DNA of 40,080 nt from Acuticoccus sp. I52.16.1 (GTDB taxonomy: Bacteria; Pseudomonadota; Alphaproteobacteria; Rhizobiales; Amorphaceae). The stretch is taken from NCBI RefSeq assembly GCF_022865125.1, contig NZ_CP094830.1:1-40080 (forward strand), in the 5' to 3' direction. Within the stretch, counting starts at the first letter, position 1. Each line of letters opens with the position of its first letter. Of this stretch, positions 1-40,080 are shown in pieces. The notes under the pieces were generated by a model. That model was not told the origin of the DNA and did no database searches. It saw nothing but the letters and a program-made list of their open reading frames with translations. The position numbers and the translations under genes were made by a program.

Positions 1-2
1 AC

Positions 3-731
3 GGGAGCCGCTTGGCGGCCACCTTCGCCAAGGAGGGCGCCCGCGTGTGCCTGACCGACCGGGACGGCGCGGACCTCGCCCGCGTCGCTGGCGCGCTGAC
101 CCTCCCGGACGGCAGCTTCACCCACGCCGCCGACCTCACCGACGACGCGTCCCTCGCCGCCCTCGTCGCCGCGGTGGGCGAGCGCTTCGGCGCGCCGGAC
201 GTCGTGATCAACAACGCCGGCATCTACCCCTCCGGCTTCCTGCTCGACATCACGGTCGCAGAGTGGGACCGCATCTTCGACGTCAACCTGCGTGCGCCGT
301 TCATCCTGTCGACCGCCTTCGCCAAGCAGATGATCGCCGAGGGCGTGCGCGGCTCGATCGTCAACATCGGCTCCGGCGCGTCGCGCAAGATGCGCCGCAC
401 GGTGGTGCCCTACTGCACCTCCAAGACCGCGCTCGACCGGCTCACCAAGGGCCTGGCGCTGGAGCTCGCCGAGTTCGGCATCCGCGTCAACGCGCTGGAG
501 CCGGGCTTCGGCGCGGGCTCCACCGTCAGCGCGCTGAGCGAGGCGCACGTCGCGCGCACCACCGCCGCGATCCCGCTCGGCCGGCAGTCCAACGGCGACG
601 ACATCGGCGCCGCCGCGCTCTACCTCGCCTCCGGCGCGGCCGAGTACGTCACCGGCGCGACGCTCACCGTCGACGGCGGCAACTCGATCGGCTCGCTCGA
701 GGTCCACCAGGACAAGAAGAACCCGCTCTAG
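3..731 (+). CDS. Short-chain dehydrogenase/reductase, 5'-truncated by the window edge
   Basis: NAD(P)-dependent oxidoreductase of the classical SDR family, read in frame from base 3. The visible 242 residues begin just after the nucleotide-binding glycine motif (GSRLAATFAKEGARV) and contain the NNAG motif (near residue 70), a catalytic Ser in NIGSGAS, the YxxxK pair in YCTSK (Tyr codon at 411) and the C-terminal TVDGG typical of the family. The missing N-terminus is very probably the 20 residues encoded at 40021-40080, which end in TGASGL. The joined protein would be about 263 residues, a normal SDR length. The deacetylase gene follows 9 bases after the stop with a strong AGGAGG site, so the two are co-transcribed. 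The substrate cannot be read from the sequence; an alcohol or hydroxy acid released by the neighbouring hydrolases is a guess. Confidence 0.93.
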   Translation, partial: GSRLAATFAKEGARVCLTDRDGADLARVAGALTLPDGSFTHAADLTDDASLAALVAAVGERFGAPDVVINNAGIYPSGFLLDITVAEWDRIFDVNLRAPFILSTAFAKQMIAEGVRGSIVNIGSGASRKMRRTVVPYCTSKTALDRLTKGLALELAEFGIRVNALEPGFGAGSTVSALSEAHVARTTAAIPLGRQSNGDDIGAAALYLASGAAEYVTGATLTVDGGNSIGSLEVHQDKKNPL

Positions 732-740
732 GAGGACCCC

Positions 741-1616
741 ATGGCACACGACGAATACACCTGGCCGGCCGGCGTCCAGAGCGCCGCCTGCTTCACCCTC
801 GACCTCGACGCCCACTCGCCGCACCTGTGGATCCACCGGGGCGGGATGCCGCAGCTCCTGTCGCACCTCGAGCAGCGCCGCTTCGGCCCGCGCGTCGGCG
901 TCGGCCGCATCCTCGACCTGCTCGACCGGTTCGCGATCAAGGGCACGTTCTTCGTCCCCGGCTTCGTCGCCGAGGAGTTCCCGGAGATCCTGCCCACCCT
1001 CGTCGAGCGGGGCCACGAGATCGGCCTGCACGGCTACTTCCACGAGCTCGCCAACGACCTCTCCGACGAAGGTTTCACCCACGCGCTCGACCACTCCATC
1101 GCCCTCTTCGAGGCGCAGACCGGGATCCGCCCCAAAGGCTTCCGCTCCCCCGCCTGGGAGATGACGCCGCACATGCTGGCGGAGGTGAAGCGCCTCGGCA
1201 TGTGGGACTCGTCCCTGATGGGCTACGACCACCCCTACACCGTCGACGGCGTGACCGAGATCCCGCCGCAGTGGACGCTCGACGACGCGGTCTATTTCAA
1301 ATTCCTCGGCGGCGGGGTGGACCTCGCGCCGCCGTCCGCGCCGGGCCCGATCCTCGACGGCTGGCTCGACGAGTGGGAGGGCCTGCATCGCTTCGGCAGC
1401 CTCTTCATGCTCACCGTGCACGATTGGATCTCCGGCCGCGCCCAGCGCATCGTCATGCTTGAGAAGCTGCTGACGCGCATCACCGCCGAGAAGAGCGTGT
1501 GGTGGGCCACCGTGTCCGAGATCGCCGCCCACCACGAGGCGACGCAGAAGGACCGCTACGTGATCGACCCGTCGGTGCCCCAGGGTGTCGAAGGGCATCC
1601 GGCCTGGCGGGGCTGA
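741..1616 (+). CDS. NodB-fold polysaccharide deacetylase / cyclic imidase-like hydrolase
   Basis: A 291-residue cytosolic metal-dependent hydrolase of the polysaccharide deacetylase (NodB homology) family. The metal and catalytic motifs are visible: LDLDAHS with Asp21 and Asp23, GLHGYFH with His97 and His101, GFRSPAWE around Arg135, and a late TVHDW His. The DxDA variant of the first motif and the absence of a signal peptide fit the subgroup that includes Helicobacter PgdA-like proteins, cyclic imide hydrolase and PuuE allantoinase better than secreted chitin deacetylases. An AGGAGG ribosome site at 730-735 fixes the start. It lies between the SDR and a GGT-like amidohydrolase in a peptide-transporter operon. 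I infer hydrolysis of an amide or cyclic imide C-N bond in an imported compound; the substrate is unknown. Confidence 0.85.
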   Translation: MAHDEYTWPAGVQSAACFTLDLDAHSPHLWIHRGGMPQLLSHLEQRRFGPRVGVGRILDLLDRFAIKGTFFVPGFVAEEFPEILPTLVERGHEIGLHGYFHELANDLSDEGFTHALDHSIALFEAQTGIRPKGFRSPAWEMTPHMLAEVKRLGMWDSSLMGYDHPYTVDGVTEIPPQWTLDDAVYFKFLGGGVDLAPPSAPGPILDGWLDEWEGLHRFGSLFMLTVHDWISGRAQRIVMLEKLLTRITAEKSVWWATVSEIAAHHEATQKDRYVIDPSVPQGVEGHPAWRG

Positions 1617-1622
1617 CGCGGC

Positions 1623-3179
1623 ATGCAGACCTGGACCATCGAACGGCACGAAGTCTCGTCCGAGCACGGCCTCGTGGCGGCGCAGAACATGGAGGCGGCG
1701 GCGGCCGGGGCGAAGGTGCTCGCCGCCGGCGGCAACGCCATGGACGCCGCGATCGTCACCGCGCTGGTGCTCGGCACGGTCGAACCGTGGCTGAGCGGCA
1801 TCGGCGGCGGCGGCTTCCTGCTCCACGCCGACGGTGCCACCGGCGCGGTCGACACGCTCGACTTCAACGTCCGCGCCTTCGCCGCCCTCGACCCCGCCGA
1901 CTACCCGCTGACCGGCGGCATGGACGGCGAGTGGTTCGCCTGGCCCGCCGTGAAGGACGACCGCAACATCTCCGGCTACACCTCGATCTGCCTGCCCGGC
2001 GCGATCGACGGGTTCGCCGAGGCGCTCGCCCGCTACGGCACGCTCTCCTGGGGCGACGCGCTGGAGCCGGCGATCGCTTTCGCCGCGCGAGGCATGGCGG
2101 TCGACTGGTTCGCCTCGTTGTGCCTGGCGATCGACGCGCCGGGCCTGCGCGCCTTCCCCGCCTCCGCGGCGCTCTTCCTGCCGGGGGGTGGACCGCCGAT
2201 CGCCAAGGGCGCGACCGAGGCGCGCTACCTGCCGATGCCCGGCAAGGCGGCGCTGCTGCGCCGTCTCCAGGCCCGCGGCGCGCGCGACTTCTACGAAGGC
2301 GAGAGCGCCGCGATCCTCGTCGACGATCTCGTCGAAGGCGGCGCGGCGGCGACGGCGGGGGACCTCGCCGCCTACCGCGCCGCATGGCGTCCGCCGCTGA
2401 CGACGCACTATCGCGGCCGCGAGTTGGCGCTGATCCCCGGCCTCAGCGGCGGCCCCAGCCTCGCCCGCGCCTTCGCCCTGCTGGAAAAAGGCTGGACCCC
2501 CAAGGCCGCGCCGGACGCCGAGGCCGCGCTCGCCTACGCCGACGCCGTCCGCGGCTCCTACCGCGAGCGGCTCAACACCATGGGCCACGCCGCCGAGGGA
2601 GACGACTGCACCAGCCATGTCAGCGTGGTCGACAAGGCCGGCAACATGGTCGCCCTGACCAACACGATCCTGTCGCGCTTCGGCTCCAAGGTGGTGCTGC
2701 CGCGCTCCGGCATCCTGATGAACAACGGCATGATGTGGTTCGACCCGCGCCCCGGCATGCCCAACTCCATCGCCCCCGGCGCCCGGCCGCTCGCCAACAT
2801 GTCGCCGGCGATCATGCTGCAGGACGGGCGCCCCGCCCTCGCCATCGGCGCCGCCGGCGGGCGCACCATCTTCCCCACCGTGGCGCAGATCCTCTCCTAC
2901 GTGGTCGACTACGGCATGACCCTCGAAGCCGCGTTCCAGACCCCGCGGATCGACGCCAGCACGCCGACCATCAAGGTCAACCGCGCCGCCGCGCCCGACG
3001 TCGCCGCCAAGGTGGCGACCAGATTCCCGGTCGAGATCGTCGACGACACGCTCTACCCGACCAACTTCGCGATCCCCTCCGCCGTCGGCCGCGACCTCGC
3101 CACCGGCCGCAACACCGGGATGGGCCACCACTCGAGCCCGTGGGCGGGCGTCGCCGTCGGAGCGCCCGCCGATGGCTGA
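1623..3179 (+). CDS. Gamma-glutamyltransferase-like Ntn hydrolase, no signal peptide
   Basis: A 518-residue member of the gamma-glutamyltranspeptidase family, which is made as a precursor and cleaves itself at an internal Thr to form two subunits. The processing and catalytic Thr is residue 330 in CTSHVSVVD, corresponding to TTHFSVVD in GGT. The downstream LTNT, the NNGMMWFDPRPG segment and the GAAGGRTI glycine motif that helps form the oxyanion hole are present. GGTs proper are usually exported, but here the N-terminus (MQTWTIERHE) has no signal peptide, so the enzyme is predicted to be cytoplasmic, as in oxamate amidohydrolase HpxW or YwrD-like members. It starts 6 bases after the deacetylase stop and overlaps the next ATPase gene by 8 bases. 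It probably hydrolyses a gamma-glutamyl or other amide taken up by the linked transporter. Confidence 0.9.
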   Translation: MQTWTIERHEVSSEHGLVAAQNMEAAAAGAKVLAAGGNAMDAAIVTALVLGTVEPWLSGIGGGGFLLHADGATGAVDTLDFNVRAFAALDPADYPLTGGMDGEWFAWPAVKDDRNISGYTSICLPGAIDGFAEALARYGTLSWGDALEPAIAFAARGMAVDWFASLCLAIDAPGLRAFPASAALFLPGGGPPIAKGATEARYLPMPGKAALLRRLQARGARDFYEGESAAILVDDLVEGGAAATAGDLAAYRAAWRPPLTTHYRGRELALIPGLSGGPSLARAFALLEKGWTPKAAPDAEAALAYADAVRGSYRERLNTMGHAAEGDDCTSHVSVVDKAGNMVALTNTILSRFGSKVVLPRSGILMNNGMMWFDPRPGMPNSIAPGARPLANMSPAIMLQDGRPALAIGAAGGRTIFPTVAQILSYVVDYGMTLEAAFQTPRIDASTPTIKVNRAAAPDVAAKVATRFPVEIVDDTLYPTNFAIPSAVGRDLATGRNTGMGHHSSPWAGVAVGAPADG

Positions 3180-4164
3180 GGCGCCGGTCCTCTCCGTCCG
3201 GAACCTCGTCACCGAGATCGGCGGCCGCGCGGTCGTCGACGACGTCTCGCTCGACGTGATGCCCGGCGAGGTGGTCGCGCTCGTCGGCGAATCGGGCTCC
3301 GGCAAGAGCCTCACCGCGCTCTCGGTGATGGGCCTCCTGCCGCGCGCCGCCACCGCGACGGCCGGCCAGGTACTGCTCGAGGGGGACGATCTCCTGGCGA
3401 AGAGCGAGCGACAGATGCGCGCGATCCGCGGCAAGCGGGTGTCGATGATCTTTCAGGAGCCGGTCGCCTCGCTCAACCCGCTGGTGCCGGTCGGCGATCA
3501 GGTCGCCGAGAGCCTCGTCGTCCACCGCGAGGCGTCGCCGCGCGAGGCCGCCCGCCGGGTGATCGAGATGCTGGGGCATGTCGGCATCCCGCAGCCGGAG
3601 CGGCGGGCGCGGCAGCTCCCGGCGGAGCTGTCGGGCGGGATGTGCCAGCGCGTGATGATCGCCTCGGCGCTCATCTCCAACCCGCGGCTACTGATCGCCG
3701 ACGAGCCGACCACCGCGCTCGACGTCACCATCCAGGCACAGATCCTGAGGCTGATGAAGGCGCTGCGCGAGGAACGGGGCACCGCCATCCTCATCATCAC
3801 CCACGACATGGGCGTCGTCGCCGACATCGCCGACCGGGTCTGCGTCATGTACGGCGGCCGCGTGGTCGAGACCGGGCCGGTGTTCGACGTGTTCGATAAT
3901 CCGAGCCACCCCTACACGCGCCTGCTGCTCTCCACGATCCCGCGCCTCACCGGCCATCGCAAGCAGGAGCTGCGCGCCATCGAAGGCACGGTCCCCGACC
4001 TCGCCCACTGGCCGACCGGCTGCCGTTTCCGCACCCGCTGCCCCATCGCCCAGGACGACTGCGCGCGGATGCCGCCGCTGATGGGCGTGGATCCGCTGCA
4101 TCAGGCGGCCTGCTGGCATCTCGACCGCGCGCGACAGATGGATCAGGCGGAGGCCGTGCGATGA
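3172..4164 (+). CDS. dppD: Peptide/nickel-type ABC transporter ATP-binding protein (DppD/OppD class)
   Basis: A 330-residue ATPase that powers import through a DppB/DppC-type permease pair on the inner membrane. Walker A GESGSGKS is at residues 39-46, followed by the Q-loop [10 protein letters not shown], signature LSGGMCQRV, Walker [13 protein letters not shown] and a switch His in ITHDMG. The C-terminal oligopeptide-transporter extension [15 protein letters not shown] carries the Cys cluster typical of the DppD/OppD group. The start lies inside the GGT gene (8-base overlap) and the stop overlaps the next ATPase by four bases (ATGA), so the genes are translationally coupled. No cognate permease lies nearby on the linear map. 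The matching permeases and binding proteins are at 35115-40016, which is contiguous if the molecule is circular. Confidence 0.93.
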
Positions 4165-5159
4165 AAGAGCCCCTCCTCAAGGTGGAGGACCTGAAGGTCC
4201 ACTTCCCCGTGCGCGGCGGCTGGCTGGGCGGTGAGATCGGCACCGTGAAGGCGGTGGACGGGTTCGACATCGAGATCGGCAAGGGCGAGACGGTCGCCCT
4301 CGTCGGCGAGAGCGGCTGCGGCAAGTCCACCGCCGGCAACGCCATCCTCGGCCTCGTCCGCGCCACCGGCGGCCGCGTCCTCTTCGAGGGGACCGACATC
4401 CTGTCGCTCGACCCCGCGGCCCGCGCCGAGGCCCGGCGCGACATGCAGGTGATCTTTCAGGACCCCGTGTCGGCGCTAAATCCGAAGCTCACCATCGCCC
4501 ACTCCATCGCCGAGCCTCTGATCATCGAGGGCGTCCCCGCCAAGGCGCGGCGCGAGCGGGTCGCCGACCTGCTGGCGACCGTCGGCCTCAACCCCTCGCA
4601 GGCGAAGCGCTACCCCAACGAGCTCTCCGGCGGGCAGCGCCAGCGCGTCGTCATCGCCCGCGCCCTCGCCCGCTCGCCCAAGCTCATCGTCTGCGACGAG
4701 CCGACGTCGGCGCTGGACGTGTCGATCCAGTCGCAGATCCTCAACCTTTTGATGCGGCTGCAGAAGGAGTTCGGATTCTCCTACCTCTTCATCTCGCACG
4801 ACCTCTCCGTCGTGCGGCACATCGCCGACCGCGTGGCGGTGATGTACCTCGGCACCATCGCCGAGGAGGGCGAGGCCGAGACCGTCTTCGACCACCCGGT
4901 GCACCCCTACACGGAGGCCCTGCTGAGCGCGATCCCGCTGCCCGACCCGCGCGCCCAGCGCGAGCGGCGCACGATGATCCTCAAGGGCGACCTGCCGAGC
5001 CCGCTCGACCCGCCCAAGGGCTGCCGCTTCGTCACCCGCTGCCCGATCGCCGAGCCGCGTTGCCAGACCGTACGACCGCTTCTGGCCCCCACCGCACAGG
5101 GCTCGCGCGCCGCCTGCTACGTCCGCAATCCCGCCGCCCTCCCCGACCAGGCCGCCTGA
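4161..5159 (+). CDS. dppF: Peptide/nickel-type ABC transporter ATP-binding protein (DppF/OppF class)
   Basis: A 332-residue second ATPase of the same importer. Walker A GESGCGKS spans residues 49-56; FQDPVSALNP, the signature LSGGQRQRVVIARAL, Walker B LIVCDEPTSALD and the switch motif ISHDLSVV follow, and the C-terminal GCRFVTRCPIAEPRC Cys cluster is kept. The GTVKAVDGF N-terminal segment is typical of DppF/OppF rather than DppD/OppD, so the pair forms a heterodimer. The start codon overlaps the dppD stop, and the ridA ATG follows the stop directly. All catalytic motifs look intact. Confidence 0.93.
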   Translation: MKEPLLKVEDLKVHFPVRGGWLGGEIGTVKAVDGFDIEIGKGETVALVGESGCGKSTAGNAILGLVRATGGRVLFEGTDILSLDPAARAEARRDMQVIFQDPVSALNPKLTIAHSIAEPLIIEGVPAKARRERVADLLATVGLNPSQAKRYPNELSGGQRQRVVIARALARSPKLIVCDEPTSALDVSIQSQILNLLMRLQKEFGFSYLFISHDLSVVRHIADRVAVMYLGTIAEEGEAETVFDHPVHPYTEALLSAIPLPDPRAQRERRTMILKGDLPSPLDPPKGCRFVTRCPIAEPRCQTVRPLLAPTAQGSRAACYVRNPAALPDQAA

Positions 5160-5555
5160 ATGACCATCGAGAAGAAGAACCCCGACACGCTCGCCCCGCC
5201 GATCGGCCGCTACAAGCACCTCGCCGTGATCCCGGCCGGGTCGGACATCCTGTGCCTCGCCGGCCAGGTCGGCGTCGACCGCGAAGGGCGCCTGCCCGCG
5301 AGCGTGGAAGAGCAGCTCGAAAACGCGCTGAAGAACATCGAGAGGGTGCTCGCCAGCGAAGGGCTCGACGCGTCGGCCGTCTTCAAGATCAACATCTGGC
5401 TGGCGACCGAGATCGACATGGACCGCTACGTCGCCGCCTGGCGCGCCTTCCACGACGACGAGCCGCCGGCGACCACGTTCGCCTACGTCGCCCGGCTCAT
5501 CCAGCCGCAATATCTGTGCGAGATCGAGGCCTGGGCGGCCCGCACGCCGCCCTGA
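5160..5555 (+). CDS. ridA: RidA/YjgF-family enamine/imine deaminase
   Basis: A 131-residue RidA-family protein. The family hydrolyses reactive 2-aminoacrylate-type enamines and imines to keto acids and ammonia, protecting PLP enzymes, and several members sit in amide and pyrimidine degradation operons. The substrate-binding Arg (Arg112, in YVARL) and the acidic end CEIEAWA are retained; the length matches the family. The ATG directly abuts the dppF stop codon, so it is the last gene of the operon. It probably disposes of an imine formed in the encoded pathway. The Rid subgroup cannot be decided from sequence reading alone. Confidence 0.9.
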   Translation: MTIEKKNPDTLAPPIGRYKHLAVIPAGSDILCLAGQVGVDREGRLPASVEEQLENALKNIERVLASEGLDASAVFKINIWLATEIDMDRYVAAWRAFHDDEPPATTFAYVARLIQPQYLCEIEAWAARTPP

Positions 5556-5920
5556 TCGAGCGGTGCCGCCGAGGCTGGCCGCCCCTGAGCGGTAGAAGGA
5601 TACCGGAGCGGGGCGCCGGGTCGAGCAAAAAGGGCGCTGCATAGCAGTTCCCCACCGTTGGGACTGTGGTCTTAGCGGCGGTGTCCGGCGCCCGGTCTCG
5701 GACGCGCTCGGAGCGGCCGCGCGACCGAGCGGCGTCCGCCCCCCGCGATGGCCGAAAACCCCGCGCGCGATGGGCGGATGCGACGCCCTCCCCGCATCAC
5801 AAGCCGCTGCCGATCCCGCCCCACGCGCCTCCCGGAGAGGCCGCGCCGCGCGATGTCTCGGGGGGCCGCGAGCGGGCGAGGGATGGCGGTGTCGCACCCT
5901 CGGACGGGCTTGCGCGGTCC

Positions 5921-5949
5921 TTTACCCGCGGACAGGCGGCCCTTAATAC
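5921..5949 (+). promoter_or_regulatory. Possible promoter for the HAAT operon
   Basis: TTTACC (5921-5926) and TAATAC (5944-5949) are separated by 17 bases in the only AT-rich patch of the gap. The match to the sigma70 consensus is weak, and the leader to the first gene would be over 400 bases. It is offered only because nothing better is visible. Confidence 0.22.
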
Positions 5950-5957
5950 ACATTACT

Positions 5958-5974
5958 AACGCCTTGAGGGCGTT
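5958..5974 (+). other. Short hairpin in the HAAT leader region
   Basis: Perfect 6-bp stem AACGCC/GGCGTT with loop TTGAG, directly after the promoter-like pair. There is no T-tract, so it is not a standard terminator; function unknown. Confidence 0.35.
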
Positions 5975-6385
5975 GCGAAACAGTCTCTAAGACCCTGCAC
6001 GGGCCGGAACCAGCGCCTTCCCCAGGCCGCGCTCTCGTTTCGGCGCATCCCCTCCCGCCTGTGCCCCGCCGCGTGATCCGAACGGGTCCGCCGGCGGACC
6101 ACATCGGGAGCTGATGACCGGCGAGCCGCAGACCATAGGCGAGCGTACCATCCGGACCGCGGTATCCACCGCCGCCCGGGCCCCTCGCCGCGTGCCGCCG
6201 TCGCTCGTCGACAAACGTCTGGCCGCTCGCGCGGCGCCGCGCGGGCCATGCCTCGGCCGTGCCCCGCTCCGCAACGCCTTCGAACCACTTTGAACCATCG
6301 ACATGGCCGGCCCGGACCGATGCGCGCAGGCGCACCGGGGCGGGCGCGGCCGTGTCTCGACACGCCCAACCGCCGGAGACACCAT

Positions 6386-7702
6386 ATGACGATTTCCTCA
6401 CCCCACCGGACGATGGCGCGGCTCCTCGCCGCCTCGGCGCTCGCCGCCGCGCCGCTCATGGCCGCGCCCGCCCTCGCACAGGATGCCGTGAAGGTCGGCT
6501 TCGTCTACTTCCTGTCGGGCGCCGGCGCGGCTTACGGCGACGGGGCGCGCAAGGCGGCCGAGCTGATGGTCGACGCGCTCAACGAGGGCGCCGTCCCGGC
6601 GCCGTACGACAAGGTCGGCATCAACGGCGTGCCGCTGGAGGCGATCTACGTCGACGAAGCGGGCGGCGTGCGCAAGCAGATCGCCGAGTACCGCCGCCTC
6701 GTCGAGAGCGAGGGGGTCGACATGGTGCTCGGCTACACCTCGTCGTCCAACTGCAACGCGCTGGCGCCCATCGTCGAAGAGCTCGAGACGCTCACCAACT
6801 TCTTCCACTGCGGCAACCCGGGCCTCTTCGAGGAGGTCGATACCGACCCGTTCTACGCCATCCGCTCCGCACCGATGGGGACGATGGATCAGGTCGGCCT
6901 CGCCCGCTACATTGCCGAGATCTACCCGGACGCGGCGACCTTCTCCGGCGTCAACCAGGACTACTCCTGGGGGCAGGACAACTGGGCCGAGTTCCAGGCC
7001 GCGATGACGGCGCTGAAGCCGGATGCGGCGTTCAAGAACGCGCTGTTCCCGCAGCTCGGCGCCGGTGACTACGGCAGCGAGATCTCCGCCCTCGCCGCCG
7101 ACCCGGCGGACATCACCTTCGTCTCCTTCTGGGGCGGCGACGCGGACGCGCTGATGCTGCAGGCCAACTCGCGCGGCCTCGGCATGTCGACCGACTTCGC
7201 CTTCACGCTCGGCACCGGCGTCATCAACGGGCTGGGGCAGAACACGATCTCCGGCACTATCGTTGGCGGCCGCGGTCCCAACTCCTACCTCGACCAGGAG
7301 ACCGAGCTCTCGACCTGGTTCGCCGACCTCTACCAGGAGACCTACGGCGCCTATCCGCCGCTGTCGGCGCACGTCGCCGCGCAAGGGCTCCTCGGCGTGA
7401 AGGCCGCCGCGGAGAAGGCCGCCGATGGAGAAGGCGCGCTCCCCGAGACCGACGCCATCGTCGAAGCCATGAAGGGCCTCACCTACGAGACCACCAACGG
7501 CTACCCGATCACGATGGGCCTCCACGACGGCAACCAGGGCGTCTCGGCGACCGCCTACGGCACCTATACCGGCTGGGACTCCGAGACCGACATGCCGATC
7601 ATCGAGAACGTGACGATCTACGACGCCGAATGCGTCAACCCGCCCGAGGGCGTGAAGGCGCTGGAGTGGATCGAGGGCGGCTTCGAGGGCGCCTCCTGCT
7701 GA
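6386..7702 (+). CDS. HAAT-family ABC transporter substrate-binding protein
   Basis: A 438-residue periplasmic binding protein of the type I (Leu/Ile/Val, amide, urea) fold. It delivers an amino acid or amide to the permeases encoded just downstream. An N-terminal signal peptide (hydrophobic stretch ending PALAQDA) precedes the mature VKVGFVYFLSGAGAAYGDGARKAAELMVDALN, the usual first strand and helix of the family. The ATG at 6386 is chosen because GGAG at 6375-6378 is well spaced and the signal peptide starts there; an in-frame upstream extension is not convincing. GYTSSSNCNALAPI and the long insertions recall urea/amide or aromatic-acid binders more than LivJ, but the ligand is unknown. A 153-base gap with stable hairpins follows. 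Confidence 0.9.
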   Translation: MTISSPHRTMARLLAASALAAAPLMAAPALAQDAVKVGFVYFLSGAGAAYGDGARKAAELMVDALNEGAVPAPYDKVGINGVPLEAIYVDEAGGVRKQIAEYRRLVESEGVDMVLGYTSSSNCNALAPIVEELETLTNFFHCGNPGLFEEVDTDPFYAIRSAPMGTMDQVGLARYIAEIYPDAATFSGVNQDYSWGQDNWAEFQAAMTALKPDAAFKNALFPQLGAGDYGSEISALAADPADITFVSFWGGDADALMLQANSRGLGMSTDFAFTLGTGVINGLGQNTISGTIVGGRGPNSYLDQETELSTWFADLYQETYGAYPPLSAHVAAQGLLGVKAAAEKAADGEGALPETDAIVEAMKGLTYETTNGYPITMGLHDGNQGVSATAYGTYTGWDSETDMPIIENVTIYDAECVNPPEGVKALEWIEGGFEGASC

Positions 7703-7708
7703 GGCGCT

Positions 7709-7729
7709 GGCGCCGACTTGGCCGGCGCC
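7709..7729 (+). other. Hairpin after the HAAT binding-protein gene
   Basis: GGCGCC (7709-7714) and GGCGCC (7724-7729) can pair around a 9-base loop; an alternative GAGGCGC/GCGCCTC pairing (7701-7707 with 7725-7731) overlaps the stop codon. It is the first of three hairpins in this gap and could protect the upstream mRNA end. Confidence 0.45.
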
Positions 7730-7744
7730 TCTCCTCCGTGCCTC

Positions 7745-7769
7745 GCGGCCGGGCCTCGTGTCCGGCCGC
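7745..7769 (+). other. Second hairpin in the HAAT intercistronic gap
   Basis: Perfect 8-bp inverted repeat GCGGCCGG/CCGGCCGC with a 9-base loop. It is followed by a C-rich run and not by T residues. Confidence 0.45.
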
Positions 7770-7787
7770 CCCCCTTCCCGATGCGCG

Positions 7788-7835
7788 CGCTGCAGTCCCG
7801 TGCCCGGCGATCCGGCCGGTTACGGGACTGCAGCG
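7788..7835 (+). other. Third and strongest hairpin: perfect 14-bp inverted repeat before the permease gene
   Basis: The arms CGCTGCAGTCCCGT (7788-7801) and ACGGGACTGCAGCG (7822-7835) are perfectly complementary around a 20-base loop and end 20 bases before the permease ATG. Such a stem after a binding-protein gene commonly stops 3' decay or partly terminates transcription, giving more binding protein than permease. An operator role is the alternative. Confidence 0.6.
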
Positions 7836-7855
7836 TTCGTCAGTCCGAGAGCCCC

Positions 7856-8752
7856 ATGAATCTCGCCCAAATCATACTGATCGACGGCATTTCCTATGCC
7901 GGCTGGCTGTTCCTGGTCAGCATCGGCCTCACCCTCGTCTTCGGGGTGCTGCGCCTTCTCAACATCGCCCACGGCGGCTTCTACGCGCTGGGCGCGTACG
8001 TCGCGGCCTACGCCATCGGCCTCGCTGCGCAGAACGGGTTCGGGGTCGGCGTGCAGCTCCTCGTCGCGCTCGTCGGCGCGTGCGGGGTGGGCGGGCTCGT
8101 CGGCCTCCTGGTGGAGCGCACGGTGCTGCGCCGGCTCTACGACCACCCGGAGGTGCTGACCCTCTTCGCCACCTACGCCGTCTTCCTGATCCTCGAGGAC
8201 GTCACCAAGCTCGTCTTCGGCGGCCAGCCGATCTACGCGTTCCAGCCGCGCAACGCCTTCGGCATGGTCGACCTCGGCCCCCTCGCCTATCCGGTGTACG
8301 ACGTCGCCACCGTCGCGGTCGCGGCCCTCGTCGCCGCCGCGGTCTGGTTCGTGCTCAACCGCACCAAGACCGGCCGCTGCGTCATCGCCGTCGTCAACGA
8401 CCGCGAGATGGCCGCCTCCATGGGCGTCAACGTCACCGCGATCATGATCGGCACCTTCGTCGTCGGCACCGCGCTCGGCGCCTTCGCCGGGGCGATCACC
8501 GCGCCCAAGATCGCCGTCGCGCCCGGCATAGGCGTCGAGGTGGTGGTGCTGGCCTTCGCCGTCATCGTCATCGGCGGGCTGGGGTCGATCGGCGGGGCGG
8601 TCGTCGGCGCGCTCGTCGTCGGCATCGCCCGCGCGGCGGCGACGCACCTCGCGCCCGACTTCGCCGTCTTCGCGGTCTACGCCGCGATGGCCGTGGTGCT
8701 GACGATCCGGCCCTACGGCCTGTTCGCCCGCCCGATGGCCCGCAAGATCTAG
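7856..8752 (+). CDS. livH: HAAT-family ABC transporter permease (LivH class)
   Basis: A 298-residue inner-membrane permease with about eight hydrophobic segments. The segment GLTLVFGVLRLLNIAHGGFYALGAYV (about residues 24-49) is the LivH hallmark, and the cytoplasmic loop ending MAASMGVN and the GGLGSIGGAVVGAL segment near the C-terminus are typical. The ATG at 7856 begins the usual MNLAQ N-terminus; the open frame extends upstream but through the hairpin region, so that extension is rejected. It pairs with the LivM-type subunit that begins 10 bases after its stop. The symbol is by class; the substrate need not be a branched-chain amino acid. Confidence 0.9.
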   Translation: MNLAQIILIDGISYAGWLFLVSIGLTLVFGVLRLLNIAHGGFYALGAYVAAYAIGLAAQNGFGVGVQLLVALVGACGVGGLVGLLVERTVLRRLYDHPEVLTLFATYAVFLILEDVTKLVFGGQPIYAFQPRNAFGMVDLGPLAYPVYDVATVAVAALVAAAVWFVLNRTKTGRCVIAVVNDREMAASMGVNVTAIMIGTFVVGTALGAFAGAITAPKIAVAPGIGVEVVVLAFAVIVIGGLGSIGGAVVGALVVGIARAAATHLAPDFAVFAVYAAMAVVLTIRPYGLFARPMARKI

Positions 8753-8762
8753 AGGCGCCCGC

Positions 8763-9749
8763 ATGACCCGACTTTTCGATCCCACGATCATCCTCGTCGT
8801 CCTCGGCGCCGTCGCCCTGTCGTTCGCCGAGGGCGCGATGCCGGGCTGGGTCGTCTACATGACGCAGCTCGCCATCGCCGCCGCCCTCCCCGCGCTCGGC
8901 TGCATGATCATGCTGCGCTCGGGCCTCCTGTCGTTCGGCCAGGGGCTCTACTACTTCCTCGGCGCCTACGGCATCGCGCTGACGCAGGACCACCTCGGCC
9001 TGACGGACGCGTTCGCCGGCCTCGCCGTCGGCGTGCTCGCCTCCGTCGTGGTCGCCATCGTGATCGGCCTCTTCCTGGCGCGCTACCGCGGCATCTTCTT
9101 CGCGATGCTGACCCTGGCGCTGTCGATGGTGGTCTACGGCATCGCCATCAAGATGGACCTCTTCGGCCGCTCGGATGGGCTGAACGTCGCGCGCCTCTCC
9201 TACCTCGGCCTCACGCCGGGGCGCGAATGGGCCTCGGCCTCGCTGTTCTTCCTGTGCGTGTGGCTCTTCGCGCTGGCGGCGATCGCGACGCACCTCTACC
9301 TCACCTCCCGCTTCGGCAAGATGCTGTCGGCGATCCACGACAACGAGACGCGCGTCGAATATCTCGGCTGGTCGGTGCGCCATGCGGTCCACGTCAACTA
9401 CGTGGTCGCGGCGGTGCTCGGCAGCCTCGGCGGCGCGGTCGCGGCCGCCTCCGCCCGCTACGCCGACCCCAGCCTCGCCTACTGGACCACCTCGGGCGAG
9501 TTCGTCTTCATCGTCTTGATCTCGGGCCAGGCGAGCGTCCTCTCGCCGCTCTTCGGCTCGGCCTTCCTGGAGGTGCTGCGTGCCTACGCCTCGGCGCACT
9601 TCCCGGACGAATGGCAGCTCGTGCTCGGCGCCGTGATGCTCCTCATCATCCTCTTCCTCCCCAAGGGCCTTGGCCACCTCTTCGTCTTGGCCAAACGTGC
9701 CGTGGTGCGGCCCGCCGGCGCCGCCGAGCGAAAGGAGCGCGCCCGATGA
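8763..9749 (+). CDS. livM: HAAT-family ABC transporter permease (LivM class)
   Basis: A 328-residue second permease subunit. It has the LivM features LSFGQGLYYFLGAYGIAL near residue 60, the ARYRGIFFAMLTLALSMVVYG segment and the cytoplasmic coupling region YLTSRFGKMLSAIHDNETRVEYLGW. It ends four bases into the next ATPase gene (ATGA overlap), so it is translated together with it. It forms a heterodimeric channel with the preceding permease. Confidence 0.9.
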   Translation: MTRLFDPTIILVVLGAVALSFAEGAMPGWVVYMTQLAIAAALPALGCMIMLRSGLLSFGQGLYYFLGAYGIALTQDHLGLTDAFAGLAVGVLASVVVAIVIGLFLARYRGIFFAMLTLALSMVVYGIAIKMDLFGRSDGLNVARLSYLGLTPGREWASASLFFLCVWLFALAAIATHLYLTSRFGKMLSAIHDNETRVEYLGWSVRHAVHVNYVVAAVLGSLGGAVAAASARYADPSLAYWTTSGEFVFIVLISGQASVLSPLFGSAFLEVLRAYASAHFPDEWQLVLGAVMLLIILFLPKGLGHLFVLAKRAVVRPAGAAERKERAR

Positions 9750-10513
9750 CGCCTATCCTGGAATGCCGTGACATCGCCAAGTCCTTCGGCGGTTTCGCCG
9801 CGGCGAGCGGCATCGACCTGAAAGTCGGCGAGGGGGACATGGTCGGCGTCATCGGCTCCAACGGGGCCGGCAAGACGACGCTGATCAACATCGTCTCCGG
9901 CTACCTGAAGCCGACCAAGGGCAAGGTCTTCTTCCGCGGCGAGGACGTGACCGGGGTGCCGGCGCGGCGGCTCGCCCGCAAGGGCATCGCGCGGTCCTTC
10001 CAGGTGCCGCAGCTCTTCACCTCGGCGACCGCGCTCGAAAACATGATGATGGCGCTCGGCCTCGTCGCCCGCCCGCGCGGCGAGATCCTCGCCCGGTTCG
10101 ACGACGCCGCGCTGAAGGCCGCCGCACACGCGACGCTGGCCGAATACGGGATCGACGGTGCCGCCTCGAGCCTCGTCTCGGAGCTGCCGCAGGGGACGCG
10201 CAAGCTCCTCGACATCGCGATGGCGATGGCCGCCGAGCCGCGCCTGGTGCTCCTCGACGAGCCGACCAGCGGCGTCTCCAACGAGGAGAAGAACGACGTG
10301 ATGCAGCGCCTCGCCGAGCGGTTCCGCGCCCACGGCACGACCGTGGTCTTCATCGAGCACGACATGGACATCGTCGCACGCTTCGCCACCCGCGTCGTCG
10401 CGCTGACCGACGGCATGGTGATCGCCGACGGCACGCCGAGCGAAGTGTTCGCCCATGCCGAGGTGGCAAGCGTCATCGTCGGCACGCCGGTCGCCACGGG
10501 AGGAGAAGGCTGA
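9746..10513 (+). CDS. livG: HAAT-family ABC transporter ATP-binding protein (LivG class)
   Basis: A 255-residue ATPase. Walker A GSNGAGKT is at residues 37-44; the ARSFQVPQLFTSATALENMMMA segment is typical LivG, and Walker B is LVLLDEPTSGVS with a switch His in FIEHDMD. The signature motif is degenerate (LPQGTRKLLDIAMAMA instead of LSGGQ), a deviation also seen in other members of this class. The start at 9746 is supported by AAAGGAG at 9731-9737; longer in-frame starts lie inside livM. The stop overlaps the livF start (TGATG). Confidence 0.9.
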   Translation: MTPILECRDIAKSFGGFAAASGIDLKVGEGDMVGVIGSNGAGKTTLINIVSGYLKPTKGKVFFRGEDVTGVPARRLARKGIARSFQVPQLFTSATALENMMMALGLVARPRGEILARFDDAALKAAAHATLAEYGIDGAASSLVSELPQGTRKLLDIAMAMAAEPRLVLLDEPTSGVSNEEKNDVMQRLAERFRAHGTTVVFIEHDMDIVARFATRVVALTDGMVIADGTPSEVFAHAEVASVIVGTPVATGGEG

Positions 10514-11160
10514 TGCTGCGGCTCGACGACGTCTCCGTCTCCATCGCCGGCGCGGCGATCCTCCAGGGCGCCTCGCTGGAGGTGCCGGCGAACGCCTTCG
10601 TCGGCCTCGTCGGCCGCAACGGCGCCGGCAAGACGACGCTGATGCGCGCGGCCATGAACCTCGTCCCGGTCGACGGCGGCACCATCACCATCGCCGGCAC
10701 CGACACCACCCGCGCCGCGCCGCACGTCCATGCCCGCCAGGGCGTCGGCTACATGCCGGAGGACCGCCGCCTGGTCGCCGACTGGAGCGTCGACGACAAC
10801 GTGCGCCTGCCGGCCTGGGCCGCGCGCACGGCCGATGCCGAAGCGCGGGTGAAACGCATCTACGACCTGGTGCCGGAGGTGGAGAAGGTGCGAACCCGGC
10901 GCGCGATGCAGCTCTCCGGCGGGCAGCAGAAGCTGGTGGCCCTGGCGCGCGCGTTCGTCGCCGGCACGCGGCTGATGATCCTCGACGAGCCGTTCGAGGG
11001 GGTGGCGCCGGCGCTGGTACAGCGCCTCGTCGAGATCCTGTCGGCCCTGCGCCAGGAGGGCGACCACAGCGTCCTGATCTCCGAGTCGGACGCCCACCAC
11101 AGCACCGCCTTGGTCGACCGGGTCTATACGATCGAGCGCGGCCGCGTCTCGACCGCGTGA
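10513..11160 (+). CDS. livF: HAAT-family ABC transporter ATP-binding protein (LivF class)
   Basis: A 215-residue ATPase that completes the five-part importer. Walker A GRNGAGKT is at residues 34-41; VGYMPEDRRLV, signature LSGGQQKLVALARAF, Walker B LMILDEPFEGVAP and ISESDAHH follow. The last motif replaces the usual switch-His sequence VEQN and resembles a recognised LivF variant. It is somewhat shorter than the common 230-240 residues because the C-terminal tail is trimmed. It is the last gene of the operon and converges on repA, with only four bases between the stop codons and no obvious terminator. Confidence 0.88.
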   Translation: MLRLDDVSVSIAGAAILQGASLEVPANAFVGLVGRNGAGKTTLMRAAMNLVPVDGGTITIAGTDTTRAAPHVHARQGVGYMPEDRRLVADWSVDDNVRLPAWAARTADAEARVKRIYDLVPEVEKVRTRRAMQLSGGQQKLVALARAFVAGTRLMILDEPFEGVAPALVQRLVEILSALRQEGDHSVLISESDAHHSTALVDRVYTIERGRVSTA

Positions 11161-11164
11161 GGGA

Positions 11165-12214
11165 TCAGGGCGGCGCGCCGCGCAGCTCGTAGAACTTCGC
11201 GCAGAAGCGGATGAAGGCGAGTTCCGGCTTCTTCGGCGGCGCCTTTTGCGCGTTGGCGAGCCAGTCCCGCCATTCCTGCTCGATGTAGTAGGGATCCCAG
11301 CCGGGGGCGGCCTCGCGCGCCTCGTCGTAGGTGTCGCCGTCGAGGACGATGACGCGGATCCACTCCGGATAGGCGTCGACCTTCTTCATGGTCTGCCGGT
11401 TGAGGACGACGAGCTGGTCCTTCTCGCTGTCGAACACCAGGCGATAGTCCGGGATGTGGTTGTGCTCCTGGTCCTCGTCGACGATCTTGGTGACGAGGCG
11501 GCGGAACTCCTTGTCGGACGAATTCGACCCGCACTTGAGGCGCAGCTTGGTGAGCCCGATGCGCCACTCGTTGGACTGACCGCAGTGCTTGCGGGCGATC
11601 TCGTAGAGACGGCGCTCCAGAGGCTTGCGCAAGCGGAAATAATTGCGGTGCAGGGTCAGCACCTCACGACCCTTAATGGCGTTGAAGACCCAGTCCGACA
11701 GGCGCACCTCGATGTCCTGCATGCGCCCGTCGCGGGTCTGACGCACGACGTCGGCGCTCTCGACGAGGCCGAAGATGCGCGTCTGCTCGACACCGCCGGT
11801 GACGATGTTCGTGGTCACGGTGGTGCCGCGCAGGCGCTCCAGGGCGGCGATGAACTGCTCGTAGCCGCGCCCGTCGGTGCCGCGGTTGGTGGCGGCGAGG
11901 AAGTCACGCGCCTTGAAGCGCACGGTTTGCTCGATCTGCCGGCCTTCGTTGTAGGCGGCGATGACCTGGCTGATGCAGAAGATCAGGATATCGCGGTCGT
12001 GGACCGTGGCGACCCCTTTCACCGAGGGGGTGATTTCGATGAAATGGTCGCCGTTCTCGTAGCGGCGAATGCGGCGGTCCGGCTTGGTGGAGATCGAAAA
12101 GACGGGATGTTCCATCGACGCCATGTCGCCCTTCGGGGCAGCGTCGAATATATCGCAGACGAAGAAATCGCCTTGCTGCATCCGGTCGGGAAGGAGCGGC
12201 GTGTTATCACCCAC
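11165..12214 (-). CDS. repA: Plasmid replication initiator protein RepA (RPA family)
   Basis: A 349-residue replication initiator of the RPA family found on alphaproteobacterial plasmids. Recognisable segments are the N-terminal HPVFSISTKPDRRIRRYENGDHFIEITPS, DRDILIFCISQVIAAYNEGR, FLAATNRGTDGRGYEQFIAALERLRGT and LRKPLERRLYEIARKHCG, which together form the winged-helix DNA-binding part; the C-terminus is less conserved. The start is GTG at 12214-12212, supported by AGGAGG (12226-12221 on this strand) 6 bases upstream. The first iteron covers the first five codons and six more lie upstream, so RepA probably binds its own promoter region as well as the origin. No second rep gene is present, so this is the only initiator in the window. 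Confidence 0.92.
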   Translation of the reverse strand: MGDNTPLLPDRMQQGDFFVCDIFDAAPKGDMASMEHPVFSISTKPDRRIRRYENGDHFIEITPSVKGVATVHDRDILIFCISQVIAAYNEGRQIEQTVRFKARDFLAATNRGTDGRGYEQFIAALERLRGTTVTTNIVTGGVEQTRIFGLVESADVVRQTRDGRMQDIEVRLSDWVFNAIKGREVLTLHRNYFRLRKPLERRLYEIARKHCGQSNEWRIGLTKLRLKCGSNSSDKEFRRLVTKIVDEDQEHNHIPDYRLVFDSEKDQLVVLNRQTMKKVDAYPEWIRVIVLDGDTYDEAREAAPGWDPYYIEQEWRDWLANAQKAPPKKPELAFIRFCAKFYELRGAPP

Positions 12215-12374
12215 TGTTCGCCTCCTAACGTGTTTTTACCCACCGAACCGGAGAATCGTGCTTTTACCCACCGGCTCCTCGTAATCGTGTTATCACACAC
12301 GAAAGCATGGCGAACGTGTTTTTACACACTTTCCAACGTGCAACTACACACCGGAAAACGTGTCTTTACCCACC
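12200..12374. repeat. Plasmid origin: seven direct iterons
   Basis: Seven 15-16-base direct repeats of consensus CGTGTTTTTACCCACC start at 12200, 12229, 12257, 12286, 12315, 12337 and 12359. The start-to-start spacings are 29, 28, 29, 29, 22 and 22 bases. Variation is confined to the middle (TTTT, TATC, CTTT, AACT) and one base of the right end (CCCAC or CACAC), while CGTG and the AC at the right end never change. Direct repeats next to a rep gene are the standard initiator-binding array of a theta-replicating plasmid. The array lies between repA and the TAACAC repeats. Confidence 0.93.
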
Positions 12375-12427
12375 GCCGAGTCGAAATCCAACCATCGTTT
12401 CAATGCGTTATCGGCCGATTTTGCGGC

Positions 12428-12457
12428 TTAACACTGAATCTAACACCATTTAACACT
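12428..12457. repeat. Three TAACAC repeats in AT-rich DNA beside the iterons
   Basis: TAACAC occurs at 12429, 12441 and 12451 in the most AT-rich stretch near the origin. Short AT-rich direct repeats next to an iteron array are where iteron plasmids usually melt first, so this may be the unwinding element. No convincing DnaA box is visible. Confidence 0.45.
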
Positions 12458-12512
12458 AGGCCGGCGCCAGCAGCGTCGACCCGCATCCCATTTCGCTCGG
12501 GGCCTCGGCCGG

Positions 12513-12544
12513 GAATCGCCGGAGTCCTCCGATGTCTGCGATTC
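12513..12544. other. Composite inverted repeat between origin and oxidoreductase
   Basis: GAATCGC (12513-12519) pairs with GCGATTC (12538-12544), and immediately inside it CGGAG pairs with CTCCG around TC. A short element next to the larger hairpin at 12545-12585; role unknown. Confidence 0.35.
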
Positions 12545-12585
12545 GATGCCGCCCGTTCGCCATCGGCTGGTGAATGGACGGCATC
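12545..12585 (-). terminator. Long hairpin downstream of the oxidoreductase gene
   Basis: An 18-base arm (12545-12562) pairs with 12568-12585 around the loop TCGGC, with one mismatch and two G-U pairs on one strand. It starts 9 bases beyond the stop of the minus-strand oxidoreductase. There is no T-run, so it is a plausible but non-standard terminator that would shield the origin from read-through. Confidence 0.45.
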
Positions 12586-12594
12586 GCGATCCCG

Positions 12595-13911
12595 TCAGGC
12601 GGCGAGCTGGGGGCGCTCGGCATCTTCCATCGCGCGGCGGTAGGCGACCGTCGCGTCGCCGTCCTTCAACGCCACGTCACTCCAGCCGACGATCTCGCCC
12701 GCCTTCAGAGGACGGGTGAGGGTGACGTCCTGGGCCAGGCCGATCGGCAAGGCCCCTTCGCGCAGCGAGCGCTCCGCCGGGATCAGCTTGCCCCAGACGC
12801 AGTATCCGCCCTCGCCGTCCAGGGTTTCCCCGGCCGCGAGGTCGCGCTTGGCACACGCGACGGCGTCGCCCGTGAAGGCACGTGAGGATCCGGTGGCCTT
12901 GCCCTCGATGCCCGCCAGCAGGACCGACATGTTCAGCTCCAGCCCGATCATGTGGAACGGGCGATACATCGCCGCGAACTGGCCGGTGCTGTCGGTCGGC
13001 ATGCCGTACTGGCGGAAGCAGGCGGCGGCATAGTCGTTCGGGGCCTTCACCACGACGTAGACGCCCCAGCGCAGGTCGTTCATCACCGCGCGCCCGTCCG
13101 GCTCCATGGAGGTGACGACCTCGGTGATACCCTCTCGCTCCAGGACCCCGCCCAGTGCCTTGGGCCGCAGGACGTGCGCCAGATCGTGCGCACCGGAGGC
13201 CGGGAAGAGCAGCCCGTCGGACGGGACCCCCAGATCGCAGGCGTTGGCGATCGCCGCCATCTCGATGCCCGACTTCGTGCCGTCGACGAACGAGTTGAAC
13301 ATCTTCGGATTCATGCCGGCCTTCCGGGCGGCCTCGTCGGTCATGTTGTAGTGGGTCCAGACGGTGTCTGGCGTGGACTGGTGGAAGTGCAGCATATGCT
13401 TGGTGCCCTTCCCGGCCGCGGCGACGGTGAAGCCGCAGCAGCGCGCCCACTCCACCATCTCGGCGACGAGGGCGGGCTGGTCGCCGTAGGCCATCGAGTA
13501 GACCACGCCGGCCGCCCGCGCCTCCCTGGCGAGCGCCACGCCGGCCAGCACGTCCGCCTCGACGTTGACCATCACGACGTGCTTCCCCGCGGCGAAGGCG
13601 GCTCTGGCGTGGGCGACGCCGGCGCTGGGATGCCCCGTCGCCTCGATGACGACGTCCACGTCGTCGCGTGCCAGGGCTGTTCGGGCGTCGTCGGTATAAT
13701 GCGTCGCGGCGACGTGCTGGCCGTCCCAGCCGACGGCGCGGCAAGCGGCCTTGGCGGCGTCGACACGCAGGTCGGCGATGACCGTGACCTCGAGCCCTGG
13801 CGTCGTCGGCACCTGGCTGAGGAACATCGATCCGAACTTGCCGGCACCGATAAGGCAGACCCGCACCGGCCGATCCGCCGCGCGCGCCACGAGCTGATGA
13901 TAGAGAAACAT
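12595..13911 (-). CDS. NAD(P)-dependent oxidoreductase with C-terminal SAF domain (homoserine dehydrogenase-like)
   Basis: A 438-residue protein with an N-terminal Rossmann fold: CLIGAGKFGSMF (about residues 18-29) is the GxGxxG dinucleotide motif, and VIADLRVD holds the acidic residue after the second strand. The middle (VVIEATGHPSAGVAHARAAFAAGKHVVMVNVEAD) resembles homoserine dehydrogenase and Gfo/Idh proteins. The C-terminus (residues about 345-425, ending LKAGEIVGWSDV) is a SAF-type domain. Proteins of this architecture are often annotated only as SAF-domain oxidoreductases, and the substrate is unknown. GGGAGGA five bases before the ATG supports the start. It stands alone between the origin and the toxin-antitoxin pair, with its own hairpin downstream, and has no obvious pathway partner on this molecule. 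Confidence 0.82.
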   Translation of the reverse strand: MFLYHQLVARAADRPVRVCLIGAGKFGSMFLSQVPTTPGLEVTVIADLRVDAAKAACRAVGWDGQHVAATHYTDDARTALARDDVDVVIEATGHPSAGVAHARAAFAAGKHVVMVNVEADVLAGVALAREARAAGVVYSMAYGDQPALVAEMVEWARCCGFTVAAAGKGTKHMLHFHQSTPDTVWTHYNMTDEAARKAGMNPKMFNSFVDGTKSGIEMAAIANACDLGVPSDGLLFPASGAHDLAHVLRPKALGGVLEREGITEVVTSMEPDGRAVMNDLRWGVYVVVKAPNDYAAACFRQYGMPTDSTGQFAAMYRPFHMIGLELNMSVLLAGIEGKATGSSRAFTGDAVACAKRDLAAGETLDGEGGYCVWGKLIPAERSLREGALPIGLAQDVTLTRPLKAGEIVGWSDVALKDGDATVAYRRAMEDAERPQLAA

Positions 13912-13918
13912 GTCGGTC

Positions 13919-13946
13919 CTCCCGCCGTCTCTTATTTTGACGGGAG
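13919..13946 (-). promoter_or_regulatory. Inverted repeat just upstream of the oxidoreductase start
   Basis: CTCCC-CGTC (13919-13929, with two extra bases) faces GACGGGAG (13939-13946) around an AT-rich TCTTATTTT centre, immediately 5' of the gene and overlapping its ribosome site. It could be an operator or an mRNA hairpin affecting translation; no regulator for it is identified. Confidence 0.3.
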
Positions 13947-14006
13947 TTTATCATGCTAGTCGCAGATCGGGAGATCGATCTGACGTACGGCGTGGATCGC
14001 GCGGCG

Positions 14007-14387
14007 CTAAGACGCCGCCGTGTCCGGCACGAGGTCGTCGATCGTGACGTCCAGGGCTCGGGCGAGCTTGGCGAGCGTCGCCACGGAGCCGACGCTGCGG
14101 CCGGCCTCGATGTCGAGGATCTGGACGCGGTTGACGCCGGAGCGCTCCGCCAGGGCGCTGCCGGAAAGGCCGCGAAACTCGCGGAAGACCTTGAGCGGGC
14201 TCTCGCCGTCGAAGAGGCGGCGGGCGAATTCGCCCGGCAGGGCGACGTCCTCGCCACGGCGCAATGCCGCGAGCGCCTGGTCGGCCTCCACGATGTCGGC
14301 ATGGTCCTCGGCGAGGGTGCGCAGGCGCTCGTACTCGGCGCGCGGAATGCTGACCATCTCCATGGCGTCGCTGACGGACTTGTTCAT
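14007..14387 (-). CDS. XRE-family antitoxin of a RelE/HigB-type toxin-antitoxin pair
   Basis: A 126-residue protein with an N-terminal region (IPRAEYERLRTLAEDHADIVEADQALAALRRGED) like that of several antitoxins and a C-terminal Cro/C1-type helix-turn-helix (about residues 73-97, LSGSALAERSGVNRVQILDIEAGR). It should neutralise the toxin encoded directly upstream and repress the shared promoter. The start overlaps the toxin stop by four bases (ATGA), so translation is coupled. The toxin-first order with an HTH antitoxin second is that of higBA-like modules. On a plasmid it acts in post-segregational stabilisation, close to the replication and partition genes here. Confidence 0.88.
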   Translation of the reverse strand: MNKSVSDAMEMVSIPRAEYERLRTLAEDHADIVEADQALAALRRGEDVALPGEFARRLFDGESPLKVFREFRGLSGSALAERSGVNRVQILDIEAGRSVGSVATLAKLARALDVTIDDLVPDTAAS

Positions 14388-14635
14388 TCGTAGACGCTCC
14401 CGCGCGAGCCGACCTTGACGATGATGAGCACCTCGCCCTCGTCGCTCATGATGACGCGCCAGTCGCCCACCCGGAGCCGCAGGAAGGCCGTCCCGGTCAA
14501 CGTCCTGACGTTGTTGGCCAGGGAGGCCGGGTCCCTGGCATATTGCTCGATCTTGGCCACGATGCGCTCGCGATCGGTGCGCGGCATGCGGCCCAAGGTG
14601 CGGCGCGCATCCCGCAGATACGTGACCGTCTTCAT
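14384..14635 (-). CDS. RelE/ParE-superfamily toxin
   Basis: An 83-residue basic protein of the RelE fold, whose members usually cleave ribosome-bound mRNA (RelE/HigB) or poison gyrase (ParE). Visible family segments are the N-terminal helices (RRTLGRMPRTDRERIVAKIEQYARDP), the strand pair FLRLRVGDWRVIMSDEGEVLIIVKVGSRGSVYE with Arg54 and Arg59, and the C-terminal RGSVYE close to the RxxVY end of RelE proteins, which favours mRNA interferase activity. The gene comes before its antitoxin. The predicted promoter places the start of transcription at or one base from the ATG, so the mRNA may be leaderless. Complete and probably functional. Confidence 0.88.
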   Translation of the reverse strand: MKTVTYLRDARRTLGRMPRTDRERIVAKIEQYARDPASLANNVRTLTGTAFLRLRVGDWRVIMSDEGEVLIIVKVGSRGSVYE

Positions 14636-14641
14636 CGGCGG

Positions 14642-14670
14642 AATGTAGTTGCGTACGACACTGTAGTCAA
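14642..14670 (-). promoter_or_regulatory. Promoter of the toxin-antitoxin operon, probably leaderless
   Basis: On the minus strand TTGACT (14670-14665) and TACATT (14647-14642) are separated by exactly 17 bases. This matches sigma70 consensus at 5/6 and 4/6 positions. The expected transcription start falls on or beside the A of the toxin ATG (14635), and no ribosome site lies between. Confidence 0.6.
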
Positions 14671-14678
14671 GGACTACA
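14662..14678. promoter_or_regulatory. Operator-like palindrome over the -35 box of the toxin-antitoxin promoter
   Basis: TGTAGTC and GACTACA form a perfect 7-bp inverted repeat around AAG, overlapping the TTGACT box; a further half-like site TGTAGT lies at 14645-14650 over the -10 region. This is the expected binding site for the HTH antitoxin. Confidence 0.6.
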
Positions 14679-14704
14679 TGAATGGCCGCGGCAGGCCGGC
14701 GCGC

Positions 14705-16318
14705 TCAGCGGGTCCATGTCCCGAGGCCGTGACCGTCGAGATACTGGACGGTGAAGCCGGTCGCCCTCCCCTCCTCCAGCGTGAACGTCACCGACGACAG
14801 CGAGCCGTCGGGAGCGTTCTCGTTGCGCGGAGCGACGGCGAAGGTGTCGCCGCCCCAGACGGTCAACGGCAGCTCGACGGCGCCCTCGGGGCCGAGGACG
14901 AAGGTGAGTGCGTCCCCCTCGGCGCGGATCTGTGCGGGGCCGAAATAGCTGTTGCGATAGGAGCCGGCATAGTCCGCCAGCGGGCGGGCGGCGGCGGCAT
15001 CGGCCGGCGCGGTCTCGCCGACGAGGTCGCCGATGGGATCGTAGTACGACAACAGCAGCCTGTTGTACCCGGCGAACCAGTCGCGCGTCGTCTCGCCGAA
15101 CTGGACGAGATCCATGAACCGGCTGGCGATCGCCTCCGCGGCACCGATGGGCCCGCCGTTGGTGAGCACCACGATGGCGACGTCGGCGGATGGGAGCATC
15201 TGCATGTTGGTGCCGGCGCCCAGCACGAAGGCCCCGGAGTGGCTGATCGCGAGCCGGCCGTTGGCATTGGTGGAGACGCCGAAGCCGTAGCCGTAGAAGC
15301 TGGAGCGCAGGTCGAGCGACCGGGTCGGCCCGCTGAAGGACTGGGCGCGCAGGGCCGGGACCAGCGCCGCCTCGGAGATCATCGCCTCCCCTTCATGCTC
15401 GCCGCCCGCCAGCAGCAGGCTCAGCCACTTGGCGAGGTCGTCGACGCTGGAGGAGGCGCCGCCGGCGGGAGCCTGCGCGTCCGGGTGGCGCTCGTAGAGG
15501 GGCCGCAGCTCGCCGTCGACCAGGGCGTGCAGCGCGGTGCGGTTCTCGTGCGCGACGAAGTCGGCGTAGCGGTAGCTCGTGGCGCTCATGCCGAGGGGGC
15601 CGAACAGCGCATCCTGCGCGACCTGCGCCCAGGTGGTGCCGGAGGCCGCCGCGACCGCCTCGCCGCCGATGGTGAGGCCGAAGTTGGCGTAGTGATAGGA
15701 GGTGCGGAAGGCGTCGAGCGGCAACTGGTCGAGGCGGGAGATGATGGTCGCGCGGTCGAAACCGATGTCCTCCAGGTCGTCGCCGGCGCCCAGCGGCAGG
15801 CCGCTGCGGTGGGAGAAGAAATCGCCCACGGTGGCGTTGGCGGTGACGTAGGGATCGGCGAGCGTCAGCGACGGGAGATACCGGGAGACCTCGTCGTCCC
15901 AGGCGAGCACCCCGGCGGTCACCTGGATCGCGGCGACGGTGCCGGCGATCGGCTTGGAGAGCGAGGCGATCTGAAACACGGTGTCGGCGTCGACCGGGGC
16001 GTCCGTCCCGGCCTTTCGCACGCCGTAGCCTTCGGCGAACACCGTCTCGCCGCCGTGGACGACGGCGACCGCGATGCCCGGAACGCCGCTCCGGGCCTTT
16101 ATGTCGGCGACGATGTGGGGAAGCGAGGCGAGCGCTGTCTCGATGCCCCCCTCGGCGAGGGCCACCACGTCCCCGGACGGGTTGGCGGCGATGTCGAGCG
16201 GGATGGGCTGCGATGCGGCCGGCGTCGTCGCCCCCGTCGCGCCCAGGACGACGACGGCGGCTGCGGCTGCGAGGCCGCTCGCGATGCTCCGGCCGCGCGC
16301 GATACCATTCGAGAGCAT
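14705..16318 (-). CDS. Exported serine hydrolase of the class C beta-lactamase/PBP4* family
   Basis: A 537-residue exported hydrolase. An N-terminal signal segment (residues about 10-37, ending AASQP) is followed by the beta-lactamase fold with all three active-site motifs: SLSK (Ser119, Lys122), YAN (Tyr210, Asn212) and HSG (360-362). After the catalytic domain, about residues 430-537 form an added beta-rich domain of the type often found on esterase or D-aminopeptidase relatives. True AmpC enzymes are shorter (about 380 residues) and use KTG in place of HSG, so a peptidase, amidase or esterase is more likely than antibiotic resistance. GGAG 7 bases before the ATG supports the start. It sits between the toxin-antitoxin pair and the partition genes. 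Confidence 0.87.
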   Translation of the reverse strand: MLSNGIARGRSIASGLAAAAAVVVLGATGATTPAASQPIPLDIAANPSGDVVALAEGGIETALASLPHIVADIKARSGVPGIAVAVVHGGETVFAEGYGVRKAGTDAPVDADTVFQIASLSKPIAGTVAAIQVTAGVLAWDDEVSRYLPSLTLADPYVTANATVGDFFSHRSGLPLGAGDDLEDIGFDRATIISRLDQLPLDAFRTSYHYANFGLTIGGEAVAAASGTTWAQVAQDALFGPLGMSATSYRYADFVAHENRTALHALVDGELRPLYERHPDAQAPAGGASSSVDDLAKWLSLLLAGGEHEGEAMISEAALVPALRAQSFSGPTRSLDLRSSFYGYGFGVSTNANGRLAISHSGAFVLGAGTNMQMLPSADVAIVVLTNGGPIGAAEAIASRFMDLVQFGETTRDWFAGYNRLLLSYYDPIGDLVGETAPADAAAARPLADYAGSYRNSYFGPAQIRAEGDALTFVLGPEGAVELPLTVWGGDTFAVAPRNENAPDGSLSSVTFTLEEGRATGFTVQYLDGHGLGTWTR

Positions 16319-16448
16319 GGGGGATCTCCGTTGACGAGGCCGGTGCGCGGGGACGGGCGAGGCGCACCCCCCCTCCCCTACCCGACGATCGGTGCCGGGG
16401 GAATCGCGACGACGGCGACGCGGCTGCGCCGGACGGTGCGGGCCCGTG

Positions 16449-16736
16449 TCAGCCCTTCTGCTCGTAGGCGTTCATCAGGATCGCCAGCATGTCGCTGTAG
16501 GTCCGCCGGTCGTCCTTGCACAGGCGCCGGAAGCGGTCGATCACGTCGGTCGGCGCCTTGATGCTGATCTGGCCGTCGCGCATCGGCTCGCGGCTCGGCC
16601 AGCGCTCGGGCTCGGGCGCCATGCGCACCGGCTCGGGCGCACGCGCCATGTGCGGCTCCGGCGGAGACTGGGGCTGCGGGTCGGCGGCCGGGCGCTCGAA
16701 CTGCTTCAGGCGGGCCAGATCAAGCGACCTCGGCAT
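16449..16736 (-). CDS. Ribbon-helix-helix centromere-binding protein (ParG-like partner of ParA)
   Basis: A 95-residue protein with a Pro-rich, probably disordered N-terminal half (residues 1-52) and a C-terminal ribbon-helix-helix domain: strand GQISIKAP, helix TDVIDRFRRLCKDDR and helix TYSDMLAILMNAYEQKG. It overlaps the 3' end of parA by 17 bases. A small ParA followed by a short RHH protein is the layout of type Ib partition systems, where the RHH protein binds repeats upstream of parA, represses the operon and stimulates the ATPase with its flexible tail. The repeats at 17413-17792 are its likely targets. There is no larger ParB with an HTH and CTPase domain in the window. Confidence 0.82.
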   Translation of the reverse strand: MPRSLDLARLKQFERPAADPQPQSPPEPHMARAPEPVRMAPEPERWPSREPMRDGQISIKAPTDVIDRFRRLCKDDRRTYSDMLAILMNAYEQKG

Positions 16737-17397
16737 GGCGCGCTCCCTCCAGGACGTCGATGACCTCGGCGGCGAAGCTCTCCGCGTTGGCGATCGCCTT
16801 GTCGATGCCGCTCACCTCGGACGGGTCGAGCTGGCGCAGGCCCCCGCCGGCGTTGTGGAGCGAGGAGAAGGCAGTGCGCCGGTGCAGCTCGGTGTCGAAC
16901 ACGCGCACCGCGGCGCGCAGCTCGCTGTTGATATGCTTCTCCAGCTTGCTCTTCACCGCGGCGTTGGTGCGGGCGAAGAGGACGGCGGCGGGGATGTCGC
17001 GGCGCCGGGCGCGCGACTCCATGGCGATCTGCGCCATCGTCTCGATCGCCTCGTCGGCGTCCTGCTGCTCGTCGCCCGACGGGACGATGACGAGATCGGA
17101 CTCGGCGATCGCGAACGAATTGAGCCGGGAGGCCGCCCCTTCGAGGTCGATGATGACGAAGGTCGCGCGGCTGCGGCCGGCGGCGATCTCGTCCTGGATG
17201 GCGCGCTCGCCGGCGCTGGTGACGAGAGTGATGCGCGGCGGGATCGGCGCCAGCCTGGACCAGCGGCTGAGGCGCCGCGCGGGGTCGGCGTCGATCAGGA
17301 CGACGTCGGTGCCTTCGGCGAGCTCGGTCGCCAGGATGATGGCGGACGTCGTCTTCCCGGCGCCGCCTTTGGATGACGCGAATGAGATGACCGGCAT
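16720..17397 (-). CDS. parA: ParA-family plasmid partition ATPase (type Ib)
   Basis: A 225-residue Walker-type ATPase that positions plasmid copies by forming gradients on the nucleoid. The deviant Walker A KGGAGKT starts at Lys10, the DADPA motif of switch I follows near residue 37, and FVIIDLEGAAS is the Walker B region. The short length and absence of an N-terminal HTH place it with the type Ib ParAs. I choose the ATG at 17397, where the protein begins MPVISFASSKGGAGKT and AGAGGGA precedes it; the frame stays open to 17706, but that extension would read through the repeat region and has no ParA similarity. Co-transcribed with the overlapping RHH gene. Confidence 0.92.
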   Translation of the reverse strand: MPVISFASSKGGAGKTTSAIILATELAEGTDVVLIDADPARRLSRWSRLAPIPPRITLVTSAGERAIQDEIAAGRSRATFVIIDLEGAASRLNSFAIAESDLVIVPSGDEQQDADEAIETMAQIAMESRARRRDIPAAVLFARTNAAVKSKLEKHINSELRAAVRVFDTELHRRTAFSSLHNAGGGLRQLDPSEVSGIDKAIANAESFAAEVIDVLEGARHAEVA

Positions 17398-17660
17398 CGC
17401 TGTCCCTCTCGAGGTACTCGTGGAAGGCGCAAGGTACCCGAGGCCCGTGAAGGAAACCTTACGCCACCCGGGCCATGCCGGGCCTACCCTTCCCATGGTC
17501 GGCGTAGCCCTGCCCTGCCATGACGAGGGAAGGCCCGGCCCGCCATGGTGACGGCAGGCCGGGTATGGCAGTCCATGGCGGGGCCGGCCCTGCCTGACCG
17601 AGGGTAGGCAGGGCCGAGGTGCCGTAGGGCATGGTAGGCGAGGCTGGCCAAGGCATGTCG

Positions 17661-17675
17661 AAGGTACCCTACCTT
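17661..17675. repeat. Inverted repeat AAGGTA-CCC-TACCTT
   Basis: A perfect 6-bp inverted repeat around CCC in the parA upstream region, containing one of the GGTAC motifs. Candidate binding site for the RHH protein. Confidence 0.5.
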
Positions 17676-17707
17676 CGGGTACTGGTCGGTAGATCGAGGT
17701 AGACATC

Positions 17708-17723
17708 GGTATCGGTGGATACC
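17708..17723. repeat. Inverted repeat GGTATC-GGTG-GATACC
   Basis: A perfect 6-bp inverted repeat around GGTG in the parA upstream region. A second candidate RHH or repressor site. Confidence 0.5.
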
Positions 17724-17777
17724 TTGCGGAACCCGGGGGTACCGCCGGGTAGGTGTGAGTACCTGGAGAATCCCGGT

Positions 17778-17792
17778 CATTTCACTGAAATG
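17778..17792. promoter_or_regulatory. 15-base palindrome CATTTCA-C-TGAAATG
   Basis: A perfect 7-bp inverted repeat around one C. It is AT-rich against a very GC-rich background and unlike the neighbouring GTAC repeats. It lies 380 bases upstream of parA and 150 bases beyond the racemase stop. It looks like a protein-binding site for a dimer. Confidence 0.5.
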
Positions 17793-17939
17793 TATGGAGG
17801 TTTGACCGCGAAGCCTCGACGCCCACCCGGGCGGGGAGGGGGCGTTGCGTGGTGTGATGCCCGCGCGCCGATCGCAGCGGCGTACGGCGGGCAGGCGTTC
17901 GCGGAGGTCGGGGGAGGGGGCCGGGCGGGCCGGAGCCCC

Positions 17940-18656
17940 CTATTCGGTGTGGGCGGCGAGCGTGCCGAACCGGTCCGGCGGCAACGTCACGGCAAACATG
18001 CGGGACAGTTTCCAGATCACGGCCTGATTGGTGGTGACGACCGGCCGGCCGATCGCAGCCTCGATCCGCGACACCAGCGGCAGACAACGCATGTTGCCGC
18101 CCGGCATCATGACGACGTCGGCCTGCGGGACGGCGGCACGGGCGGCGAGGTCGACGATGACCTCGTCGGCCACCGCGGCGATCGAGAAATTGTCGGTCAT
18201 GCCGAGGCTCGCGGTCTCCACCACCGTCAGCCCCTCGACGCCGAGGTATCGTGCCACGGCCGCGCTCGCGGTGCCGGCGAACGGGACGGCGAGCGCGACC
18301 TTGGCGGCTCCGAGCGCACGCAGCGCGTCGGCCATCACCGCGCCGGCGGGAAGGGCAGGGACGCCGGCGGCGGCCTCCATGCGCGCCCGGAGGGTGACGT
18401 CGTAGCCCTGACCGCCGATGAAGCTGGCGGCGCTCTGGCACAGGACGACCGCGTCCGGCCTCGCATCGGCGAGGAGGCGGCACGCGGCGTCGATCGCGGC
18501 GTCCTGGCTGTCGAACCCGGCCTGGGTGACTTCGGTCATCGGCAGCCGGGCGAAGTGGAAGCTGAATCCGTCCGGGCCGAAACGGGCGAACTCCTGCTCG
18601 ATGGTCGTGTTGGAGGAGGGGATCAGCAGGCCGATCCGGCGCGTCGTCTCGCTCAT
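17940..18656 (-). CDS. Asp/Glu racemase superfamily protein (maleate isomerase/arylmalonate decarboxylase-like)
   Basis: A 238-residue cofactor-independent enzyme of the Asp/Glu/hydantoin racemase superfamily. It has the N-terminal RIGLLIPSSNTTIEQEF, the first active-site loop VVLCQSAASFIGG (Cys73) and the second region MMPGGNMRCLPLVSRIEAAIGRPVVTTNQAVIWKLSR typical of maleate isomerases. By eye against the usual ACTSGSF and CTNLR motifs, both catalytic Cys positions are displaced: Gln74 and Gly186 occupy them, with Cys73 and Cys191 nearby. The exact reaction is therefore uncertain. It overlaps the tctA stop by four bases, so it belongs to the tct operon and should act on a dicarboxylate or related acid brought in by that carrier. 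Confidence 0.85.
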   Translation of the reverse strand: MSETTRRIGLLIPSSNTTIEQEFARFGPDGFSFHFARLPMTEVTQAGFDSQDAAIDAACRLLADARPDAVVLCQSAASFIGGQGYDVTLRARMEAAAGVPALPAGAVMADALRALGAAKVALAVPFAGTASAAVARYLGVEGLTVVETASLGMTDNFSIAAVADEVIVDLAARAAVPQADVVMMPGGNMRCLPLVSRIEAAIGRPVVTTNQAVIWKLSRMFAVTLPPDRFGTLAAHTE

Positions 18657-20146
18657 GCCCCACCCTTTCGCCGGATGCGCTTGCCGAAGACGTGCGGCAG
18701 GACGATCGTCATCACCGAGAGGATGAGCAGGCCGAGCGCCATCGGTTTCTGAAAGAAGATCTCCGGGCCGCCGATCATCAGGCTGCGGAAGAAGTTCTCC
18801 TCCAGCGTCCGGCCGAGGATCAGGGCCAACAGCAGCCCGACGGGCGAATAGCCGAGGCGCTTGACGTAGAAGCCGAGCACCCCGAACACCGCCATCACGT
18901 GCACGTCGAACAGGAACTGCCGCGAGGTGAAGATGCCGATGATGCACAACACGAAGATCACCGGCAGCAGCACCTTGAGCGGCACGCTGACCACCCGCGC
19001 GATCACCGAGGCGAGCGGCAGGCAGACGAGCAGAATGATGCCGACGCACAGGAAGAGCGCCCAACCGATCGCCGCCGCCTCCGTGGCATAGTGGGTGTAG
19101 AAGCCCGGACCAGGACGGATGCCCTGGAGCATCAGCGCCGCCAGCGCGACGACCGCCACCGGGCTGCCGGGGATGCCGAGGGTGAAGGTCGGCAGCAGGG
19201 CACCGGGCACGACGGCGTTGTTGGCCGTGTCGGTCGCGACGAGCCCCTCCACGGAGCCCTTGCCGAAGCGCTCCGGATGGCGCGACCACTGCCGCGCCTG
19301 GCCATAGCTGATGACGCTGGCCGCCGAGCCGCCGGCGCCCGGTACGATGCCGATGAGGAGGCCGATCGCCGCCGACCGCACGATCGTCACCGGGTGCATC
19401 AGCGCCATCCTGACCCCGCGCAGCGGCCCGCGGATGCCCGATGGCGGTTGCGCCGCGATGGTGTCGAGCTTGGGCCGAGCGGCGAGGCGCAGCACCTCGG
19501 ACATGCCGAAGAGGCCGAGCAGAACGGGGAGGAGGGGGAGCGAGTCGTAGAGCTCGAGCAGGCCGAAATGCGCCCGTGGGACGCCTTCGTAGAGGTCGAG
19601 CCCGGTGGTCGCGACGAGGAGGCCGAGGAGGACCGAGGCGATGCCCTTGACGACGTCGGTCCCGGTGAAGGAGGCGACCGCCGACAGGCCGAAGACGCCC
19701 AGCATGAAGATCTCGGGCGAGCCCATGCCGTTGGCGATGGAGCCGACCAGCGGCCCGCAGACCAGGAACACCACCGCACCCAGAAAGGTGCCGATGGCGG
19801 AGGACGCCACCGAGATGCCGATCGCCTCGCCCGACTGGCCCTTGAGCGCGAGCTGGTGCCCCTCGAAGGCGGTCGGCGTGGTGCCGGGGGTACCGGGCAT
19901 GTTGAGGAGGATGGCCGGGTACGAACCCGCCGCCTCGGAGGCGACATAGCCGCCGGTGATGAAGAAGATGGCCGGCCAGACGTCGAGATAGATCGTGAAC
20001 GGCAGGACGATGGCGAGGAACGTGCTCTCGATCAGCCCGGGAATGGCACCGACGACGATGCCGCTGACGAAACCCAGCAGCAGCCAGCCGAAGTTTTCCG
20101 GCCGCAGCGCCAGCAACAGTCCGTCGAGGAGGGTGGAGGCGTCCAT
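18653..20146 (-). CDS. tctA: Tripartite tricarboxylate transporter, large membrane subunit TctA
   Basis: A 497-residue integral membrane protein with around a dozen hydrophobic segments. The two internal repeats of the family are marked by GAIPGL (about residues 33-38) and GIVPGAGG (about 265-272), and LLNMPGTPGTTPTAFEGHQLALKGQ is a conserved TctA stretch. TctA is the ion-coupled pore of the TTT family and imports carboxylates delivered by TctC. The start is 3 bases after the tctB stop and the stop overlaps the racemase gene, so the four genes are coupled. Length and motifs are complete. Confidence 0.94.
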   Translation of the reverse strand: MDASTLLDGLLLALRPENFGWLLLGFVSGIVVGAIPGLIESTFLAIVLPFTIYLDVWPAIFFITGGYVASEAAGSYPAILLNMPGTPGTTPTAFEGHQLALKGQSGEAIGISVASSAIGTFLGAVVFLVCGPLVGSIANGMGSPEIFMLGVFGLSAVASFTGTDVVKGIASVLLGLLVATTGLDLYEGVPRAHFGLLELYDSLPLLPVLLGLFGMSEVLRLAARPKLDTIAAQPPSGIRGPLRGVRMALMHPVTIVRSAAIGLLIGIVPGAGGSAASVISYGQARQWSRHPERFGKGSVEGLVATDTANNAVVPGALLPTFTLGIPGSPVAVVALAALMLQGIRPGPGFYTHYATEAAAIGWALFLCVGIILLVCLPLASVIARVVSVPLKVLLPVIFVLCIIGIFTSRQFLFDVHVMAVFGVLGFYVKRLGYSPVGLLLALILGRTLEENFFRSLMIGGPEIFFQKPMALGLLILSVMTIVLPHVFGKRIRRKGGA

Positions 20147-20149
20147 CGC

Positions 20150-20665
20150 TCAGAATCCGAGCGGCAGGGCGAGGAACGGGAAGCGCGGCACCGAGAGCCC
20201 CAGAATGTCGGCCAAAAACAGCGTGACGAGGAGGCCGGCGACGAGCCCGGTGGCGAGGCTCGCCAGCGTGCCGAGGCCGGAGACCAACCGCACCACGACG
20301 GCCGTGGCGAGGGCGATCGCAGCGGCGAAGCCGAGCCCGGTCGCCGCGAAGGGGAAGACGAAGGCCGTCACCGCGAGAACGGCCGCGCGCAATGCGCCGC
20401 GCAGGACGCCCGGCCCCAGCGCCACGGCCGCCGGAGCGTGCATCGCGGCCCTGACGGCGATGAGCCCGCCGAGTGCGACGAGCCCGGCGATCAGGATCAG
20501 CGGATAGGCGATGCTGTGCAGCGGCAGCTCGGCCACCTGCACCACGTAGGCGAGACAGTAGGCGAGGATGATGCCGGCGAACGCCAGCTCCTCGCGCCGC
20601 GACGGCGTGGTTTCGCCGGCGGCAGGGGAGGGGGGAGGGGCCCCCTCGCCACGGCCTTCGCGCAT
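20150..20665 (-). CDS. tctB: Tripartite tricarboxylate transporter, small membrane subunit TctB
   Basis: A 171-residue protein with four predicted membrane segments, for example LAFAGIILAYCLAYVVQVAEL, IAYPLILIAGLVALGGLIAV, AAVLAVTAFVFPFAATGLGFAAAIAL and LVAGLLVTLFLADILGLSV. This is the usual topology of the poorly conserved TctB subunit. The start at 20665 overlaps the tctC stop (TGATG); a longer in-frame reading runs inside tctC and is rejected. The first 30 residues are hydrophilic. Identification rests on position between tctC and tctA plus topology. Confidence 0.87.
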   Translation of the reverse strand: MREGRGEGAPPPSPAAGETTPSRREELAFAGIILAYCLAYVVQVAELPLHSIAYPLILIAGLVALGGLIAVRAAMHAPAAVALGPGVLRGALRAAVLAVTAFVFPFAATGLGFAAAIALATAVVVRLVSGLGTLASLATGLVAGLLVTLFLADILGLSVPRFPFLALPLGF

Positions 20666-21648
20666 CAGAGGTCGAGCGACTTGAGCTGCTCCAGGAAGTC
20701 GGCCTCGATCGCCTCCAACTCCTCGGGGCTGGTATATTTCAGCGACGCCGGCTGGAAATTGAGGTCGATCAGCGCCTTCTTCGTCGCCTCGGCGGTGTAG
20801 GTCTCGCGGTAGGCGTCGACGAGGTACCGGTAGACCTCGGGGTTCTCGTCGCGCACCTTGGCGGACACGCAGTAGGCGGTCGGGTGCATCAAGGTCAGCG
20901 CCTGCTCGGGGAAGAGATCGTAGACGCTCGGTGCGTCGATCACGTCCGGGATCGGGTTCTCCTTGTCGAAGATGCACAGGCAGCGCAGGTTCTCGTAGTC
21001 GTTGGACGCGTCATAGAGCCCGGTCCAGACGAGGTCGGTCTCGCCGCTGATCGCCGCGCGCCGGCTCGGGCCGCCGCCGTTGTAGGGCACGAAGCGCTCC
21101 TCGATGCCCATCCGCTTGTCGAAGATGACGCCGCTGATGTGGTACATCGCGCGCAGCGCCGCGACCGCGGCCGTGATCTGCTGCGTCTTCGCCGCCTCGA
21201 CCACCTGCTCCATCGACTCCCACTTGGAATCCTTGCCGGTGAAGACCGCGATCGGCCCGTTCCACATGGTGCCGAGATAGGCGAACGCGCCGTACGTGAA
21301 GTTCTGCGGCTTTCCCACGGCGATCGACACGTTCATGCTCGACACCGCGATGACGCCGAGCGTGTAGCCATCCGGCGGCGCGTTGACGATCGTCGTCGCC
21401 GACAGGATCCCGCCCGCGCCCGGCTTGAAGTCGGGAATGATGGTCTCGCCGGTGATGCGCGTCCACTCGGGGGTGATCGCGCGGGTGAAGCGGTCGTGCC
21501 CGCCGCCGGGGCTGGCGTCGACGATGGCGGTGAAGGGCTTGGAGGGGAAGTCCGCCGCCCAGCCGGAACGGGGCACGAGGCCCAGCACCGCCGCGCTCCC
21601 GAGGCCGACGCCTCCTGCGATCAGCGACCGCCGTGAAAGCTCCGTCAT
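20665..21648 (-). CDS. tctC: Tripartite tricarboxylate transporter, periplasmic binding protein TctC
   Basis: A 327-residue solute receptor of the Bug/TctC family. The N-terminus SRRSLIAGGVGLGSAAVLGLVP looks like a twin-arginine signal, unusual for this family, where Sec signals dominate. The mature part has FPSKPFTAIVDASPGGGHDRFTRAI, the family's ligand-loop region, and KPGAGGILSATTIVNAPPDGYTLGV. Bug proteins normally bind carboxylates through two water-bridged loops. GGAGG 5 bases before the ATG supports the start. Ligand unknown; a small dicarboxylate would suit the racemase-like enzyme of the operon. Confidence 0.92.
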   Translation of the reverse strand: MTELSRRSLIAGGVGLGSAAVLGLVPRSGWAADFPSKPFTAIVDASPGGGHDRFTRAITPEWTRITGETIIPDFKPGAGGILSATTIVNAPPDGYTLGVIAVSSMNVSIAVGKPQNFTYGAFAYLGTMWNGPIAVFTGKDSKWESMEQVVEAAKTQQITAAVAALRAMYHISGVIFDKRMGIEERFVPYNGGGPSRRAAISGETDLVWTGLYDASNDYENLRCLCIFDKENPIPDVIDAPSVYDLFPEQALTLMHPTAYCVSAKVRDENPEVYRYLVDAYRETYTAEATKKALIDLNFQPASLKYTSPEELEAIEADFLEQLKSLDL

Positions 21649-21771
21649 GCCACGCCTCCATGCTTGAACGGCGCCAGAGTGCGCACCGCCGGGAGGGCGA
21701 GGAATGTCCCGGCGGGAATAGCTGCCATCAAGGCGGGGGCATGGAGCGGCCGGGCGGCGGCGCGCCGCGCT

Positions 21772-22125
21772 TCAGTAGTACTGCGTCTCCAGGAAGATGC
21801 AGCCGCTGCGGCTGAAGAAGGGACCATGCGCGGTGCCGGGGGGCCGCAGCGCGTAGGCGTACCCCTCGAGCGCCTGTCCGTCGACCTCGAGGGTGCCCTC
21901 CATGAGGAAGAACTCCTCCCAGTAGTCGTGCACGAAGACATTGTCGTTCAGCGTGCCGGGGGCGAACCGGATCAGCCGTGTGCGGCGCCCGGTCTTGACG
22001 TCCTCGTCGAGCTCGCCGGCGAGTGGCATCTGCTGCACGCCGTCCGGGACGCCGGGGATGGGCTGCCAGCCTGACGCGGTGTCAACGGGGTAGTCGGCCG
22101 GAGGGGTCGCTCGGGTGGGGGTCAT
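21772..22125 (-). CDS. Small cupin-domain protein
   Basis: A 117-residue single-domain cupin. The segment FVHDYWEEFFLMEGTLEVDGQALEGYAYALRPPGTAHGPFFSRSGCIFLET covers the two cupin motifs with metal-binding candidates His, Glu, Glu and the later His in TAHGP. GAGGA seven bases before the ATG at 22125 supports this start; longer readings have no cupin similarity. It is the first gene of the minus-strand unit cupin-tctC-tctB-tctA-racemase, 123 bases upstream of tctC. Small cupins in such operons may be isomerases, lyases or dioxygenases, or non-catalytic; the function cannot be assigned. Confidence 0.83.
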   Translation of the reverse strand: MTPTRATPPADYPVDTASGWQPIPGVPDGVQQMPLAGELDEDVKTGRRTRLIRFAPGTLNDNVFVHDYWEEFFLMEGTLEVDGQALEGYAYALRPPGTAHGPFFSRSGCIFLETQYY

Positions 22126-22428
22126 CGGGGTCCTCGATCGGTCGCGGGGCGGGCGGGGCGCCTTGGCGCGGAGCTTGCATTGTCGCCGGCAAGACACATC
22201 CGTCCGTGGCAACAGTAATGTGATACCGCCACCCCTGGCGCGACGACGTGATCCGTTGGACCATCCGATCGCGCCTTCGCGCCACAGTTCGAGCCCTGTG
22301 CCGATGGGCGGGGCGGGGTCCGGCCGCGACGGGAGCGGCCGGCTGGGCGCCACGCTAGCCGCGCGCATGGGGGGCCAGGACGGTGCCTCGCCGCACTACC
22401 AGCTATGCCTCCGGGAGGTCGACGTGCC
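22126..22428. other. Divergent intergenic region between cupin/tct operon and LysR regulator
   Basis: A 303-base gap, expected to hold both promoters and the LysR binding sites. The only clear symmetric element is TTGC-N10-GCAA at 22175-22192. Relatively AT-rich sequence near 22195-22230 could hold the tct promoter, but no convincing -35/-10 pair was found. Confidence 0.45.
22175..22192. promoter_or_regulatory. Candidate LysR-type operator
   Basis: Inverted half-sites TTGC and GCAA separated by 10 bases lie 50 bases upstream of the cupin start, a plausible activator position for the divergently encoded LysR protein. Based on symmetry and position only. Confidence 0.35.
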
Positions 22429-23403
22429 GTGGAGCTGAAACAACTGAACTACTTCCGGGCCGTGGCGAAGGCGGGCAGCTTCTCGCGCGCGTCGGACACG
22501 CTGATGGTGGTGCAGCCCGCGCTGAGCCGGCAGATCGCCCGGCTCGAGGACGAGGTCGGCGCCAAGCTCTTCTACCGCAACGGGCGCGGCGTCATGCTGA
22601 CCGAGGCGGGCCAGCGCTTCCTCGCCGTCGTCGAGCGCCTGCTCGATGATCTCGCTCTGGTACGCACCGAGCTGCGTGCCGAGCAGGACGTGCCGCGCGG
22701 CACCGTGCGCCTCGGCATGCCCCCGTCGGTCAGCGCCATGATCGGCGCCCCGTTGCTGATGCGCCTGCGCCGGACCTTTCCCGACATCAAGCTCCACATC
22801 ATCGACGGACTGTCCGGCCACATCTGCGATTGGATGATCAGCGGCACGATCGACATTGGCATCGTCCACGATTCGCGCCAATCGAACGGGCTCACGCTGG
22901 AGCCGCTGCTGTCGGAAGCGCTCTACGTCATCGGCCGGCCGTCCCCGGCGCTGGGGCTCGAGGCGCCGGACGGGCCGTTCGGCACGATCACGCTGGCGGA
23001 GCTGGCCCGGCTGCCGCTGGTGCTGCAGGGCCAGAGCCACGGCCTGCGACGGCTGATCGACCGCGTCGTCGCCGAGGCCGACCTCGATCTCGACATCGAC
23101 ATGGAGATCGACGCGGTCGCCACCATCGTGCGCCTGCTGCAGAGCGAGCCGTTGTACGGCGTCCTGCCGATCGGATGCGCGATGGACCAGCTGGAGGAGG
23201 GGCACCTGCAGGCCTGGCGCATCACCCATCCGACGCTGACGAACGTGATGCTGCTGGCGACGGCGGCGAACGCGCCGTTCACGCCGGCGATGCGGGAGGT
23301 CCGCGACGCGATCCAGCGCGAGGTGGCGCTACTGCGCGACAGCGGGATGATCCTGGCCGGCCATGCGGGCCCGCCACGCGCCGCGGTCGCCTGCGCGGTC
23401 TGA
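22429..23403 (+). CDS. LysR-family transcriptional regulator
   Basis: A 324-residue regulator with an N-terminal winged HTH (MELKQLNYFRAVAKAGSFSRASDTLMVVQPALSRQIARLEDEVGAKLFYRNGRGVMLTEAG, residues 1-61) and a C-terminal type II periplasmic-binding-like effector domain starting near residue 92 (GTVRLGMPPSV). I choose the GTG at 22429, since the protein then begins as LysR proteins usually do and GGGAGG (22413-22418) is suitably spaced; an ATG in the same frame at 22405 would add eight residues. It is divergent from the cupin-tct-racemase unit and is the likely effector-dependent activator. The effector may be the transported carboxylate. Confidence 0.92.
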   Translation: MELKQLNYFRAVAKAGSFSRASDTLMVVQPALSRQIARLEDEVGAKLFYRNGRGVMLTEAGQRFLAVVERLLDDLALVRTELRAEQDVPRGTVRLGMPPSVSAMIGAPLLMRLRRTFPDIKLHIIDGLSGHICDWMISGTIDIGIVHDSRQSNGLTLEPLLSEALYVIGRPSPALGLEAPDGPFGTITLAELARLPLVLQGQSHGLRRLIDRVVAEADLDLDIDMEIDAVATIVRLLQSEPLYGVLPIGCAMDQLEEGHLQAWRITHPTLTNVMLLATAANAPFTPAMREVRDAIQREVALLRDSGMILAGHAGPPRAAVACAV

Positions 23404-23486
23404 CCGGAAGCACGTCACACGGGCGAGCGAGACGCCGGGCGCAGCTTTCGCCGCCACATCCCGGACGCAGAAGAGGCATTATGGAA

Positions 23487-23502
23487 CCGCAGTGTGCTGC
23501 GG
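23487..23502 (-). terminator. Short hairpin between lysR and the aldolase gene
   Basis: Perfect 6-bp stem CCGCAG/CTGCGG with loop TGTG in the 109-base gap between two converging genes. On the minus strand it is followed by TTCCAT, a weak T-rich tail, so it may end the aap-aldolase transcript. Confidence 0.4.
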
Positions 23503-23512
23503 CCGGGCGCGA

Positions 23513-24562
23513 TCAGCTGCGTGATGCGAGGTGGGCGGCGACGACGTCGGCCGCACGCTCGACGCCGGCGCGGTCGACGTCGAGGTGGGTGACCGCCCGC
23601 AGCGTCGTCGGCGACTCGACGCCCATGCGGATGCCCTCCTCCTGGAGCGCGGCGGCGATCGCCGGGGCCGTGGTGCGCGTCGCGGCGACGTCGATGAAGA
23701 CCATGTTGGTCTCGACCTCGGGCGGCACGATGGCCACTCCCTCCAGCGCCGAGAGGCGGGCGGCGAGGATCTTGGCGTTGGCGTGATCCTCGGCGAGGCG
23801 GTCGACGTTGTGGTCGAGCGCGTAGAGGCCCGCGGCGGCGAGGACGCCGGCCTGGCGCATCGCCCCGCCCATCCGGTGCTTCCAGTCCCACGCCGCCTCG
23901 ATGAACGCCGCCGAACCGGCGAGGACGCCGCCGACCGGGCAGCCGAGGCCCTTCGACAGGTCGATCCAGGCGCTGTCGAGCCCGGCGCAGAACCGCTCGG
24001 CCGACACCCCGGTGGCGACGACCGCATTGAGGAGCCGCGCGCCGTCCATGTGGGTGGCGAGGCCCGCCTCGTGCCCCACGGCACAGACCGCGTCGAGCGT
24101 TTCGACCGGCCACACCGCGCCGCCGCCGCGGTTGGTCGGCTGCTCGACGCATACCACGCGGCTGCGCGGGCGGCGCATGCGCGGGGTGCGCAGCGCGGCC
24201 GTCACCGCCGCCGCGTCGAAGATGCCGCGCGGGGCGTCGACGGTGCGGAACTGCGCCCCGGCGAAGGTCGACGCGCCGGCCCCCTCCGAGCCGAAGACGT
24301 GCGCCGAATCGGCGACGATGATCTCGTCGCCCGGCCGGCAGTGGACCACGAACGCGATCTGGTTGCACATCGTCCCCGACGGCAGGAACAGCGCCGCCTC
24401 CATCCCCAGCATCGCCGCAACGCGCTCGTTGAGGGCGATCACGGTCGGGTCCTCGCCGCGCTGCTCGTCGCCGACGGGGGCGGTGGTCATCGCCTCCAGC
24501 ATGGCCCGGCCGGGGCGCGTCGAGGTGTCGGAGACGAGGTCGATTTCGATGGGTCGGGCCAT
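23513..24562 (-). CDS. ltaE: Low-specificity L-threonine aldolase
   Basis: A 349-residue PLP-dependent fold-type I enzyme that cleaves L-threonine, L-allo-threonine and related beta-hydroxy amino acids to glycine and an aldehyde. N-terminal [28 protein letters not shown], the [14 protein letters not shown] phosphate-loop region, [11 protein letters not shown] with the PLP-nitrogen Asp173, and the Schiff-base Lys204 in [12 protein letters not shown] are all present. It is the last gene of the minus-strand gntR-aapJQMP unit, 75 bases after aapP. I infer that the imported amino acid is a beta-hydroxy amino acid, or that aldolase releases glycine for the cell. Confidence 0.93.
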
Positions 24563-24637
24563 GGGCCTGGGGCATCCTATGGAACTGAACGGACGCGCCG
24601 CGAACGGCGCGCGGGGGAGAAGGGGCGGGGAAGAGCG

Positions 24638-25399
24638 CTACGCCGCCTTGGGAGCGAGGTGGCTGAGGAAGGCGCGGGCACGGTCGGTCCGCGGCGCGCC
24701 GAAGAAGGCCTCCGGCGGCGCAGCCTCGACGATCTCGCCCGCGTCCATGAAGACGACGAGATCGGCGACGCGCCGGGCGAAGCCCATCTCGTGGGTGACG
24801 ACGATCATCGCCTGCCCGGCGGCGGCGAGATCCTCCATCACGTCGAGCACCTCGTGCACCATCTCGGGGTCGAGCGCGGAGGTCGGCTCGTCGAACAGCA
24901 TCACCTCCGGCTCCAGCATCAACGCTCTGGCGATGGCGACGCGCTGGCGCTGCCCGCCGGAGAGCTGGCCGGGGAACTTCCACGTCTGATCGGCGAGGCG
25001 CACGCGGGCCAGCAGGCGGTGCGCGCGCTCCAGCGCGGCATTCTCCGGCTCGCCGCGTGAGTAGATGGCGCCGAGGGTGAGGTTGTCCATCACGGTGAGG
25101 TGCGGGAAGAGGTTGAAACTCTGGAACACCATGCCGGTGCGAAGACGCACCCGGTCGAGCGTCTTCTGCGTGCCGTCGAGCGGCATGCCGCAGACGGTGA
25201 GCGCCCCCTCCTCGAAGCGCTCCAGCCCGTTGATGCAGCGGATGAGCGTCGACTTGCCCGATCCCGACGGGCCGCACAGCACCATCCGCTCGCCGGGGGC
25301 GAGGCCGAGGTCGATGTCGCGCAGGACGTGGTGCGCGCCGAACCACTTGTTGAGAGCGCGCATCTCGACGATGGGGCCCTCGGCCCGTGCCGTGCTCAT
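24638..25399 (-). CDS. aapP: Polar amino-acid ABC transporter ATP-binding protein AapP
   Basis: A 253-residue ATPase of the polar amino-acid uptake family. Walker A GPSGSGKS at residues 43-50, Q-loop FQSFNLFPHLTVMDN, signature LSGGQRQRVAIARAL, Walker B VMLFDEPTSALDPEMV and switch His in THEMGFARR are all intact. The order aapJ-aapQ-aapM-aapP and the subunit lengths match the rhizobial general L-amino-acid permease. The start overlaps the aapM stop (ATGA); the long in-frame upstream reading is inside aapM and is rejected. Confidence 0.93.
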   Translation of the reverse strand: MSTARAEGPIVEMRALNKWFGAHHVLRDIDLGLAPGERMVLCGPSGSGKSTLIRCINGLERFEEGALTVCGMPLDGTQKTLDRVRLRTGMVFQSFNLFPHLTVMDNLTLGAIYSRGEPENAALERAHRLLARVRLADQTWKFPGQLSGGQRQRVAIARALMLEPEVMLFDEPTSALDPEMVHEVLDVMEDLAAAGQAMIVVTHEMGFARRVADLVVFMDAGEIVEAAPPEAFFGAPRTDRARAFLSHLAPKAA

Positions 25400-26523
25400 C
25401 GCTCGGCCCTCCGTTTGCGGGCATTCGCCTGCCGCTCGATCGACCGCCCGTAGGCCGCCAGCGCCGAGCAGATGACGAAATAGAGGGCGAAGACGAAGAT
25501 GTAGCCCTCCATGCCGTAGCGCACCCAGTTGGGGTCCTGCAGCGCCGTCTTGGTCGCGCCGAGCACGTCGAACAGGCCCAGGATGGAGAAGAAGGTGGTG
25601 TTCTTGAAGGCGCGGATGATGTCGTTGAAGAGCGCCGGGGTGGAGATCGCCATCGCCTGCGGCAGCACCACCTTGCGCATCCGCAGCCAGTAGCCGATGC
25701 CGAGTGCGCGCGCCGCCTCGTCCTGCCCCGCCGGCACCGCTTGCAGGCCGCCGCGCACCACCTCCGCCGCATAGGCGGCGAAGAAGACGATCATGCCCAC
25801 CTCGGCGCGGATCAGCTTGTCGACGTTCATCCAGTCGGGCGTGAAGAGCGGCAGGATGAGGGCCGCGAAGAACAAGACGACGAGCAGCGGGATGCCGCGC
25901 ACCACGTCGATCGTCAGGATCGACAGCCAGCGCACCGCCGGGAGTTGCGAGCGGCGGCCGAGCGCCAGCAGGATCGCGAGCGGCAGGCCGCCCGCGACCG
26001 TGCCGCCGAAGATGAGGAAGGTCAGCGGTAACCCGCCCCAGAGGTCGGTGCCGACTGGCGACAGGCCGAAGACGCCGCCCTTCATGAGGACGATGGAGCC
26101 CGCGAACAGCGCCAGCCAGCCGAGGATCTTGGCACGCGACGGCACCAGGCGGGAGGCCGACAGCACCGCCCACACGATCCAGATCGCGACGATGAGCGCG
26201 CCGCGCCAATGCTCGTCGTAGGGGTACGAGCCGAACAGCATGACGCGGTATTTTTCCGGCACCACGGCCCAGCAGGCGCCGGCGGCGTCGCGGCAGGCGG
26301 CACCGTCTCCGGGGGCGTACCACACGGCGTGGACGAGGCCCCACATGACGATCTGGTAGCCGAGGCCCAGCGCGATCACGGCCAGGATGACCGTGGCGAC
26401 GCTGGTCAGCGGCCCGCCGAAGAGGCGGCGGAGCTGGACGGCGAGGCCGCGCGCGGCCACCGGCGCCTCGCGCGGCGGGGTCGACGAGGGGCGGGCGTAG
26501 GATCCGGGAGCGGCGAGGGACAT
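25396..26523 (-). CDS. aapM: Polar amino-acid ABC transporter permease AapM
   Basis: A 375-residue permease. The N-terminal half has extra membrane segments and a periplasmic loop (YAPGDGAACRDAAGACWAVVPEKYR) as in AapM, which is longer than HisM-type permeases. The core His/Glu/Gln/Arg permease domain starts near residue 170 and includes the coupling loop AARALGIGYWLRMRKVVLPQAM. It forms a heterodimer with AapQ. The start at 26523 shares bases with the aapQ stop (TGATG). Longer in-frame readings lie within aapQ. Confidence 0.91.
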   Translation of the reverse strand: MSLAAPGSYARPSSTPPREAPVAARGLAVQLRRLFGGPLTSVATVILAVIALGLGYQIVMWGLVHAVWYAPGDGAACRDAAGACWAVVPEKYRVMLFGSYPYDEHWRGALIVAIWIVWAVLSASRLVPSRAKILGWLALFAGSIVLMKGGVFGLSPVGTDLWGGLPLTFLIFGGTVAGGLPLAILLALGRRSQLPAVRWLSILTIDVVRGIPLLVVLFFAALILPLFTPDWMNVDKLIRAEVGMIVFFAAYAAEVVRGGLQAVPAGQDEAARALGIGYWLRMRKVVLPQAMAISTPALFNDIIRAFKNTTFFSILGLFDVLGATKTALQDPNWVRYGMEGYIFVFALYFVICSALAAYGRSIERQANARKRRAER

Positions 26524-27713
26524 CAGCGCTCCTTGATCTGCACGAGGGCGTTCAGCACGTTGGCGCACGCCGAGATGGTGAGGGAGATCACGAGGTAGAC
26601 CGCCGCCATGACGCACAGCACCTCGATGGTGCGGCCGCTGTAGGTCAGCATCGTGTTGGACACGCTGAAGAGCTCCGGATAGCCGACCGCGACGCCGAGC
26701 GAGGAGTTCTTCACCAGCGAGACGTACTGCGCCGAGAGCGGGGGAATGATGACCCGCAGCGCCTGCGGGGCGACGACGCGGCGGTAGAGGTCCGCGCGCG
26801 GCAGGCCGATGGCGTTGGCCGCCTCGATCTGCCCCGAATCGACGCTGGCGAGGCCGCCGCGGACGATCTCGGCGATGAACGCCGCGATGTAGAACGAGAG
26901 GCCGAAGTAGATGGCGAGGAACTCGGGCGAGAGCGTCACCCCGCCGCGATAGTTGAAGCCCTTCAGCGCCGGCACGCTCCACCCGGCCGGGAAACCCGCC
27001 AGCGCCCACACCGCGACGGGCGGCACGAGGACCACGGCCGCCAGCACGAGGCGCGCCAGCGGGACACGGCGCCCGGTGCGTCGTCGCCGCCGGTCGAACG
27101 CGCGCGACAGGACGACCGCGGCGGCGATCCCGGCCGCGAGCGCCACCGCCACCCACATGAGGGTCGTCCCGTCCGCCGGCGCCGGCAGCGTCAGCCCGCG
27201 GTTGGAGGCGAAGCCGAGGCCGGCGAGCGACAGCGCGTCACGCGGCGAGGGGAGCGTCGCGAAGAAGGTGTACCAGAAGATGATCTGAACGAGCTGCGGC
27301 GTGTTGCGGAAGAGCTCGACGTAGACCCGCGCCACCCCCTCGACCAGCGGATTGGCCGACAGGCGCATGAGGCCGAACGCGGTGCCCAGCAGCGTCGCGG
27401 CGAGGATGCTGACGGCCGACAGCGCCAGCGTGTTGCCGAGCCCGACGCCCAGCGCCGCGAGGTAGGTCTCGCCCGCCTCGAAATGGAAGAAGCCCTCGCC
27501 GAGCGCGAACGGCGCCGAGGAGAGGAGATAGCCGAAACCCGACGTCATCCCCCGCGCGTCGAGCGCACTGCGCGCGTTGAGGGCGAGGAGCACGATCACG
27601 GCGACGATGCCGAGGACGAGCGCGCTCTGCCACAGCGTCGCCCTCAGGTTCTCGCGCCGGAATGGCGCCGCCAGGGCGCCGCCATTCGTCTTGGAAAATG
27701 TCGGCAAGGACAT
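26523..27713 (-). CDS. aapQ: Polar amino-acid ABC transporter permease AapQ
   Basis: A 396-residue permease with an N-terminal membrane segment (LWQSALVLGIVAVIVLLAL), the NTLALSAVSILAATLLGTAFGLMRLS segment, ELFRNTPQLVQIIFWYTFFATLP typical of the family, and the EAA coupling loop AANAIGLPRADLYRRVVAPQAL. The length matches AapQ. AAGGA before the ATG at 27713 fixes the start; the frame is open further upstream but inside aapJ. The gene follows aapJ after 25 bases. Confidence 0.91.
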   Translation of the reverse strand: MSLPTFSKTNGGALAAPFRRENLRATLWQSALVLGIVAVIVLLALNARSALDARGMTSGFGYLLSSAPFALGEGFFHFEAGETYLAALGVGLGNTLALSAVSILAATLLGTAFGLMRLSANPLVEGVARVYVELFRNTPQLVQIIFWYTFFATLPSPRDALSLAGLGFASNRGLTLPAPADGTTLMWVAVALAAGIAAAVVLSRAFDRRRRRTGRRVPLARLVLAAVVLVPPVAVWALAGFPAGWSVPALKGFNYRGGVTLSPEFLAIYFGLSFYIAAFIAEIVRGGLASVDSGQIEAANAIGLPRADLYRRVVAPQALRVIIPPLSAQYVSLVKNSSLGVAVGYPELFSVSNTMLTYSGRTIEVLCVMAAVYLVISLTISACANVLNALVQIKER

Positions 27714-27738
27714 GGATCCTTCGGGTTTCGTCGCCGGC

Positions 27739-28767
27739 TCAGAACGGCGGCGAGTAGATGAGGCCGCCGTCGCCGTGCTGGGCGTTGATGCCGCGCTCCA
27801 GCTTGAGCGCCGACCCCATGCCGACGTTGCGCTCGAACACCTCGCCGTAGTTACCGACCTGCTTGACGACATTATAGGCCCAGTCCGGCTCCAGCCCGAG
27901 GCCGCCTGCGTCACCGTCGACACCCAGGAGGCGCTGCACGGCCGGGTCCTCGCTGGTCTCCTTCATCTCGTCGACGTTCTCGGACGTGACGCCGCTCTCC
28001 TCGGCCTGGAACATCGCGTAGACCACCCAGGTGACGATGTCGCGCCACTGCGGGTCGTCCTGGCGCACCACCGGGCCCATCGGGTCCTTGCCGAAGATCT
28101 GCTTCAGGATGACGTAGTCGTCCGGGTTCGGGGCGACCGCGGCGCGGGTCGAGGAGAGGCCCGAGGTCGACTGCACGGCGACGTCGCAGCGCCCGCCGAA
28201 GAAGGCGGTGTTGATCTCCTTCTGGTCCTCCAGCACGACGAGCGACAGCTCGATGCCGAAGGTCTTCTGGATGTCGGCGACGACGCGCTCGGAGGTCGAG
28301 CCGGGGCGCACGCACACGCTGGCGCCGTCGAGGTCGGCCACCTCGGTCACGCCGAGCTCCTTGGAGAGCATCAGGCCCTGTCCGTCGTAGAAGGTGGCGG
28401 AGACGAAATCGAGGCCGAGGTCGGTGTCGCGCGCGCGGGTCCAGGTGGTGTTGGCGACGGTCATGTCGACCTCGCCGGTCTGGAGCGCGGTCAGCCGGGT
28501 CTGATTGTTGGTCTTGAGGAACTTGACCTTTCCGGCGTCGCCCAGGACCGCGGCGGCGACCGCCCGGCAGGTGTCGATGTCGAGGCCGTTCCACTCGCCG
28601 CGGCTGTCGACGGCGGAGAAGCCGGGGCGGCTGCCGTTGACGGCGCAGGTGACGACGTCGGCCGCGCGCACGTCCTCCAGCGTCGTGGCGTGCGCGGCGC
28701 CGGTCGCGAGCGTCGCCAGCGCGGTGCAGGCGGCGATGAGACCGCGTGTCGATCGATTGGCCATCAT
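27739..28767 (-). CDS. aapJ: Polar amino-acid ABC transporter substrate-binding protein AapJ
   Basis: A 342-residue periplasmic receptor. Signal peptide at residues 1-28 (TRGLIAACTALATLATGAAHATT), then the AapJ/BztA-type body: VNGSRPGFSAVDSRGEWNGLDIDTCRAVAAAVLGDAGKVKF, TRLTALQTGEVDMTVANTTWTRARDTDLGLDF, and a C-terminus with NYGEVFERNVG. These receptors bind several L-amino acids with broad range. Its ATG overlaps the gntR stop (ATGA) with GGAG just upstream, so regulator and transporter are one transcription unit. A second in-frame ATG follows directly. Confidence 0.92.
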   Translation of the reverse strand: MMANRSTRGLIAACTALATLATGAAHATTLEDVRAADVVTCAVNGSRPGFSAVDSRGEWNGLDIDTCRAVAAAVLGDAGKVKFLKTNNQTRLTALQTGEVDMTVANTTWTRARDTDLGLDFVSATFYDGQGLMLSKELGVTEVADLDGASVCVRPGSTSERVVADIQKTFGIELSLVVLEDQKEINTAFFGGRCDVAVQSTSGLSSTRAAVAPNPDDYVILKQIFGKDPMGPVVRQDDPQWRDIVTWVVYAMFQAEESGVTSENVDEMKETSEDPAVQRLLGVDGDAGGLGLEPDWAYNVVKQVGNYGEVFERNVGMGSALKLERGINAQHGDGGLIYSPPF

Positions 28768-29471
28768 TTCTTCTCCATACCTTCGAGGGTGTCGGTCTCA
28801 TCGTCGGCCTGGGTGCCGGAGCGCCGCGAGTCTTCGAACTCGAGGCGCATCGCCAGGCCGCGGGCGAGGTGTTCGCGCATCAGGTTGCGCGCCGCGTCCT
28901 CGTCCCGCGCCTCGATCGCGGCAGCGATCTCGATGTGCTCGTGCAGGATCGAGTGGACGAGGGAGTGCGCGAAGTAGCGCGGCAGATGGAAGGCGAGGCG
29001 GAAGCGCAGGCGCATCACCCGCACCATCTCGCTGAGCGCGTAGTTGTCGGCCGAACTCAGCAGGCCGTTGTGGAAGTCGGTGCCGACGTCGTCGATCTCG
29101 CGCGGGGTGAAGGCGGAGGGGTCGCGCGCCATCACCCGCATGCGCGCGATGCAGGTGGAGAGCGCCGCACTGGGGCCGTTGCGGGCGGCGAGCGCGGCGG
29201 CGGTGTCCTCCAGCGCGGCGCGCACGGCGTAGACGTCGGCCAGATCGGATGACGTGAGGTGGCGCACGAAGGTGCCGCGCGCCGGCTTCACCGCGACGAC
29301 GCCCTCCGATTCGAGCTGGCGCAGCGCTTCGCGCACCGGCATCCGCCCCATCCCGAGCGCGTCGGCGAGCTTGCGCTCCGACAGCGGCGTCTGCGGTGTC
29401 AACGACCCGCCGAAGATCAGCTCGACGAGGCGGCTATAGGCGCGATCACGCTCGAATTCGAACCCGCTCAT
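28764..29471 (-). CDS. GntR-family regulator, FCD subfamily
   Basis: A 235-residue regulator with an N-terminal winged HTH (TPLSERKLADALGMGRMPVREALRQLESEGVVAVKPARGTFV, about residues 30-71) and a C-terminal all-helical FCD ligand domain, with metal-ligand candidates in DFHNGLL and HEHIEIAAAI plus the later MREHL. It is the first gene of gntR-aapJQMP-ltaE and overlaps aapJ. A near-perfect operator palindrome lies at 29504-29517, between it and the divergent aminotransferase gene. It probably represses both directions until an amino acid or a derived acid binds. Confidence 0.92.
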   Translation of the reverse strand: MSGFEFERDRAYSRLVELIFGGSLTPQTPLSERKLADALGMGRMPVREALRQLESEGVVAVKPARGTFVRHLTSSDLADVYAVRAALEDTAAALAARNGPSAALSTCIARMRVMARDPSAFTPREIDDVGTDFHNGLLSSADNYALSEMVRVMRLRFRLAFHLPRYFAHSLVHSILHEHIEIAAAIEARDEDAARNLMREHLARGLAMRLEFEDSRRSGTQADDETDTLEGMEKK

Positions 29472-29503
29472 GGACAGTCCTCTTGGCCCGAGAAGATTGG
29501 TCT

Positions 29504-29517
29504 ACTGGTATACCGGT
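29504..29517. promoter_or_regulatory. GntR (FCD) operator-like palindrome ACTGGTATACCGGT
   Basis: A 14-base palindrome with a single mismatched pair, centred on TGGTATACC, close to the TGGTNNACCA-type sites of FCD-subfamily GntR regulators. It lies 33 bases upstream of gntR and 117 bases upstream of the aminotransferase start. It therefore probably controls both transcripts. TTGACA at 29517-29522 overlaps its right edge on the plus strand and could be a -35 box for the aminotransferase. Confidence 0.65.
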
Positions 29518-29633
29518 TGACAAGGGCATAGTGTAAGCAATTGTGCCGAAAGGGTATGCACGGTGCCTGGAGACGATCCGGCGCCAAGCCCACCCCCTCC
29601 CCGACCGCCTTTTTCCGCGAGGTTCGACCCCCT

Positions 29634-30854
29634 ATGGACGCTCACGCTCCCAGCCTCTGGTGGACCGCCGTTCCGCCCGCGCCGTGCGAGACCCCGGAGG
29701 CGTTTCGCGCGCAGTTTCCCGCGCTGGAGCGGTGGACCTACCTCAACACCGCGTCGGTCGGGGTGATGTCGGCGCGGGCGGCGGACCGGGCGAAACGCGT
29801 GGTCGAGGCGATCTCGCTGGGCGACTTCTCCAAGGAGGAGGCGTCGCCGATGCTGGCTTCGGCGCGGGCCGGGTTCGGCGGCCTCGTCGGCGCGGCGGCG
29901 GACCAGGTGGGCGTCGTCAAGAACGTGTCGGACGGGCTCAACGCGCTGGCGACGGCGGTGCCCGGCGAGGGCGGTAACGTCGTCGTCTGCACGGCGATGG
30001 AGCATCCGAACAACATCTACCTGTGGCAGAAGATGGCCGCCGCCGGGGTCGAGATCCGCGACGTGCCGGCCGAGGACGGGCACATCCCCGCGCACGCGAT
30101 GGCCGCCGCGATCGACGCCGAGACGCGCATCGTCACCGCCTCATCGGTGACCTTCACACCCGGCTTCCGCACCGATCTGGCGACCATCGGCCGGGCGGCG
30201 CGCGAGCGGGGCGCGTTCTTCCTGGTCGACGCGGTGCAGAGCTGCGGCGTCGTCGAGCACGATCTCGAGGCGGAATTCATCGACGGCCTCGTCACCTCGA
30301 CGACGAAGAACCTCCTCGGCTCGGCGGGTCTCGGCTTCGTCGCGGTGGCGCGGCCGTGGATCGAGCGGCTGACCCCGGTCTACGTCTCGCGCTACGGCGT
30401 CGCGCGCGGCTCCGGCCACGAATCGGAGATCGAGAGCGCGCCGTTCGCCTTCGATCCGACGGCGAGCCGCTTCGAGGTGGGCAATCACAATTGGCCGGCG
30501 ATCGCCGCCGCGGACGTCGCCATCGGCGAGATCGCGGCGCTCGGTCTCGGCCCGATCGCGCGCCACGCGACGGAGCTGGCGGACGCGCTGCGCGACGGGC
30601 TGGAGGCCGAAGGCTTCGCCGTCAACCGGCCGCGCGATCCGGCGCTGCGCACACAGATGGTGACGCTCGGCGTGCGCGGCGCGGGCACCGCCTACGAGAC
30701 CGACGACCGCCGCCTCAACACCATGGCGCAGGCGCTCCGCGAGGCGAAGGTGCGCTTCTCGATCCGCCGCGGCCTGGTGCGCTTCGGCGTCCACGGCTTC
30801 AACGATGCGCGCGACGTCGAGACGGTGCTGCGGGTCGCTCGCGACGTCGCCTGA
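29634..30854 (+). CDS. Class V aminotransferase / cysteine desulfurase-like PLP enzyme
   Basis: A 406-residue fold-type I PLP enzyme. Segments: YLNTASVGVMS near the N-terminus, NVSDGLNALA, CTAMEHPNNIYLW, FLVDAVQSCGVVEHD with the PLP-nitrogen Asp, and the Schiff-base Lys225 in STTKNLLGSAGLGF. The overall pattern resembles isopenicillin-N-epimerase- and kynureninase-like members more than IscS, and the IscS catalytic Cys loop is absent. The ATG at 29634 is preferred because family similarity begins there, though its ribosome site is weak; upstream in-frame starts would add up to 31 residues. It is divergent from gntR-aap and shares the operator region, so a role in catabolism or racemisation of the imported amino acid is likely. 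Confidence 0.85.
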   Translation: MDAHAPSLWWTAVPPAPCETPEAFRAQFPALERWTYLNTASVGVMSARAADRAKRVVEAISLGDFSKEEASPMLASARAGFGGLVGAAADQVGVVKNVSDGLNALATAVPGEGGNVVVCTAMEHPNNIYLWQKMAAAGVEIRDVPAEDGHIPAHAMAAAIDAETRIVTASSVTFTPGFRTDLATIGRAARERGAFFLVDAVQSCGVVEHDLEAEFIDGLVTSTTKNLLGSAGLGFVAVARPWIERLTPVYVSRYGVARGSGHESEIESAPFAFDPTASRFEVGNHNWPAIAAADVAIGEIAALGLGPIARHATELADALRDGLEAEGFAVNRPRDPALRTQMVTLGVRGAGTAYETDDRRLNTMAQALREAKVRFSIRRGLVRFGVHGFNDARDVETVLRVARDVA

Positions 30855-30919
30855 CCGCCGCCAGAGGCCCGGTCCGTGCGGCTCGAACCGCCGGCATTGC
30901 CTCGTTGGATCGAACGCCG

Positions 30920-30978
30920 CGATCATTCGAGTGGCCCAGGCTCGGGCGCTCCATGGCGAGGCCGGACTCGAATGATCG
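30920..30978. terminator. 13-bp inverted repeat between two converging genes
   Basis: The arms CGATCATTCGAGT (30920-30932) and ACTCGAATGATCG (30966-30978) are perfectly complementary around a 33-base loop that has its own GGCC pairing. It lies midway between the aminotransferase stop and the cyclase stop, so it could serve as a terminator for both directions. There is no T-run, and a protein-binding site is the alternative. Confidence 0.45.
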
Positions 30979-31000
30979 GGTCGATGCGGCCCCGGTGTCC

Positions 31001-34000
31001 TCAGGGCGCGGCCACGACCGGGCCGCCCGGGCCGGGGACGTCCTCCCCCCGGCCGCTCCCCGTCACCACCCGGTTGCGCCCGTCGCGCTTGGCCTCGTAG
31101 AGCCGGGCGTCGGCACGGCGGATGAAATCGGCCAGCGTGTCGGCCGGCTGGGGGACCGCGGAGTGGCTGCCGATGCTGACCGTCAGCGCGCACGTCTGGC
31201 TGCCCTGGACGACGGGGGCCTCCTCGACCGCACGCCGCAGCGCCTCGAGCCGGGCCGTGAAGTCGGCCGGTGAGCCACCGAGGGTGAAGATCACGAACTC
31301 CTCGCCGCCATAACGGGCGAGCACGTCGCCGCCACGGCGGAAGATGCGCAGGCACAGCGCCGCCAGATGGCGCAGACACAGGTCGCCGAACACGTGCCCC
31401 AGCTCGTCGTTCACCGCCTTGAAGTGGTCGGCGTCGACCATCGCGATCGAGAACAGCCAGCCGTTGCGCTGGCACACGGCGAACTCCTCGGCGCTGCGGG
31501 CGTCGAAGTGGTGACGGTTGTGGAGGCCGGTCAGGCGATCGGTGATCGAGACCTCCTGCAGCTTGCCGTTGGCGGCGGCGAGGTCGTCGTTCAGCCGCTT
31601 CAGCTTGCGGTTCCAGTAGAAGACCAGCGCCAGCACCAGTCCGGCGCCGGCGGCGAGAACGAGAAGGCGCGTATAGTCCACCTGCCGCTCGATGCGGATC
31701 AGCATCTGCCGGCTGAGGATCGCCTGCACCGCGCTCTCGTCGAGGCTCGCCAGGAGCTTGGAGAAGATCGCGGCGAGCTGCGGCTTGTCCGCGTCCGTCG
31801 CGAAGGAGGCGCGCCAATCCTCGGCGATGCGGCCGGCGATCTTCACGTCACCCGCCCGCTCGGAGGCGATCAGATAGCCCAGGCTCGGCAACGTGCCGAG
31901 GGCGGCGTCGAGCGTCCCGTCGCGCACCGCCTCCAGCGCCTCGGCTTCCGAGTCCATCTCGACCAGCGTCACGTCCGGATAGCGGCGCGCCAGGATGTGG
32001 GCCGGGCTCTGTCCGGGCACCACGCCGACGCGCAGACCGGCGAGCCCGGCCATGCCCTCCACGAACGGGTCCTGCAGCTCGCTGACGACCGCCATCGGCA
32101 GCGACAGATAGGGGGCGGTGAAGTTCCAGGCCGGGCCGGGTTCGTTGCGCTCCATGGCGAAGGGAACGACGTCGCAGTCGTGCCGGGCGAGCAGCTCCGG
32201 GCCGAGGCCGCGGGTGGTCACGGGGACCACCTGCCAGGCGAAGCCGCCGCGCTCGGCGAGTTCGCCCATCACCTCGGCGGCGACACCGGTGAACGCGCCG
32301 TTGCGGTCGACGGCCATGTAGGGCGGGGACGCCGGGTCGATGCACACCTTCACGACGCCCTTGCTGTCGAGGTAGGCGCGTTGCTCGGTGGTCAGCATCG
32401 CGCGTTGGCGCTCGATCCCGGAGATCGACGGGCCGAGCCAGCGTGTCTCCAACTCGTTCCAGCGGCTGGTGGGGATTGCGGCCATGGTGCGGTCGATGAT
32501 GCTGCGCACGAACGGGTAGCGCGGCGAGACGCCGAAGCGAAGGTCCTCCCGCTCCACCCCGTCCATCAGGAATTCGCCGCCGATCTCGATGTTGATGAGG
32601 CCGAGGTGGCGGATGATCGCATTGCCGTTCGAGAGCGCGATGATCGCCGCGTCCACCTCGCCGCCGGCGAGCGCCGCGACGATCTCTTCCTGCGTCGCAT
32701 AGGTGCGCACGTCCGGCAGGCGGTTCTTCAGCGCCTCGGCATAGTAGATGTTTTCGCCGATGCCGACGGTGTGTCCGGCCAGTGACGGGAGGCCGCGGTA
32801 CGGCCCGAACCCCGAGCGCACGAAGACCGCATTGGGAATACGGTAGTACTCGCGCGAGAACACCGTGAAGGCCTCTCGCGCCTCCGTGCGCGAAATGTTG
32901 CTGATGACGTCGATCTCGCCGGCCTTGAAGGCGGTGAGAAGGTTCGTCCAATTGTCGAACACCGGGTCGATCGCGAGGCCGGTGCGGGCGGAGATCTCGT
33001 GCGCCAGCTCCACCGCGAAGCCTTGGCCGCGCCCGTTGGCGAGGAAGCTGAAGGGTTCATAGTCGCTGATGAAGCCGACCTTGAGCGGCGGGGCGCCGGC
33101 GATGAAGGCCTGCTCCTCCGGAAGCAGGCGCAGCGGGCCGGCGGTGAGGATGCGCCCGTCGCGGTAGGAGAGCCAGCGCTCGGTGATCGCGGCGAGATCG
33201 GCGGTCGGGATCGCCGCGACCGCCTTGGTCAGCACCGCATGCAGCATCTCGCGGTCGCGATCGCCGGGCACGCGCAGGACCCCGAGGCGGAAGTCCTCCA
33301 GCGCCACTCCGGTGAGGGCGAGCGGGCCGACCGCCGCGACGTTGACGAAGCCGTTCTCGCGGGCGAAGAAATTGCCTGTCATCTCCGCGGCGATCACCGC
33401 GTCCACCCAGCCGAAGGCGAGCGCGGCCATCAGGTCGCGATAGGTGTCGTAGACCACGGGCTCGATCCCGGCGGCGACGAGGGCGGGGGTGTAGTAGATG
33501 TCCTTGATGACGCCGACGCGCCGCTCCGCCAGGGTCGCGACGTCCACCGGGCCGGTCAGCGGCCGGTCGACGTTGTGGAAGACCATGGTACGGCGCAGGT
33601 GGTAGGCGTCGGTGAAGGCGGTGAAGGGGAGCCGCTCGTCGGTGCGTGAGATGTCGGCGATGGCGTCGAGGCCGCCGTCTCGGAACGTGCCGTAGATCTC
33701 GCGCCAGGCGCCCATACGCGGGATGATGCTCAGCCCGGTGATCGCCTCGATCCGGTCCAGGACGTCGATCGTCCAGCCGAGGTTACGGCCGTTGCGGAAG
33801 AAGGAATAGGGCTCGTTGTCGGCCACGACGCCGACGGTGATCGGCCGCTGCGCCGCGAGCCACTCGGTCTCCGCCTCGCTGAATGGCCCGGCGGTGGCGG
33901 CGCCGGTGCCGGCCAGCCAGCCGGCGAGAATCAAGCCGAGCAGCAGCACCTGGGCGCGCAGCACCAGCACCTGCGTCAATGAGGGTTGCGATCGCCTCAA

Positions 34001-34006
34001 CGCCAC
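31001..34006 (-). CDS. Diguanylate cyclase with three tandem periplasmic solute-binding (SBP_bac_3) domains
   Basis: A 1001-residue inner-membrane sensor. An N-terminal signal or anchor (about residues 13-38) leads to three periplasmic type II solute-binding domains, at about 55-280 (ITVGVVADNEPYSFF), 310-535 (LKVGFISDYEPFSFL) and 565-775 (VKVCIDPASPPYMAV). A membrane segment follows (781-798, LLVLAAGAGLVLALVFYW), then a linker and a GGDEF domain: metal Asp858/Asp860 in DADHFK, active site GGEEF 900-904, and inhibitory-site RxxD at 891-894, exactly five residues before it. It should make c-di-GMP in response to amino-acid-like ligands and be product-inhibited. The GTG start at 34006 is supported by AGAGG six bases upstream. 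It is a monocistronic neighbour of the aap region. Confidence 0.93.
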   Translation of the reverse strand: MALRRSQPSLTQVLVLRAQVLLLGLILAGWLAGTGAATAGPFSEAETEWLAAQRPITVGVVADNEPYSFFRNGRNLGWTIDVLDRIEAITGLSIIPRMGAWREIYGTFRDGGLDAIADISRTDERLPFTAFTDAYHLRRTMVFHNVDRPLTGPVDVATLAERRVGVIKDIYYTPALVAAGIEPVVYDTYRDLMAALAFGWVDAVIAAEMTGNFFARENGFVNVAAVGPLALTGVALEDFRLGVLRVPGDRDREMLHAVLTKAVAAIPTADLAAITERWLSYRDGRILTAGPLRLLPEEQAFIAGAPPLKVGFISDYEPFSFLANGRGQGFAVELAHEISARTGLAIDPVFDNWTNLLTAFKAGEIDVISNISRTEAREAFTVFSREYYRIPNAVFVRSGFGPYRGLPSLAGHTVGIGENIYYAEALKNRLPDVRTYATQEEIVAALAGGEVDAAIIALSNGNAIIRHLGLINIEIGGEFLMDGVEREDLRFGVSPRYPFVRSIIDRTMAAIPTSRWNELETRWLGPSISGIERQRAMLTTEQRAYLDSKGVVKVCIDPASPPYMAVDRNGAFTGVAAEVMGELAERGGFAWQVVPVTTRGLGPELLARHDCDVVPFAMERNEPGPAWNFTAPYLSLPMAVVSELQDPFVEGMAGLAGLRVGVVPGQSPAHILARRYPDVTLVEMDSEAEALEAVRDGTLDAALGTLPSLGYLIASERAGDVKIAGRIAEDWRASFATDADKPQLAAIFSKLLASLDESAVQAILSRQMLIRIERQVDYTRLLVLAAGAGLVLALVFYWNRKLKRLNDDLAAANGKLQEVSITDRLTGLHNRHHFDARSAEEFAVCQRNGWLFSIAMVDADHFKAVNDELGHVFGDLCLRHLAALCLRIFRRGGDVLARYGGEEFVIFTLGGSPADFTARLEALRRAVEEAPVVQGSQTCALTVSIGSHSAVPQPADTLADFIRRADARLYEAKRDGRNRVVTGSGRGEDVPGPGGPVVAAP

Positions 34007-34083
34007 TCGACCTCTTCCAGGACCGCATCCCCGAACTCACCACCGTCCGATGGTTAGGCCGCGCGCCGACTCCCGTCATTCCC

Positions 34084-34109
34084 TGGCGAAAGGTTAGCCG
34101 CTTTCGCCA
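34084..34109. promoter_or_regulatory. Inverted repeat TGGCGAAAG-N8-CTTTCGCCA
   Basis: A perfect 9-bp inverted repeat with an 8-base spacer, about 80 bases upstream of the diguanylate cyclase start. Symmetry and position suggest an operator; no T-run supports a terminator. Confidence 0.45.
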
Positions 34110-34259
34110 ATCGTTTCCAGGCGGTGCCCGGTTCCGCGGCGGACCGGGCCGATTTCTTCCGTGACCGTGGCGTCACTGCAAGTGTCCCGGCGCGGGCCGC
34201 GACCGGGGCGGACTCCAGGTTTCGGACCCCCCGAGTCCGGTGCTCGGCCGGTGAGCATG

Positions 34260-34292
34260 GTGAGATTACAATTTGGTCTTGTGAGATCTCAC
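34260..34292. promoter_or_regulatory. Operator-like palindrome GTGAGATCTCAC with upstream half-site
   Basis: A perfect 12-base palindrome at 34281-34292 plus a half-site GTGAGAT at 34260-34266, exactly 21 bases (two helical turns) upstream. It ends 22 bases before the GntR start and overlaps a -35-like TTGTGA (34279) that is 16 bases from TCTAAG (34301). Likely autoregulatory site of this GntR protein and of the whole peptide-transport operon. Confidence 0.55.
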
Positions 34293-34314
34293 CAGCGGCA
34301 TCTAAGCTGCCGCC

Positions 34315-35136
34315 ATGCTCGATCGGGATTCACCCCTCCTCCCCGGCGCGGCCCCGCCCAAACCCGGCGCCAAACGCAGCTTCGCCGAGGAGCGCCTGCG
34401 CGAAGCCGTCATCACCTGCGAGATCATGCCGGGGACGAAGGTGTCCGAGGCCCGCCTCGTCAGCCTCTACGGGCTCAACCGGGCGGGGGTGCGCGCGTCG
34501 CTGATGCGGCTGGAGGCGGGCGGTCTCGTCGAAGCGATGCCCCGGCACGGCTGGCGCGTGCGCCCGGTCTCCGGCGCCTATATCGGCGAGGTGGTCGCCG
34601 CCCGCCGGACGCTGGAGCCGGCCGTCGCCACAGTGCGGCACGACCCGGCCCAACTCGACCGGCTCGACAATCTCGCCCAGGTCGCCGCCGTGCTGGCCGA
34701 GCGGCAGGAGCCGGGCGCGCGGTCCAGTCTGCGCAGCTACGAACGGGAATTCCTCGGCATCCTCGCCGCGCCGCTCGGCGACCTGCGGCGCCGCTGGCTG
34801 CACGAGGCGTGGGACCACAGCGAACGCCTGATCCGCTTCTTCGAGGCGGGCTCGGATCGCCGCGCCGGGGCGCCCGGCCGGGCCCCCCTCGTCGCCGCGC
34901 TGCGGGCCGCCGATCCGGCCGCCGTCACCGCCGCCCTCGGCCAGGCGCTCTACTCTTTCGAGGCCTTCGTCCTCGCCGCCCTCACCGAGCAGGACGTCGA
35001 AATCCGCCGCACGCCTCCGAAGACGACGCCGGCCACGGATACCGCCGCCGCCGGACGAGGCCTCGCGCCAGCACCGTCCCCGCGTAACACAAACCCCAGA
35101 AGAGGATCGCTCGAATGGACTGGAGACAAGGACTAG
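34315..35136 (+). CDS. GntR-family regulator of the peptide-type transport operon
   Basis: A 273-residue regulator with an N-terminal winged HTH (about residues 23-80: FAEERLREAVITCEIMPGTKVSEARLVSLYGLNRAGVRASLMRLEAGGLVEAMPRHGWRV) and an FCD-like helical C-terminal domain that lacks clear His metal ligands. The last 40 residues are Pro/Thr-rich and probably unstructured. It overlaps the start of the first binding-protein gene by 22 bases. There is no ribosome site in front of the ATG, and the predicted promoter leaves a very short leader or none. It probably controls the operon through the palindrome at 34281. Confidence 0.87.
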   Translation: MLDRDSPLLPGAAPPKPGAKRSFAEERLREAVITCEIMPGTKVSEARLVSLYGLNRAGVRASLMRLEAGGLVEAMPRHGWRVRPVSGAYIGEVVAARRTLEPAVATVRHDPAQLDRLDNLAQVAAVLAERQEPGARSSLRSYEREFLGILAAPLGDLRRRWLHEAWDHSERLIRFFEAGSDRRAGAPGRAPLVAALRAADPAAVTAALGQALYSFEAFVLAALTEQDVEIRRTPPKTTPATDTAAAGRGLAPAPSPRNTNPRRGSLEWTGDKD

Positions 35137-36623
35137 TCGCCGCGGCGCTCAGCGTCGCCGCCGGCCTCGCCGTCGCGCCGCCCGCGATGGCGCAGACGAA
35201 GGACACCCTCACCATCGACCTCGTCAACGAGCCTTCGTCGCTCGATCCGCAAGGTCAGTGGAACCCGGACAGCTACTACGTCTACCGCAACGTCTTCGAC
35301 AACATGGTCACCCGCGACAACGACGGGACCATCGTGCCGCAGGTCGCCACCGAGTGGGAGCAGGTCTCCGACACCGAGGTGAAGTTCACCCTGCGCGACG
35401 ACATCGTCTTCCACGACGGCGAGCCGCTGACCGCCGAGGACGTCGTCTACACCATCGAGCGGATCACCGATCCGGAGTTCGCCAGCCCGCAACTCGGCCA
35501 GTTCAACAAGATCGTGAAGGCCGAGGCGACGGGCGAGCACGAGGTCGTCCTCACCACCGACGGTCCCTATCCGGTCCTCCTGCCGCAGCTCGTGAAACTC
35601 TCCATCATCCCGAAGCACGTGGTGGAAGAGGTCGGCGACGACGCTTTCAACGCCGGCCCCGTCGGCAGCGGCCCCTACGCGTTCGACACGTGGCAGCGCG
35701 GCGTCTCGGTGACGCTGAAGCGCAACGACGACTATTGGGGCGACAAGGGTGCCTTCGGGACGGTCGTCTTCCGCGCCGTGCCGGACGGGGCGACGCGCCT
35801 CGCCGACCTGCAGTCGGGCGCGGCCGACGTGGTGGTGACGCTCGACAGCGACCAGGCCAAGCAGCTCGAGAGCTACCCCAACGCCAAGCCGCTGATCGTG
35901 CAGACCGAACGTGTCGGTTACTTCGCGCTCAACTCCACCAAGCCGCCGCTGGACGACCCGAAGATGCGCCTCGCCATCGCGCTGGCGATCGACAAGGAAG
36001 GCATCGTCGAGGGCATCCTGCAAGGCGGCGAGAAGGTGGTCGGCGAGCTGGTCGCCCCGGCGAGCTTCGGCTACGTCGGCGAGGTCGAGGCGTTCCCCTA
36101 CGACCCGGAGCAGGCCAAAGCGCTGATTGCCGAGGTGGGCGACGTCGCCCAGACGCCGATGAAGCTCGCCACCTCGCCCGTCTTCGACCAGAAGATCGTC
36201 CAGGCGATCCAGCAGATGCTGACCGACGTCGGCCTCGACGTCGAGATCGAGATGACCGACATGGCCACCTGGCTGAAGAACCAGCAGGTTTCCAACGAGG
36301 AGGCGCCGATGCTGACCTTCTCGCGTTGGTCGTGCGCCTGCCAGGACGCCGACGGCATCATGTTCTCGCTGCTGCACTCGTCGTCCAACTGGTCGCGCTA
36401 CAGCGATCCGGAGATCGACGCGCTGCTCGAGAAGGGTCGCTCGGCGCTCGAGGATGGCGACCGGCTGGAGGCCTATGGCAAGCTGCATGAGCTGGTGAAG
36501 GAAGACGTGCCGATCATCCCGCTCTACCAGGCGGCGATCATCTACGGCGGGGCCGCCGGGCTCGACTGGCAGCCGACCGCCAACGAGAGCATGTTCCTCA
36601 ACCGCATGAGCTGGTCCGAATAG
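35115..36623 (+). CDS. Peptide/nickel-type ABC transporter substrate-binding protein, copy 1
   Basis: A 502-residue periplasmic receptor of the SBP_bac_5 (DppA/OppA) family. A signal peptide (GLVAAALSVAAGLAVAPPAMAQT) precedes TIDLVNEPSSLDPQGQWNPDSYYVYRNVFDNMV; VGSGPYAFDTWQRGVSVTLKRNDDYWGD is the typical middle of the family. A Cys pair WSCACQDADGIM lies near residue 410. AGAGGA 8 bases before the ATG supports this start inside the gntR gene. It is very similar over its full length to the next gene, a tandem duplication. Its DppB/DppC partners follow, and its DppD/DppF partners are at the left end of the window. Confidence 0.93.
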   Translation: MDWRQGLVAAALSVAAGLAVAPPAMAQTKDTLTIDLVNEPSSLDPQGQWNPDSYYVYRNVFDNMVTRDNDGTIVPQVATEWEQVSDTEVKFTLRDDIVFHDGEPLTAEDVVYTIERITDPEFASPQLGQFNKIVKAEATGEHEVVLTTDGPYPVLLPQLVKLSIIPKHVVEEVGDDAFNAGPVGSGPYAFDTWQRGVSVTLKRNDDYWGDKGAFGTVVFRAVPDGATRLADLQSGAADVVVTLDSDQAKQLESYPNAKPLIVQTERVGYFALNSTKPPLDDPKMRLAIALAIDKEGIVEGILQGGEKVVGELVAPASFGYVGEVEAFPYDPEQAKALIAEVGDVAQTPMKLATSPVFDQKIVQAIQQMLTDVGLDVEIEMTDMATWLKNQQVSNEEAPMLTFSRWSCACQDADGIMFSLLHSSSNWSRYSDPEIDALLEKGRSALEDGDRLEAYGKLHELVKEDVPIIPLYQAAIIYGGAAGLDWQPTANESMFLNRMSWSE

Positions 36624-36632
36624 GACCGCGTC

Positions 36633-36656
36633 GTGAGGCCCCGCGCGGGGCCTCAC
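36633..36656 (+). terminator. Perfect 10-bp stem between the two binding-protein genes
   Basis: GTGAGGCCCC and GGGGCCTCAC pair perfectly around GCGC, 9 bases after the stop of copy 1. No T-run follows (TCCCTC), so it more likely causes partial termination or blocks 3' decay than full termination. Confidence 0.6.
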
Positions 36657-36697
36657 TCCCTCGCGCATTCCGGCGCGCACCATGGAAAGGGACCAAG

Positions 36698-38209
36698 GTG
36701 AAACGCTTGACCTCACCGCTCCTGGCTCTCGCGTTCGGTATCGCGATCGCCGGGGCGACGGCCGCCCTCGCCCCGGCCGAGGCGAAGGATCGGATCACGA
36801 TCGACCTCGTCAACGAGCCCTCCTCGCTCGACCCGCACGGTCAGTGGAATCCGGACAGCTACTACGTCTATCGCAACATCTTCGACAATCTCGTCACCCG
36901 TGACGACGAGGGGACGATCGTCCCGCAGCTCGCGACGGCGTGGACCCAGCTCTCCGACACCGAGGTCGAGTTCACGCTGCGCGACGACGTCACCTTCCAC
37001 GACGGCACGTCGCTGACGGCCGCGGACGTCGTCTATTCGGTGGAGCGGATCACCGATCCGGAGTTCGGCAGCCCGCAGCTCGGCCAGTTCAACAAGATCG
37101 TCAAGGCCGAGGCGACCGGCGACCACACCGTGGTCCTCACCACCGACGGCCCCTATCCGGTGCTCCTGGCGCAGCTCGTCAAGCTCTCCGTGGTGCCCGA
37201 GCACGTGGTCGAGGAGGTCGGCGACGACGCCTTCAACCTCAGCCCCGTCGGCAGCGGCCCCTACCAGTTCGACGAATGGCGGCGCGGCGTCTCCGTCTCG
37301 CTGACCCGCAACGACGCCTACTGGGGCGACGCGGGGCCGTTCGCGACCGCCCTCTTCCGCGCTGTGCCCGACGCCTCCACCCGGATGGCGGACCTGCAGG
37401 CCGGCACCGCCGACCTCGTCGTCAGCCTCGACAGCGACCATGCCGGCCAGCTCGAGGCGACGCCGGGCGTGAAGCCGCTCGTGGCACAGACCGAGCGCGT
37501 CGCCTTCCTCGGTCTCAACACGATGAAGCCGCCGTTCGACAATGCCGACCTGCGCAAGGCGGTTGCCTACGCGATCGACAAGGACGGCATCGTCGAGGGT
37601 ATCCTGGCGGGCGGCGAAGAGGTGGTCGGCGAGTTGATCGCGCCGGGAAGCTTCGGCTGGGTCGACGGGATCGAGCCCTACCCCTACGACCCGGACAAGG
37701 CCAAGGAGCTGATCGAGGCGGCCGGCGCCACCGGCACCGAGGTCGTGTTCGACACCTCGCCCGTCTACGACCAGCGCATCGTCCAGGCGGTGCAGCAGAT
37801 GCTCGCCGACGCGGGCTTCGACGCCAAGATCAGCCTGACCGACATGTCGACCTACCTCGGCAAGGCGCGCAGCCCCGAAGTGACGGATCGCCCGCAGATC
37901 AGCTTCGGCCGCTGGTCGTGCGCCTGCCAGGACGCGGACGGCATCATGTACCCGCTGCTCCACTCCAGCAGCTCCTGGTCGCGCTACCAGAACCCCGAGA
38001 TGGACGCGCTCCTCGACGAGGGCCGCTCCTCGCTCGACGACGCGACCCGCCTCGCCGCCTACGAGAAGGCGCACCACATCGCCAAGGACGAGGTGGCGAT
38101 CCTGCCGCTCTACCAGGCGGCCGTGATCTACGGCGCGCGCGAGGGGCTGGCGTGGCAGCCGACCGCCAACGAGAGCCTGTTCCTCAACCGCATGGGTTGG
38201 CAGGACTGA
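36698..38209 (+). CDS. Peptide/nickel-type ABC transporter substrate-binding protein, copy 2
   Basis: A 503-residue paralogue of the preceding gene. The signal peptide differs (LTSPLLALAFGIAIAGATAALAPAEAK), while the mature part keeps almost every landmark: IDLVNEPSSLDPHGQWNPDSYYVYRNIFDN, SPQLGQFNKIVKAEATGDHTVVLTTDGPYPVLL, VGSGPYQFDEWRRGVSVSLTRNDAYWGD and WSCACQDADGIM. The differences are spread rather than clustered, and both copies are intact, so this is an established duplication. It may give a second receptor with altered ligand range for the same permease. The first permease gene follows after 20 bases. Confidence 0.93.
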   Translation: MKRLTSPLLALAFGIAIAGATAALAPAEAKDRITIDLVNEPSSLDPHGQWNPDSYYVYRNIFDNLVTRDDEGTIVPQLATAWTQLSDTEVEFTLRDDVTFHDGTSLTAADVVYSVERITDPEFGSPQLGQFNKIVKAEATGDHTVVLTTDGPYPVLLAQLVKLSVVPEHVVEEVGDDAFNLSPVGSGPYQFDEWRRGVSVSLTRNDAYWGDAGPFATALFRAVPDASTRMADLQAGTADLVVSLDSDHAGQLEATPGVKPLVAQTERVAFLGLNTMKPPFDNADLRKAVAYAIDKDGIVEGILAGGEEVVGELIAPGSFGWVDGIEPYPYDPDKAKELIEAAGATGTEVVFDTSPVYDQRIVQAVQQMLADAGFDAKISLTDMSTYLGKARSPEVTDRPQISFGRWSCACQDADGIMYPLLHSSSSWSRYQNPEMDALLDEGRSSLDDATRLAAYEKAHHIAKDEVAILPLYQAAVIYGAREGLAWQPTANESLFLNRMGWQD

Positions 38210-38229
38210 TGGCACCCCGGGCCTGACCG

Positions 38230-39159
38230 ATGCTGTTCTTCGTCCTCCGCCGCCTCGGCCAGGCCGCCATCGCGATCTTCGGTGTCATGACGCTGGTGTT
38301 CTTCATCCAGCGTCTCACCGGCGATCCCACCTACCTCCTCGTTCCCGAGACGGCGACGCAGGCCGACATCGACGCCATGCGCGCCTCGCTCGGCCTCGAC
38401 CGGCCGCTGATCGTGCAATACGTCGCGTTTCTGGGCGATATCCTGCACCTCGACTTCGGCCGGTCCTACATCCAGCGCATCCCGGTGACCGACATCATCG
38501 CCGCGCGCCTTCCCTACACGCTGCAACTCGCCGCCGGCGCGCTGCTGGTCTCGTTCGGGCTGGGCGTCCCGCTCGGCGTCGTGATGGCGCTGGGGCGCGG
38601 CAAGGCGCTCACCCAGCTTCTCTCGGGCTTCGTCTTCGCCTCGCAGAGCATGCCGACCTTCTGGTCGGGCATCCTCTTCATCATGGTGTTCGCCGTCGGC
38701 CTCGGCTGGCTGCCGCCGTCCGGCGCGGGGGGGCTCGCCAACCTCGTCCTGCCGTCGGTCGCGCTGGGCCTCCTGTCGATGGCGACCTTCGCGCGCGTCA
38801 CCCGCACCGCCGTGCTGGAGGAACTGTCCAAGGACTATGTGCGCTCGGCCCGCGCACGCGGCGTCGGCCTCGGACGGCTCTTCTTCCGGCATCTCCTGCG
38901 CAATGCGGCGATCCCGGTGATCTCGGTCGCGGCGCTGGAAATCTCGCAGCTCCTCGCCGGCGCGGTGATCGTCGAGACGGTGTTCGCCTGGCCGGGCCTC
39001 GGGCTTCTGACCGTGCAGTCCATCGTCTCGCGCGACTTCCTGGTGGTGCAGGCGATCGTCCTCATCGGCGCGTTCGTCACCATCGCGTTGAACTTCACCG
39101 CCGACATCCTCTACAGCGTCGTCGACCCGCGCATCCGGCTCGACGGGGCGCGGCCGTGA
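38230..39159 (+). CDS. dppB: Peptide/nickel-type ABC transporter permease (DppB class)
   Basis: A 309-residue inner-membrane permease with about six membrane segments. N-terminal MLFFVLRRLGQAAIAIFGVMTLVFFIQRLTGDP is the DppB hallmark; ASLGLDRPLIVQYVAFLGDILHLDFGRSYIQ follows, and the EAA coupling loop is DYVRSARARGVGLGRLFFRHLLRNAAIPV. It pairs with the DppC-type subunit, whose GTG start overlaps its stop by four bases. Confidence 0.94.
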   Translation: MLFFVLRRLGQAAIAIFGVMTLVFFIQRLTGDPTYLLVPETATQADIDAMRASLGLDRPLIVQYVAFLGDILHLDFGRSYIQRIPVTDIIAARLPYTLQLAAGALLVSFGLGVPLGVVMALGRGKALTQLLSGFVFASQSMPTFWSGILFIMVFAVGLGWLPPSGAGGLANLVLPSVALGLLSMATFARVTRTAVLEELSKDYVRSARARGVGLGRLFFRHLLRNAAIPVISVAALEISQLLAGAVIVETVFAWPGLGLLTVQSIVSRDFLVVQAIVLIGAFVTIALNFTADILYSVVDPRIRLDGARP

Positions 39160-40016
39160 GCGCCGCCGGACCCGCGGTGCGCCCCCGCCGCCGCCCCTCC
39201 TTCAAGGTCGGCATCTGGCCGTTCGTGGCGATCTTCTTCGCGTTCGTCGTGGTCGCGGTCTTCGCGCCGTGGCTCGCGCCGTACAATCCCAACGCGCAGA
39301 ACCTCATGGGCCGCCTCAAGCCGCCCGGCGTCGAGGCGCGCAACTTCTTCTATCTCCTCGGCTCGGACGAGCTGGGGCGCGATCTCCTCAGCCGCATCAT
39401 CTTCGGCGCGCGGATCTCGCTGTCGGTGGCGATCCTCTCGGTGGGCCTGTCGTCGATCGTCGGCACCGTCCTCGGCATGGCCGCGGGCTACTTCCGCGGC
39501 ATCGTCGAGACGGTGATCATGCGCATCGTCGACATCTTCCTGTCGGTGCCGGCGATCCTTCTCGCCATTATCACCGTCGCGGTGCTGGGGCCGGGGTTCA
39601 CCAACGTCGTCATCGTGCTGGCGCTCACCCGCTGGCCGCGCTACGCCCGCGTCGCCTACGGGCAGACGCTGTCGGTCGCGGGAATGCCGTATGTGCGCAT
39701 CGCACGCTTCATGGGTGCGGGGCCGGGGCGGGTGCTCTTCTTCCACATCCTCCCCAACATCATCGGCCCGCTCACCGTCGTCGCGACGCTGGAATTCGGG
39801 CTGATGGTGCTGTTCGAGGCGGGGCTCTCCTTCCTCGGCCTGGGCGTGCAGCCGCCGACGGCGAGCTGGGGCGCCATGCTGAGCGTCGGCCGCAACTATG
39901 TCGCCACCGCGTTCTGGATCGCGACTTTTCCGGGGCTCTGCCTCTTTCTCCTCATCCTGTCGGTCAACCTGATCGGGGACGCCCTGCGCGACCGGCTGGA
40001 TCCAAAGTCGAGGTGA
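39156..40016 (+). CDS. dppC: Peptide/nickel-type ABC transporter permease (DppC class)
   Basis: A 286-residue second permease. The start is GTG, overlapping the dppB stop (GTGA). FLAPYNPN-like WLAPYNPNAQNLMGRLKPP, the LLGSDELGRDLLSRIIFGARISLSVAI segment and the EAA loop PYVRIARFMGAGPGRVLFFHILPNIIGP are family hallmarks; EAGLSFLGLGVQPPTASWGAML is near the C-terminus. The stop is followed after four bases by the SDR start, with GAGGTGA as its ribosome site. No ATPase follows directly; the ATPases lie at 3172-5159. Confidence 0.94.
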   Translation: MSAAGPAVRPRRRPSFKVGIWPFVAIFFAFVVVAVFAPWLAPYNPNAQNLMGRLKPPGVEARNFFYLLGSDELGRDLLSRIIFGARISLSVAILSVGLSSIVGTVLGMAAGYFRGIVETVIMRIVDIFLSVPAILLAIITVAVLGPGFTNVVIVLALTRWPRYARVAYGQTLSVAGMPYVRIARFMGAGPGRVLFFHILPNIIGPLTVVATLEFGLMVLFEAGLSFLGLGVQPPTASWGAMLSVGRNYVATAFWIATFPGLCLFLLILSVNLIGDALRDRLDPKSR

Positions 40017-40020
40017 CACG

Positions 40021-40080
40021 ATGAATTTCGAGGGCGAGTTCGAGGGCAAGTCGGTCGTCGTGACCGGCGCCTCGGGCCTC
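40021..40080 (+). CDS. Short-chain dehydrogenase/reductase, N-terminal 20 codons, cut by the window edge
   Basis: MNFEGEFEGKSVVVTGASGL is the first beta strand and the start of the glycine-rich NAD(P)-binding turn of an SDR. The ATG follows dppC by four bases with a good ribosome site. Position 3 of the window continues with GSRLAATFAKEGARV. If one base is missing at the join, the two parts read TGASGLxGSRLAATF, where x is Asn, Asp, His or Tyr. That gives the TGxxGxxG spacing of a nucleotide-binding loop and correct spacing to the next helix. I therefore regard both fragments as one gene on a circular molecule. Confidence 0.85.
   Translation, partial: MNFEGEFEGKSVVVTGASGL

Follow-up and report, generated by a model that had tools for sequence, protein, structure and literature searches.

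The stretch of DNA analyzed here (the window, 40,080 bp) is the entire contig C3 of genome G000. This genome consists of six contigs, the other five being C1 (5,134,086 bp), C2 (123,782 bp), C4 (50,674 bp), C5 (80,413 bp), and C6 (97,478 bp). Both ends of the window lie within an SDR gene, which stands in the middle of a peptide-uptake operon. The regulator and the first part of this operon are found at the right-hand end of the window and the second part at the left-hand end, in the following order:

34315-35136, + strand: GntR-family regulator upstream of the split operon (PF00392)
35115-36623, + strand: peptide-binding protein 1 (SBP family 5, PF00496)
36698-38209, + strand: peptide-binding protein 2 (SBP family 5, PF00496)
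38230-39159, + strand: DppB-type permease (PF00528 and PF19300)
39156-40016, + strand: DppC-type permease (PF00528 and PF12911)
40021-40080, + strand: 5' part of the SDR gene, comprising 20 codons up to the contig end (tblastn identity of 80% to the N-terminus in locus L037 and 75% in L039)
1-731, + strand: remainder of the SDR gene (the split codon takes up bases 1-2, and the frame resumes at base 3)
741-1616, + strand: polysaccharide deacetylase family enzyme (PF01522)
1623-3179, + strand: gamma-glutamyltranspeptidase (GGT) family enzyme (PF01019)
3172-4164, + strand: OppD-type peptide ABC transporter ATPase (PF00005 and PF08352)
4161-5159, + strand: OppF-type peptide ABC transporter ATPase (PF00005 and PF08352)

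A preliminary description of this DNA had noted that the peptide ABC system is without ATPases at the right-hand end and without permeases and receptors at the left-hand end, and the Pfam matches confirm this division. Going by its gene families, the operon probably serves the import of a compound of peptide-like or gamma-glutamyl type, which would probably be processed via the transpeptidase, the deacetylase-fold hydrolase, and the SDR. No paper was found in a literature search that combined the five gene terms of this operon.

The genes for replication and maintenance are located in the interior of the window, all on the minus strand:

11165-12181, - strand: RepA replication initiator (PF10134), the sole match of its family on C3
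14007-14635, - strand: probable toxin-antitoxin pair, an HTH protein and a ParE-family toxin (PF01381 and PF05016)
16449-16736, - strand: small protein beside ParA, a possible partition partner (weak ribbon-helix-helix matches, under the curated cut-offs)
16720-17397, - strand: ParA/VirC1-like partition ATPase (PF07015)

C3 therefore has its own replication initiator and partition genes (PF10134 and PF07015), as expected of a complete plasmid. The single rep/par/TA set described earlier was recovered among the 37 gene calls, which include one RepA, one ParA-like gene, and one toxin-antitoxin pair. Other matches to PF10134 in G000 were located on C2 (two), C4, and C6. The two RepA-family matches on C2 lie at 7841-8527 and 112350-113042, and judging from them, C2 may be a fused plasmid.

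Three further transporters are encoded on C3: one of the branched-chain ABC type at 6413-11160, one of the polar amino-acid ABC type at 24638-28767, and a tripartite tricarboxylate transporter at 18653-21588. Two PLP enzymes lie at 23513-24562 and 29634-30854. Positions 31001-33970 of the minus strand encode a large protein in which three SBP_bac_3 sensor stretches are combined with a GGDEF domain. This protein is likely an amino-acid-sensing diguanylate cyclase, carried here on a small plasmid. Judged by the families of its genes, C3 would be a small RepA plasmid dedicated to taking up and degrading amino-acid-like compounds.

The last 60 bases of the window (40021-40080) consist of an ATG and 19 further codons (MNFEGEFEGKSVVVTGASGL) and lie directly after the DppC permease gene. 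At the opposite end, an open frame (frame 3) extends from base 3 to base 731 and starts with GSRLAATFAKEG; it encodes an SDR without the N-terminus. The Pfam family adh_short_C2 (PF13561) matched this left-hand piece with 175.5 bits over residues 1-226, starting at profile position 9. Both NNAG and YCTSK are present in its translation, in agreement with the SDR motifs NNAG and catalytic YxxxK. When TGASGL of the right-hand end is followed by one residue and the G of the left-hand end, the result is TGxxGxxG, with the same spacing as in relatives. This is presumably the glycine-rich cofactor loop. The classical SDR glycine loop is TGxxxGxG. The joined SDR would comprise 20 + 1 + 242 = 263 residues. 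The earlier reading of the last 20 codons as an SDR N-terminus, and of the frame from base 3 as an SDR lacking that N-terminus, is confirmed.

The spacing of the two SDR pieces at the join was compared with that in 80 homologous loci (the best 80 of 90), which were picked by the deacetylase neighbor alone and in which the two pieces were placed separately. One of these loci (L100) is without an SDR. The pieces were exactly 3 bases apart in all of the 79 SDR-holding loci, whereas the window has only 2 bases at this position (bases 1-2). The ends of the window therefore join one base short, and the molecule would measure ~40,081 bp. This is in line with the earlier claim that one added base at the junction restores an SDR of ~263 residues. 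A plain comparison of open frames is ambiguous in DNA of 70% GC and was never used alone.

When the ends are joined without an added base, the SDR is frameshifted. C3 could in that case be circular and complete as written, with a real frameshift and the SDR a natural pseudogene. We regard this as highly improbable, because the defect would have to fall exactly at the arbitrary end of the contig, where the other five contigs are also one base short (see below), and because the remaining genes of the operon are full-length open reading frames.

A search of G000 for a second copy of either end found none. The next-best SDR by E-value was 37% identical, and the other DNA matches to the ends in this genome were short, the best match to the right-hand 600 bases being 67% over 397 bases (40 of the 236 first-look candidates were scored). 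No terminal overlap was detected either, as the last and first 4 kb of C3 share no 20-mer. This lack of overlap would fit a C3 that is linear and part of some larger replicon, with ends that lie in separate SDR genes or in separate copies of the operon, and nothing further was found in favor of such a fragment. However, the two pieces are complementary to within one base and have the correct operon on both sides, and the SDR and DNA matches just described are distant ones. The version with two operon copies was rejected because the second copy was not found, and a linear fragment of either kind is extremely improbable.

The order of the genes around the SDR was examined in the same 80 loci. 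The full order SBP-DppB-DppC-SDR-deacetylase-GGT-OppD-OppF was present in 63 of them and the core DppB-DppC-SDR-deacetylase-GGT in 72. The operon is unbroken in genome G005 (L037, same genus), in Lutibaculum baratangense (L046), and on plasmid CP031588.1 (L039). The order is not universal, as eight loci are without the core. In six of these (L064, L083, L085, L093, L106, and L116), the SDR and the deacetylase are present with no transporter core adjoining; the other two are L071, a 3.4 kb contig with no scored DppB in place, and L100, which has no SDR. The full order is incomplete in 17 loci, some of them on contigs that end early (e.g., L059, L061, and L063). On plasmid NZ_CP115854.1 (L038), the SDR and the deacetylase adjoin without the transporter. 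This conserved operon was encountered mostly in alphaproteobacteria.

Because the window is the whole of C3, the assembly holds no flanking sequence that would contradict the join, and the continuation into a different gene beyond either end, which the preliminary description had named as evidence against it, does not occur in the assembly. The spacing of the SDR pieces (79 of 79 loci), the order of the operon, the lack of a further copy elsewhere in the genome, and the absence of flanking sequence on the contig together support that the ends of C3 adjoin in the molecule. They uphold the original proposal of one circular plasmid of about 40 kb, cut inside an SDR gene.

The missing base is not peculiar to C3. 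All six contigs of G000 were one base short at the join, a result that is well supported for C3 and C1 and thinly supported for C2, C4, C5, and C6. C1 is cut in a mechanosensitive-channel gene. Read by position, a single residue lies between the two pieces in six of the seven relatives (L131-L136, same genus), where it precedes a conserved proline/arginine stretch at the start of the right-hand piece; in the distant relative L137, zero residues lie between them. Since the relatives have one residue here and C1 has two bases, C1 is one base short. Automatic tblastn pairing returned a spacing of 3 bases for four relatives (L131, L132, L134, and L135). It also returned -55 for L133, L134, and L137, in every case from a very weak match of the right-hand piece (E 0.4 to 6).

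The cut in C2 falls close to the end of a gene for a Mutator-family transposase. Only one homologue, L195, was informative; here a single residue separates the pieces, and two bases are present in C2. The L195 transposase is itself fragmented over two frames in the genome that carries it. No other copy of the C2 end that spans the join was found in G000, and the longer transposase tails that were compared for C2 end differently. C4 is cut in a gene without a Pfam match; its sole homologue (L181) shows a single residue at this place, with two bases present in C4. In C5, a gene for a DctP-type receptor is cut, and its left-hand piece was found in five loci, that of C5 included. L166 and L175 gave no pair, and one of the two pairs obtained (L156) has a spacing of 3 bases, with two present in C5. 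The other pair (L162) has a spacing of -3, which is in frame, so that the shortfall is still 3k+1. C6 is cut in a tandem repeat, where the distance between fixed words is 18 at the join vs 19 and 19 in two neighboring units.

These joins bear on how the base of C3 could have been lost. The length of C3 is an exact multiple of 60 (40,080 = 668 x 60), and the preliminary description took this as a sign that a short last line of a FASTA file with lines of 60 had been dropped; a true length of 40,081 would indeed leave a last line of one base. The lengths of C1 to C6 modulo 60 are 6, 2, 0, 34, 13, and 38, and the five contigs that are not multiples of 60 share the one-base loss. A lost last line was therefore rejected as the cause and is very unlikely, and the multiple of 60 proved uninformative. 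That C3 is a multiple of 60 is chance, at 1 in 60 for one contig.

The loss could also originate in the sequence store used here, if this store removed one base per contig. As controls, 20 contig joins were fetched from 12 other genomes, and three of them were resolved (G027:C1, G064:C2, and G043:C1). The join of G043:C1, from a single-contig genome of the same order but another family, was one base short. It was tested by Pfam positions in an inositol monophosphatase gene (L211 and L231), where the pieces stop at profile position 98 and restart at 100, with two bases present. G043 comes from the same store as G000, and its missing base would fit a fault of the store. In contrast, G027:C1 (11 of 11 homologues) and G064:C2 (both pieces found in 5 of the 11 loci, all five in agreement) come from this store as well and join without a missing base. 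The joins of G007:C2 and G007:C7 seem to be in frame without an added base, and the Pfam positions gave no decision for them. A fault of the store has, at most, a slight probability. Because two control joins are complete and one is short, the one-base loss most likely stems from certain assemblies, and neither from the sequence store nor from the plasmid.

With high confidence, we read C3 from these comparisons as a complete circular RepA-type plasmid of ~40,081 bp, with a systematic circularization error at the join. The assembler would have linearized this alphaproteobacterial plasmid at an arbitrary point within the SDR gene, in the middle of a nine-gene operon for peptide uptake and catabolism. 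One base would then have been lost at the join through an error of circularization (overlap trimming), and the same error would have struck the remaining replicons of the assembly. We infer the artefactual origin because the loss recurs on all six contigs; the join itself follows from homology. The uniform loss of one base at six joins suggests a deterministic trimming slip.

Comparable faults have been described for long-read assemblies. Passages of one paper report that Flye left out bases at the contig start or end in 13 of 22 assemblies, with a mean error of 3.7 bp (PMC8442456), and passages of another describe the same kind of start/end fault, amounting to tens of bases (PMC6966772). The circularization losses in these passages vary in size, whereas G000 lost one base at each of six joins. 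In the literature on assembly circularization faults, which was covered mostly superficially, no report of a uniform one-base loss was found. On the basis of the six of six contigs of G000 and the single join of G043, we consider it moderately probable that a set of public complete genomes carries a deterministic off-by-one at every circular join, and that a replicon cut within a gene then shows a false frameshift at coordinate 1. Were such losses frequent among public assemblies, simply scanning the contig joins would reveal and flag them.

For C3, this means that the contig very probably contains the complete plasmid, and that in the living cell the SDR and the peptide operon are, again very probably, uninterrupted. 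An annotation with a truncated SDR or with a split transporter would show an artefact. The plasmid is biologically ordinary, and the one-base loss across the whole assembly is the sole mildly surprising part.

The plasmid can be compared with three known systems that carry the same operon. The circular plasmid pLA6_003 (CP031588.1) of Paracoccaceae bacterium La 6 holds this operon unbroken, from SBP through OppF. It is 178 kb in size, against 40 kb for C3, and has one binding protein in the operon where C3 has two. At the DNA level, the best match to positions 1-25000 of the window covers 9% at 73% identity (window positions 1704-5068, with a second matching place in the record). In Lutibaculum baratangense AMV1 (L046) and in G005 (L037), nine genes are collinear with the joined window, the two binding proteins included, and the operon proteins share identities of about 70-89% with those of C3. 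The contigs that carry the operon in these two genomes measure 181,787 bp (L046) and 1,425,829 bp (L037), and the SDR is whole in both, in contrast to the 40 kb C3, where it is split between the contig ends.
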